Assembly (NCBI GenBank): GCA_002794775.1
Contig: NBAY01000029.1
Location: 248,001 to 312,000, forward strand
Length of the DNA: 64,000 nt
Source of the DNA: Porodaedalea pini
Lineage: Eukaryota; Basidiomycota; Agaricomycetes; Hymenochaetales; Hymenochaetaceae
Direction of reading: 5' to 3'
In this document: positions 1-64,000 of the stretch, piece by piece
Numbering within the stretch: the first letter of the stretch is position 1
Layout: each line of letters starts with the position of its first letter
The notes under the pieces: model-generated
Seen by the model: the letters and a program-made list of their open reading frames with translations, nothing else
What the model was told of the DNA's origin: nothing
The model's database searches: none
Translations under genes and position numbers: made by a program

Positions 1-3000
1 ATCGTCAAAGAAAAAATCACGACCGATGTGGTCCGCTTGGGCGGAAGATCTGCAGACGAGACCATCAAGAGGTACTCGATTGAGGAGCTCGAGAGGGCAT
101 TAGGGCGCTCTTATCTTGACCGCGCCATGAAAAGCGAATACAGGACGATAAAGGAAACCGAAGAAGAGATCATGAAGCTACTGAATCATGTTATCGGGAC
201 TTATATTCCACCCCAAATTCTACTCAACCATCTTAGCATTCCTTACCCGGACCACGTCATGCTTCTCGAAGAAGCACCGGCTTGGATTCTTCAACTTCAC
301 TCCTTGTACAATATCTCCGACGAAGATAACAATGGCGACGAATGGGAACAAGCTGACAAGAAAGGGAAGCGCGAAACTCTAGACACCTCTCTCTATACTT
401 TTTGGAAGTCTGGAGGAGATCTGAGCTTCCTCCGTGATGCTCAGTTGAAAAAGAGCGCTCAAAAAGGGCCGTCCGTTGAAACCAATCGGTTTCATGGCCT
501 TCTTGATGACGCCGACGATGATGTCGACGAACGGGCATCGTTATCTTCCGAAAGAGAGGATGCGGCGTCGACGATCAAGGTGGACTCACAGCAGGCGACA
601 GTGCCTGGAACTTCAGAGGAGGGAAACCCTGCCTCACAGTATCTTCAGAGTCTTTCAGACCCGACAAACGTCGAAGCGTTCCTTCTATCGCACGGTGAAT
701 CAGAGATTCCGCAAGAACCAGTATCCGATCGGCCTGTAGAAGTGCTCCTTGAAGGTGATTCTTGTGATGTTTGGAGTTATTCAGCCTCAGAGAGAACTCG
801 GCTCGACGCTTATTGGGTGGCTGAGTATCGAGAGTCGGCTTATCGTTCGCAGGAGCAACGTTTCGAGGACCTTGTTCAGAGACATTCGGAACTCCGAGAA
901 AGGCAGCGTAATAGGGACGAAGAGGTACATTATTCAATCCTTCTTATTTGCCCACTATAATGGTTCAATTGATAGATCCGGCTCAATATTATGCGCAACC
1001 GAAAATTGATTGGCTGTACAACGACAGGTATGTGCGTTTCGTTAGTGGAACTTTGTCACGTGTTAATGATACTTTGTAGGAGCCGCTAAGCTGATATCTT
1101 TGCTCAAGGTTCGTAGTTGTTCGGTCTTGACTCACGTTTCTTAAATCTGAATCATGATCTTTCAAGGGGTTCGGTCCTCGAGTAATGCTTGTGGAAGAAG
1201 CTGGCCAAGTGCTAGAATCTCATGTCCTTGCAAGTCTGGTCGATTCCGTCGACCATCTTATCCTCATCGGCGACCCGCTCCAACTGCGACCAGCTCTGAA
1301 TAACTATGGTTCGAGCTTCTTGGTTCTTCACGCCTCAGGTGCCCTGTCTGAGCTTTCTCTTCATCAGGACTGTCAATGGACAACCCGCAAGGAAAGGAGC
1401 TGTACCGATTCGACATGTCGCTAATGGAAAGACTTTCGTCGAGTGGATTTCCTATGTCGCAGCTTCATGTCCAGAGGCGCATGCGCCCTAGCATATCATC
1501 CCTGATTCGGTAGGCATGATTTGAACTCTGTTCCACCTCTCGTAGATCTCACGCATATCATACCAGGGATACATTGTACCCTAAACTTAACGACCATGAG
1601 TGTGTTCTAAAATACGATCATGTCCGAGGCATGGATAAAGATGTATTTTTCCTTACACATGGAAACCAAGAACATGGTGGAGGCGACGACTCCATCTCTA
1701 AGCATAACCCATACGAGGTACTACTTATCATGCTTCCCTCCGTATTGTTACTGAAGTTCGCTGACTGGTCAAAGGCGGCTATGATCAAGGATCTCATCAA
1801 ATACTTGCTCCGGTGATAATATATTTCGAGATGGGTTTTCGGAAATTATATCTAACTCGACATCAATATTATTTTCCCTGACAGCCAAGGATGCTACTCA
1901 GCTGATGGGAGCATCGTCGTTCTCTGTGCTTACCTCGGCCAGCTCGCTAAGGTCAGGGATGCATTAAAGGGGGAGATGACAGTTGTCATAGACGAGCGTG
2001 ACCAGGACGCCCTAGCAGAGCATGAAGGGGAGACTGGCGTGGATGGTGAAGTCTCCATAGAACGAGTTCATGTTAGTCAGAGGGTAAGTTTCCACCCTTC
2101 TAAATCACATGGGATGTCTTATCTTATGTCTGCATTGCTACAGGTCCGAATACGGTCTGTGGATAACTATCAAGGGGAGGAAGCTGACGTGAGTGGGCTT
2201 TAGTACGCACCTCGGGCGTTCTTATTGAGAATATCAGGTTGTCATTCTATCTCTCGTGAGAAATTCTGGCGAGGGTCATGAAAGTAACGAGCATGATATC
2301 ATTACCCGTCGTTCGCATCCAAAGATCGGCTTTCTCAAGGTCTGTAAAATTACCCTTTGGTCACAACTTTAATCCTTAAGCCGTTAATTCCACGATAGTC
2401 TAAAAACAGGACGAATGGTAAGTCGCTCTATTTTCGTGTTGGCTTCGTAGGAATCTGACAACTCTACTTGCCCAGTCGCACTTTCGCGTGCTCGACAGGG
2501 GCTTTACATACTCGGGAATGCCTCTGATTTTGCCTCGCAACGTACGATGTGGTCTTCAGTTATCTCTCAACTAGAGAAAAAAAACGCTGTCGGAGAGGCA
2601 ATTCCGATCAAATGTCACAGACACCCCAACGACGTCAGGTACATCTCAAAACCGGGAGAGCTACCAAAAGTTTCCCCAGACGGTCTGTCATCCGCCTCTT
2701 GACAGCTTGGCTTGGTCAAACTAATTCTTATATCAAGGGGGATGCTTGCTGAGTTGCAACGAGAGGTTATCGTGTGGTCATATTTGCCCCTATAAGGTAA
2801 GCTGAGTTCGAAAGATTGGTCAATCGAGTCTAAGTGTCGTTCGGGTAGTGTCATTCGGATGATGCAAATCATCGCAATATTTTCTGCACTCAACCATGCC
2901 CCAAACTGTGCCCCAAAGGTCATCCGTGCAGCAAGCAATGCGCAGAAGCTTGTGGAAAGTGCATTCATCCTATTCGTAACGTTAAATTGCCCTGCGGGCA

Positions 3001-5530
3001 CGTTCACGGAAGCGTTCCTTGGTAAGACATGCGCAATGCAACTTATTCATTATAGATTGATTCTGTCGCAGCTATCAAATGGATGACTTGTCGGAAGTCA
3101 GATGTATGGTGAAGGTTGAACGAGACCTTCCGACTTGCGAACACAGCGTACAGGTTTCTTGCAGCTTTGATGTTAAGGTGCACAAATGCCAAGCGCTCTG
3201 TGATGGCAACCTACCTTGCTGCGGGAAATCTTGCAAAGCAAAATGTCATGCTTGCCAGGAACCCCCCATAGATCCTGCTGTCCCCCGAGTTGTCCCCCGC
3301 ACACGGCATTGCTCGCACGAATGTGGCAGACCTCTTTTCTGCGAGCATTCATGTCGGGGCATCTGTGCTGCCGACCACAAATGTCTCAACGAGTGCCAGG
3401 AAAGATGTAGACAGTCGTGTGCTCATGCTCAGTGCCGACTGCCCTGTTCGAAGCCCTGTGCTCCCTGTCAGGAGGCTTGTACATGGTCAGTCCTGTTTGT
3501 TCTTGTCAAGTTCTTTGTACTAAAGTGACATCGCTGGTAGGAATTGTTCACATCATTCGTGCCCGGTGCCCTGTGGCTCGGTAAGAAACTCCGCATAGAC
3601 CTTTTTTAGAATACAGTCGTACTGATTGCAGTCCAGGTTTGTGCAAGGCTACCTTGCGACTTACGATGCGGTAACTCTCTCTCTTGTGGTCACCGATGTC
3701 CTTCTGGTAAGTAACGCCAGCTGTAAGAACGCAACGATGGACTTGAAACATAATATTACAGTGTGTGGAGAGAATTGCGCCGACCAGATATGTCTGGAAT
3801 GCTGTCCAAAGGATAATCTAGATGCGATAGCAGACTTCATCATGCAGAGACCTCTCAGTGAACTGGATCCATCGAAGGGAACAGTCGATGAGCTCATCAT
3901 CACGCTTCCTGGTTGCAAGCACGCGTTCACCGTAGAAACATTGGATGGACATTGCCAGCTGGACGAATATTACGAGCAGGATGATCAAGGGAGCTGGAAG
4001 AGCTTGAAGTCGCCTAAAACGGGTTATAAGCTTCCACCTACCTGCCCTACTTGCCGCCGTGCCATACGATCGCCTCGCTACGGGCGTGTTTACAAGCGTG
4101 CAGATCTCGACATTCTTGAGAGGAACGTCGCGTCTCACATGTCCAGATCTCTCCATACGGCTGCCGTTGAATTCAACTCCGTTGACAGGGTAACCCTTCG
4201 TGATGCTATAGGGGTCAGTACTACCACCATTCGTTACAAGGTGCCTGATATTTCGGAGAATGTTCTGAAATCTAAAGAGAAGGCCAAGATGAAGGTCCTT
4301 AACAGCGAAGAAGAGCTCCCCGTCGCATGGAATACCATCGACCCGGGAAAACATTTGCACGGCATCCAAGCCGAAGTTTCTCAGACGTGGACGAAGCAGA
4401 TAGGTCAGATCAAAGCTGCTTACCAGCGGGCTTTTGCAGCTGCGTCTACTCGTTCAGCGCATTTGAATGCTTGGGAATCTGCCTTCTCAAGCTTATATCG
4501 GCAAGAGATTGATGATATCGTTCAAGACCCTTCCACAGCACCCCGACATCCGACGGAGCATGCTATGCGTATGACGAGGATGAAGATAGGACAGTCGAAA
4601 CCTCTTGCGGATAAGCACTTTTGCGTTGAAGCCATCTGGCTCACGATCGACATACGCTTTCTTCTCGCAGATTTTGCTCAGGAATGGTTGAAACCTAGCC
4701 TTCCCTATCCAGACAATTTCCCGTCGTTCAAAGCCGCCTGGTCGAGATTCATCACCTTCATTCTCAGTACATGTGAACGAGATGCTAACGTCGCTCTGCG
4801 CATCGCCGAGGCGTCCGAAAGTCGGAAACAGACCCTTCGCTCCAAGTTGCTTGTTCTCAACGCCAAATTGGAAGCTTTCAAATTCGACTTCCGCTTGATC
4901 CGAGAAGCGGCGATTACCACCGCTACTCGCGAACAACTCATCGAACGAGTCCACGCGGAGTTAGAAAATGTTAAGATGGCAGTGGTTTTGGAGAATGCAC
5001 TTCATCGCAGATCGAGAGGTACTGGAATGGCGGATGCCGACTTCAGAAGTCTCTTCTCGGAGCCTGCAGACGCTGTACAGACGGAGTGGGGAGACCTCGA
5101 ACTCGCAATCCACACAGGCTCAGTCTATAATCCCGTTTCTTACGAGGAGAAGCAGCAAGTCGTGGCCGCCTTGATGACTGGCTGGGATTTCAGTAAGTTA
5201 GCACGACAATGTATTGCTTTGTCCTGCATTAATGATATTCTCCTCTCTAGCGCACTCGGGTCACTTTTATCAGTGTTCCAATGGACATAGTTTTGTCATA
5301 GGAGAGGTACGTTTCATCAGCCTCAATGCCTTTTTCACGACTCGGTTCTCATGATTACCGATTCATCTCAGTGCGGAGGAGCTATGGAGACTGCTCGATG
5401 CCCTGAGTGTTATGAACTTATTGGCGGTTCAGACCATAACCTCGTCTCAACAAACAGACATGACACCGAACTCGAAGGAATTGCTCGTGCTAACGGTGCT
5501 CAAGCGAGCCCGTGGCCGTGGGCTCGATAA
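1..5530 (+). CDS. ZNFX1/Hrr1-like NFX1-type zinc-finger SF1 helicase, 5' end outside the window
   Basis: Spliced from 20 exons I could join in frame: 1-924, 976-1027, 1080-1108, 1167-1308, 1368-1509, 1567-1717, 1775-1812, 1885-2083, 2144-2188, 2238-2339, 2399-2417, 2476-2682, 2738-2796, 2849-3021, 3072-3485, 3541-3580, 3637-3706, 3762-5192, 5251-5306, 5372-5530. Helicase motifs seen: GCTTTGAAKL, the Walker-B-like VMLVEEAGQVLE, GDPLQLRP, QLHVQRRMRPS, VDNYQGEEADVV and ALSRARQGLYILGN, as in UPF1-like SF1 enzymes. Cys/His arrays of NFX1 type follow (about 2738-3830), then a CPTCRRAIRSPRYGR knuckle near 4045. The end carries an RZ-type finger (HFYQCSNGHSF, then CGGAMETARCPEC). This order matches animal ZNFX1 and fission-yeast Hrr1, an RNAi-heterochromatin factor; the role here is inferred. 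Walker A lies upstream of the window. No frameshift seen. Confidence 0.93.
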
Positions 5531-5859
5531 TGTTCATGATAAGCTACTAGGAGCTCTGTTTCATTGTTCGCTCGTACGAGTTTTTCCACTGGCAATTCTC
5601 ATTCTACGTCATCAGCCAATGTCTATTTTCGACTCGGTTCCACTACATTCTACTTTGCACTCAATGATGCAGTACTTATGGTGTACTTCAGCGTCCGTAA
5701 TATATTCAAAGTTGTTCTGGTCTGAATCTAAAGAAAACAAAAACGGCCACGCGCAGGCCTGTCATTTGATCGAGCGGCCTTAGTCTCAGGCTAGGGAACA
5801 AGCAAGGAACAAAGTGAACGAACAATCCAGTCGCAGTTTTACATATGAAAAAGTTAAGA
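5531..5859. other. Gene-free spacer
   Basis: Sequence between the helicase stop codon and the 3' remains of the GH7 pseudogene on the other strand. The two are convergent, so this should hold both 3' ends. I see no repeat or conserved ORF. Confidence 0.5.
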
Positions 5860-6880
5860 AAAAGCCGAGCCAATGTCACCGAATTTGTTGTTTGAGAAGG
5901 ACCCCGAGGCGCGCAGGTGTTGCGACTCGGCGTTGTCGAGCACGCCCAAGAAAGTGGAACAACTACCACACGCGACGCCGGGGATAGAGGCGTCTGTAGC
6001 GGTGGGCTAGTCGCTGTCAAGTCACAAGATATTGGTTGCTTGGCCGTCTCCGAATCATCACCATCACAGTGCCCGTATCGATCACTTCGTCTACAGTCGA
6101 AAGCCACTCGTGGCCACGAAGGTGCTGGTGTTGTCGCCGGAAGTAGGGAGTAACGAAAATCGTCGGTGATAGAGCCATATGCGTCCATTCCTATGGTTTC
6201 TGAATGACATTGCCGTTCTGCACATATAAGTGGCGGATTTGGAAAAGCACGCCCGTAGTGGTGTTGTCGGCGGTAATGAACTGTGTAACGACGTGAGCTT
6301 AGAAGCAGTGTCGACCGTCAAGCCGGTACCGAGGAACGGCTGCTCATCCATGCGGAACGAGTTGAAGTCGAAGCTGTCCTTCTCGTATACTCCACCGTAT
6401 CGCTTGCCGCCGTCGTCGCAGCTGGTGCCAGAGCAGCGAGTCTGCCCCTGACTAGTGCAGACGTGAGGGGTGAGGGCCATCGCCATAGAGTCGGTCTTCC
6501 GGATGTTCATCTCATTGCAGCATGAGCCACACATGCTGGTTCCGCCGTTCACATCGTTGTCGAAAAGGGATCCCAGTCTCATATATGGGAAATAAGAATA
6601 CAGTCTTACAAATAGAAGCAAATGAAAGTGTACCTCGTCATTGATGAACTGGACATCGTGAGGTCGCTGGATATCGCAATAGTCAGTTCCGTATGCGGCG
6701 TCGGCATTGTTGCCCTCACACTTGGAGAGACCACCAGTTCGAATGGTAAAGCGTTGAGACCACAGGGAATGTCGGACATGTCGACGTCAAGAGTACACGA
6801 GAGTCTAACTTTGGTAATTGTCACACCCTCATTCGTATTTATTATCAATAGCACCAAAAGGTATGCGGGAGTACTAAAAG
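5860..6880 (-). pseudogene. Broken GH7 cellulase (cellobiohydrolase/endoglucanase family)
   Basis: Read on the minus strand, family GH7 blocks appear in the right order but in different frames: TLDVDMSDIPCGLN, then one frame over GGLSKCEGNNADAAYGTDYC with QRPHDVQFINDE, then CGSCCNEMNIRKTDS, TPHVCTSQGQTRCSG and [15 protein letters not shown]. These are followed out of frame by [19 protein letters not shown] and [16 protein letters not shown], then MDAYGSITDDF, DTGTVMVM and finally PGVACGSCSTFLGV with FSNNKFGDIGS. At least three frame changes and two stops interrupt it. In the GH7 catalytic region the usual E-x-D-x-x-E pattern reads EMNIRKTD, so two of the three acidic residues are lost. The N-terminal third and signal peptide were not found. 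GH7 enzymes are secreted and cut cellulose; this copy cannot encode one. Confident in family, less in exact ends. Confidence 0.85.
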
Positions 6881-6989
6881 ATGAAAGAGAGGCACAAAAA
6901 AAGTGACGGATTTGAAACAAACCTCCAGAAAAAGTAAACATAGAGTGAAAGGAGACGCAGTATACATTCTGTAGGACAAAATTGTGGAG

Positions 6990-8149
6990 ACTAAGCCTAG
7001 ACCGTACAGGATCAACAGGAAACAACTACCTATTTCTCAGGGCCCGCGGGCGGTCCGAACCCCGGGTAAGACATGGTACTCAAGGTCAAAGGAACCAGCT
7101 CTCTACCCCGAGCATCGTCGTAGATTGTTATCGCAACCACCAGGACGACGATGACAATAATGATCATCAGAGAGGATCACAAGAATCTGTTGACTCTGGA
7201 AACCGATTGCAGTCCCATTTGCGTATCCCACGCTCCCAACGAGGTAGGCACTCATGCGGTGTACAAATTGAGGCTGGAGGTAATGTTACATTGTTAGTGG
7301 GGGTCCGCAATTGACGCGCGTGCGTTCCCACGCACCTCCCAAGTGTCGGAGTGTCAAAAAAAGTGGTGCTCAAAATCTTCCCTTTTTGCCAGCTCCATAT
7401 CTTCCTCAACATGTAATTAAAAATCAAGAAAAAATCATAATATAGTATGAATTAAGTGGAATCACAAAATGTACAGAGGAATTTTTTACAACTACATTAT
7501 TTATAAAAATACAAAGGTTTCTTGGGCTAAACTAAGTGTACCTCAATGAATTATTTTTTTAGAGCAGATTCCTCTGTACAAAATGTAGAATAGTTCCTTC
7601 ACAGTAATTTTCATTAAGAAAGTTGGGCAGATAAATGAAGTGGTGAGGTGCAAGAGAACCTGGAAGAGGTGAAGTTCACCCAGAATCACTGTGTACATAG
7701 GCATTTTGACTATTTTTCTCATAGAAGATCAGCATCTTGACACGTCAACATGTCTCAACCTTCGTGCCTCACAGAATTATTTGTCTCATATAATGTGATT
7801 CTGTTAATCAATTTACATTCTGATGTATTTGAGCATTCAACCTGACTCCAATATGTAATATTAGTCAAATTCAAGCCACCTCCTGCATTCCATATTATTC
7901 TGCAATTTTCATAATCACTAAACACACTTTTGTTGCCACATGACTACTATATAAAGTAAGTATATGAGCTCTGACCCAAAAAAGGAGAGCACATGTGACT
8001 CACATCAATTGTGGACCCCCAATGTTAGACAGAGATTGCAGTGTGTATACGTAAGTCTGGCTGGATGTATCACCATTGACTGTAGGCTTTCCCACAGTCT
8101 TATTCAAAGCAGAGATCAATGAAAGGTCAATATAGATGCCTAGATCCCC
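6990..8149. other. Gene-free AT-rich stretch
   Basis: No recognisable coding region. It becomes AT-rich after about 7400. A short inverted repeat sharing TGTACAGAGGAAT sits at about 7469 and 7575. Possibly old repeat sequence leading into the inverted-repeat block. Confidence 0.4.
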
Positions 8150-8995
8150 AACCATTATAGTGATTAACCATTGCCTACATGCCGGCCAAGTCTTTCTCCC
8201 CTCACTTACACTACTCCTTTGACTCCCTTTACTGGCCGCCAAACATTACTATTGATACATTCACAATTGGCGGCCAACTCTTTATTATAATTCTTGGTAT
8301 GGACACGGTCGGACAGATGGATGTTGTATGAACTCGATCAGCACATGGCCAACCAACTCTCATGGGCACAGGTGGAAGGATTTAGGCGAGTAGGACAAGG
8401 ACATGGGATACAGTTGTGCAGTGGTAGGAGATGAGAGAGCAGATTGGGCACTATAACATCACTCTGTGACGATCAGCTGCATGATGTGCACAGGCCAATC
8501 ATCGACTCACCTTCACATCCATTCACGCAGACTCGGCCGAGTCTTGCACCGCTTTCTCTGCTTCAGTTTAGTATAAATTTGCAGTAGTTTGTAGATGGAA
8601 TGGCATAGATAGGGAGATATGAGACAAGTACAGAGATAGACAGTACCCCTCTACCTCCATACAGCAGCAATCTACTACATGCATTACTACACACTATTCG
8701 CCCGACTCTCACTCTGAAAACAGTATACACTGACTCTGTCACCAACTCTCAGAACCCCATCACCCAATCACCGAACACCCTCAGCCACTGTCACAAGTGC
8801 TGATTCTACCCGCCTGAGTCTTGGTCCAACTGGAATCCCGCATGTATCCATATTGCCGAGTCTTCATATCTCGAACCTTGCTCTACTTAGGTTGTCCCTC
8901 TCGATATACCGAGTCACCATAGTCCCCCTTGGGCCAAACACAAGTACTAGCCTGGATCGCCCTTCAGATTAGAAGAGTCTGCACCTCTACACTGT
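8150..8995 (+). repeat. Left copy of a ~850-base LTR-like inverted repeat
   Basis: Matches the reverse complement of 13490-14335 almost end to end, with roughly 85-90 percent identity by eye. Shared landmarks include GACTCGGCCGAGTC, a TATAAATTTGCAGTAG box and GAAGAGTCTGCACC. Many differences are CG in the right copy against TG or CA here. Size, internal TATA box and GC-rich upstream part suggest a solo LTR or a terminal repeat, but I could not fix ends or a target-site duplication. Confidence 0.7.
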
Positions 8996-9102
8996 CCTCA
9001 ACAATTTCAACTCTGAGATATTGGTGAGGCCATGTATAAACAAAGCAAAGGAACCATTGTTTGCCCCTGCACCCTTGGTAAGAATGAGAGGGTAGATACC
9101 TA

Positions 9103-10122
9103 TAGTTCAAATATAAATATGAAGCTACCATTGAATAAGATACATATAAACCAAAACACCATGGTGGATGTACCAAATGATACCACTATTGAGCCAGACT
9201 TCACAACAGATTCTAGATCCATGACTCCCTGCATGTCCTCCCCTCCCCTCCTCCCCCCTTCAAAAGCCCAGGTCACATTAGAAGAGGAAGAGCTACTCTT
9301 CTGCACCAATGTCGGCGCAACCCACTGACACTCAAAGTCATATAGTATGGCATCACTTCCATACATCATGTGATTGAAGTCAAGGAGGTACATATCACAC
9401 AGCAGCATCTCAAAAACAATGTTATTCCAAGAACTGCCATTGTCATGTTCTATACCCTATACCATGATTGAGTCAGAAGAAACAATAAGGAGGACCATGG
9501 CACATACAAAATCTTGATAGAAGGCTTCAACCTGAGCCACATATTCAAAGTGAACAACCTCTTGTGCTAAATTGAATGTTGTAGACCTTGACAATTGCAT
9601 GCTTTCATTTGAAAACGGATGGAAGACAGTGCTAGACTCATCTCCAGATTGCATTAAATTGGCACAAAGGGCACCAATTGTAAGGTTTGTTGGTGAGCAT
9701 ACATCAACAGTTGTAATGGTAATTGCATTAGGCACAAGGGAGTTAAGTGCTACCTGTAGGAGCACTGTAAGAAACACTAATCTATACCGAAAAGTCACAC
9801 ATTTCCCAAATAAGTGTTTGGACTGCATTTTGCATTCCGAGACCAGTGTTGACATTATTTCTACATCCTGAACTGCTTTCCCTGGATGGTTCTCCTGCCA
9901 CTGGAGCATTTCATACCATTCTTTGGCATAGATTTCTTGAACAAAGTCCTTGATTGTCAATCCTGCAAACAGCTGCCAGAAATTTCCAGGAGCACCAATT
10001 CCAGAGCCCAGGGTCAAGGCTGACAATGTTGAGAATGAGCCAATATCAAGCTCAATAGTGCTGGTAAAAGCATAGATATGGACAGAGAGTGTAATTATAC
10101 CAAATGTGATCCACAGAGCCTC
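9103..10122 (-). pseudogene. Membrane-protein gene fragment, family not identified
   Basis: Minus-strand coding-like sequence in two pieces. The upstream piece (about 10122-9457) has hydrophobic segments around ITFGIITLSVHIYAF, RLVFLTVLLQVALNSLV and FVCAMVLLIVSS, separated by soluble loops. The downstream piece (about 9440-9103) reads SWNNIVFEMLLCDMYLL, DFNHMMYGSDAILYDFE, CQWVAP and ends in a hydrophobic tail. The likely intron between them (GTATAG..GGCAG) does not join the two frames cleanly, so I call it decayed. It sits inside the inverted-repeat block. The pattern looks like a multi-copy agaricomycete integral membrane protein; I cannot name a function. Confidence 0.45.
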
Positions 10123-10689
10123 TAGTCTAACAAATATAAAGAGTTGTCACAGATGCCTTGAAAACAGTTGAGGCCCTGGTTGTATGACAGTGCTTGCCTT
10201 CAGTATGACTGGTATCATGTCTGCACTCACACCTCTGTCAGCACTTTCTCTATCAACAAAATTGCATAACAAATCTATGAGTATCTGCTAGCATAAGGAA
10301 GCTAATTTCACTCATGTTATGGAGTCTTTGGTACATTTGTCTGTCTCAACAGGAAGGAAACCATTTCACACAAGGTTCAGAGCTGTAACTTGAACTAGTG
10401 GTACCAATAGCAGCATCAATAAGTGTACAAATGACTGTCTTCACATCCGCCTACATTGTTGAGGAGCTGGCGAACATGACACAACTGCTCTCAGAATGAG
10501 CTTGCAGCGTGACAGTGAGGACCTGAATAAGGATGAATTGGACCTGCTGCTTTGATAAGAGAGATGAGTATGAGAATGTATTAGAAAGGGAGAATGGCTC
10601 TAGATAAAGGTCTACCTTGCACTGGGATGAGAACTGGAGATACAGAGTGGAAGACAGGACATCCACTATTTGTTAGGTGAACATAGACT

Positions 10690-11060
10690 GAAAAGAAAGA
10701 AGATACAGGTGGTTCCAAAAAGTGTTCATCACCCCCATTTTTGGAATTGATTGACATGCCCAAATTCAGAAGGTAAACATGCCAATGAAAACCTTCATCA
10801 AGCATGTCATTTGTGTTATTCTTATTGTTTTTATTGCACTTTTTGCATTGCCTCAATGCCTGTGCACAAGATGTTGTCATTTTTACAGTGTGTATGCAAA
10901 CTTGAGGAACAGGGAACTGTGCATACTATTCTGGCCTGGTTTTGTGTGAAGGACAAGACGGATGACGTGTATCTTGACCTTCCACATTTGGGTATATTGA
11001 TCGATTCCGAAAATGGGGGTGACAAACACTTGTTGGAACCACCTGTAGCTGCTGCACCTG
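10690..11060. repeat. Opposed copies of a small coding-like motif
   Basis: The minus strand near 10690-10780 reads SINSKNGGDEHFLEPPVSS and the plus strand near 10970-11060 reads LIDSENGGDKHLLEPPVAA. The two face each other about 200 bases apart. Protein-level similarity exceeds chance, with conserved GGD and LEPPV. Probably an inverted duplication of one exon from an unknown gene. Confidence 0.55.
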
Positions 11061-11109
11061 TAGTGCATGTTCAGAATAAGATTCCTACCTTAACACAGCT
11101 AGCTTGACA

Positions 11110-13480
11110 TGCCTTGGCAAGTCGGCATGTCTCAAATATCCTAACTTGTACCTTTGCGCCTCATGGAAGCAAAAGTGGTTACCCTATTTACATATTGGTG
11201 GAATGATGATAATGCCAAGGGTTCTCTTAGAGTGCTGAAAGTCCGAGGAGCCTGATTGAAGGACACATTTGTTACTCACTTGCCATTCAACTTTTTCTTC
11301 TCTAGCTTTAGCTCAGTCTAGGCTCCGGTCTGTGATATGGTGTGTTCCAAGGGTGGTGTAGTCACAGAGTTGCAGAAATAAAGGACTGCCAGGCATGTCT
11401 ATAGATCCTTGTTCTGAGAATAGGGCAGAAGTAGTGCCACATGTTCCCTCTGCACCTGAAGCCTCTTGGAAGCCATTCATAATTTCACTGCTGCTCAGTG
11501 CATTACAAGGGTCTTGATTGTTATCACCTTCTGCCATGATGCTAAAGCCTCCATACCCACTCACTTGCCTGTGAATGCTCTCCTTTCACAAAGCACCAAG
11601 CTAGAGGCGAGCACACTAAGAATCTATTAGTATGCATACTATACTCCATGAGAACTGTAAGATGTACTGTATTGTCTTGCAATTTAAGAATAAGAGACAG
11701 AGCAATGAGAGCATTCTCATCCATCCACTGTGATATCTCCATTCAAACATCACACTGCCCATGTAGACTGCAGAAACCACATGAAGATGCACAATGTTTT
11801 TCCATTTTTTTTTTCCATCGGTGCCTCAAAAGCATGGTGTGAATAAGAGTTATCTTGCTTCACTCCCTGAGCTGGTTGGTCAGCTGACTGAGTTCTAATA
11901 GCAAAAAAACACCATCCACATACATTATATTGTAGGCTCTGTATGCCCAGGCTCTAGATAAGCTTGAAGTGCCATATGCAAAATTGGTCCGGTGCCACTG
12001 TCATCCTTTCCCTTTGTTCCTATTCTGTCCTGACCCCTCAAGTATCTTTGGATGTTTTTCAATTCAATAGAGAGGATGAGCGGCCTGAAAACTTTGCAGC
12101 TTGTGCTGAGGCATCATTGGATCATGTTCTTAAAGATAAAACGTAACCACACATGTTTTGGAAAGCAGTGCAGAGATACGTATGTTGTGCCCTTTGCCCA
12201 CAAGCTGCGATGCTCTATGCAGCATGGAATCCCACCCTCTCTCACTCTCCTAGACCGAGTTCAGGAGATTGAGAAACATAGGTCTACCGAGACTGAAGAT
12301 GAGCAGGACGTACCATATAGCATCTGCCACCTTCATATGACCTTCTCATGCTTGAGTACCTGATAGGGTAAAGCCATTTGAAAGAGTTGGAATGGCAACC
12401 ACAGCTCAAATCGTGTCGCCTGGGAAGAAGTCACCTTTGACATAGTCTAGACTATCAATAAGACTTATCGTCCTCCTGTATTTTGTCTGTGGAATGCAAA
12501 TGGATGGTCAGAGTGCTGTGTCTGAGACACACAAGAATCTAGGTATGAACCATGCAATGCCCTGCAAGCCAAAATTCGGATATATAGACTAAGCTTCTCT
12601 TTACTCTGCATTGTGGGATGAGGCATGGCCACATCGACTGTCATGAACTGCAATGCCTTCTAATATCTGCCATCTTGTTTAACAGAGTAACCGACTACTG
12701 AGTAAATCTCTCACATTAATCTATGGTTTGGCCGTGATCCTCGAGATGTATCTTTGCATTGGGTTGAGTATGAAAGCTGGAAGTAAGTTTCTGTAGCCAT
12801 TTCTGTAGTCGTTGCCTTCCTGCTTAAGGTCACAATCCATCATGTTCTGACTTCGAGCCTTTCCACCAAGCTCGTGGAGCCTATCGACACGTATGATTTG
12901 ACCTCAATAAATTAGAGAGTACAACATGCACAATCAGATACACCTCATATAAGAGATCCCAGAGCCTATGCATTTGCTCATCCGACACCTCAGCATCATC
13001 AATCACAAAACTATGTGACTTTAGAGCAACGTTCAAGAACACTGGCAAAATTTTCTTGATGCTGCTGGACATGAAAACTAGTGACGGAGGTTTAAGTTAG
13101 TCCTAAGCACGGCTAAGATGGGATGTCCACACGCACAGCACATGAAGTTGCATTCCAAACTGATCGTATTGTTGTATGACAAGAGGCCATTGGAGATGAT
13201 GGGTCTATCGTCATTGGTGTTTTCTCCCGTTCCAATAGAACTTGACATAAGCAGCATATCAAATAAATTGGGCACACAACACATTCGCAAACTGCTGTTG
13301 TTCTTCAAGACTTTTGGGTACATGTTGGCTAACATTCCAAAAAAGCGACCCACTCTTCCCGTGTTACGTCGAATAGCATGATCTCGCTGAGAGATTAAAT
13401 GTCGTGTTAGAGCAAATGACAATTATATGGTGTAAGAGTCAGCTCCCTAGGCCTGTCTTCCAAACTGAGGAACTCGGGAC
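11110..13480. other. Repeat-derived sequence without recognisable genes
   Basis: Interior of the inverted-repeat block. Several short open frames occur on both strands, but none shows a family motif or a phase-consistent exon chain. Likely decayed mobile DNA. Confidence 0.4.
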
Positions 13481-13489
13481 CAATGCAAA

Positions 13490-14335
13490 TGGTGTAGGGG
13501 TGCAGACTCTTCTAATCCAAAGGGTGATTCAGGCTACAGCTCATGATCGACCCAAGGGGGACTGCGGTGACTTGGTATACCAAGAGGGACAACCTAAGTA
13601 GAGTGAGGTTCAAGATATGAAGACTCAGCGATATGGATACCTGTGGGATTCCAGTTGGACCAAGACTCGGGTGGGTAGAATCGGCACTTGTGGCAGCGGC
13701 TGAGGGCATTCGGTGATTGGGTGACGGAGTTCTGAGAGTCGGTGACAGTCGGTGTATACTGTTTTCAGAATGAGAGTCGGGCAAGTAGTGCATAGTAATG
13801 CATGTAGTAGATTGTGGTCTAGAGGTGGAGAGGGGACTATCTGTCTCTGTACTTGTCTCATATCTCCCTATGTCTCTCTATATACTACTGCAAATTTATA
13901 CTACTGCAAATTTATACTAAACTGAAGCAGAGAAAGCGGTGCAAGACTCGGCCGAGTCTGCGTGAATGGATGTGAAGGTGAGTCGGCGATCGGCCTGTGC
14001 ACATCATGCAGCTGATCATCGTGGAGTGATGTTGTAGTGCCCAACCTGCTCTCTCATCTCCCACCACTGCACACCCGTATCCCACGTCCTTGTCCTACTC
14101 GCCTAATTCCTTCCACCTGTCCCCATGAGAGTCGGTCGTCCATGTGCTGATCGAGTTTGTACGACATCCGTCCATCCGATCGTGTCCATACCAAGAATTA
14201 TAATGAAGAGTCGGCCGCCGATTATGAATGAATAAATGGTAATGTTCGGCGGCCGGTAAAGGGAGTCAAAGGAGTAGTGTAAGTGAGGGGAGAAAGACTC
14301 GGCCGGCGCGTAGGCGATGGTTAATCGCTACAACG
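13490..14335 (-). repeat. Right copy of the ~850-base LTR-like inverted repeat
   Basis: Reverse-complement partner of 8150-8995. This copy keeps more CpG (for example CGCGCCGGCCGAGTC where the left copy has CATGCCGGCCAAGTC) and has a local 16-base duplication of the TATAAATTTGCAGTAG box at about 13893-13916. It lies about 800 bases upstream of the DUF2235 gene. Confidence 0.7.
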
Positions 14336-15137
14336 GAGGCATGTGAGAGTCACTTCCTATATCGGGGCATCGACACCTTTTCATGCCAGTCACAGCCTTT
14401 GAGGCGCTCATCAAACCCCCAACACACCGAGGTAGCAACTCACACTTTGATTATACTCGCAATTGCCAGTCTCATTAGACTACTCATTTATCGTACCTTC
14501 GAATATGCCTTGCCACAAGGGCGTTTTCAATGCACGAACCACGCGTTTCATTTCAGTAACAGGCGCTGAAACTCTTCACTTCTGCACGACAGAACCTCCC
14601 TCCTTCGTTTGGAGCACTACGATGAGTACTTAAATTGCCAAAGCTAGACGACACCTGATCATATGCAGAAGCCTCAAAATAGCACTGCTGCGAAAATTAT
14701 GTCCCCTCCTTCAAGATCGAGCTCACGCAGTGCGTTGTAAACGCCCCTTGGACGCTCTGGACGGCATCAAGTAGAACTTTCTCCCCTTGTCGTGCATTTT
14801 ACCGCTGCACATCAAGGAATCCAGACTTCGAACCCCTCTTAGATTTAGCAAGCCCTGCAGTACCACCAGGCTTGTAACAGGCCTAGACTCCCAGCATTGA
14901 TTGTGCGCGCATTCTTCTTGAAGTCAGTCGCCTTCCAACATCATTTGTCTGTCACCGGCTAGCAGTCTGGCAATGTTACTCATGCACGTCTCTAACGCCC
15001 TCTTCTCGAGTGCAAGCAGGTAAAAATGAGGTGTTGACTTGTGGAGCTCCGGGAACTAATAAAAGCTCTCTTTCTTGTAAATCAGATTCACCAACGCCTC
15101 CCGCGTCTTGCACCGCTACTTCACTGAGTGACAAGTC
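14336..15137. other. Intergenic / upstream region of the DUF2235 gene
   Basis: No coding region recognised. It should contain the promoter of the gene starting at 15138, but I see no clear TATA box. Confidence 0.4.
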
Positions 15138-17210
15138 ATGCCTAGCGCGAATAGAAATGTACTGTTCTTCCAAAGGGATTGGATCGCTGCTCTTCGTAGT
15201 GTTGAGGGTAGCGCAGACAAGGGCAGTGCAGACAAGAACGGCACCGACAGGGATGGCGCTGATATGGATAGCGCTGACAAGGATGGAACTCTAAAGGGTG
15301 GCACTAAGGATGGTCGAACGCTTGTTCCGTGTTTCGATGGCACTGGAAATCAGTTCAGTAAGGAGGTAAGCCGGAAGATTTACTCGCTGAAGCAGGGGTC
15401 TGAAAGCATCTATTAGAACTCAAACGTTCTTCATTTTTTCAAATGCCTTATTAAGGACCATAGGAGCCAAATAGTCTATTATCAGACTGGGATTGGGACG
15501 TATACAGACCCCACCTTCGTTACGAAACCGGTCATTGAGGTGTCAATGGCACTGGATGCAGCAATAGGATGGAACATTGAGAACCACGTCCTGGGTCCGT
15601 CGACAACCATTTTTAAAGGCGCACTTCATTTCTAACGCGATCAGCAGATGCGTACCGGTTTCTGATGCAAAATCGTATGTTGTCACCGGTTCCTTTTTGC
15701 GTCGCTTACCCATTTTTAATTCTAACCTTGCCAGATAAACCGGGCGACAGAATTTCACTCTTTGGCTTCTCTAGGGGAGCATACACCGCACGTGTACTTT
15801 CTGGATTCGTTCAGAAGATGGGCCTCTTACCACCGGAGAATCACGCTCAAATCCCATTCGCTTGGAATATTTTTAAAGGTAGCGATGACAAGGATAGCGA
15901 CGATAAGGATGGTATTAAAAAGTGCGCGGACTATAAGAAAGCATTTTCGAAAGTTGTTACTGTCGACTTCATTGGTGTCTGGTGCGTATAACACAATCGT
16001 TTCTTGAAGGACGCTCATACTTTGCTCGACTTGCCTTTGCAGGGACACTGTCGCTTCACTTGGTATATCAGGCAAGGAATTACCTTTCGTTAAGCCCATG
16101 AAAGGTGATAAGGATGGTGGCGTGCGTGTCTTTCGCCATGCACTTGCTTTGGACGAGCGCCGTGCGAAGTTTATGCCAAATTTCAAACTCGCCGTGCGTT
16201 CTGGACAACCTCCAGGAACCAATGCCGACGACGTTCAGACCATGGAAGACAGCAATGCGGAGCTAGATGCAAAGCAGCTCTGTGCTGGATCCCGGGAAGT
16301 CTGGTTTGCTGGATGCCACTGCGATGTCGGCGGAGGCTCTGTGCCTGATACCACTCGCAATTCACTCGCCCGTATCCCACTCCGGTGGATGATCCGCGAG
16401 TGTTTTCGCATGAAGACGGGCATAATATTTGATGAGAAGATGCTTCAGGGTATCGGACTTGTTACGGAGTCATTCCGTACTGGAGAAATACAAAGCCGAG
16501 GCAAGCGTCTTTCGGGCGAGTCATTAGCTATAGTCACTCGCAGATCCGAGGATAAGCCCTTCTTCCACTTCCTATGGATCACGATTCTCCTCCTTTGGGA
16601 CCCAGTCAAGAGTCTGCTCTTCTTCTTTTTCGCTCTCCTGGCCTATCCATCGAACCTCATCAGGTACTCAAAATGCTTCCAAGGCAGTTCCTGCATCAGA
16701 AATCGTGTTGCCCAACCTGACTTAGAGAGGCAGTCGGAGGTGTCAGGCCAGTCGCAGGCCAACGAAAGAAAGGATTTAGACGAGGAGGTCAATGCCGCCG
16801 AACTTCACTCAGGGCAACAGCCTGAGGCGCCAGGCCAGTCTCGATTTGACGAAGTGGACGAAGAGAAGGAGGAGAAGGAGGACGCATTATCACCTAGCTT
16901 CGATCAGCTATCCATGAAACGGCTGTGGTGGATATTCGAATATTGGCCAATCATCTTCCGCCTTCAGGACTCGCAGAAATCGCGCAAGAATTTCGAGACT
17001 CGAGTCAATTTAGGGAAGGGACGCGAGATTTATGGAGACGCTTGGACTGAGATAGATGGACAGAAGTACATAGAGGTGCATCGTTCGGTTCGTACGCGGA
17101 TGGAAAGCCACGGGGGATACAAACCTCGAGCTTGGTTTCGCAACCGCAATGACGGAGAGTTCCGCTGGCAAACCGAGGGAGGCTGGGAGATGATTCGATG
17201 GGTAGAATGA
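15138..17210 (+). CDS. DUF2235 alpha/beta-hydrolase (T6SS phospholipase-like fold)
   Basis: Five exons join in frame: 15138-15365, 15417-15594, 15645-15674, 15735-15981, 16043-17210. DUF2235 landmarks in order: LVPCFDGTGNQF at the N-terminus, YYQTGIGTY, ISLFGFSRGAYTARVLSGF (the G-x-S-x-G nucleophile elbow), FIGVWDTVASLG and WFAGCHCDVGGGS with the expected Asp and His. A hydrophobic stretch near 16572-16665 (ITILLLWDPVKSLLFFFFAL) suggests membrane association. An acidic low-complexity linker follows before the C-terminus. Acidic Asp-Lys-Asp-Gly-like repeats are inserted at three places: after the N-terminus, after FAWNIFKG, and after the fifth exon's start. Fungal members are common; the substrate is unknown. 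The start at 15138 is the first ATG before the conserved block and could be further upstream. Confidence 0.9.
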
Positions 17211-17960
17211 TTTTTTGTAACTTGTGACAGCAAGATCTCGCTACTATATATTAGCGATCACCTTGACTGTGACTGGTTCACTCGTGTTTATATATTTCGG
17301 TTGCTTTCTACCTTCCTTCTATTCATCTGCATAGGTCTTCAAAGCAGTCTCCTTGCTTCTTAATGTTTGTCTCTCTCTTTTAATACGTAGGTCAGGACTT
17401 GTCACTTGCCGTACTGCCCACCTTATTATTAAAATTCGCCATGTACTATGTGCAATGTTAGAGAATCCAGTGCAGATGATCCCCCAGTTATGAGCCTATG
17501 AGGTACCAGTGCGTTGCCTTTCCTGTCATGAACGGCCTGATGTGCTTGCTCATCTCAGGCTAAAGCGCGCAACAATTTTCACTTCGCTTTCGTTTCAGAA
17601 TCTTCGTGCACACACTACGTAGTCGCAGAAATTGAGAACGAGCTTGAATGCGTATGGTTAGCGACCAGGATTGCGATGGACACTGAGCGTCTGTGCATGC
17701 AGTGGTTGATCTAAGAGAAACCTTCGTAAATGCAGGACGTTATGAAAGAATACCCAATCATTACTCTGTATTCTGTCCTCGTATTTTCTCTGCGGGAGCA
17801 CCGGACTAAATCTCAAGCAATCGGACACTAAAGACATTTATTATATTTGGTTGAGACTTACGCGCTGAACACAGTAGAAACCAAAAGAAATTCGTACGAT
17901 AAATATCTCCTGGTCTTCAGCGAAACCTTTAACCACTGGCCAGTCAAAACGTGGCTTCAA
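17211..17960. other. Spacer between convergent genes
   Basis: Lies between the 3' ends of the DUF2235 gene and the alcohol dehydrogenase gene. No coding region or repeat recognised. Confidence 0.5.
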
Positions 17961-19656
17961 TCATGGATGCACAAGTATCTTAACTGCAGTGTGTTTCACA
18001 GTAGGTGAATGTAGTATGGCCTCGACAGGAAATTAAATGCTTACTTTCGGAATCCTTGTGATCTAACAATGCCATGATACCCTTGTCCACGACGTCTTCT
18101 AAGGCAATTTTGCTTGTCACGAGGTCCTCGATACCAGAAATAATCCCATCTGCGACGGCCTGTAGAAGTTCATCGTGTATGCCCGTGTATGTATTAGACC
18201 CTGAAAGTGAACAAAGGTTGAGCCGGTCCTCGTTTAGGAGAGTCAGATATTAACAAACCAAATATACTGATCTCTTTGAGAAGGACAGTGTTCATATCAA
18301 CGGAAGGGGGCTTCTCCCAAGTAGAGACAATGACGAGTTGACCACGAGCACGGAGGGAGATGATTGCAGTATTCAAAGTCTCCTGCGTGCCAGCCGCGTC
18401 AAAGGCGATGTCGAATGCCGTGTCGGTAGCATCATTACGAACGTCAGACTTGGGATCGACGACCACATCGGCACCATGCTGAGTCGCAAACTGGCGACGG
18501 ATCTTAGCGGGCTCATACACAACTACGTGACCACCTGGATCTAGGGCTCTAAATTGTGTTTAGAAAAAATGATAAGCAGCTTAGAGAATATAGCATAGCT
18601 CACTTTAATGTTTTCAGAATGAAAAGCCCGATCTAGAAGCACAGCAAATTTTCCTTGTCAGCCATGCCTTTCTTCCAACAAAATATGAACACACCGGGCC
18701 ACCACCGAATATGACGACCTTATTTCCAGGTTTAAAGTTGCTCCTTTATGACGACCTCAACTGATGGCATAGCGCAGATGGTGTGCATGCGCACCTTTTA
18801 ACAGCATACCATGCGACAGCCAAGGGTTCGATACAGGCACCAACTTCCACTAGCAGAGGTAAGAGTAAAATGTGCACGTTACAGGGGACCTAATGGCAGT
18901 GGGCGCTCACATGACATATTTGAAGGGAGCACATACACCTGGTTTTGTTTTACGGTTATGTATTCTGCTAAACCACCACCGAAGCCTCCGATTCCCTGAG
19001 CGACGCTGTGAGAGAATCCGCCAAGATAAAGACATCATGGACGTACAATATAGTTAACTAGAGGGCACAAGTTACGAGTACCGGCATTGCATGCTTGACA
19101 ATCCGGCTTCATGCACGAGAAGACAGGCTCGCTACGAAGAAGACTAGTCAGCTATGTGGGTGGCATTAGTCATAAGGTTTTCTTACACAATGACATTTTG
19201 TCCGACACTGAACTTCGTGGTATCAGCCTCCAGACCGAGTTCAATTATAGTTCCTGAGAATCTTCGTATCATGAACGAAAAAGACTTCGAAAATCTCTGA
19301 TATTTCAACTCACTCATGTCCGAGAGTGATAGGAAGCGTTTCCCCAGTCAGTTCATTAGGAACAGTCAGAGTGGGAGCCTTTACAAAGGGAGCCAGATAG
19401 CAGTGCAGATCTGATCCACAGATTCCAGTCCTATCACAGAACAAAATCAGGCCCGCACGTTCGAGTCGCCAGCATGGACCAATATCCGAGACTTACCATG
19501 CTATCTTGAGAGAGCCGGTTCAATCTAAAGGATGAACGCTCACGCTTGTATTGACTCGCGATTTACCTTGATTTTGATTTGAGATCCTTGAGCTGAAGGC
19601 TCCGGAATATGCTCGATGCGTATGTCTCCCGGACCATAGTACCTTGCTGCCTTCAT
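17961..19656 (-). CDS. Zinc-type alcohol dehydrogenase (butanediol dehydrogenase-like MDR)
   Basis: Minus strand. It starts MKAARYYGPGDIRIEHIPEP at 19656. After an intron and what looks like an 8-base exon, the chain reads IAWTGICGSDLHCYLAP, ITLGHE, FSGTIIELG, then VEPVFSCMKPDCQACNAG (structural zinc Cys set), IGGFGGGLAEYITV, ACIEPLAVAWYAVK and SNFKPGNKVVIFGGGP (Rossmann fold). It continues with HVVVYEPAKIRRQFA, GADVVVDP, DIAFDAAGTQETLNTAI and SNTYTGIHDELLQAV, ending KILVHP before a stop at 17961-17963. The order and zinc ligands match the NAD(P)-dependent medium-chain family, near (R,R)-butanediol dehydrogenase. At least eight short introns. Between about 18545 and 18720 I could not join the exons in one frame, so either an intron is mis-placed or there is a frameshift. 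The exact substrate is not decidable. Confidence 0.82.
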
Positions 19657-19701
19657 GATGGTATAGCGGGAGGGAATGGAAGAATCGAGCCGGAAGTAGT
19701 G

Positions 19702-20232
19702 TTACTAAGGTAGGCGAAATCCATACTCTACCACTTGTGACAAGCCGTGACAATCACGTGTTTGGTCTTGCCGCGTCGTCAGTCAGATTCACTGATTTTA
19801 TGACCTCAATACCTCAAATCAACTGAACAAGCCATGCTACAGGTTAGAAATTTTTTTAATGGATACTATAAGATATATGTACATGCATATGACCAAAAGT
19901 AAAAAGTTACTTGCATATTAGAGTTGTGGAGATGCGACATGATCATATTCACAGGGCTTATGAGATATGTATTCTTTTTCTGTTCTCTAAGCTTTTCTGA
20001 CAAGTATTTTGAGGATCACCAAAGCAAAACTTTGAAATAAAAAAAATCGTTCAGAACAGATTGTTTAATTTTCAACTTTTAATATAATGTTCTGGGCAGA
20101 TTTTTATTTAGAGGGATACAGAGATGGTGATCCTCAAAATACCACAAATCTGAGGCTCAAAGGGCAAAAGTGTGACGCGGCGTGATCACGTGATAGTGGT
20201 AGAGTATGGATTTTGCCTACCTTATTAGTAAG
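19702..20232. repeat. Inverted repeat immediately upstream of the dehydrogenase gene
   Basis: 19702-19734 (TTACTAAGGTAGGC..CCATACTCTACCAC) is matched in reverse complement at about 20196-20231. The similarity fades outward through an ATCACGTG and a CCGCGTC segment. It begins under 50 bases upstream of the dehydrogenase ATG, so it overlaps the promoter. It encloses a smaller TA-flanked element. Confidence 0.6.
20007..20139. mobile_element. 133-base MITE with 15-base terminal inverted repeats, TA-flanked
   Basis: The left end TTTTGAGGATCACCA (20007-20021) is perfectly complementary to the right end TGGTGATCCTCAAAA (20125-20139). TA dinucleotides flank both sides (20005-20006 and 20140-20141), the target duplication expected of Tc1/mariner-type elements. 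No coding capacity. Nested within the larger inverted repeat at 19702-20232. Confidence 0.7.
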
Positions 20233-20356
20233 TCAGCAGTGGTGTGCTTCGCCAGGATCCCCGGAGAGAACTAGACTCGGAGTATTATGTCAACTATATG
20301 TAATTAGAAGATCAGCACTGCAAGAAGTGGCGGAGTACTGTACCGTGTACGTACTA

Positions 20357-21159
20357 CCGTCATGGACCGGTCCTTGAAACACCCCCACTCCTTGAAACAC
20401 CCCATTTATTTTGGCTCAACAACATATCCCTCAGCTCAAATTAATGCATAAAAACAGCCTACTCGTGTAATTATGCTATTTAGAAAAAAACCCATGAAAA
20501 ATGGGTTGAATTTGAGAAAGTTATGGGTAAAATGGGTGTGAGAAGGTACTAGAATTGAGTGGTTCAGAATGTTGTTGGCTCTATTCATTCATAAAACATG
20601 CATTTCAGCTGGAACAAAAAAAGACTGCATTTTTTAAGAAATATATTGAATGTGTCTGCAAATTTTCAAGTCAAATGGATAGAAATTGAGTTGTGTAGAA
20701 ATTCAGAAAGTTGTGTAGCGCTTTTTTGAAGTGTCACATTTATGTCACATCCCTTTCCGCGTCATGTCTTATGCAGCTCATCTTGAGCTTGCTCACTTCT
20801 GCCACATAACTCATGCTAATAAAATAGTATGTGTAATAATTATTGATAGTAGTAAATACTAGACTAATCTATAATACTCTACATATAAAATTAATAATAT
20901 ATGAGAGCAATAGCTTAAATTCCGAGTGAAGATGAGCATGGGAAAGTTGTGTTTCAAGGAGCGGTGACATGCTGATTTAGAGTCAAAATGTGTGCAATTC
21001 ATAACTCATTTATTCCTGACTTTTTTCACTCAAAATTTTGCACAGATGGACCTTAGTGATATAGCTTTAATTTAATATTTTTTGGTTCGAGAAAATCAGT
21101 GAAGAAATGGAGTAAAAATTGAAATAAAATGTGCTGTTTCAAGGACCGGTCCATGACGG
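20357..21159. mobile_element. 803-base non-autonomous TA-flanked element with perfect 25-base TIRs
   Basis: Terminal inverted repeats 20357-20381 and 21135-21159 are perfect over 25 bases, starting CCGTCATGGACCGGTCC. The host dinucleotide TA is present on both sides (20355-20356, 21160-21161), fitting a Tc1/mariner-like target. The TIR contains the palindrome GGACCGGTCC. TTGAAACACCCC occurs twice just inside the left end, and a related TTTCAAGGAGCGG copy lies near 20952. The interior is AT-rich with no transposase. Confidence 0.85.
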
Positions 21160-21576
21160 TACGTGGGCAGGCCGCTTCACTGATGTGTACAATGTGGAGA
21201 GGTTGAGGTATACAACTTGAAGCCGTGAAGGTAAAATAGTCTAAAATCAAGGTGACCATATGGACCGGACTTCATCATGATGCAGCGGGTTTCTAACATT
21301 TGAACGGTCAAGTTCGACATGGATTGATGTCTGTCTGAAATTCTATTAATATTATTAAGTGGCACCTTTTTGTGATCATCAGTTTCATGTGGTTTAAACT
21401 TCTCTTGCATTCTCCTCCTATGGTACAATTTTAGTGGAAAAGATTTCAGTCGGTGATGTCAGCTAAGCTTGTTCAAATAAAAGCCAGTAGCAACCTTTGC
21501 CGTCAGGTGCAGTTGTAAGTCAGCCGACAATTTGTTTCTCTAGATCTATCGCCTTTTTGACCGTGTTGTTGACACT

Positions 21577-22354
21577 ATGGACTACGTACGAATCCCATCC
21601 AGTGCCACCTCTATTCCTGAAGATGTGCCAGAGGAATCGTCACAGGACAAACTTAGAACGCCGCAGCGGATGAAGTACTGGTCGTTTCTTGCAGCGATTT
21701 TTGCCATTCTCGTTACGGCATTCAATATTGCTTTCCTCAACGTTCAAATAGTCTCCCATTGACCTCAATCCACCCCTTCCTGACATCTCAGCATGTACAT
21801 CGGGCTTGACCAACTCATTCGGAATGTGTCATCACCAGATTGGCCTCGCACTCAGTATGGATTCCCAGACTATCTCGGAAACATAGACTCTAGTGTTCCA
21901 GAAGAGATACAGCCGAGTGCACATCGAGTACGTTTAGACTCCATGGTGAGTAACTTTTGTAGATCCTATTGTTCACATGAGATGGAAACTGACCGCATCA
22001 CAGCATACAATGGTTGTACAGTTCACCGTCCATGATTTCGGTCTACAAAGTTGTGCCGTATCATCATTTTTTCCCGACCAAAGCCACTTTCCTCTTGATA
22101 GATACTCCCGGAGTAGTCACATCAAAGAACTTGAGGTCTGGCTTCTAGATAATAGGGGAAAGGCGGATCCACGCTCATGGATTTCATGGTTTATGAAGCC
22201 TGCAAGGATTAGGCAGCTTGGATGCTTAAACGCTACTCTCCTGCATGACAATACGTCCTTCTTTCATTGTCCTTCCGGCTCTACACAGCTGTTTGAAATC
22301 ATCTGCCTTTCCAAGAGCTGTGTATTAGACTTACAACAAGTAAGACCAGGCTGA
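21577..22354 (+). CDS. Small single-pass membrane protein, function unknown
   Basis: The first coding piece (21577 onward) is a hydrophilic N-terminus then a hydrophobic span WSFLAAIFAILVTAFNIAFL. The second (from about 21793) reads MYIGLDQLIRNVSSPDWP and YGFPDYLGNIDSS; the third (from 22003) reads HTMVVQFTVHDFGLQSCAV, then LEVWLLDNRGKADP and FHCPSGSTQLFEI. A GTGAGT..CACAG intron joins pieces two and three in frame. The join between one and two needs a phase I could not produce with a GT donor, so a one-base indel or unusual intron is possible. The layout of one TM segment plus a lumenal or extracellular domain, with YIGLD after the TM, resembles a widespread agaricomycete family of unknown role. 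The C-terminal end is uncertain. Confidence 0.55.
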
Positions 22355-22788
22355 AAACTGGGTGAGTTTGAGCCTGCAATTTGCTTCTGCTATAAATTTA
22401 GCTGAGATCCTGTACCGGTGCTTTAGGGTTTTGGATGCTGCAGAGTGAGGTCGAGACCATATAGTAGCATTTGTCACTCACCTTTTTTGGTTTAATTTCC
22501 AGAGGGAACATATCCAGGTAGCCCGTGTTGTTGATATGCAATCAAGTCCTTATTGTTCAATAAAAAATCTCTTCACAGGGGTGACCACTCTAAGTCATCT
22601 TTAATTTAGATGTTTTGGAAGAGCAGCTCAAGAAAAAAAAAGCAAACTTCCACTGAAGTTGATGCCCCAATTCGAGCCCATGCGATGCAATGTTGTGAAG
22701 TCTCTCAAGATTGACCGAGCAGGTGGACCGGTTGGTGTAGTATCAGGGAATGACATCAGTAGAGCATCATCTATGGAGCAGACGGAAA
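22355..22788. other. Gene-free spacer before the Helitron-like pair
   Basis: No coding region or repeat recognised between the membrane protein gene and the first Helitron-like end. Confidence 0.4.
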
Positions 22789-24515
22789 TCTTAATATACA
22801 AATGCAGCCCCCTACTTTTACATAGCCACAAGCTGACTAAACTCGGACTTTGAATTGTTTGATGCTTCCTTTTTCCTTCTTCAGTCATCACATCACATGC
22901 TCCTGCTCCGGCCAGCTCTGAAACATTTGATGGCTCAAAGCGGCAACATGCAGATCATCACATGATGTCTGCACATGTGCACACATCCGTGAGCAGACCG
23001 GTCTGTAGCCTCAATCAACCCATTTCCCATATGAAAAAAAATTGTAAAAAATATGAAAAAAAAATCGCAAAAATCAGGGAAAACCATTATAATTAAATCA
23101 TGCTCTTCTCTCAAAAATTTTATGACTAAAAGTGGTAATTCCAAAGCAGCAGCATGCAAATCATCTTCAACCAATTTTATACTCTGAGCTCAAACAACTC
23201 ATTCCTCACATGAAAAAGTTAGGAAAAATGCAGGAAAAAAATAAGTCAGTTAGACAAATATTCTTCTATCTTCTTCATGTGTATTATAAAATAAATCTCA
23301 GTAGAAAATCAACCAATTGGAGTCCATTGAGAATTACTCTCAGAATATGTAAATCATTGGCCTGGCTCATGCTAGAGTATACATAGCACAACTCAGTATA
23401 AGTGCATATAAGCTTTGGATGAGTTGGGTAGTAAAGAGAATGTGAAAAGGGCATGAACTAAACATAATGTGCCAGACTCCAAAGGTCTGGAGGCTGCCAC
23501 TGAGTCTCAGACTTGGACTCCTCATAATTGTGGTACAGCTACATGGTTGTGTTAGACCATAAAAGATAAAGCACACTTGATGCAAGCACATCAATATGTC
23601 CATTTATTTTATGTCACTGCAGAAGGTATTAGTAGCTTTCTTACATGCAGGTACCCATAGTATTATATAGATAGTTGTACTCTGAAAAGCATACTTTTTC
23701 TGATGTTCTTCTTTATAGACCAAATTTTCATCACAATTTACTGAAGTATATTTTTCACAGATACAATTCTTCTCTCCTAATGGTACAGAAGCATAATACA
23801 GGCAGTGCAAAAAGGTCTTGCCCCATATTAAATTTATAGGGCAAGTTGAATCTCTCTTTTAGCCTTATTTTGAAATATATGTTAGAGCTCATTTCATCTC
23901 TTACACTACAGAGCATGGGTTCTCATACAGGATAGATAGTCTCTTCATGGAGGCTTACAAGCCTATAGAGTGTGAAGAAAAGATATGTTCTTCTGAGTGA
24001 GTTACAGACTAAACTTTGGTTCAGAGGAGTGATGCAATACTTTTTTTGCCTACTATATAGCCTTTTATGAATATAATATAAGGTGTCCTAACATAGTATC
24101 TATATTGTATAAAGAATATCCTTTCTATTTTAAATGGAGACATGAGAAGCAGGTATTATGCACTATGTCTCTCCATTGAAGGAGACTTATTCTATCTTCA
24201 AGTTCTCAACAACCAATATTGTACTTAGTGAGGTTTTGTTGTAAATAGAATGCCATACAATTCAGATTGCTTTCAAGCATGTGTATGTGAGATATATAGT
24301 TTTGCAATTGAAGAATCATGTGAACTAGGATGAAGCATTGTTCTAAGAGCTTAGACTGATGGCCAGCAAGGAACTTTGAATAGGTATAGCTTTTAGAGTG
24401 AGAAATTGCATTAATTAAATCTGAAGAAACAAGAAAACTCAGATTAAGTAATGCCTAAAAAACTCGGATTGATGGCCAGCGGAGTTCCCGGTGAAGCCAG
24501 GAACTCCAGGGCTGG
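22789..24515 (+). mobile_element. Helitron-like non-autonomous element, copy 1
   Basis: The 5' end is TCTTAATATACAAA preceded by A (22788). The 3' end is a hairpin (GGAGTTCCCGG, short loop, C-rich partner) at about 24481-24507, then eight bases ending in CTGG at 24512-24515. TC..CTRR with a 3' hairpin fits Helitrons, which insert between A and T. The next base is T, but that T is the first base of copy 2. The copy carries about 500 bases of filler (roughly 23550-24055) absent from the other two. No RepHel protein. Confidence 0.72.
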
Positions 24516-25855
24516 TCTTAATATACAAACGCAAAGGGCCACTTTTGACACAGCCACATGCTGACTAAATTCGGACTTTCAATTGTTTTGATGCTTCTTT
24601 TTTCCTTCTTTAGTTGTCTCACATGCTCCTGCTCTGGCCAGCCCTGAAACTTTTGATGGCTCAAAGCAGCAACATTGCAGATCATCACATGATGTCTGCA
24701 CATGTGCACACATCCATGAACAGACTGCTCTGTAGCCTTAATCAACTCATTACCCATACGAAAAAAAATTGTAAAAAATATGAAAAAAAATCGCAAAAAT
24801 GAAGGAAAATACTTTAATTAAATCATGCTTTTCTCTCAAAATTTTGATGCCTAAAAGTGGTAACTCCAAAGCAGCAGCATGCAAATCATCTACAATCAAT
24901 TTTATACTCTGAGCTCAAACAACTCATTCCTCACATGAAAAAGTTAGGAAAAATGCTGAAAAAAATAAGTCAATTAGAAAAATATTCTGCTATCTTCTCC
25001 ATATGTATTATAAAATAAATTTCAGTAGAAAATCAACCAATTGGAGTCCATTAAGAATTACTCTCAGAATATGTAAATCATTGACCTGGCTCATGCCAGA
25101 CTATACATAGCACAACTCAGTATAAGTGCATATAAGCTTTGGATGAGTTGGGCAGTAAAGAGAATGTGAAAAGGGCATGAACTGAACATAATGTGCCAGA
25201 CCCCATAGGTCTGGAGACTGCCACTGAGTCTCAGACTTAGACTCCTCATAATTGTAGTACAGCTACATGGTTGTGTTTCAGAGTTTGTGTCTTGGAATGT
25301 CAAACACTCAATACATCAGAGTCAAGTCATGATGTATAGGAAGTCAGCAACATGTTAGAAGTAGTGAGAATACTCTAGCAGGCCTACACCTATAACCTTT
25401 TATGAATATAATATAAGGTGTCCTAACATAGTATCTATATTGTATAAAGAATATCCTTTCTATTTTAAATAAAGACATGAGAAGCAGGTATTATGCACTA
25501 TGTTTCTCCATTGAAAGAGACTTACTCTATCTTCAGGTTCTCAACAACCAATATTGTACTTAGTGAGGTTTTGTTGTAAACAGAATGTCATACAATAAAA
25601 ATTTAGATTGCTTTCAAGCATGTGTATGTGAGATATATAAGTTTGCAATTGAAGAATCATGTGAACTAAGATGAAGCATTGTTCTAAGAGCTTAGACTGA
25701 TGGCCAGCAAGGAACTTTGAATAGGTATAGCTTTTAGAGCAAGAAATTGCATTAATTAAATCTGAAGAAACAAAAAAACTCAGATTAAGCAATGCCTAAA
25801 AAACTCGGATTGATGGCCAGCGGAGTTCCCAGCTTCGCCGGGAACTCCAGGGTGG
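24516..25855 (+). mobile_element. Helitron-like non-autonomous element, copy 2, head-to-tail with copy 1
   Basis: Starts at TCTTAATATACAAA immediately after CTGG of copy 1 and runs to a second hairpin (GGAGTTCCC..GGGAACTCC, 25822-25848) followed by AGGGTGG. The end is GTGG rather than CTGG (one base lost) and the next host base is A rather than T, so this 3' end may be slightly degraded. The interior aligns with copies 1 and 3. Direct abutment of two copies is the tandem arrangement expected from rolling-circle transposition. Confidence 0.72.
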
Positions 25856-26705
25856 AGGAAACGAGCAGCAACTGAACTCCAAGAAAGGGCTGATCGACGT
25901 ATTGCTGACACAGTTGTGTGCTTACGTATTTTATCATCTCGACGCGCTTGCTTTTGACTCCGCGATTCTGCCAGCGACTGCCAACGCCAAGGGCTTACCT
26001 ATTTGCGTGCCTGAGACATCAAGAAGGTGATTCTGAAAAATCTAACGCTCAGATATTACATCTCAAAGGAGTATACGGATGACGGATGCGAACTGGCCGC
26101 ACCCACGCTCAGACTCATTCAGGGATGCTGTGGAGAAGCAGACGGGTGAACAGGACAGCATGCTCAGAGCCAATGGAGGGCGGAAAGTCCGCATTCTGTA
26201 GACTTCGATCTCTGAGATTATAGCGATCATAATGCGATGACTTTGTCTACCTCATGCCCGACGACCTTCCATCGCTGTATCAAGACTATTTTTGGTACCT
26301 TATGTTTGGGAAGGTCAATCAATGAGGCTTGTAGCTATATCCATCGTGTCGTGGTCATTTTCAGCAGATTCTTCCAGCTCCAACGGTGTATTGATGACCT
26401 CGCGCTCCATGCATTCGAACGTCGTTCCGGACTGCGACTATACTGTTTGTCTTCAAGCTCGCTTCGTTCTTACGGAATCCCCAGACTACATATCATTCAA
26501 GGTCGCATCTCCTGTCATGCCGAACTACCGAGCACCTTCGACCGGCTTTGTATAATTGAAACTCGAGTCTAGTCCTAATGAAAAAGCAAATATCATGCGT
26601 TACGTGAAGTGAGAATGACAGGACGCCCAGTTCACTGCTTGCCAGCGCTTATCTCCCTCTGTCTGCCCCTCCCATCTACACCGCGTCACTGACAGTGGCT
26701 GAGCG
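25856..26705. other. Gene-free spacer
   Basis: Between the Helitron-like pair and the next gene. Short open frames only; no motif recognised. Confidence 0.4.
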
Positions 26706-28056
26706 ATGTCGACTGTCTCGTCATCCACGAGTTCTGCTGTGTTCGCTGTGCTTTTGGGACTACTATGCAGTGGTGGATTATCGGCAGCGCAAATATCTAG
26801 CAATGCGACATGTGTTCCTGGTCTCGATGTCGTGAGTACTTTCCTTGTTTAAGTACTTTATCTCAAGTGCTGATAATGGGCGTCGTACATATGGAGTTTA
26901 ACAATTCAAGGGGTCAGACACCGTGCTTAGTCGGCGCGTACTTGGGAGGAGCGTGCAATAACGGGCGTGAGTAGTTTCCTTGGATTACGCAAGTGCAGAC
27001 AATGCCATCCACTCATTTGCAAGCTCGGTAATTGTTTAGAATATAGCGTGAAAGGCCTATCAGTCGGGAGACACTACATCGGCCCTGATGCATCACATGC
27101 CACGCCCTGTCTGTGCAGTACGGTCATGTACGCTGTGATGAACGTGTGCGGCGCTTGCCAGAAGGCATCAGAAGTTGTCTCGTTCGTGGCTTAGTTTTGG
27201 ACCGTCTTATGAAGTATGTACACTCAACTGCTCCCCAAATTTCAGATGGAGCGCTTGGAGTGCATCATGTTCTGTGGTTTACGTTATGGAGTACGTTCTG
27301 GTATTGCTATATACTATTCACTTTGTTTGACATTGATTTCGTCCAGATTTCCCGCAGATATACCTATTGACACAGCGGTTCCTGCATGGGCGTATGAGAA
27401 CAACACAGTAACAAATTTCGACCCATAAGCCACACTCAATGGTCACGGCATGTCTTCCTTTGTTCATATACCAAAGCTTAGCTAATATGTTGTCGTCGTA
27501 GGACCCGAGTCGTCAGCGATGTTTCTCCCGCCCACGACCTCGTTCCGCGCTTCTCCGACTTCGACGGAGAGTTCTCAGGAGGATACGGCCAGGCCAAGCA
27601 GTGCTGGACGAATTGCAGGGGAAGTCATTGCCGGCCTTGCCGGCCTGGCTCTTATCTGTGGTGCCTTGGTGTTCTTTCTAAGATGCCGAAGAAGATCGTA
27701 TGCGCATGTCAAGGTGATAGTCGACGAAGACGATTCCGCGCCTCACCCTTTCATCTTCCCTTCCCGCGAATCTCCAGACCTTGCCAGTGTAAGGCATTCA
27801 ACCTCAACATACTCGTCAACAATGGTGACGATCAATACAGAGTTGCTAAGGGCCACTGTATGCCTGATTTCCTCATCTATTCCGTATTATCTTACCTTTC
27901 CTTGGCTATTCTACAGGATGGCCCAGCGACATTCATCATTGCTCCTCAGCTTGATGTGACCGAGACTGGATCAGACAATGCTCGAATTCCTCAGCGTCCC
28001 GGCGCTTTACCACTAAGCAAGGCTGAACGCGGGTCGTATCGCTGGTCGCCTGAGGT
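26706..28056 (+). pseudogene. Secreted/TM protein gene of a common agaricomycete type, interrupted in its last codons
   Basis: Exon 1 (26706-26831) encodes a signal peptide (AVFAVLLGLLCSGGLSAAQ). The next exon reads FNNSRGQTPCLVGAYLGGAC, then YSVKGLSVGRHYIGPDASHA, PCLCSTVMYAVMNVCGACQ, then IPIDTAVPAWAYENNTVTNF. A Ser/Thr-rich stalk, a TM helix (GLAGLALICGALVFFL), an RCRRRS stop-transfer and a cytoplasmic tail ending SPEV follow. The ectodomain with paired Cys plus stalk and TM is a frequent agaricomycete architecture of unknown role. One frame change near 27183 and a donor reading ATAAGC instead of GTAAGC near 27426 suggest decay. The 12.9-kb element sits inside the codons for Pro-Glu-Val; the original stop TGA is at 40932-40934 beyond it. 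Confidence 0.68.
28049..28056. repeat. 8-base target-site duplication, left copy (CCTGAGGT)
   Basis: CCTGAGGT at 28049-28056 directly precedes the element end CACTTCAGG. The identical octamer follows the other end at 40923-40930. Confidence 0.88.
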
Positions 28057-28126
28057 CACTTCAGGCTACCCCTCTGAGCAGACCAAGTAGGTCTATTCGT
28101 ACACACAACTAATTGACCATTTAGGT

Positions 28127-28345
28127 ATTGAGCCTGGGCGTGCCCAATCCGCTGGGCACTCCCAGTGGGTGCGGGTTGGGTGTGCCCAATTTTTTTTACT
28201 GTGGGAAAGTTGGGTGCACCCAGATCATTTGGGCACTCCCAACTGGGCCTGCCCAGTTTTTGGGCACACCCAGTGGGAGTGCCCTGGGAGTGCCCAGATA
28301 TGTCACTGTCACTGACTGTCTGGGGGACTTTTGGGCACACCCAAT
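28127..28345. repeat. Subterminal TGGGC/GCCCA-rich block (left arm)
   Basis: Dense alternation of TGGGCAC, GTGCCCA, TGGGAGTGCCC and TGGGCACACCCA, forming many short self-complementary pairs near the element end. Mirrored at about 40634-40852. Confidence 0.65.
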
Positions 28346-29235
28346 TTGTTTTTGCCATAAAATCTAGGGGCTTTATAAATGTTGTATTTTATTGTTTTTG
28401 ATCCTACAATTTAGTGATCTTGCTATTGACCATTGGCATGAATTGAATTTTGGTCAAGATTAGTCTGCATCAGACAGGAAAGAATGCTGAGCATGCTAGA
28501 CACACAGGACAAAAAGATATTTGTTGCTATTAGAAAGACTAAGATAATAAAAATAATAGAGATAGTATTGAACAGTTCTATATACTGTAAGACAAATGGA
28601 GAAATAGGGAAATTGTACAGCAGTATGAGAGAAATGAAAATAAATATGAGTCAGCTAAAAGTGTAATGACTACTTAAGAAATCATTAATGATATTCTAAC
28701 ATTAAACATTGGGAATCAAGCTCCAGCATTCTAACTATATTAGAGAGATTATATGTCATAGGCTCTATGAGAAGTTCTAACTAGAGTGACATAGCTGCAC
28801 TGGACACTTAAGTAGAGCAATTGAAAACTGAACAAGTGCAAAGGTCTGATACATTAGGATTAGTTTGAATGCCCAAGTAGAATAGAGAGTATAAACTAAG
28901 AGGGAAACTGAGATAGAAATGTAGAAAGAGTGTAAGCCCACTAGAGCATTCTTATCATTTCTAACATGTTGCTGACCTTCTGAACATCATAACATAACTT
29001 TGAGATACTAAGCATCTAACACTCTGAGATACACAAAGTATCAATACAGTGTAAAATCCTAGGATGAAGAGAACAAGAAAGGGAAGAGATTTGAAGTTAA
29101 AATGAAAGAGAGACTTGAAAGCAGTCAGACTTGAGCTGTGCTCAAATATCAGGCCTGGACTACTAAGCTTAAAAGATTAGATATGACTAGTTGACTGTAT
29201 CTAAATCTTTTACAGGTACCTAGTTGAGTATACTC

Positions 29236-29795
29236 AGTATACCCAACTATTTGGGAGTGCCCAATTATCTGGGGGTGCCCAATTGGGCACACCCAACTAT
29301 CTGGGGGTGCCCAGTTGGGAGTGCCCAATTATCTGGGGGTGCCCAGTTGGGCACACCCAACTATCTGGGGGGGCCCAGTTGGGAGTGCCCAACTATCTGG
29401 GGGTGCCCAGTTGGGAGTGCCCAATTATCTGGGGGTGCCCAATTGGGCACACCCAACTATCTGGGGGGGCCCAGTTGGGTGCGCCCAACTATCTGGGGGT
29501 GCCCAGTTGGGAGTGCCCAACTATCTGGGGGTGCCCAATTGGGCACACCCAACTATCTTGGGGGGCCCAGTTGGGTGCGCCCAACTATCTGGGGGTGCCC
29601 AGTTGGGCGTGCCCAACTATCTGGGAGTGCCCAGTTGGGCACACCCAATTATCTGGGGGTGCCCAACTGGGTGCACCCAACTATCTGGGGGTGCCCAACT
29701 GGGTGCACCCAATTATCTAGGGGTGCCCAGTTAGGTACATCCAATTATCTGGAGGTGTCCAGTTAGGTACACCCAAATGTCTGAGAGTACCTAGC
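29236..29795. repeat. Minisatellite with self-complementary unit (left arm)
   Basis: About 17 units of 31-32 bases, each of the form CTGGGGGTGCCC then AATTGGGCACACCCAACTAT with small variations. The core GTGCCCAATTGGGCAC is a perfect palindrome. The array stays open in three plus-strand frames because the unit length is close to a multiple of three, but I regard these frames as non-coding. Confidence 0.85.
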
Positions 29796-31057
29796 TATAT
29801 AAGGTCTTTTTTGATTCCTGCCTTAGAATCATTTTTTAAAATGCAAAAAATCATTATGTCATGAAAATTAAATAAGTCTAGAATGGAAGCCTTAATAATT
29901 CTATAGATAATTTCTCAAGCATTTTGTTCTAGACTCTGCATCTTGGCAGCTTTGCTCTGAAGACAAATCAATACACTACAATCATTGACCCGACACCAGA
30001 GCTTCCACAAGATTAAGGACAAGAAAGCATAAAACTTCATTTTGAAGAGATTACCACCCTGCTCCTCAATAGTGCTCTGTATCTTCTCAATTGCATGCTC
30101 AAGACACTCAATTGCTGCATACCGCAAACTCAAAATAAGTATAGAGTGAGACAATTACAACAAACACAGCGCACATTGTCAGTAGCATTTGTACCCAGCA
30201 CATAGAGAGGCAGTGAAATGAGCTTTGCCTTGATAGGTACCACCTCAGTGCTCACCACCTCACCTGTCTGATAATATCAATGCCCATGTCCATATAGCAC
30301 ATTAACTCAATGTCTGCATGCAGCTTGATTGGCTACAGTAGTTGGCCACCACATGATCATCACCATCAGCTGTGCGAATGTTGCCAGTAACAGCAAGTTC
30401 AACAGCATTGTGAAGACCTTCTCCAGCTCCATCAGTATGAGCTTGAATGCATCATACAGATGGCCATATGTCTTGCCTAGCAGCCACCATCACTATTTCC
30501 TTCTTGTCCTCACCTGTTGCCTCCAGTTTTGCAGGTGTGGTGCTGGACTGGCCCTCAGAGATCTCCTCTGACAAAAGTTTGGATGCAACATGTCATAATA
30601 TGGATGCAACCATCTTCTCTTCACATTTTGTAATGTCCTCCAGTGATACACAACACTTACTCAGATCAAAGTATCCTTCAAGGATAACAAATGAATGACT
30701 GAGACTGATACAACAGATACAACAAGAGACAGACCCTTCCCCTTGTCCACATGTAGGATGACAATGATCTCTTTCCTTCCAACACAGATCAGCCTTTGAA
30801 TTGAACAAGTTCACCTGCAAGAAAGCTCTGAGAGTAGAATCATCCCCTTGATGTTGTCACATTCAACCTGTATATATCATGAATGACAGTCAGTATTAAG
30901 TCACATCGGCCTCTGACCCGACACTCAAGCCCAAGTTGGACAAATAGTTCAAATCTGTACTCCATGCGGGACTCCACACACCATTAGTACTGTTATTGAA
31001 GTTATAGCTATAATGATAGCTACATGACACCACACACAGTATCTCAAGCATTGGTTC

Positions 31058-31790
31058 ACCAAGTGAGAGTGGCAAGTACAAAAAGCACACTGTCAGCTCT
31101 TCAAGTGGGACAGGCATCGGGTCAGACGACAATGGTGTCTGACGGAAAGCGGAAAAAGCAATGTTCGTTGTGCACTGAGTGCCGCGTGCTGGTGAGCTGC
31201 AATGATCGTGAGAGGGCGGCACACTCCGCACGGCTGCGCCATCTGGCAGCGTAGCAGCACACCTGAGCTCTGTTCGCGAACCCTGCCTTTGTCTGCGTAC
31301 GGCCAAATTCCGGACTATTTGCATCGGACAAGGGTGGACTCGGGAAGTGCATCGCGTCGCGTGCTGCAGATTGTTGGCAGTGAACCAAATGCGATTGTTG
31401 ATTCACCAAGTGAGAGCGGCGAGTACGACAGGCAGAATGTCAGTTTTTTGAGCGGAACGGGCATCGGTCAGACAACAATGGTGTCTGTGATGCAAGCGCG
31501 GAAGAAAGGAATGTTTGCTGTGCACTGAGCGCCGCAATGACCGCGAGAGGTGGACCAACAAACGAGAACGGCAACGATCCTGGGGATCAATAGTGGGGCA
31601 GCACGCTCCGCACGGCCGCATCACCTGGCAGCGTCGCAGCATGTCTGAGGTACTCCGTTTGCCATCCCTGCCTTTGTCTGCGCGCGGCCAGACTTCAGAC
31701 TTGCGCCTGCATCTGGCAAGGGTGGACTCGGGAAGTGCCCCGCGTTTGTGCACTGCAGAAACCGGAGACGATCCAAATGCATTCGTACCC
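31058..31790 (-). repeat. Two diverged tandem copies of a ~360-base segment (left arm)
   Basis: Both copies carry TTCACCAAGTGAGAG, CAATGGTGTCTG, TGTGCACTGAG, CCTGCCTTTGTCTGCG and AGGGTGGACTCGGGAAGTGC in the same order. They lie just 3' of the cyclin coding fragment and may be its duplicated C-terminal or downstream region. Mirrored at about 37190-37922. Confidence 0.65.
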
Positions 31791-31844
31791 TCGCTTTTCG
31801 TGCGTTGCATGTTGCGTGACTTCTCTTCCTGCGGCAGCGTAGTG

Positions 31845-33220
31845 CTCTTGCCGACCCAGAGACACCACCCTAGGGCATCGCCCAATGCGCGTTAGCAGCG
31901 TTCAACCACGCGTGATGGGACCGGAGAGCTTTGCCCATGCTCGATTCAAATAGCATCGATCCTGTAAGAATCTTGATACCACAACGAGTGCGGCGACGAA
32001 AGTGCGCCGCGGGCGAAGAAGCGGCGATGACAGAGGTGACAGCGGCGTGAACGGTTTTCCAAGGATCTTACGACGCTTGTCGTTAGACTGCCCTTGAGTC
32101 TGCATCTGCTGAGTTAATGGAAGCGAAGTGTCCATATGGTAGACTGTCGGCACGCGCGATGTGTCGGAGGGGTCCATTGACGTCAGCTCTGTCGGAAGAC
32201 CGCAGGGGTTGGACGTGTCCGAAGAGGTATTTGCCTTTGACGAGAGAGACGCCTCGCCTTCCCTCTTATCCAACTCCGGCTCGCCCCGAGCTCCCGTGCT
32301 GATCTTCTCCTTCTCCGCGAGCCCCGTCACCTTCCCCCGCACCACCCCGATGTAGCAGAGCGCCGACTGCAGGACGCTACGTCTCGTGCGTGAACGGCGA
32401 GGCGAGTGCGATGCAGTGCGTATGCGACGAAGTGCGCAAGCGTATTCGGTATCACTGGTGCCCCTCCTGATCCTGCCGTTGCGGTAGCGGGGGAACGCGA
32501 GACGACTGCGGTCGAGGACGATGTGGAAGAGGTGGAGGACGACGGAGGAAGGATCTCGGGGCAGTCGAAGGTATGGCTGACGAAGCGCGCGCAGAGCTTG
32601 CTGATGTCTTCGTGCCCGTAGTAAGTGTCGACTGCCGGTGGGGGTGCTGCCGGCGCGGGGTGGTGCGAGTGGTGTGCGCGCGGGACTGCCGATGACTGTT
32701 TTTTTGTCGAGCGTTTTCGGCGCGGTCGGAGGGAAAAAAAAGTGATAGAGAAAAAGACACCGATCAACAGCCGCTCATCACTCAAGTATCAGAGATCGGG
32801 GGGAAAGAGGGGGGATGCTTACAGAACTCGAGGTAGACGCTGCGGCAGCGGCGGACGCAGAAGACGATTTCGCAGGTGGAGGCGGGGCGTACGTCGCGCG
32901 GTGCACGCGCCGGAAGGGCGAGTGGTTCGAGCTGGCACTCGACGGTGATATCGAATGCGGATGCGGATGGGGGTGGGGATGGCGCGGGGCGTGGACGGTG
33001 GCCATATTCGCTGCAGCGGGCTCTCTGGCTCTGGACGTTGACGAGCGTCTGTGAGCGTCGAAGGACAGGTGGAGTTGATGCGTGAGAAGAGGTCGCTGCG
33101 AATGTTTTGATCGGAACGAGATCCTTCTCGGACACAACGGTTGCGTCGCGTTCGCCGGACCGCTCAATGAGAAGGGCGGATGGGAAAACGGCTGACGTCG
33201 ATGTTGAAGCGTGTGGATCG
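31845..33220 (-). pseudogene. Captured Pcl/Pho80-type cyclin fragment (left arm)
   Basis: Mirror of the copy at 35760-37135; see that entry for the motifs. The same frame breaks are present, so the damage predates formation of the arms or has been homogenised between them. Confidence 0.75.
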
Positions 33221-33279
33221 TCAAGGGGGGCAGGAGGAAGAGGCGAGGAACACGTGCTGCGTGAACAGGGCGAGGGAAG

Positions 33280-33510
33280 TTGAACCACACCAGTGCGGCA
33301 GAGACGGAGGGAAGAGTGACCAGCAGAAAGGAGCACCCTGCTTCATCGGGAAGCCCTGCTTGTCGTTTCCGCCAGAGACGCGGAAGACGTAGCCCTTGAA
33401 CTCATCACCGAGCAAGTCGCTGGGGACACCTGGGACATCTTCTTGCCGTGGAAAATGCGGTAACGACGCTCATCGTCGATGTTGATCGTCTTTTGCTGGC
33501 CCATCGCCAG
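33280..33510 (-). pseudogene. RPS6: Captured ribosomal protein eS6 fragment (left arm)
   Basis: Mirror of the copy at 35470-35700. Confidence 0.8.
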
Positions 33511-34337
33511 GTCAGCGATGTCGACACTTCATGGCCGGTGGTGTCTTGAGGAGCTCGTCGTGTTCTGTCCCTTCAGGCAAGCAAAAAAAATGATGAAAAG
33601 TAATTATTAGTATATTCAAATAGTTTTTATGATTATTTTTTTTGCTTACCTTGAGTGTGTGGCTGGTGGGACAGCCGTGCTCGTCGTCGATGGTGAAGAC
33701 GAAACGACACGAACAACGACGACGCGTTGGTTGTGTTGCCTGATTTGGCTGATCGCCGCGTCTCAAACAAGCAATCAAAGCATTCCGATTCTTTCGGAAA
33801 TCTCAAAAGTCTCAGCTGTTGGCCTCAGACAAATTCTACGGACGCGTTTAAAAATACAAAAAAATATGGAATAGTTTTATTATGTATGTATCTATAGCAT
33901 AGCTAAGAATTACGCATCCAACGCGTTTTTTTATGGAGTCATAAATACAACAGTAATCTTGACATGCAGCACCAGGCCTCCAGAAGCATACACAAAAGTA
34001 CAATATACCCTGAAAGGCCTGACACATATTCTATCATGAATTAAGTGATACATTGTGTATGTATGCAAGGTTTCAAGCCAATCAGACAAGAACTGACTTC
34101 ATGATAGAGAAGGAGGTGGTTTCATGAGATCTTCTGAATCTGAGTGTTTTGTATATCCTGTTCCCAGTTTTTACTTTGAGGGCATATAAAATATTGAGCA
34201 TATTTAGGGATATCGTTTTTATGTCTCTGTAAATTTACAGGTATCCAGCCTCAGTGGTTGGAGCTGGGGGAATTGCAAAACATCGAAAATCTTGGGTTTA
34301 AGAGGTTCAGAGAAAGCATATATTCATGTTGTTGCTT

Positions 34338-34642
34338 TATTCCAAACTTCAGGAAGCTCTATAAAATAGATATTAGTACTTTATATGACTACAATAAATG
34401 TAATCAGGTGCTAGATCTCGGAGTTAGAGGAAAGTTCTGAAGGGGGAGAGGAAATACATGCAAAACTGCTCTGTGTTTCTTGGATTTGCGTCGAGTTTCA
34501 CAAAACATGAACTGCATCACCTCTCATTTCACTCCCCATTCCCAACTTTTCCCTCACCCACAAAACTAAGGGTTGGATATCTTTCTTGGACCATACTTAA
34601 ATACAAATAACTAAATTTGTTGAGCTTCTCATACTTTGAACC
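34338..34642. other. 305-base central spacer of the giant inverted repeat
   Basis: The only unpaired part of the element. No ORF of note, no recognisable transposase. A hairpin transcript through the element would have this as its loop. Confidence 0.7.
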
Positions 34643-35469
34643 AAGCAACAACATGAATATATGCTTTCTCTGAACCTCTTAAACCCAAGATTTTCGATGT
34701 TTTGCAATTCCCCCAGCTCCAACCACTGAGGCTGGATACCTGTAAATTTACAGAGACATAAAAACGATATCCCTAAATATGCTCAATATTTTATATGCCC
34801 TCAAAGTAAAAACTGGGAACAGGATATACAAAACACTCAGATTCAGAAGATCTCATGAAACCACCTCCTTCTCTATCATGAAGTCAGTTCTTGTCTGATT
34901 GGCTTGAAACCTTGCATACATACACAATGTATCACTTAATTCATGATAGAATATGTGTCAGGCCTTTCAGGGTATATTGTACTTTTGTGTATGCTTCTGG
35001 AGGCCTGGTGCTGCATGTCAAGATTACTGTTGTATTTATGACTCCATAAAAAAACGCGTTGGATGCGTAATTCTTAGCTATGCTATAGATACATACATAA
35101 TAAAACTATTCCATATTTTTTTGTATTTTTAAACGCGTCCGTAGAATTTGTCTGAGGCCAACAGCTGAGACTTTTGAGATTTCCGAAAGAATCGGAATGC
35201 TTTGATTGCTTGTTTGAGACGCGGCGATCAGCCAAATCAGGCAACACAACCAACGCGTCGTCGTTGTTCGTGTCGTTTCGTCTTCACCATCGACGACGAG
35301 CACGGCTGTCCCACCAGCCACACACTCAAGGTAAGCAAAAAAAATAATCATAAAAACTATTTGAATATACTAATAATTACTTTTCATCATTTTTTTTGCT
35401 TGCCTGAAGGGACAGAACACGACGAGCTCCTCAAGACACCACCGGCCATGAAGTGTCGACATCGCTGAC

Positions 35470-35700
35470 CTGGCGATGGGCCAGCAAAAGACGATCAACA
35501 TCGACGATGAGCGTCGTTACCGCATTTTCCACGGCAAGAAGATGTCCCAGGTGTCCCCAGCGACTTGCTCGGTGATGAGTTCAAGGGCTACGTCTTCCGC
35601 GTCTCTGGCGGAAACGACAAGCAGGGCTTCCCGATGAAGCAGGGTGCTCCTTTCTGCTGGTCACTCTTCCCTCCGTCTCTGCCGCACTGGTGTGGTTCAA
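35470..35700 (+). pseudogene. RPS6: Captured ribosomal protein eS6 fragment (right arm)
   Basis: Reads [20 protein letters not shown] then KKMSQ. After a short frame change it reads [20 protein letters not shown] and FPMKQG, the conserved N-terminal half of eS6, the small-subunit protein phosphorylated by S6 kinase. The following PHRVRLLL block is missing, then [16 protein letters not shown] resembles the next eS6 segment before similarity ends. The N-terminal MKLN block and the basic C-terminal half are absent. Clearly a truncated, frameshifted copy; the functional gene must be elsewhere. Confidence 0.85.
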
Positions 35701-35759
35701 CTTCCCTCGCCCTGTTCACGCAGCACGTGTTCCTCGCCTCTTCCTCCTGCCCCCCTTGA

Positions 35760-37135
35760 CGATCCACACGCTTCAACATCGACGTCAGCCGTTTTCCCAT
35801 CCGCCCTTCTCATTGAGCGGTCCGGCGAACGCGACGCAACCGTTGTGTCCGAGAAGGATCTCGTTCCGATCAAAACATTCGCAGCGACCTCTTCTCACGC
35901 ATCAACTCCACCTGTCCTTCGACGCTCACAGACGCTCGTCAACGTCCAGAGCCAGAGAGCCCGCTGCAGCGAATATGGCCACCGTCCACGCCCCGCGCCA
36001 TCCCCACCCCCATCCGCATCCGCATTCGATATCACCGTCGAGTGCCAGCTCGAACCACTCGCCCTTCCGGCGCGTGCACCGCGCGACGTACGCCCCGCCT
36101 CCACCTGCGAAATCGTCTTCTGCGTCCGCCGCTGCCGCAGCGTCTACCTCGAGTTCTGTAAGCATCCCCCCTCTTTCCCCCCGATCTCTGATACTTGAGT
36201 GATGAGCGGCTGTTGATCGGTGTCTTTTTCTCTATCACTTTTTTTTCCCTCCGACCGCGCCGAAAACGCTCGACAAAAAAACAGTCATCGGCAGTCCCGC
36301 GCGCACACCACTCGCACCACCCCGCGCCGGCAGCACCCCCACCGGCAGTCGACACTTACTACGGGCACGAAGACATCAGCAAGCTCTGCGCGCGCTTCGT
36401 CAGCCATACCTTCGACTGCCCCGAGATCCTTCCTCCGTCGTCCTCCACCTCTTCCACATCGTCCTCGACCGCAGTCGTCTCGCGTTCCCCCGCTACCGCA
36501 ACGGCAGGATCAGGAGGGGCACCAGTGATACCGAATACGCTTGCGCACTTCGTCGCATACGCACTGCATCGCACTCGCCTCGCCGTTCACGCACGAGACG
36601 TAGCGTCCTGCAGTCGGCGCTCTGCTACATCGGGGTGGTGCGGGGGAAGGTGACGGGGCTCGCGGAGAAGGAGAAGATCAGCACGGGAGCTCGGGGCGAG
36701 CCGGAGTTGGATAAGAGGGAAGGCGAGGCGTCTCTCTCGTCAAAGGCAAATACCTCTTCGGACACGTCCAACCCCTGCGGTCTTCCGACAGAGCTGACGT
36801 CAATGGACCCCTCCGACACATCGCGCGTGCCGACAGTCTACCATATGGACACTTCGCTTCCATTAACTCAGCAGATGCAGACTCAAGGGCAGTCTAACGA
36901 CAAGCGTCGTAAGATCCTTGGAAAACCGTTCACGCCGCTGTCACCTCTGTCATCGCCGCTTCTTCGCCCGCGGCGCACTTTCGTCGCCGCACTCGTTGTG
37001 GTATCAAGATTCTTACAGGATCGATGCTATTTGAATCGAGCATGGGCAAAGCTCTCCGGTCCCATCACGCGTGGTTGAACGCTGCTAACGCGCATTGGGC
37101 GATGCCCTAGGGTGGTGTCTCTGGGTCGGCAAGAG
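35760..37135 (+). pseudogene. Captured Pcl/Pho80-type cyclin fragment (right arm)
   Basis: Ser/Pro/Ala-rich N-terminal coding (about 35760-36150) is followed by an apparent GTAAGC intron and the cyclin box: TYYGHEDISKLCARFVSHTF, LAHFVAYALHRTRLAVH, then in a shifted frame VLQSALCYIGVVRGKV, an acidic linker, RRTFVAALVVVSRFLQDRCY, LNRAWAKLSG and ALGDALGWCLWVGKS. This is the fungal Pho80/Pcl-like (cyclin N) pattern that partners a Pho85-type kinase. A one-base shift near 36600 and a stop (TAA where Glu is expected in the C-E-R-A-L-G motif, near 37087) break it. The sequence remains GC- and CpG-rich, unlike the AT-rich parts of the arm, pointing to a more recent capture. Confidence 0.8.
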
Positions 37136-37189
37136 CACTACGCTGCCGCAGGAAGAGAAGTCACGCAACATGCAACGCACGAAAAGCGA

Positions 37190-37922
37190 GGGTACGAATG
37201 CATTTGGATCGTCTCCGGTTTCTGCAGTGCACAAACGCGGGGCACTTCCCGAGTCCACCCTTGCCAGATGCAGGCGCAAGTCTGAAGTCTGGCCGCGCGC
37301 AGACAAAGGCAGGGATGGCAAACGGAGTACCTCAGACATGCTGCGACGCTGCCAGGTGATGCGGCCGTGCGGAGCGTGCTGCCCCACTATTGATCCCCAG
37401 GATCGTTGCCGTTCTCGTTTGTTGGTCCACCTCTCGCGGTCATTGCGGCGCTCAGTGCACAGCAAACATTCCTTTCTTCCGCGCTTGCATCACAGACACC
37501 ATTGTTGTCTGACCGATGCCCGTTCCGCTCAAAAAACTGACATTCTGCCTGTCGTACTCGCCGCTCTCACTTGGTGAATCAACAATCGCATTTGGTTCAC
37601 TGCCAACAATCTGCAGCACGCGACGCGATGCACTTCCCGAGTCCACCCTTGTCCGATGCAAATAGTCCGGAATTTGGCCGTACGCAGACAAAGGCAGGGT
37701 TCGCGAACAGAGCTCAGGTGTGCTGCTACGCTGCCAGATGGCGCAGCCGTGCGGAGTGTGCCGCCCTCTCACGATCATTGCAGCTCACCAGCACGCGGCA
37801 CTCAGTGCACAACGAACATTGCTTTTTCCGCTTTCCGTCAGACACCATTGTCGTCTGACCCGATGCCTGTCCCACTTGAAGAGCTGACAGTGTGCTTTTT
37901 GTACTTGCCACTCTCACTTGGT
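37190..37922 (+). repeat. Two diverged tandem copies of a ~360-base segment (right arm)
   Basis: Mirror of 31058-31790. Confidence 0.65.
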
Positions 37923-39185
37923 GAACCAATGCTTGAGATACTGTGTGTGGTGTCATGTAGCTATCATTATAGCTATAACTTCAATAACAGTACTAATGGT
38001 GTGTGGAGTCCCGCATGGAGTACAGATTTGAACTATTTGTCCAACTTGGGCTTGAGTGTCGGGTCAGAGGCCGATGTGACTTAATACTGACTGTCATTCA
38101 TGATATATACAGGTTGAATGTGACAACATCAAGGGGATGATTCTACTCTCAGAGCTTTCTTGCAGGTGAACTTGTTCAATTCAAAGGCTGATCTGTGTTG
38201 GAAGGAAAGAGATCATTGTCATCCTACATGTGGACAAGGGGAAGGGTCTGTCTCTTGTTGTATCTGTTGTATCAGTCTCAGTCATTCATTTGTTATCCTT
38301 GAAGGATACTTTGATCTGAGTAAGTGTTGTGTATCACTGGAGGACATTACAAAATGTGAAGAGAAGATGGTTGCATCCATATTATGACATGTTGCATCCA
38401 AACTTTTGTCAGAGGAGATCTCTGAGGGCCAGTCCAGCACCACACCTGCAAAACTGGAGGCAACAGGTGAGGACAAGAAGGAAATAGTGATGGTGGCTGC
38501 TAGGCAAGACATATGGCCATCTGTATGATGCATTCAAGCTCATACTGATGGAGCTGGAGAAGGTCTTCACAATGCTGTTGAACTTGCTGTTACTGGCAAC
38601 ATTCGCACAGCTGATGGTGATGATCATGTGGTGGCCAACTACTGTAGCCAATCAAGCTGCATGCAGACATTGAGTTAATGTGCTATATGGACATGGGCAT
38701 TGATATTATCAGACAGGTGAGGTGGTGAGCACTGAGGTGGTACCTATCAAGGCAAAGCTCATTTCACTGCCTCTCTATGTGCTGGGTACAAATGCTACTG
38801 ACAATGTGCGCTGTGTTTGTTGTAATTGTCTCACTCTATACTTATTTTGAGTTTGCGGTATGCAGCAATTGAGTGTCTTGAGCATGCAATTGAGAAGATA
38901 CAGAGCACTATTGAGGAGCAGGGTGGTAATCTCTTCAAAATGAAGTTTTATGCTTTCTTGTCCTTAATCTTGTGGAAGCTCTGGTGTCGGGTCAATGATT
39001 GTAGTGTATTGATTTGTCTTCAGAGCAAAGCTGCCAAGATGCAGAGTCTAGAACAAAATGCTTGAGAAATTATCTATAGAATTATTAAGGCTTCCATTCT
39101 AGACTTATTTAATTTTCATGACATAATGATTTTTTGCATTTTAAAAAATGATTCTAAGGCAGGAATCAAAAAAGACCTTATATAG

Positions 39186-39744
39186 CTAGGTACTCTCAGA
39201 CATTTGGGTGTACCTAACTGGACACCTCCAGATAATTGGATGTACCTAACTGGGCACCCCTAGATAATTGGGTGCACCCAGTTGGGCACCCCCAGATAGT
39301 TGGGTGCACCCAGTTGGGCACCCCCAGATAATTGGGTGTGCCCAACTGGGCACTCCCAGATAGTTGGGCACGCCCAACTGGGCACCCCCAGATAGTTGGG
39401 CGCACCCAACTGGGCCCCCCAAGATAGTTGGGTGTGCCCAATTGGGCACCCCCAGATAGTTGGGCACTCCCAACTGGGCACCCCCAGATAGTTGGGCGCA
39501 CCCAACTGGGCCCCCCCAGATAGTTGGGTGTGCCCAATTGGGCACCCCCAGATAATTGGGCACTCCCAACTGGGCACCCCCAGATAGTTGGGCACTCCCA
39601 ACTGGGCCCCCCAGATAGTTGGGTGTGCCCAACTGGGCACCCCCAGATAATTGGGCACTCCCAACTGGGCACCCCCAGATAGTTGGGTGTGCCCAATTGG
39701 GCACCCCCAGATAATTGGGCACTCCCAAATAGTTGGGTATACTG
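39186..39744. repeat. Minisatellite with self-complementary unit (right arm)
   Basis: Mirror of 29236-29795 with one fewer G in a homopolymer near 39607, the only indel I noticed between the arms. Confidence 0.85.
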
Positions 39745-40633
39745 AGTATACTCAACTAGGTACCTGTAAAAGATTTAGATACAGTCAACTAGTCATATCT
39801 AATCTTTTAAGCTTAGTAGTCCAGGCCTGATATTTGAGCACAGCTCAAGTCTGACTGCTTTCAAGTCTCTCTTTCATTTTAACTTCAAATCTCTTCCCTT
39901 TCTTGTTCTCTTCATCCTAGGATTTTACACTGTATTGATACTTTGTGTATCTCAGAGTGTTAGATGCTTAGTATCTCAAAGTTATGTTATGATGTTCAGA
40001 AGGTCAGCAACATGTTAGAAATGATAAGAATGCTCTAGTGGGCTTACACTCTTTCTACATTTCTATCTCAGTTTCCCTCTTAGTTTATACTCTCTATTCT
40101 ACTTGGGCATTCAAACTAATCCTAATGTATCAGACCTTTGCACTTGTTCAGTTTTCAATTGCTCTACTTAAGTGTCCAGTGCAGCTATGTCACTCTAGTT
40201 AGAACTTCTCATAGAGCCTATGACATATAATCTCTCTAATATAGTTAGAATGCTGGAGCTTGATTCCCAATGTTTAATGTTAGAATATCATTAATGATTT
40301 CTTAAGTAGTCATTACACTTTTAGCTGACTCATATTTATTTTCATTTCTCTCATACTGCTGTACAATTTCCCTATTTCTCCATTTGTCTTACAGTATATA
40401 GAACTGTTCAATACTATCTCTATTATTTTTATTATCTTAGTCTTTCTAATAGCAACAAATATCTTTTTGTCCTGTGTGTCTAGCATGCTCAGCATTCTTT
40501 CCTGTCTGATGCAGACTAATCTTGACCAAAATTCAATTCATGCCAATGGTCAATAGCAAGATCACTAAATTGTAGGATCAAAAACAATAAAATACAACAT
40601 TTATAAAGCCCCTAGATTTTATGGCAAAAACAA

Positions 40634-40852
40634 ATTGGGTGTGCCCAAAAGTCCCCCAGACAGTCAGTGACAGTGACATATCTGGGCACTCCCAGGGCAC
40701 TCCCACTGGGTGTGCCCAAAAACTGGGCAGGCCCAGTTGGGAGTGCCCAAATGATCTGGGTGCACCCAACTTTCCCACAGTAAAACAAATTGGGCACACC
40801 CAACCCGCACCCACTGGGAGTGCCCAGCGGATTGGGCACGCCCAGGCTCAAT
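40634..40852. repeat. Subterminal TGGGC/GCCCA-rich block (right arm)
   Basis: Mirror of 28127-28345, differing by one base (a T-run in the left arm is broken by G here). Confidence 0.65.
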
Positions 40853-40922
40853 ACCTAAATGGTCAATTAGTTGTGTGTACGAATAGACCTACTTGGTCTG
40901 CTCAGAGGGGTAGCCTGAAGTG

Positions 40923-40930
40923 CCTGAGGT
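40923..40930. repeat. 8-base target-site duplication, right copy (CCTGAGGT)
   Basis: Identical to 28049-28056. Continuing from this copy the frame of the interrupted gene reads Pro-Glu-Val then TGA at 40932-40934, the presumed original end of that gene. Confidence 0.88.
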
Positions 40931-41011
40931 TTGAGTTGATATCAGGCGAGAAAAATAGGTCCTTTTGTGACCACACTTGCACTATGTTCATTGCTGCGCA
41001 TGTATTCATAC

Positions 41012-43485
41012 TCACTGTACTTGCCCTAGTAAAAATTTGTCTAATATGCTAGCACTTAAATGACTTGTCTGACTGATACTGGCGCGTCGGCGATCTTTTC
41101 GGCCATCATCACAACTCGCTACAGCCTTCTTGCATTTCGACTTCAACAAGCATGTCCTAACTTCATTGCAATACATGAACATAAACACACCGTAATGGTG
41201 AATGTCTTCTTTCTCGAGAGAAGAGAGATATTGTTCGAGGTCCCCGGATTTGCGAGTTAAACGGCGTTTTCCTATCTGAAGGACTAGATTTATTTTCCGC
41301 GCCGCGGCCATACTTGCTTCATCACCTTCGACTCTTCTTAGGATGTGACACTGTCTGAGGGTGGGTGTCAGACTCCGAACAAATTTCAGCACAGCTTGAT
41401 GCAAAAATCCCTTTTTAGAGCAAATAGGGGGTGAACGTGCAATTTGTCAATCATACTTGAGGCCGAGCTTCGGCAGTGGTTTCATAGGTCCGCTCGGCTC
41501 AACACTGCCTCTGCAATGTGCTTGCGCTTTGTCTTCGATATGGGTCGCCCTTTTGCCAATTTCGCGACTCTTCGTATACAACTTGCTCTAAATAAGTGAA
41601 AAAAAAAACTCGATTTGTTTAATAACTGAAAAGACTAAACATACTTTCTGTTGGTTTCGTTGTCGACTCTCGACTATTTTGGCATCTCCGATTTCAACTG
41701 TGTTCCAGGTCCTCCCTTAATGGGGTCCTCAGGAGTCAGAACTGCGATCGGGTCCGATATATTACTATGGTTTATCTGGTTTTGCATCTTCTGTACAAAC
41801 CTTTCACATGTCTCTTCACGAGGGAGAAATCGCATTCCTCAGATGAGCTGTGCGCCTGGAAAGACTCCTGTCTTTAGTAAGAAAATTTAAGGGTTTGAGC
41901 TAAGCTTGTTCCGTTTCAATACGCATCACTGACTTACCTCCGTTTTATATTTAAGCTGAGATGTTCTGCGCAGTGTTCTAGTCCGAGTCCTAGACTCTCG
42001 AGCATCTTTCGTCGGACCCTGAAATTTGCCCGCCTTCTATATGTTGCTGCACTCTTGATAGGGTCCTTCACACCAGTTCTCCGTAACTCCCGACGTGGTC
42101 AAAATAGCAGATGCTTCGGATCTCACCTTGTACACTTCTACTCTCCCCAAATCTCATTTACAGAAAAGATAGGAGTGCCCTTCGAAATAGACACAGGACT
42201 GCTCTGCTGCTTATCAATTGTAGGCACTACCGAGCTTAGACTCGCGATGAAGAATATTAGATGAAGTCCGTGAAGTAAAATAAAATTGCATACTGCTTAC
42301 ATGTCCTGAATCTCTTTCTACTTGCCACTTCCTTCGTTCATCTGAAGATCTGATGCATCCTTCGTCTCCGTCCGAAGACTCGCTAGGCGACTTAGGAGAC
42401 TTGTTCGAGAGAGCAAGATCCGTTGGAATGAACGATCAAAAAGTCTTCCTCAGGATGCAAATAGGTAAAAGTACACTTCTTGGGGAGATGCCATTATCAT
42501 CGCTGCTAAATTCTGTGTTGCTTTCGTCGTCCGAAACGTCGAACTATTTTTGCCTGTGGTCCTTCGGAAGCCTCACCGCACTCCGAACTATGTCCATTTG
42601 CTTCTGCGAGAACTCATTAGGTTCGAGCCTCCGGGATCCATCGTCCTCGATGAAACGGGTGACCTGTGCGAACTTTTCTTGATAAGTCAGAGCTCGAATT
42701 CCGAAGGGGACCTTGGACGTAAATCTGATGTGGTCTGTGACGCGGAACATGACTCTCAATGGATTTCCCTCCGAAGGAGATTGCAATCCTCATCGACTAT
42801 ACGAGCATGTCTATTTTTTGAGGCAATAGCCTTACACCCATTCCTGAAGATGCGATCTATTATACTTTGTCAGCTCTACTATGTAGAACGTCATGACTAT
42901 CACACGTATCTAGTCTTCTCAGTTCCCTTCAGCTGAGTACTCTCTCCGAGTCGACTTCATATGGTTCTTACAATGTTGGCGACCTTTGAGGTGGTTCGCA
43001 CCGCAGGATGGAGAGCTTGACTTTTAGTTGAGTTGTGGCTTAGTAACACGTGATTGTACGATAGTCGCGCTTCGCGTTGTTTGATCGTGTTTCGCTGCTC
43101 TGCGATACTCAAATTCTTCAGTCGCTCTCGCTTGAGGACAGCAGGAAGATTGTAAATGAGTGGCATGTTACTGGAAACTAGCTCGACATAGATGATGTGA
43201 CTCGTTGGACCGAGCCGACCCTACTTCGCACAGAAACATTTGATAAAATTGCACTTAGTTTCTTAAATTTTGACCCACCTCACATCCTTGCAAACGCGAT
43301 AAGCGATATCCTTCATAGTGCAAGGCCATATTCGAGCTGACAATGCTTGAACGCAAGTGCTCGCCGAATTGGTAGGATGTTCGTAAGATTGTCGTCAAAC
43401 GCCTCGCCAACGATATCGCGAGCATCTCCGCGGACTGCTTGCACGTCAGCAGCTTATCAAAGCGGATGGAAAGTCTGAGGACCAA
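41012..43485 (-). pseudogene. Unidentified minus-strand coding-like pieces
   Basis: Several minus-strand stretches look protein-coding but do not chain into one gene by eye: 43485-43255 (RLTTILRTSYQFGEHLRSS), 43166-42957 (YNLPAVLKRERLKNLSIAEQ), 42786-42544 (ALTYQEKFAQVTRFIEDDG), about 41840-41680 (CERFVQKMQNQINHSNISDP, TPEDPIKGGPG) and 41404-41012 (DLEQYLSSLEKEDIHHYGVF). Stops fall between them, and splice sites joining them were not convincing. I do not recognise the family. It could be one decayed multi-exon gene or several scraps. Confidence 0.35.
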
Positions 43486-45017
43486 GAAGAAGAATGTTCT
43501 TCCTGCCCGCAGTTGGGATCATGGTTCAGAATGTAGAGAGCATGCATTCTCACTGCGCTGTGAGTTGTTCAGCATCAACGCGAAGTACCAGCTCGAATCG
43601 ACTCACCTTGCTCCTCCCCGGTCAGGCCTTACTCCTCTATCTCTTCCATCTCTTCCTCAAGCCTACTCAGTGCAAATGCGCCGCTGGTGACCTCCATGTG
43701 AAGACTTCAACGTTTTCAACAGCAAGCCGATAGTTTTTCTGGTCAAGGGCTGGCAATGACGACAAGAGGGGATATTAAGTATGAGGTTCTAACAATTTAG
43801 CACACAGTGAGAACATCGTTTGGCACAGAGCGAACCACCTGTATCCAGTGCAGCATACGAATACATCAGCTATAGGCAAAGAGTAGTCTGAAAGGGAAGT
43901 ACACACTTCTGCCGCCATCAGGTTCATCACAGACTGCCCTTGGTACTGTCTGTCGCTAAGGAAGAGCCTTTTTTTAACTAAGCGAAATGCCGACGGCGTC
44001 GTTCTACGTGGATTAGGTGTATGAGCAGCTCGCTGTTGGCGGACACGAGGACTTGCGCACGCCCGAAGCGCTGCTCAACATTTGGTACTGAGCGAGCTTC
44101 ATGTGGGTGAAAGAAAGCTGTATTCGATGGAAAGACGTTCGTGTCACTGGATGGAGGCGTTCACCGTCTCAAATCCGAGCCTCGAGCTTGTTGCGAAGAG
44201 GATTGCAGAGGCACGTCCCAAACTAGAAGTCGTTGTTCTCACGCCACACTAGTACTAAGGAAATCTCTGCGCTCTTCCTCTGCCGTTGCAGCAGTCTCTG
44301 ATATAAATGCAGACTCCTTCGGTAGCATGTCAAATCTCAAGCCGAGGATCGGGAGAACATAGGAGTGGAGTATCCAGACTTTCACTCCTTACCGCAGTGC
44401 GACCATCTTCCATTTCTTTTATCTCGATCAGCTCAACCCAACCGCACCCTCGTTCCGCACAGTAATTTCACGGCTTCTCCTATGTGCGATGTCGTGACGT
44501 ACTATTGCATAAAGGACCGTAAAAGTGGCTCCTACCTACCGTACTACGCCTCAGTATATCCTCGAGTCACTCACGAATTGGGCGATCCAAAAAAAATCCT
44601 CTCCGTTCCCTTATTCAACTCCATCGCTAGTCAAGTCTTACACAGTCCATCGGAATTCTATCACTTTCATTTATTCTTTTTTTCTAAATTAAATCTAATT
44701 TCCCCGACTTTAGGTACATTCGGAAGCCCAGGTTTAGTTATAAGGCGTCGGAGCACTGTGATTGAGACTGCGCTTCCCCTTACGCACCTGATTCTGCATT
44801 GTGCTGCGAAACTCTTCACGAGCATCTTCTCTTCCAATCAACTTTTTCCGGCCCCATGAGTGATCTAATGGTGCGCCACCAGGACGGTTTGACAAGTTTT
44901 CGGCTCTGAGTGTGACGCCGAAAGGACACTGAGTCAATTTAGTTTCTTTGGCCACTGCGCATCGTTGAACTAACTCCTGTCCTACGCTGCGCATTTCTAG
45001 CTGTGTGTATTTAAGTG
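43486..45017. other. Gene-free stretch
   Basis: Short frames on both strands, no recognised motif or repeat. The 3' part should hold the promoter of the gene at 45111; GTATTTAAG near 45007 is a possible TATA element. Confidence 0.35.
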
Positions 45018-45047
45018 GAGGCACCCAGGTCCCTTGCGGGGTGCCTC
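45018..45047 (+). promoter_or_regulatory. Perfect 9-bp hairpin upstream of the coiled-coil gene
   Basis: GAGGCACCC (45018-45026) pairs with GGGTGCCTC (45039-45047) across 12 bases. It lies 64-93 bases before the ATG at 45111, downstream of a TATA-like box, so it may be in the 5' leader. Confidence 0.4.
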
Positions 45048-45110
45048 AGTCTTTCCTCCTCCATCTCTGAGGCCATTTCCACCTCGTCAAAATTCAGCAA
45101 CTCTTAAAGC

Positions 45111-45781
45111 ATGGTCGAATCGAAGCAGAGCGACACCTTTCCGGCACCCTTGTCACGTCAACCGCTCCCCTCCCCTCAGCCGTCTCTACTCTCCCAGGTG
45201 TTTTCTCGGCAGTCTATGTTTTACCAACCGTCTGCTCAGCAGTCCGCGGTTGACCATCCTTTCAATACCGTCGATCCATCTACCAATACAACTTTTTCTA
45301 TTGAGGACATCCTCGAGGAAATCAATAGTGAATTTAGTATGTCGGATGTCGTCTCCTCCTGACGCAGCATCTCATTGCGTTTTTGTTCGATGTGCTTTGA
45401 TTTCCCTACAGATGATATACGGGGCGATCCAATTTTCATTCGGAAACCAGCTGTAGCGGGTTTAGGTCCGTCGTCATTTCCGTTTTCCATTGCCGTGTGC
45501 AGCATCCCGACACATTTTTACAATTACCAGACGCCATCCGCGACGCCATCCGTTACAACACCAAGGATCTTCTTGACAAGCTCAACTCCATGAAGGCCCT
45601 GGCCTTGGCCGAGGAGAAAAAGACGAAGGCTGCGAGGAAGAAAATCAGAGAAGCTATCTTGGATGGCCAAAATAAGGCGTTGGAGACTCGGATTAAACTC
45701 CTCGAGGATCTGTGGATCGAATACGGTCCGCCCTGCAAAATTGTGTATGGCGACCGCACAGCGGATGCCGCAATAGAGTAA
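45111..45781 (+). CDS. 181-residue coiled-coil protein, function unknown
   Basis: Exons 45111-45336, 45412-45452 and 45503-45781 join in frame with GT..AG introns of 75 and 50 bases. The N-terminus is Ser/Pro/Gln-rich and disordered-looking, followed by an acidic patch (SIEDILEEINSEF). After NDIRGDPIFIRKPAHPD comes a helical, Lys/Glu/Ala-rich C-terminus (DLLDKLNSMKALALAEEKKT through ETRIKLLEDLWIEYGPPCKI) that should form a coiled coil. I do not recognise a family. The acidic patch followed by a helical tail recalls the tandem family at 52.5-56.7 kb, but I see no convincing alignment. Confidence 0.65.
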
Positions 45782-46260
45782 CTGACGGGTAAGTGGTCAC
45801 TTCCACTCCGGATAGCATCTGACTTGCTGAATGAATGAATGTCGCGCCTAGGATAGACGACATGCATCGGAGTCGAAGTCTAATTTCAGGTGCTTGATAT
45901 GTCCCATTTGTTGTGTATTCTTTGTATATGTTCTTGAGAAACCTGCTTCCATACGAATGTTGGGATTGGAAGAGAGCGTTGCCGGTAGAGTAGTGTTGCT
46001 ACGTGCAAATTTGGAAAGCACGTGAACTGTTCAGCGCGTTCTTTGTTTGTGCTTTCTCTTGAGACCGTCATACGTGGCTCTCGGCTATAATCGGTCTAGA
46101 CACACTCATCGCAATGTAATTGCGCGAGCCTCGTCATCACGTTGAAGAGCAACAGCGGGAAGATGGAAAATGGAGACAGCTCATTGTGTTGGAGGAAACA
46201 AATACAATTGATGGTTATTTATGCTGTGCGTCTTTCTCTAGAACCCCAAACTCTGACGCC
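45782..46260. other. Gene-free spacer
   Basis: Between the plus-strand coiled-coil gene and the end of the minus-strand hydrophilic gene. Nothing recognised. Confidence 0.4.
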
Positions 46261-46639
46261 CTACAGCTTGCGCTCCGTATCCTCGCCGCCGAATGTGTCG
46301 ATGCCTCCAGGATTTCCACTATAGTTATTCAAACCATCGCTCGTCCCAGTACGCGCCTGCATCTCGGTGTCGTGTACTCGTTGCCGCTCACTCTCCTCTC
46401 CACCGAATTGATCGAGGCCCTCCGGCCGGTCTGCGTAGCGCTTTCCGCTCAGTGTCGATTCTTCCGATTCGAGCACCCCAACAGGCTTGATGAGTGTTGG
46501 ATGCTCATCGAGCCCAGTTGCCCGCGCGGTCTGTTCAGCCTTCGCGTGGGCGTCTTGTGCGGCTAGTTCAGCATGACTAGTGTCTGTTCGCACGAAGTGC
46601 TCAAGACGTCAACTCACCGTTGTTGAGATTGGAGGTCAT
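46261..46639 (-). CDS. 107-residue very hydrophilic, Gly-rich protein (hydrophilin-like)
   Basis: Two exons on the minus strand, 46639-46618 and 46562-46261, join in frame (GTGAG..CTAG intron of 55 bases). The predicted protein is short, without hydrophobic segments, rich in Gly, Glu, Asp, Thr and Arg. It contains a near-repeat: PEGLDQFGGEESERQ and NPGGIDTFGGEDTERK. That composition resembles hydrophilins and small stress proteins that stay disordered in water. The similarity is in composition, not a recognised domain. It lies 96 bases from the inverted Helitron-like copy, which is upstream of its start, so that element could affect its promoter. Confidence 0.6.
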
Positions 46640-46734
46640 CTTGATGAGTGGAACGAAGCAATGTTGTGGATGAAAAGGTTGTGCGCGGTGAGTAAAATGA
46701 ATCGTTAGCTTAGAAAATCTGGATCTAGTTATAA

Positions 46735-48051
46735 CCAGCCCTGGAGTTCCCGGCGAAGCCGGGAACTCCGCTGGCCATCAATCCGAGTTTTTTAAGCATT
46801 GCTTAATCTGAGTTTTTTTGATTCTTTAGATTTAATTAATGCAACTTCTTGCTCTAAAAGCTATACCTATTCAAAGTTCCTTTCTGGCCATCAGTCTAAG
46901 CTCTTAGAACAATGCTTCATCTTAGTTCACATGATTCTTCAATTGCAAAACTATATATCTCACATACACATGCTTGAAAGCAATCTGAATTGTATGGCAT
47001 TCTATTTACAACAAAACCTCACTAAGTACAATATTGGTTGTTGAGAACTTAAAGATAGAATAAGTCTCCTTCAATAGAGAGACATAGTGCATAATACCTA
47101 CTTCTCATGTCTTCATTTAAAATAGAAAGGGTATTCTTTATACAATATAGATACTATGTTAGGACACCTTATATTATATTCATAAAAGGCTATAGGTATA
47201 GGCCTGCTAGAGTATTCTCACTACTTCTAACATGTTGCTGACTTCCTATATATCATGACTTGACTCTGATGTATTAAGTGTCTGACATTCCAAGACACAA
47301 ACTCTGAAACACAACTATACAGCTGTACCACAATTATGAGGAGTCCAAGTCTAAGACTCAGTGGCAGCCTCCAGACCTTTGCAGTCTGACACATTATGTT
47401 CAGTTCATGCCCTTTTCACATTCTCTATACTGCCCAACTCATCCAAAGCTTATATGCACTTATACTGAGTTGTGCTATGTATAGTCTGGCATGAGCCAGG
47501 TCAATGATTTACATATTCTGAGAGTAATTCTCAATGGACTCCAATTGGTTGATTTTCTACTGAAATTTATTTTATAATACATATGGAGAAGATAGCAGAA
47601 TATTTTTCTAATTGACTTATTTTTTTCAGTATTTTTCCTAACTTTTTCATATGATCTCAGAGTATAAAATTGATTGTAGATGATTTGCATGTTGCTGCTT
47701 TGGAGTTACCACTTTTAGCCATCAAATTTTTGAGAGAAGAGCATGATTTGATTAAATTATTTTTCCACTAATTTTTGCGATTTTTTTTTCATATTTTTTA
47801 CAATTTTTTTCATATGGGAAATGGGCTGATTGAGGCTACAGACCAGTCTGCTCACGGATGTGTGCACATGTGCAGACATCATGTGATGATCTGCATGTTG
47901 CCGCTTTGAGCCATCAATAATTTCGGAGCTGACCAGAGCATGTGATGCAATGACTGAAGAAGGAAAAAAGGAAGCATCAATAAAATTCAAAGTCTGAATT
48001 TAGTCAGCTTGTGGCTATGTAAAAGTAGGGGGTTGCATTTGTATATTAAGA
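46735..48051 (-). mobile_element. Helitron-like non-autonomous element, copy 3
   Basis: Minus-strand copy of the family at 22789-25855. The 5' end TCTTAATATACAAA begins at 48051 and is preceded by A. The 3' hairpin (GGAGTTCCCGG, loop CTTCG, CCGGGAACTCC) ends shortly before CTGG at 46738-46735, followed by T. Both termini therefore fit the A/T insertion preference exactly. It matches copy 2 in gene order and lacks the ~500-base filler of copy 1. Confidence 0.78.
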
Positions 48052-49737
48052 TGACTGCAACTTTCTTTCTTTGAATTTGGCTTGTTAAATAGTTCACCTC
48101 ACAGGACACATACAGTATATCAATGTCGATCACCTACACTGTTTTGACCTTTTGGACACCGGCACTACAACAGCCATGTACCTGCAATGAACAAGACTAA
48201 GAAAGAAAGAAAACATATACTTGGATGCAACTGGATTATGCCTCTCATGGACAAAAGAGGCAGCAAGTTGCTGCCAGTGTTCTCTGTGTGTTGTAGATAT
48301 CTCTCGCTTATGTATAGAATGGAAGGCCAACAGCAAGACTACGACAATATCTGGCACATGTCAAGTTTTGGTATGCAGATAGGTAATTATAAAGCATTAT
48401 GATCACTGGAGTTTGCAGTTACTGATATTGCATTTCACCAGGTTATCTTTGTGTTTGACACAGAGCGCAATCTTCTGCGCAAAACTCTGTTTTCAAGTGC
48501 TCCGTCATAATGTGCAAGAATCAGTGTGTGGAGGATACAACGAAATGGCGGCACACTGCCTGAGCCTGCATCACCAGCTGCAACCACCAACCTTTGCATC
48601 TTGACTATCTTCGACAGTGTCGCATATTTTTGAAGAGCACCAAGGATGCTAAAAAGTCGAGGAGATCTCCCAGCTTGTCACCATCTGATCTTGACTTTAG
48701 TAGCAATGATTGGACCGTGTACTAGATTGATGGCCACACAGGAACGTGGTTTTCAAACTAGTAGTAGCTTCTAATCAGGGTGATTCTTCTTTTTAGTAAA
48801 ACATTTTGGACAAGAAGTCGTACTTGACAAGAAGTCGTACTTGATGAGGGTTGAGAATACATGTAGAACGTGATTGAAGATCTGAGCCAAGTAAACCTGG
48901 ACTGCATGCTTGTCCTTAAATCTGCCTTTCTGACTGCTCTTTCAAGTTCGCCCTTATCAGTATTCTTCGCAGCGTAGAGTGTCAGATATTCATTTGTTTG
49001 GTTTATGGTATAGCAATGGTACCACTAAAACACTATTCAACAAATCAGGCATGGAAACATTAAGAAGCAGGGCCACAAAGTATGAAAGCAATCCAATTGG
49101 GTTCACATGGCCCCAAAGCTCTTACAGCATCAGCAAAAAGAAGCTATCCTGCAGGAGAATGGGAGCTAAAACAACATCAGAAAATGTACTTAGAGACTAT
49201 CACTGAAGTGGATGGAGCAAGGTAAGTCTCAAATCACCGTCATCATTGCAGCCAATGCTTCACTGCTCCCCTCCATAATAAGCTTGTAATAATTTGACAC
49301 TCTCGACTTGACATGAAGTCGCACAATCTTCTTGGGCTGCTCAGGCCTGAAAGTGCCATCCCTGTTCTTGGAAAGTGGCTTGCTGGAGAAATCTTTGGAC
49401 CTAAAAAGCTTCCAACTCCAAAAGTCACTGGCAGCACTGATGCCAATGACAGCCTTTTTGGAGTTGTCAATTGGGTCTCCATCAAAAAAAAATCTCGACT
49501 TGCACCAAGAGGTCATTGCAGACTTTGTTCAGTGCGGAACGTCGAGACATTCTAGTCCTCTTCTCTGTGACACGCTTGTTCTCCATGGTTCAATCACCGT
49601 GGAGAGAAGACAATGCATTCTTGATCAGCAAGATTCATAGGTGAAGGTATGAATGCTACATAGGACTGAAGGACTGAATGAGTCATCCAGCTGAAGGCAG
49701 AAACAGAACGAGTGGATAAATACTAAAATAGATGCTA
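48052..49737. other. Gene-free stretch
   Basis: Short frames on both strands only. CTTGACAAGAAGTCGTACTT-type tandem duplication occurs near 48817-48844. No gene recognised. Confidence 0.4.
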
Positions 49738-50135
49738 CAGCAAGTTCCGAAAACAATGGCACAATGCGATTTTCATCTTTTTTTCTGCTCAGGGTACCTG
49801 CCTTATGAGAATCGCTGGATTGCCTTTTGTGGAATGAGTAAGCCAGATGGGCAGGCTGCCAGCACGACGTCTCATCTTCAATTGTACTTTTCGTAGGCCC
49901 AAAATCCCAAGATACACAAACTATAGTTACATTGAAAACCAATGGTAGACCTTTCTAAGCATTAATCTAAGTTGCTCTGCTGACATTGAGAAGAAATGAA
50001 GTGAGGATGCATGTATTCTGCATTAGGCCAAGCTCTATAAAAGGAAATCCGGTGTTTCCCATAAGGTAAGAACCCTGAGCAGAAAAAAAGATGAAAATCG
50101 TGTTGTGCAATTAATATTGTTTTCGGAACTTGCTG
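49738..50135. mobile_element. 398-base TA-flanked MITE with 20-base perfect TIRs
   Basis: The left end CAGCAAGTTCCGAAAACAAT (49738-49757) is perfectly complementary to 50116-50135, with TA on both sides (49736-49737 and 50136-50137). Complementarity continues imperfectly for about 50 more bases (ATTTTCATCTTTTTTTCTGC and partner). No coding capacity. The TA target suggests Tc1/mariner-type mobilisation. Confidence 0.8.
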
Positions 50136-50540
50136 TAACGATACAAATCGGCAGATTACAAGTTCACCGTCTCATTAATATTCTCATTTGCTCCAAGAAG
50201 GCTGTCTGCGACAAGTTGTGCCGATTTTTGTCCGAAAGCTAATACCATTCTTGGACGTCGTCACATCCTGAGAAGAGCAAAAGGCGAAGAAGCATGGTAT
50301 GGTCCGAGGCGCGGAGAAAGGACCCTAGCATCGCAGATAGGAGGTACTTGAAGAGTCGAGTCAGAATTATGTATCCCGAAAATTTTCTCTCAGTATAGGA
50401 GAAGCGTCCGAGGACCTGGGATTTGATAACCGAGAACTACCGCGCGCGGCGAATCCTCTTCCCAAATTTTTAAGTCGAGGATTCTTGTGATAGTGATGGT
50501 CTGCGGGTTCTCTTTCTAGGATTCGTCACATTAGTTTGCA

Positions 50541-50734
50541 ATGAGTGCAGACTCAGCCGAGCTCCGTAAGTATTCAATGTCGTCTTCTTCGGGTGGTCTC
50601 GCTCTTGTGGTCTCGCTCTTGTGCATGCGCCGAAATCGGGTTAATTCACAGGGAACGAAGTCTTGGTGCTGAAGAACCACTGCAATATCTGGCCTGCCGA
50701 ACTGCTACAGGTGAACAAGGTATTCCCGCAGTGA
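50541..50734 (+). CDS. Tiny two-exon ORF, doubtful gene
   Basis: ATG at 50541, exon 50541-50565 with a good GTAAGT donor, then 50652-50734, giving 35 residues (MSADSAELR then NEVLVLKNHCNIWPAELLQ). The splice sites look real and the initiator context is good, but nothing beyond continues the chain. It could be a truncated gene start. Confidence 0.25.
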
Positions 50735-51456
50735 CGAAGTTTCTATGCTAAGTTAGATATTTCCCTTGAACGAGTAACGATTTACTTTCGCTAGGTTCAT
50801 CTTGCTCTGTGTCCATGTTGCCATCCCATACATCTTTTGCAAACCCATATTTAATCGGTGTTTGATGCTCGCTGCCTCTCTCGTCCGGCTTGAGCTTTCG
50901 CCAAACTAGTTAGGATGTCCATACAGAGTTCAGAGACAGCTACGGCTCATTCTGGAGGAAGACCTGCTCGGATTCCACGGAGTTTAGAGAAGTCCGATAT
51001 ACGTGCATAGAGACAAAGAGAGTCCAAGCGTTAGTTAGTCAATATGCTCGCCTCTCCTCTCCTGAGATCCCTATTACCGTAAGTGCCAATGCACTGTGTT
51101 TTTGTGGAGGACCATGCAGTACTGCACTGATACAAGTGATGTGCCCATGTCGAAAAGAGACAATATTAATTGCACTCTTTTTAGGGACCCAAACTGGGAA
51201 ATATACTTACGTACGTACGTACCTTCCTACCATTAGTGCGAGAGTCACCTTCCAAAAGCGAAAATCCAGTGACAATGTTTGGAGACAAAGCTCCGACGTC
51301 CGAAGTGAAGGGGCGATCATGACGTCAGGTGATGTGTTTTGGAGTTCTGTCATCTTCCTGCCCAATCTCGCGCGCAACCCACGTACGTTTGCCGCTCTTC
51401 TTTATCCACTGCCACCATCACCACCACCACCACCACCAGCACACCTCTCTACCTTT

Positions 51457-52100
51457 ATGTCCTCATCAATGCTTATCTGCGCCGCTCGTCAACTAGCAGT
51501 GCGCTCGCTGGTCCGCCCGAGTGCGGCCATAGCGACACGATTTGAATCGACGAGGTGTGTCATATCTCGTTTTGCGTTTAGTTTACTGTATTCTGAGCTT
51601 CGAAAATGAAAGATTATATTCCAGGTACATGAATAAAGATTTTTTCTCTGGGGGCTGTTGATTGTAATACTACAGCGTTTGCAGCACGGTTCACGATAAT
51701 GACCCCGAAGTAAGCCGATTGAATCGCCCTATATCTCACTCACTCATTTGCCTATTCGAAGACTCTCGAGCGTGAGAAGCAGAGGAACCTCTCGGGAAAG
51801 CAACATAAGACGTCCACACCGCACAAGCACGCGCCGGGATGGAATGAGTATCTTGCCTCGTCCTCAGAGGCCGCCGTCAAGGCCGACCGTTTTGAGGGTG
51901 GGCTTGCGGACCTCCAGAAGAGCACCACCGAGCATATTCGAGCACGCCATCATGCAGATGAGGATGATAAGGCGCAGGGAGACACACAGGCAGGCCCAGA
52001 GTTTGAGAGAGAGGAGGTGAACGGTCCGCTCGGAGCTGCTAAAGGGAACGTCACGGACCAAGGCGAGAGGAGTAGGGGTGTTGAGGGTGGAAAGCCGTAA
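51457..52100 (+). CDS. Conserved fungal mitochondrial protein of unknown function
   Basis: Exons 51457-51554, 51676-51709 and 51762-52100 join in frame. The N-terminus MSSSMLICAARQLAVRSLVR with further Arg and Ser, no acidic residues, is a typical mitochondrial presequence. The mature part has the conserved block HDNDPETLEREKQRNLSGKQ, HKTSTPHKHAPGWNEYLASS, SEAAVKADR, then TTEHIRARHH, and an acidic tail. I recall this KQHKTSTP..APGWNE block from many fungal proteomes without an assigned function. Length about 156 residues, intact. A (CAC)n-like run lies just upstream at about 51413-51440. Confidence 0.78.
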
Positions 52101-52507
52101 ATATCCCATGCGAAGAGGTGAGCAAATATACACTCTGTTGTTGCGTGTACACTAACTTGTCCACTCGCAAAAGAATGCCAAATGCCGTATTCTTATGATC
52201 TGAAAGCACCTGCTCTCTTATCTCTCTCTCATTCAATTGTACTTGTACCTCCTTCAACTTTCTTCACGATATGCACAAGTGAATATCTCGTCGCAGAATA
52301 TCGATGATCGTTACAGAGGAAGTATTGATTTGCTTAGGATGATTGCTGTAACAGGAACAACTGCTTCTTGACGAAGAACCTCCTCGTTCTACAAGCACGT
52401 CAACACGGGCTTTGCTTCCTACGCTTCCGTTACGCATTGGGCACACTCCACTTCTATCGCTTCTCCCGCCTCTCCAATCTTCGTTGGTTTCCCTCCTACT
52501 GTCGTAT

Positions 52508-53245
52508 TCAAACCGACCTCGCGCGGGCTCGAGATGGGAGCTGCTCGAATGTAGGCGAAGCATCATAAGCTGCTGTATATAGGGTTTTCTCTGTTGCCAT
52601 GCGATCTGGTCCTTCAGGCTTGGCTTGGAAGTGCGTCTCCGAGTCCCACGACGGGTTGCCCTGCATGAGGGAATCGTGCCGTTTTTTTGATCGCGACCTT
52701 TCGAAATATCCGATCGTTGGCTTCCGGATCCTGCACACTCGCATCAGCCGCCGTGATTGTATTCAGAGGTCACGAAATTTAGGACATTCTTACCCCAACG
52801 AAAGCAGCGAGAACATCACTTATTCCCTCCTGTACGTCTTTTATCCCCTCCTGCGCTCCATAGATACTCTCCTGCACCTTGTCGATCCTCTCCTGCACCT
52901 CGCTGATCATCTCTCGTATTTCCTTACGCCCCTCGCAATCTTCCCTGATCCCTTCGCGGATCCGTTCCCACATCTCTTCGATCCTCTCTTGCGTGTCGTT
53001 CCGCCTCTCCTGCTTTTCGCCAATCGCATTTGCTTTTAGTGTAATCCCTCGCATAAGCTCTTCTATCTCCGGGTCATTCAAGACTTCTTCGACGTCTACA
53101 CTCGCCGAAACAAACTCAGAGTCATGCTTTGCTTCGGAAAATCGTTACTTGAGCGGCTCATGAAAGTCCACGTACCAGTGGTACAAGCAGATTGAGAGAG
53201 AGAGAGTCCATCGGTGGAAGGTGACGCCGAGTCGAGACAATCCAT
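52508..53245 (-). pseudogene. Coiled-coil tandem family, paralogue C (frameshifted)
   Basis: Minus strand. Exon 1 (53245-53176, MDCLDSASPSTDGLSLSQSA), exon 2 (53131-52794) with an acidic start (VDVEEVLNDPEIEELMRG) and long heptad-like helices (RIEEMWERIREGIREDCEG, ISEVQERIDKVQESI), then exon 3 from 52730 beginning DPEANDRIFRKVAIKK. Exon lengths and phases match paralogue A (exon 1 is 70 bases in both). A run of seven A (plus-strand T-run 52682-52688) throws exon 3 out of frame; one frame over it continues HDSLMQGNPSWDSETH and LYTAAYDASPTFE, corresponding to the A and B sequence, and stops early. Either a pseudogene or a homopolymer sequencing error. Confidence 0.65.
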
Positions 53246-53310
53246 ATTGGTATGAGAGGCGAATGCTGGGGACTGAAAAGACGCAGCGAGGGCTGATATA
53301 CAAGGGCATA

Positions 53311-53338
53311 GTTAGGGGCCAGTACTACTGCGCTCACC
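53311..53338 (-). promoter_or_regulatory. Shared upstream motif of paralogue C
   Basis: 28-base motif beginning GTTAGGGGCC and ending CTGCGCTCACC (plus strand), 66-93 bases upstream of the ATG. The same motif lies upstream of B and A at a similar distance. Confidence 0.55.
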
Positions 53339-53930
53339 TACTTCACAATACTTGGTCAGCTATGCATTACCAAGTACCAGAAATATTTGCTGCATGCTGC
53401 GCGTCTATGATCCAACCGGTTCCGTGCTACATGGGAAGAGGATACTGAAACAAATCAGGTAGCGCTGCCAGTGACTCTCTCTAGGAATCCGGTCTGAGGT
53501 GACTAACTACTCATGCATTTGTAAGGGGTGAGTATCTACTGTATGAATATGCCCTTGTTAGTGACACCTAGTCGCTAACAATAATGTTGTCCTTCTACTC
53601 ATCCCAGTTGTCAAAATGATGCAAAATTCAACTTGAAGTAATATAAAAGAAAAATACGAACTCAGTGAGTCACCTCATTTCCGGTTTCGGTTTAAGAAAT
53701 ATGCTTGGAAGGGCTTTCTGCGCGCTATTTAATATAAGTGACCAGCCTTAATGAGTTCCGCTCACCCAGTCATATTCAAATAATTTCTCAAAATCGTCTC
53801 AATGGTGTGCTTAAGTGATTAATTATGCTGTCAAGAATTCACGAGCCTCGTAATACCAAATATCTCTGCCTTGCAGTAGCTGCTCTGCTGAGTAAAGAAG
53901 AGCCAAGAAGCTGACGGCTGTACTGGCCAC
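53339..53930. other. Spacer between paralogues C and B
   Basis: Nothing recognised apart from the motif entry just before it. Confidence 0.4.
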
Positions 53931-54772
53931 TCATTTCTGCATGAGTAAACGCCAAATGTCTTCGTCCTTGAGTAAAGCCAACGCACGCAGTGCTTCCTGC
54001 GCTTCCTGCACGCGTTTCGCATACTCCGCCTCCATCGCCTCTCTCGCCCTCCTTTCCTCCTTCATTCTGCATTTCGCAATTGTCTTCCAAACTGAATCCG
54101 TTCGCACTGGTTGCGGGATACGCGCTCGCGCTTCGAAGTGCGGGATGGCGGATTTTGCCGCCGAGTGAAGGGCTTCCACCGCAGCATAGGGGCCCAAGCC
54201 TTCCGGAAGTGAATTAACATATGCATCCCAGTTCCATGAACGGTTACCCGTGAGTACCTGCACGAGGGAGTCCCGACGTTGTTCAAGCAAGACTCTCTCG
54301 CGCACACGGTCCTTGGCATCTGAGTGCTGCAGACGAATATTAGTCGACATGAATGACTTTTCAGTGTTATAGAATTACAACACAATACTTACCCCCGCAA
54401 CGGCAGCGCACATATCACTGATCCTCAGCTGTACCTCCCTGAGCTCCGCTCGCAGTACTTCGTTCTCGATCCGCAGCTCCCCATTCTCTGCCCGCAGTGC
54501 ACGAAACCCAGCCCATAGCCGGTGGACATCCTTGTTACCCTCCTCCCGATAATCGTCGAGCGCTGTCGTTGCCGTCCCGATCTCTCTCATCAATTCGACG
54601 ACGTCAGAGTCATCTGAAACTTCATCCCCGACATCGTCTATACACACCAGAAGATCGTTAGTGCCATAACTGAAATCGACACACTTTACGGGAGGAAGGG
54701 GGTCTTACATGCTGTGTAAATCGATTGATGAGGGGGAAGCTCAACGGGGTCAAACGATTCGGTGCCAGGCAT
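53931..54772 (-). CDS. Coiled-coil tandem family, paralogue B
   Basis: Minus strand, exons 54772-54709, 54637-54393, 54326-53931, total 234 residues. Exon 1 gives a short polar start (MPGTESFDPVELPPHQSIYT). Exon 2 is acidic (DVGDEVSDDSDVVELMREIG) then heptad-like (LRAENGELRIENEVLRAELR). Exon 3 has QRRDSLVQVLTGN, WDAYVNSLPEGLGPYAAVEA, LHSAAKSAIPHFEARARIPQ, then a charged helix EERRAREAMEAEYAKRVQEA. Paralogue A aligns along its length. No known domain recognised and no signal peptide; likely cytosolic or nuclear and oligomeric. Confidence 0.8.
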
Positions 54773-54853
54773 GTTGAATGTGAGTCGGACGCAGATGATG
54801 GTGAACTGTAAAGACTCAAAGACTCGGAAGTGGTCAATTTATTTGAGAGGTTG

Positions 54854-54881
54854 GTTAGGGGCAGCAGTAACTGCGCTCACC
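54854..54881 (-). promoter_or_regulatory. Shared upstream motif of paralogue B
   Basis: GTTAGGGGCAGCAGTAACTG followed by CGCTCACC on the plus strand, 82-109 bases before the ATG of B. Matches the motifs at 53311-53338 and 56798-56825. Confidence 0.55.
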
Positions 54882-55907
54882 TGGTGAAAGGCAATTGGAT
54901 GACCAACAGTAAGTTCCAGAATCTGACGTTTTGTGAGTAAGATATCATAAAGTGGGCCCCCTTACTAACAATTGGCTTCTCTCAACGGATCCCTACAGCT
55001 TCGCCACCGGGAATACAAGCGAATCCTGCATGGACCACATCCGCTTTATATTATCATTGTACATTCATACTATAAAGTGAGCGCAGTAAGACATTGAGTA
55101 TTGAGTCAAGAATCGAGAGATACGTTCAGCTGTCGATATCGCATCTTCATCCTCTTCACTCTGCACGTAAGTCCCAGAACGAGTGCGGGAGCAGTCCTGC
55201 CTAGCGGACCCTTTGGGGACGGAAGCAGACAAGAAATATGAATGATGTGATTTCTGTTCGACAGTGAAGTGAGAATGTGAATATATCGTTCTGTGCTGAG
55301 CGAATAACCGAAGTCTGCAAGGTGAAGGGAGGAAGGTCATACATGGAATCGACGTTTGAGTTACAGACACCTTCTGTTTCCTGAAAATTTTACTTACGGA
55401 ATAAAACGTGACTTGACTTCCTTTCAGACTTCCACTAGCAGCTAAGCCGTCAGTCGGACTCTACAACTTGAAATTTCTTTCGCATATCTTTTTTTTATCG
55501 AGTCTGTCCGACTATTTTTATCTGCCCGGGAATGTCTCGACTGTGTTTCTTTGAGGCGTAGTAGCCAACGCGGGCAGAACACGTAACAACTCGTAGGCCA
55601 TACGGAAAGGCGAGCACTGCGAGTTGTGATTTTCCATTCCTAGAAGCGACTATAAGTTAGTAAATGACGCACTCGTTTAGACTATCTCAGGCTGTTTCGC
55701 TATACTTCGACATCGGCCGAGCCCAGCCGACTTCTCTTCCCTTCTCAGTAAGAGTGTGTTTTATAAGTCCTTTCTTCTCGATTGCCGTAATTACTCGGAT
55801 GTGCTTAAATGACCATGCTTTCAGTGGCTGCAGAATTCGGAAATTACCAATGAGATCTGTCTTGGAAGCTACTTTGCAGAATCAGGATGAGACACAAGGG
55901 CCGTCAG
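54882..55907. other. Spacer between paralogues B and A
   Basis: No coding region recognised. GTGAGCGCAGTA near 55078 resembles half of the shared upstream motif, in the opposite orientation, and might mark a lost fourth copy. Confidence 0.35.
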
Positions 55908-56717
55908 CTACATGAATAAGCCCAAAACTTCCTCATTCTTCAGCAGTGCCAGCACGCGCTGCGCCTCCTGCGCCTCCTGAACTCGCTTTACATACTCCGC
56001 TTCCATCACTTCTCTCGCCCTTTTATCCTCTCTCGCCTTCCCCTTCACTATTGTCTTCCAGACTGGTTTAGTGCATACACGAGGTGGGACGCGCGCTTTC
56101 ACCTCATAGATCGGAATCGCATCCTTTGCTGCTTGATAGAGGGCATCACCCGCAGCAAAAGGGTGTGATCCTTCCGGCATCGACTTGACATACGTGTCCC
56201 AAGTTGCCGACAGGTTGCCTGTAAGCACTTTCACAAGTGTGTCGCGGTCTTTCTTGAGCTCAATCCTTCGACACACTTGGTAGTTTGCATCCGGGTCCTG
56301 CAGACAAGCATTAGCCAAGTTCAGAAAGGCCGGGTAAGAAAATAGAAGTGATTACTCCTGCGACAGCAGCACTGAGCTCATTGATCCTCTTCAGGGTCTG
56401 CTTGTTGTCCTCTTGCAGTTCTCCGATGGCCGCCCACAGTGCATGCAACCCTGCCTGCGGCTGGTGGACCTCTGCATTGTTTCCCTCCTGCCAGTCATTA
56501 AGCATTGCTGCTTTATGCATGACCCATTGCATCAACTCATCCATCTCAACCTCAAATCCCTCCATGTTTCCACCTGTGTAAGCCATAAGCACATCACCAT
56601 TATCATGTGATTCCAGGCACTTCTCATGCTCAAGAAGGGTTACATACCACTGGCAGTAGTGCAAATAGATTGTGGAGGGGATGTTGCTGAGGACTCAAGT
56701 GATGTAGAGCTAGGCAT
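55908..56717 (-). CDS. Coiled-coil tandem family, paralogue A
   Basis: Minus strand, exons 56717-56648, 56573-56356, 56297-55908, total 225 residues. Start MPSSTSLESSATSPPQSICT; exon 2 acidic (GFEVEMDELMQWVMHKAAML) then helical (LWAAIGELQEDNKQTLKRIN); exon 3 DPDANYQVCRRIELKKDRDT, LVKVLTGNLSATWDTYVKSM, PEGSHPFAAGDALYQAAKDA, PPRVCTKPVWKTIVKGKARE and EAEYVKRVQEAQEAQRVLAL. The exon-3 core V-LTGN..W-YV-S-PEG..A--AL--AAK-AIP is the family signature shared with B. Function unknown. The exon layout is the same in all three paralogues, so they arose by tandem gene duplication. Confidence 0.8.
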
Positions 56718-56797
56718 ATTATAAAAAGAGTTGATTGCAGGTGGTGGTCAGCTGCAAAGACTCAGAGACCTGTGGAAGGGTTTATATGCTGTGATAG

Positions 56798-56825
56798 GTT
56801 AGGGGTAGCAATGACTGTGCTCGCC
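56798..56825 (-). promoter_or_regulatory. Shared upstream motif of paralogue A
   Basis: GTTAGGGGTAGCAATGACTG followed by TGCTCGCC on the plus strand, 81-108 bases before the ATG of A. Confidence 0.55.
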
Positions 56826-57375
56826 AGCAGCGGTGACCGCAGCAAGGTGTGTATTATCAAGTCACAGAAATTTGACCTATGGCCGAAAGGATAGTGTCCG
56901 ATGCTTGAGATCCGACAAGTAACTCCTAGCTTTTCTGTGAAAATGACAAGACACTCTTCGTTTTACAGTTTCATCGTGTATGCATTGCTGTACAGTATAT
57001 ACAATGTAGATATCATGCCGTGTCGTGGCCGAATTAAATAAAAGAGATCGGCGGGTGTACGTAGACGTCTGAAGAAATAATGCAGATCCATATACATACT
57101 GTACCAAATGATTAGTGGTGAACAATACTCAAGCCGAGACAAACGAAGACAGCAAGAAGCACAACAAGAATGCCAAAAATTCCAAACAAGAAATAAAAGG
57201 ACGGACGAAACAAGAGGAAAAGGAGCTAGCATCTAGATCTGAGTCCATGAGTCCATTTCGCCTGCCACTGACGCACTCTGAGCCTCTACCAGAGAGACAG
57301 GACGAAGGGTATAATGCGGCGGGGAGGATCCAGTATTCCAGCCCTCCAGGCTCCAGGAAAGTTCGATGAGCTGAC
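56826..57375. other. Gene-free spacer
   Basis: Between paralogue A and the 3' end of the SDR gene. Nothing recognised. Confidence 0.4.
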
Positions 57376-59183
57376 TTAGGTGAGGCAATACCCGCCGTCA
57401 ACGAGGAGCTCTGCACCCGTGATGAAGCGTGCGGCGTCGCTACTCAGGAACACGACAGCGCCCTGAAGACAGGTCGAGCGTAGAAAAGAGGGGTCAATGC
57501 GATGTAGGAAGAATCAAAGATGAACGGCAACGTACGTCGAGGTCGTCCGGCTCACCGAGCTGTAAAATCTAGTGTCAGATAGGCAGCAAGAAGAAATATA
57601 ATGAAAGAGACGTACGCGGCCCATAGGTGTCATCGACTTCCACTTGCGCTGCATCCATCAAATGTTTTAGTATTCCCTATTTTCGGGATGATGAAGACAG
57701 GCTCACGTTGAGCTCCTGGTCTTGGTCAAGTACTTTTCGCGTCAGACGAGTCTGCATGTATCCCGGGCTGTTAAGACGAAAAGTTCAGAGGTATGCATTG
57801 GCGACGGCAGTCTTTCAGGCGGAGTACGTACCTGAGCGTATTAACGCGGACGTTCTTAGGTGCCCACTCGACTGCCAAACTCGCCGCCAGCTGCTTCACG
57901 GCTACATAACTGATGAGCGACCCGTGTTCGATGTTAAAACAAACTGAACAGTTGACGCACCTGCCTTCGAAGCATTGTATGGAGCCTGTGGCTATGCATC
58001 AATTCAAATTAGCTTCCGGGAGCAAGTGGCTCTAGCATAGGTATGTATGTATACCTGAGGGATATTCACAATCTGTAAGAATACCCTCCGTCTCAGCCAC
58101 ATCGAAGCAAAATAAAATCAATAGAATGAGCTTAAACGCACATCCGCACTCATACTCGCGATAAGTACAATTGAACCTCCGCCGTTGGGTATCATGTATT
58201 TTGCGGCTACGCGCGCGGTGTAAAATGCACCATGGTAGTTCACGTCGAACAGCAGCTTTGCGCGATCAGCTGGGTAGCTGCCCACAAAAGATTTACAAAT
58301 GAAACATAGTCAGCAGAAGAGTTTGTAGAAGGAAAGAAGCTACGCTTACTCCAGCGCGGAGTAATTCTCGACGATGCCTGTGGATCAAAAGATTTGAGTT
58401 AGCGTGTGTTTAGAAACTTAAAATCACAAGATAGGCGCGTTGAATTGAAAGAAGTCGAGTACGAGGCGGATATAACGGAGTGAAGAGATATATAAAGGGC
58501 AGTGAGAACAATACACGAACCAGCTGAGGCCACTACGGCATCAACCCGCCCAAAGTGCGCTATCACGTTTTCAAACGTTTTCTCCACAGACTTTTCTGAC
58601 GCGACATTGCAGCCAAATCCGACCACGTCCAGATCATCTTTCGCACTGTCCACTTCCTGTTCTGCGTGATACGAACGAAAACGGGATCAATTGCCCATGA
58701 TGAAATATATCCGAGGGGAAGGAATGACATACTGTATGATTCAACCATCTCCTTGGCAGCTTCCCGTGCTGCAGACTCTTGCATATCTAGAATCGCAAGC
58801 GAAGTGCATCCCCTAAGATTTTCGCGAGTCGAAATATGTATCCATGCTCAAAGAAGGAAACGATGTGATGGAACGTACATCTCAATGAACGCGCGACAAA
58901 ACTCGTATCCAAGGCCTCTCGCCGCGCCGGTGACGACGCACACCTTGCCCTTCATAGAAAAACGGTCAGGCAAAGTGACCTTGCGCGAGCTCTGCGGGCT
59001 CGCGCGGTCCTTCGATTCCGTCTGCACCTGTTTGTGCGCAGGTACGCTCATATGCCTTCCGTGAATCCTAGGGCCATGCCAACGCGTCAGCGACGCGGAA
59101 AAGGCTGTCTGCACGCGCAACTGAACGGTGGGTAGCCTGGAGGAGGCTCGCGCGAAGGACATGCGGGCGGCGGTGGCGTACAT
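57376..59183 (-). CDS. Short-chain dehydrogenase/reductase (sorbose reductase / polyol dehydrogenase-like)
   Basis: Minus strand, about ten exons; the first are 59183-58879, 58812-58733 and 58661-58521. SDR motifs: VVTGAARGLGYEFCRAFIEM (TGxxxGxG cofactor loop), GCTSLAILDMQE, FGCNVASEKSVEKTF, GRVDAVVASAGIVENY (NAG-like), LLFDVNYHGAFYTARVAAKY, SIVLIASMSAD (catalytic Ser), APYNASKAAVKQLAASLAVE (Tyr and Lys of YxxxK), VRVNTLSPGYMQT, GEPDDLDGAVVFLSSDAARF, ITGAELLVDGGYCLT then stop. All active-site residues are present and the joins keep frame, so it looks functional. Best family guess: NADP sorbose, xylulose or arabinitol reductases. The ~75-residue Arg/Ser-rich N-terminal extension from MYATAARMSFARASSRLPTV could be a mitochondrial presequence. 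Confidence 0.88.
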
Positions 59184-59689
59184 AGTGGATGGAGGTCAAG
59201 GGAATATTGCAAACATCGCTCTCCGGAATCCGAAATTGGAAGACCGGGCGATGCATTATCGGGGGTGATGGACCAATAACAAAAAATGCGCTAGAGTGGG
59301 GTCGAGCTGCTGCATAACGCAAAAGATGATGCAACGCAACGAACGAGCGTAGCGCTAGCATTTGTTCCCGGCAAGGACGGCCTGCGTCAGGAACGCGTTT
59401 TGTGACTGTTCATATGACGTCATCCGAATGTACGCATTTGGAATGTCACACGTCTCGTTTAATGTAGTCGTGGGAATCAATAAGCTGACTGACATTACTG
59501 GTGTCATTCTACCTTTTGGCTCAATTCATTGAGTTCTCCCGAACATCCGGTTCGTCTGCATCGCCGTTTCACTTTTTCTGTGATTTCTTATGTCATATTC
59601 GGTTTGTGTATGATTTTATGTGCACTAAAAAAATATACGCGTACAATGGAGTTGCTACTATGCACTAGCAAGGATTATTGAGCAGGGTA
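59184..59689. other. Upstream region of the SDR gene
   Basis: Promoter side of the minus-strand SDR gene. No coding region or repeat recognised. Confidence 0.4.
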
Positions 59690-60150
59690 GATGACCTTAT
59701 GTCCTGCAGTGGGGAGGGCCTGGAGGGCCCGCAAGCCGCAGGCCGAAGAAAGTATTACGCCGCGAGTGTAAGAATGAGTGTAAGAATCATAGTTGGCTGT
59801 GGAATTGGTATTCTCCGTCGTAGCATTGCCGACACGATGGTACGTCGTGTCAAATACAGAGTAGAATCGCTCCAGGAATGCGTAACCGTTGATGAAGTTA
59901 AGGCCTGCTCCAAGCTGGACACGAAGCTACGACGCATACATATTAATTGATGGCTGACAAGGAAATAGAAGCCAATACTCACGTCTCCGACGACGAGATA
60001 GGTCGAACTGTTGTCGCCGCAGATGAACTCGTTCAACGCCCGTGGGAATGTCTGCATGCGTTCTGTGTCAGTGCCGATCTAAAAGTACTACAACTTACAA
60101 GCTTCTGACCTTGATAGGCCCGTCGTATCCTTGAGCGTTGCACTCGTCTG
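59690..60150 (-). pseudogene. Partial copy of the 3' end of the aspartic protease gene
   Basis: Matches about 62385-62850 in the same orientation: FPRALNEFICGDNSSTYLVV and GDV, the last intron, then the final exon. The stop of the parent (Thr-Ala-Asn-stop) is changed, so the frame runs on into unrelated residues. The 5' three-quarters of the gene, including both catalytic Asp motifs, is absent. A non-functional tandem duplicate fragment. Confidence 0.75.
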
Positions 60151-61312
60151 TTAAAAGAATGACTCCAGATTACGAGTTGTCTCTCGGGCGTGCTACTTTG
60201 GAATGCGAAGGATGGTTTCGGAATCCATTAGAGGCCAGACTAGCTATACCCTATATGTGCTGCCGAACCAGAAATTTGGTGCCACTATCAGTGGCGTGGG
60301 AATCGTTTCCATTAACTGAAAGCTCGAATAGCCGATACAAAACAGACTTCTTTTCACTACTGCACCCACAAGTTGAAGGTCGTTCGTAAGCCATACCCGC
60401 AATGGTTATCAATCACTTTTGAAAAAAAAATTGAAAGCTCTCGACACCGAATTTCAGCGATAGAAACACTCTGCGGGTCGACGGACAACCCGGCTTCTTA
60501 TTTTCCTCGAGCATCGCTCAACCGTACTCAGGCGGAACAAACGCTGTACAATTCGCGTTACAGAACTTGCAATCCTGTATCTCGCGAAGTAGCGTCTGGA
60601 GGTCATGGTCGGCCTCTTTCGCGGCCACAGTGAAGTCCATCTGACCAGATGAGTGGATCGGGAAGCTACACTTCGCGCTTCAGGAACCGGCGCTCCCCTT
60701 TGAATTGACCCCTCCCATCCTCTCGATGAAAAGATCTCACGCGGAGGATATAAGTGAATTCATCCGTGTTCTTCAACGAACGAAACGCACGTCTAAAGCT
60801 GAGTATCCGGCAGTTCAATCATTGAATGATTCCTTCACCTCACAAACATTGCCACCCTGTGTATATAAATCTAGATGCATTTCGGGTTATACAGCAGCTG
60901 GGGTCCGAAAGTTTTACGTTGAACCGCATGTGTGCCCTCGTGTTGATGAGACTTATGGAAGTAGCACGGTATGCGCTCGGAGTGGAGTAAATCCCAATCT
61001 ATAAAGGTACATTGCAAAAACAAATCTCAAGGAAGTGAATCGTACGAGACGCTTGAGCGACACAAGGAATGGACAGCTCGGAAACCCCTCAGAAATAGCT
61101 ACTTAGCGCTGAGGCACGTTTGAATCGTGAGGTCGAAAATGCCGAACGAAAACGCGAACAAGTGCGGGATAGGAAGGAGACTTTATCAATGCGCCTGTGC
61201 TTCTGCCTGCCTGCCTCCTCCTTACTTCGCACTGCGTACAGCTCGCGACCGCTTTGTCAAAAATCGACCTTAAATGCATTCATGCTTTCGCTTTTCATCG
61301 AATGCGGCCAGA
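60151..61312. other. Gene-free stretch
   Basis: Short frames only; no family recognised. It should hold the promoter of the truncated NTPase gene that follows. Confidence 0.4.
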
Positions 61313-62270
61313 ATGGCTGTGAATCCTGGATTGTGCTCCCTCACCATTCAGCAATTTCGACCATCTGCTGCAGCGCGCTTTACAATCGGTAGCTGGGTGC
61401 GAACGAGTCAACTCTCAACACAAGAAGCATCCAGGAAGTTGGCAGGCGAAGAGAAAGGTGCCGTAGAGCGGTCAAACGAAGCAGACGGGCTAGAAGCAGT
61501 ACCACTCAGACGGAAAGAGGATATATCGCTATTTGCTGGCTTTTCCGGTCTCACTTCTATCACCGAGATATCGCTCTTCGATGCAACGTTAAAGCAAATC
61601 GGTGAGCTTGCAGTGTGTAAGTGTGCACATCAATACCTCCAGGAAAGTCGACTGACAGTGGGCAATGCAGTTCTTATTGCCGGTGTCGCGTATTTCAAAT
61701 GGCACAAGTGTAAAATTCTCAGAGGAGTGAGTGTACGGCTTATGTGTGATTATGGACTAATGGCCGGTGCTGCAGGTGGGAAAGGCTTTTGATGCTAGAT
61801 ACGACTCCGCTCTTGAGCTTGCTCCACGTTCCTTGGTTGGATGCTCAACGGAGGGAGTGGACGACGACGTGGAGCATCTGCGGCAGCAGGAGCAGCACTT
61901 AGTCGACCGCATCATTTCTGGCCAAGAGAAGGGCCACTATTACATGCTACTTGGGTCGAAAGTGCTCTAGATCTATCATCCAGGAATGGTCCATCATGCT
62001 TACGGATGTTTAGGGCTCAGGGAAAGCGGCAATGATCCTCAACGCGATGAAGAAAATCAATGCCAACGGTGTGGCGTTCTGTCACGCGCATCCTGATCTC
62101 GAAATCTTCCGTCAGCGTCTCGGGAAGGCGCTTAATTATAAATTCAGCGAGGATGCCCTGACCACTTTGTTCAAGAGACGTGATCCCCATAAAGGTCGGC
62201 GCTAGCATGTGAAATTGCGCATTAGATACTGACCCGATTTCTGTCAGGTGGACCTGCTTCGGATATCGAA
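61313..62270 (+). pseudogene. P-loop NTPase with mitochondrial-type N-terminus, 3'-truncated
   Basis: Exons 61313-61726, 61776-61961, 62014-62194 and 62248-62270 join in frame. The N-terminus MAVNPGLCSLTIQQFRPSAA, ARFTIGSWVRTS suits a mitochondrial presequence (an ATG at 61274 is also in frame). A TM-like segment VGNAVLIAGVAYFKW follows. The P-loop reads LLGSKGSGKAAMILNAM, with Ala where Thr or Ser is usual, then GVAFCHAHPDLEIFRQRLGK, ALNYKFSEDALTTLFKRRDP, GGPASDIER. After this the sequence runs into repeat-like DNA, and the frame adds about 28 unrelated residues before a stop. The family normally continues with the rest of the ATPase domain, so the gene lost its 3' part. Confidence 0.68.
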
Positions 62271-62484
62271 CGAGGTGGGCCATACGTTATATATTCTGAT
62301 CTGTTTGTGTTTGGTTTCATGCGCATTATCAAAATGTACAGTGATGCTACGAGGTAATATGCACTAGCAAAGATTATTGAGAAGGGTAAATGTCCGTATG
62401 TCCCGCAACGAGAGGTCGCGCAAGCGACGGGCCGAAGAAAGATTGCGCCGCAAGCGCTATAGTGAGTGTAAGGATGAGAGAAGG

Positions 62485-63893
62485 TTAGTTGGCTGTGGAA
62501 TTGGTATTCTCCGTCGTAGCAATGCCGATACGATGGTTCGTAGTGTCATATACAGAATAGAATCGCTCCAGAAATGCATAACCGTTGATGAAGTTGAGGC
62601 CTGCTCCGGACTGGACACCAAGCTACAGTGCATGCACATTAATCGAAGGTTGACGACGAAATAGACAGCAGCACTCACGTCTCCGACGACGAGGTAGGTC
62701 GAACTGTTGTCGCCGCCGATGAGCTCGTTCAACGCCCGAGGGAATGTCTGCGCGTTCTTTGTCAGCTCGAAGACAGCGCCACCGATCTCAAAGTACAAGC
62801 TCTCGAGCTGGTCATAGTCGTCACTTTCGATCTTGAGCAGGCCTGTCGCATTGTCGAGCGTCGCATTCGTCGCGTTCGTGTACGCGTCGAACGCATCGCT
62901 CGCTAAAAGCACGAGTGTACTTCCGGTATCGACAATACCCGACGCCGAGCTGAGGATCTGCTTCCCCGACGCGCCGTACGTGACGCTTTCGTCGATACCC
63001 CAGTACTTGCTCGCTGGTGACGTCTCCGTGATCGGCGCGTACGTGAGCTCGCCCGTGTACTTGCTATCGTCGACGCCGCCGAACGTGAGTACGCCGTTCC
63101 CGTTCGGCTGTGACGTCGTTGGAGCGAAGGAGACAGCGACTATTTCGCTCGAAATCTTTCCCTGTGTATACAAGTTGTCCAAAACGGTCGGCACAGACGA
63201 CGTGTTGTCTACTGTGCCTGCAGTAGTGGCGACTGGACCCAAACCGAGGATGCCATCGTAGCCAGCAAAGCCAGTCGTGGTGTTTGCAACGCCGATGCTC
63301 TGCTGCGAAATCACAAGCTCGGGCGAGAGCGTGACTGTATCGTTGTCTACATGAAAGTCAAAGAACTGTAAACTAGTCTCTCGAGAAATATATTAAGGAC
63401 ACGCACATTCCACGCCATCCACCTTCCCCGAGCCATAACTGACGGATACATTCCTGCCCGTGTCCACGCTAGAGCTGGTTGGCTCATATTTCTTGTCGGC
63501 ACCTGTGGTTATATATCAGAAGTTAGCAGCTGGATGATGCAATGTGGAATAATTTGAAGTTCCTATCCACGTGTTTGAACTGCCGGTGTCGACCACGAGC
63601 GAGTAACTCGTCGCCGGCTCGCCCACTCCGACGTCCGCAACGTAGGTCACAGCGGTATTCGTCGCGCTTATTGCACCATCGCGCCGCCCGAGTCCTGCAA
63701 GTTTGGACGCCGCCCGCGCGCGGTCGAGGTCAGCAATCTTCGAGCCACCGAGCGAAAGGTTGAGATGGAGCGCGAAGTCGAACGAGGCAAGCGCGGGTGG
63801 TGGGTCGCGGATCTGTACTACTGGCTTCGGGAGTGCGGTGCTACTGGTGGACAACGCAAGCACGAGGACAGCAACTTCGAGGGAGCCCAGCAT
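62485..63893 (-). CDS. Secreted pepsin-like aspartic protease (family A1)
   Basis: Minus strand, four exons: 63893-63563, 63502-63407, 63346-62679, 62610-62485, giving 406 residues. A hydrophobic start (VAVLVLALSTSSTA) is the signal peptide; a propeptide follows. Catalytic motif one is SLVVDTGSSNTWIG and motif two is GIVDTGSTLVLL, both intact. Others: DGILGLGPV, VLTFGGVDDSKYTGELTY, PRALNELIGGDNSSTYLVVG and the C-terminal GLNFINGYAFLERFYSVYDT. Intron 1 has no GT donor: the break after the first catalytic motif is G|GAACTT..CACAG, yet the frame requires it. Introns 2 and 3 are normal. Such proteases act outside the cell on protein substrates. Confidence 0.88.
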
Positions 63894-64000
63894 TGTGTCG
63901 AAAGGTGGAATAAAAAGAACGTGTGTTGTAAGGAATGGACGGAGAGAGAGAAAGGAGGCAGGAATTCAGACCGTCCTCGCCGTTGCAGACTTGGACGTCG

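What the first reader, a model, noticed from the sequence alone, without database searches (positions are those of the whole stretch)
28049..40930. 12.9-kb transposon made almost entirely of two 6.28-kb inverted arms, with a perfect 8-base target duplication
Arms 28057-34337 and 34643-40922 are reverse complements with only two differences noticed, leaving a 305-base spacer. CCTGAGGT flanks the whole structure on both sides. Deleting the element plus one octamer rebuilds a sensible gene end (Pro-Glu-Val-stop). A mis-assembled fold-back would not create a matching octamer and a restored reading frame, so this appears to be one inserted unit. Terminal repeats of 6 kb in one mobile unit are exceptional; the near-identity implies a recent origin or ongoing gene conversion. 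No transposase was recognised, so it would be mobilised in trans.
Basis: partly seen in the sequence, partly recalled or inferred. Interest (0 to 1): 0.95.

Follow-up and report, generated by a model that had tools for sequence, protein, structure and literature searches.

The report
Giant palindromic fungal transposon family
The 12.9-kb stretch is a real jumping element made of two near-identical 6.3-kb mirror-image halves, one of roughly fifty related copies in this fungal genome, and the two halves of a copy appear to keep overwriting each other, so that they stay alike while the copies drift apart.

Summary
Confirmed, and larger than reported. Arms of 6,281 and 6,280 bp differ by one substitution and one 1-base indel around a 305-bp spacer, inside a CCTGAGGT duplication. 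The same genome (53.3 Mb; Hymenochaetaceae-like by one gene) has 63 matches to the 20-bp terminus (<=2 mismatches; control 0) and 50 inverted pairs of the arms' ribosomal-protein-S6 fragment. Of 24 two-ended copies read, 19 have exact 7-8-bp duplications, 1 has 6 bp, 2 have 7 bp with a mismatch and 2 have none. Two longer elements with these ends carry a KDZ transposase; one was read and has 4.0-kb arms. The window copy is best read as a non-autonomous KDZ-superfamily transposon moved in trans. In 11 of 11 fully read copies the two arms are each other's closest relatives; 185 private substitutions lie in both arms and 10 in one. One copy shows 86 private CpG transitions, yet its arms differ at 1 of 6,122 aligned sites. 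Arms are therefore templated on each other, most likely by gene conversion. Drosophila Galileo is the nearest precedent. New variant of a known kind.

The parts
28049..28056 (.). target-site duplication, left copy (CCTGAGGT)
28057..34337 (+). left arm (6,281 bp)
28057..28406 (+). terminal part shared (about 87%) with the right end of the KDZ-coding element C28; ends CACTTCAGGCTACCCCTCTG
29260..29783 (+). array of 16.4 copies of a 32-bp unit in the left arm
33329..33427 (-). fragment of a ribosomal protein S6 gene (PF01092 positions 35-67)
   Evidence: G000:C29:281329-281427
34338..34642 (.). 305-bp single-copy spacer, conserved in at least 40 places of the genome
34643..40922 (-). right arm (6,280 bp), reverse complement of the left arm
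35553..35651 (+). mirror copy of the ribosomal protein S6 fragment
   Evidence: G000:C29:283553-283651
39197..39719 (-). mirror copy of the 32-bp array
40573..40922 (-). right terminal part shared with the KDZ-coding element C28
40923..40930 (.). target-site duplication, right copy (CCTGAGGT)

Best explanation
The stretch is one copy of a family of non-autonomous, almost wholly palindromic DNA transposons of the KDZ (Kyakuja-Dileera-Zisupton) superfamily. Shown: it is a discrete unit with fixed ends, 6-8-bp target duplications and many copies at unrelated sites; two longer elements with the same ends carry a KDZ transposase gene, and the one that was read has 4.0-kb arms. Inferred: the KDZ transposase acts on the shared ends in trans by cut and paste. 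Shown: the two arms of a copy are templated on each other, because changes private to a copy, including a nested element, array length and CpG decay, are present in both arms. Inferred: the copying is gene conversion between arms in place (sister or intra-molecular, perhaps helped by hairpin or cruciform breaks near the 305-bp spacer or by excision gaps). Inferred: the palindrome arose once, by lengthening of already long terminal repeats inward over a captured ribosomal protein S6 fragment, since spacer and fragment are shared by both subfamilies.
For: Unit and family: terminus 63 matches, 50 exact, control 0; duplications in 22 of 24 two-ended copies. KDZ partner: C28:3533-25584, 22,052 bp, duplication ACTTGTAT, arms 4,022/3,960 bp, PF18758 at 2.4e-60; C2:501266-530822 with PF18758, duplication TTGCTATC, transposase piece 87% identical to C28. 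Arm templating: arms pair with their own partner in 11 of 11 copies; private substitutions 185 in both arms, 10 in one; without copy C20, 56 against 9. No site shows a fixed difference between the two sides of the spacer, while 333 sites vary between copies yet match between arms in every one of 9 orientable copies with data. Array length runs from about 147 to 730 bp between copies but agrees within 5 bp between arms in 9 of 11. C20: 129 private changes in both arms, 86 of them CpG transitions, arms 1 substitution in 6,122 plus a 15-bp length difference at the spacer edge, other copies at most 88% identical in a 901-bp segment; a palindromic insert with TA ends sits at the same base in both arms. 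C144: 40 of 43 arm differences lie in the outer 3,020 bp and none in the next 3.27 kb (0 of 5,000 shuffles give such a run), as a conversion tract would leave.
Against: Movement by the KDZ protein was not shown; shared ends are the only link, and beyond about 350-410 bp plus 32-bp-type repeats the arms of C28 and of the palindromic copies do not match in the 10 kb compared. The window copy codes for no KDZ. Two of 24 copies have no duplication (C25, C14b). In-place conversion is not separated cleanly from re-copying at each transposition; the mutated duplications of C20 and C46 favour in-place but may have been imperfect from the start. In C3 private changes are 4 in both arms and 4 in one. 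Only 11 copies were read in full; pair scores for the others rest on short segments: equal in 10 of 14 pairs, 14 of 19 and 48 of 50 (a very short fragment whose score classes are shared by many copies). Read-level support for the assembly was not available.
Confidence: 0.8

Rival explanations
1. The palindrome is rebuilt from one arm at every transposition (for example by fold-back or template-switching synthesis after excision, or through a hairpin intermediate), so arm identity measures time since the last jump and there is no conversion in place.
For: Explains arm identity in young copies such as C25 (0 differences in 6,660 bp) and the sharing of inserts and decay by both arms.
Against: C20 and C46 have a substituted 7-bp duplication while their arms differ at 1 of 6,122 and 3 of 6,485 positions, the 3 of C46 lying at the spacer edge. 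The identical half of C144 beside a diverged half looks like a partial tract. CpG decay of C20 is private to it among the 40 scored matches, so it probably happened where it sits.
Confidence: 0.17
2. Assembly artefact: a fold-back, or arms falsely made equal by read mis-assignment or polishing.
For: Near-identical arms of 6 kb are hard to assemble, and the method behind this assembly is unknown to me.
Against: Unique flanks with their own target duplications at 22 of 24 copies; spacer fixed at the midpoint in 39 of 39 testable copies; a retrotransposon in only one arm of C19 and real arm differences in C144 and C3 are kept apart in the assembly.
Confidence: 0.02
3. Palindromes formed independently many times from a one-armed element.
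For: Each copy's arms are most alike to each other.
Against: The same 305-bp spacer sits at the same junction in two subfamilies (93-100% identical in 8 of the 11 read copies, about 91% over 291 bp in C20; none in C25 and C3).
Confidence: 0.03
4. The ends belong to another superfamily with 8-bp duplications (hAT, P) and the KDZ gene in C28 and C2 is a passenger.
For: hAT and P elements also make 8-bp duplications (recalled), and fungal elements can carry passenger genes.
Against: Two elements with these ends both carry a KDZ gene, 87% identical over 182 residues. 7- and 8-bp duplications and CA...TG ends are reported for KDZ members (PMC12730594, passages; PMC12810828, passages). The other ORFs of the fetched part of C28 gave no transposase match, but the C28 centre was only partly read and no hAT or P model was searched genome-wide.
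Confidence: 0.06

Closest known systems
Galileo (P superfamily) in Drosophila, foldback-like elements with long terminal repeats (PMC4168063 and PMC3573991, passages seen)
   Same: Long terminal repeats with internal tandem repeats, copies made of little but the two repeats, inserts found in both repeats, 98-100% identity between repeats of a copy, and a suggestion by those authors that long repeats attract recombination and conversion. The longest D. willistoni copy is 9,021 bp with repeats of 4,246 and 4,680 bp.
   Different: Different transposase superfamily and kingdom. Here nearly all of the unit is arm in the whole family, arms are 6.1-6.7 kb with one shared spacer, host-gene fragments lie in both arms, and arm templating is counted directly (185 against 10 private changes).
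KDZ transposons of basidiomycetes (PMC12730594; KDZ1-3 of Cryptococcus in PMC12810828; passages seen)
   Same: KDZ transposase in partner elements, 7- or 8-bp target duplications, 5'-CA..TG-3' ends.
   Different: KDZ1-3 are described with terminal repeats of 241, 139 and 169 bp and Kyakuja-1/-2 of Laccaria with none; here the repeats are 4.0 kb in the KDZ-coding copy read and 6.1-6.7 kb in the derivatives.
Pack-type elements that carry host-gene fragments (Pack-MULE and relatives; recalled, PMC8277862 seen only as a listing)
   Same: Fragments of a host gene (RPS6; in one subfamily a phosphopantetheinyl transferase domain) lie inside a non-autonomous element.
   Different: The fragment is present twice, in mirror image, once in each arm.
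Arm-homogenised palindromes such as those of mammalian Y chromosomes (recalled)
   Same: Inverted arms with a short spacer kept alike by arm-to-arm gene conversion.
   Different: Here the palindrome is itself a mobile unit with target duplications and many copies.

Membership tests
KDZ transposon superfamily | codes for a KDZ transposase (PF18758) | tested here: not met
   None of 77 genome matches lies in the window element, which is why it is called non-autonomous.
KDZ transposon superfamily | ends shared with an element that codes for a KDZ transposase | tested here: met
   C28 (20 of 20 terminal bases) and C2 (18 of 20) flank PF18758 genes; about 350 bp of the end is 87% identical to C28.
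KDZ transposon superfamily | 7- or 8-bp target duplications | tested here: met
   Of 24: 9 with 8 bp, 10 with 7 bp, 1 with 6 bp, 2 with 7 bp and a mismatch, 2 none. Mis-paired flanks: 1 of 156, and that one is the C50 left flank entered under a second label.
KDZ transposon superfamily | CA...TG ends | tested here: met
   CACTTC...GAAGTG.
KDZ transposon superfamily | moved by a KDZ transposase | not testable with these tools
   Needs an excision assay.
Galileo / foldback | long terminal repeats with internal tandem repeats | tested here: met
   6.28-kb arms with 16.4 copies of a 32-bp unit.
Galileo / foldback | P-superfamily transposase | not tested
   The fetched partner gene matches KDZ only; no P model was searched in the genome.
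Pack-type transposon | carries a fragment of an identifiable host gene | tested here: met
   RPS6 fragments in 50 inverted pairs against one full-length match at C81:91618-91995.
MITE | short unit (well under 1 kb; recalled) | tested here: not met
   12,866 bp.

The most novel reading that the evidence does not exclude
The palindrome is a self-maintaining design: each arm is the repair template of the other, so a copy stays internally uniform as it decays or gains inserts, and transposition itself may rebuild the whole unit from a single arm through a hairpin or fold-back intermediate. In this reading captured host-gene pieces are fixed in mirror image by the same process and make the unit a ready source of hairpin RNA.
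Probability: 0.18. Interest if true: 0.85.

Novelty: new variant of a known kind. Interest (0 to 1): 0.66.

Why it matters
A mobile palindrome in many dispersed copies turns arm-to-arm homogenisation, usually studied at a few fixed palindromes, into a replicated natural experiment: insert markers, array lengths and CpG decay all report whether and how far one arm overwrote the other. It also extends the KDZ superfamily to kilobase-scale terminal repeats, shows host-gene pieces held in mirror image, and warns that such units are hard for assemblers and can act as hairpin-RNA sources or recombination hot spots.

Tried and rejected
Assembly fold-back: rejected (target duplications and family). 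Independent palindrome formation: unlikely because of the shared spacer. The idea that the retrotransposon in the left arm of C19 blocks conversion beyond it: rejected, since the outer 1,190 bp are identical on both sides and the apparent 35 mismatches are out-of-register repeats. A first impression of a cyclin fragment in the arm (window 32330-32788) has no Pfam support (0 families) and is dropped. Selection on the phosphopantetheinyl-transferase fragment: pN/pS of C20 against five others is 0.40-0.47, but with the heavy transition bias this decides nothing. The 305-bp spacer has no match in the fetched parts of C28. C25 and C3 lack the spacer: C25 has a relative of the C20 insert in its centre, C3 a 4-kb centre with Ulp1-like peptidase pieces. 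In the RPS6 count I left out 6 of the 113 rows: the full-length gene and 5 rows in other frames that overlap counted ones; 7 of the 107 counted fragments were unpaired; pairing meant a minus fragment followed by a plus fragment within 15 kb on one contig, and most of these pairs were not read in full. Lists were capped at 40 scored candidates (of 138, 52, 106 and 210), and at 150 of 193. Of the 24 two-ended copies in the duplication survey, 10 plus the window copy were read in full, C28 in part (16.0 of 22.1 kb plus flank), the other 12 only as 50-base ends. One extra C50 end (C50:97100) was tried as a partner and gave no duplication; it is not counted.
Full report
Observation. The arms 28057-34337 and 34643-40922 align with one substitution (28193) and one 1-base indel (29367); the spacer is 305 bp; CCTGAGGT flanks the unit. 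The empty site reads ...WSPEV-stop and the occupied one ...WSPEVTSGYPSEQTK-stop. Each arm carries 16.4 copies of a 32-bp unit.

Family. The window lies at G000:C29:248001-312000 of a 53,267,584-base genome in 201 contigs. One window gene (an aspartic protease, PF00026) has its best named hit in Sanghuangporus sanghuang (75% over 73% of the query) and further hits in Phellopilus, Coniferiporia and Phellinidium, so a Hymenochaetaceae-like fungus is likely; this rests on one gene. The 20-base terminus has 63 matches with up to 2 mismatches (50 exact, 7 with one, 6 with two) and the control 0. The spacer has at least 40 matches (capped). RPS6 fragments form 50 inverted pairs plus 7 unpaired pieces, beside one full-length match at C81. 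At about 13 kb each, 50 copies would be roughly 0.65 Mb, or 1.2% of the genome (my estimate).

Target duplications. Of 24 copies with two ends read: 8 bp in 9 (window, C120, C144, C3, C28, C66, C69, C70, C2), 7 bp in 10 (C35, C19, C121, C14, C29b, C42, C45, C50, C56, C57), 6 bp in 1 (C40), 7 bp with one mismatch in 2 (C46, C20), none in 2 (C25, C14b).

Transposase. PF18758 has 77 matches in the genome. Two lie inside elements with these ends: C28:3533-25584 and C2:501266-530822. C28 has arms of 4,022 and 3,960 bp (5 mismatches, 64 gap bases), its KDZ frame outside the arms, and an internal arm segment of 1,701 bp identical on both sides while its relatives C7 and C85 are 98% identical. C2 has inverted segments near both ends and a transposase piece 87% identical to that of C28; the next best in the genome is 71% over a shorter piece and 59% over nearly the whole length. 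C28 shares about 370-440 bp of its end with the palindromic copies at 83-87%, depending on the copy, and 32-bp-type repeats, but no further arm sequence in the part compared. So the partner link rests on the ends.

Arm anatomy across copies. Eleven copies were read in full (window plus ten). Two subfamilies differ by blocks inside the arms: 2,204 bp against 1,322 bp between two shared segments, the shorter block holding a 296-aa open frame with a 4'-phosphopantetheinyl transferase domain (PF01648, 1.2e-10; from a fatty-acid synthase gene as I recall that family). In one search this domain occurs 18 times: two places outside known copies (C9, C13, not examined further), seven inverted pairs (C20, C46, C3, C144, C25, C119, C121; equal scores in all but C144) and two single pieces. 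Whatever the block, it is in both arms.

Arm templating. On five shared segments (about 3.3 kb) the arms of a copy differ at 0-9 sites while the nearest other copy differs at 5-192; a tree pairs the arms in 11 of 11; private substitutions are 185 in both arms and 10 in one, or 56 and 9 without C20. Over whole arms, 92 substitutions in 69,582 aligned positions (sum; three in each of C121, C46 and C144 are at the spacer edge). No site shows a fixed difference between the two sides of the spacer; 333 sites vary between copies but agree between arms in all the orientable copies with data. Array length agrees within 5 bp between arms in 9 of 11 although copies range from about 147 to 730 bp; the exceptions are C19 (651/441, after leaving out its nested retrotransposon) and C144 (230/262). 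C20 is the clearest: 129 private changes in both arms, 111 of them C>T or G>A and 86 at CpG, the reference having 140 CpG in 3,289 bp; both arms score 1626 bits in a 901-bp search where the next copies reach 88% identity; an insert of about 0.86 kb, itself palindromic, between TA repeats sits at the same base in both arms and is absent at that place from the other ten. Two arms could not decay to the same pattern independently.

Mechanism. What is shown is templating. What is inferred is its route. In-place gene conversion is favoured by the partial tract in C144 (40 of 43 differences in the outer 3,020 bp, then 3.27 kb identical, 0 of 5,000 shuffles) and by the substituted duplications of C20 and C46. 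The run test also rejects uniformity for C19 (differences lie in the repeat array) and C3 (0.007) but not for C120 (0.11) or C35 (0.48). Re-copying at each jump is the main rival. Lengthening of terminal repeats by recruiting inner sequence was described for Galileo (PMC4168063 and PMC3573991, passages) and is my preferred origin.

Known and new. Passages seen give KDZ1-3 of Cryptococcus terminal repeats of 241, 139 and 169 bp (PMC12810828) and Kyakuja of Laccaria none (PMC12730594). Galileo reaches 4.2-4.7 kb in one copy (PMC4168063) and its authors proposed conversion between repeats (PMC3573991). My nine searches listed no paper on KDZ elements with kilobase arms, but listings and passages are all I saw and the library lacks most subscription journals.

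Noticed in passing
L035:1889-8135 (G000:C19, left arm of that copy): A Ty3/gypsy-type retrotransposon (RVT_1, integrase, chromo domains) with end repeats differing at 1 of 414 positions and a 5-base CGTGC duplication lies in one arm only.
   Followed up: yes
L045-L046 (G000:C20): Heavy C>T / G>A change at CpG in both arms of one copy, as methylation or a RIP-like process would give.
   Followed up: partly
G000:C20 arms and G000:C25 centre (L043): A palindromic insert of about 0.86 kb between TA repeats, in both arms of C20, and a relative about 90% identical in the centre of C25. Its Tc1/mariner nature is recalled from the TA duplication only.
   Followed up: partly
L047:9369-9929 (G000:C3 centre): Two pieces of an Ulp1-like peptidase (PF02902, one just below and one just above the cut-off) in a 4-kb centre that replaces the usual spacer.
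   Followed up: no
G000:C144, C121, C46, C25, C20, C3 arms: The 296-aa phosphopantetheinyl-transferase frame is open in these copies, also in the decayed C20; pN/pS 0.40-0.47 against the others. Selection is neither shown nor excluded.
   Followed up: partly
G000:C51, C74, C90, C105: Right-hand ends with CCCCTAAG (2 mismatches) appear without a left-hand partner at the same stringency.
   Followed up: no
window 16008-17207: Frame with a Tle1-like phospholipase catalytic domain match (PF09994, 2e-21).
   Followed up: no
window 23001-26000 and 47001-48000: Low-GC stretches (0.345-0.382 in 1-kb bins) in a window mostly at 0.41-0.52.
   Followed up: no
window 34338-34642: The spacer as single-stranded DNA folds better than its 100 shuffles (z -2.79).
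   Followed up: no
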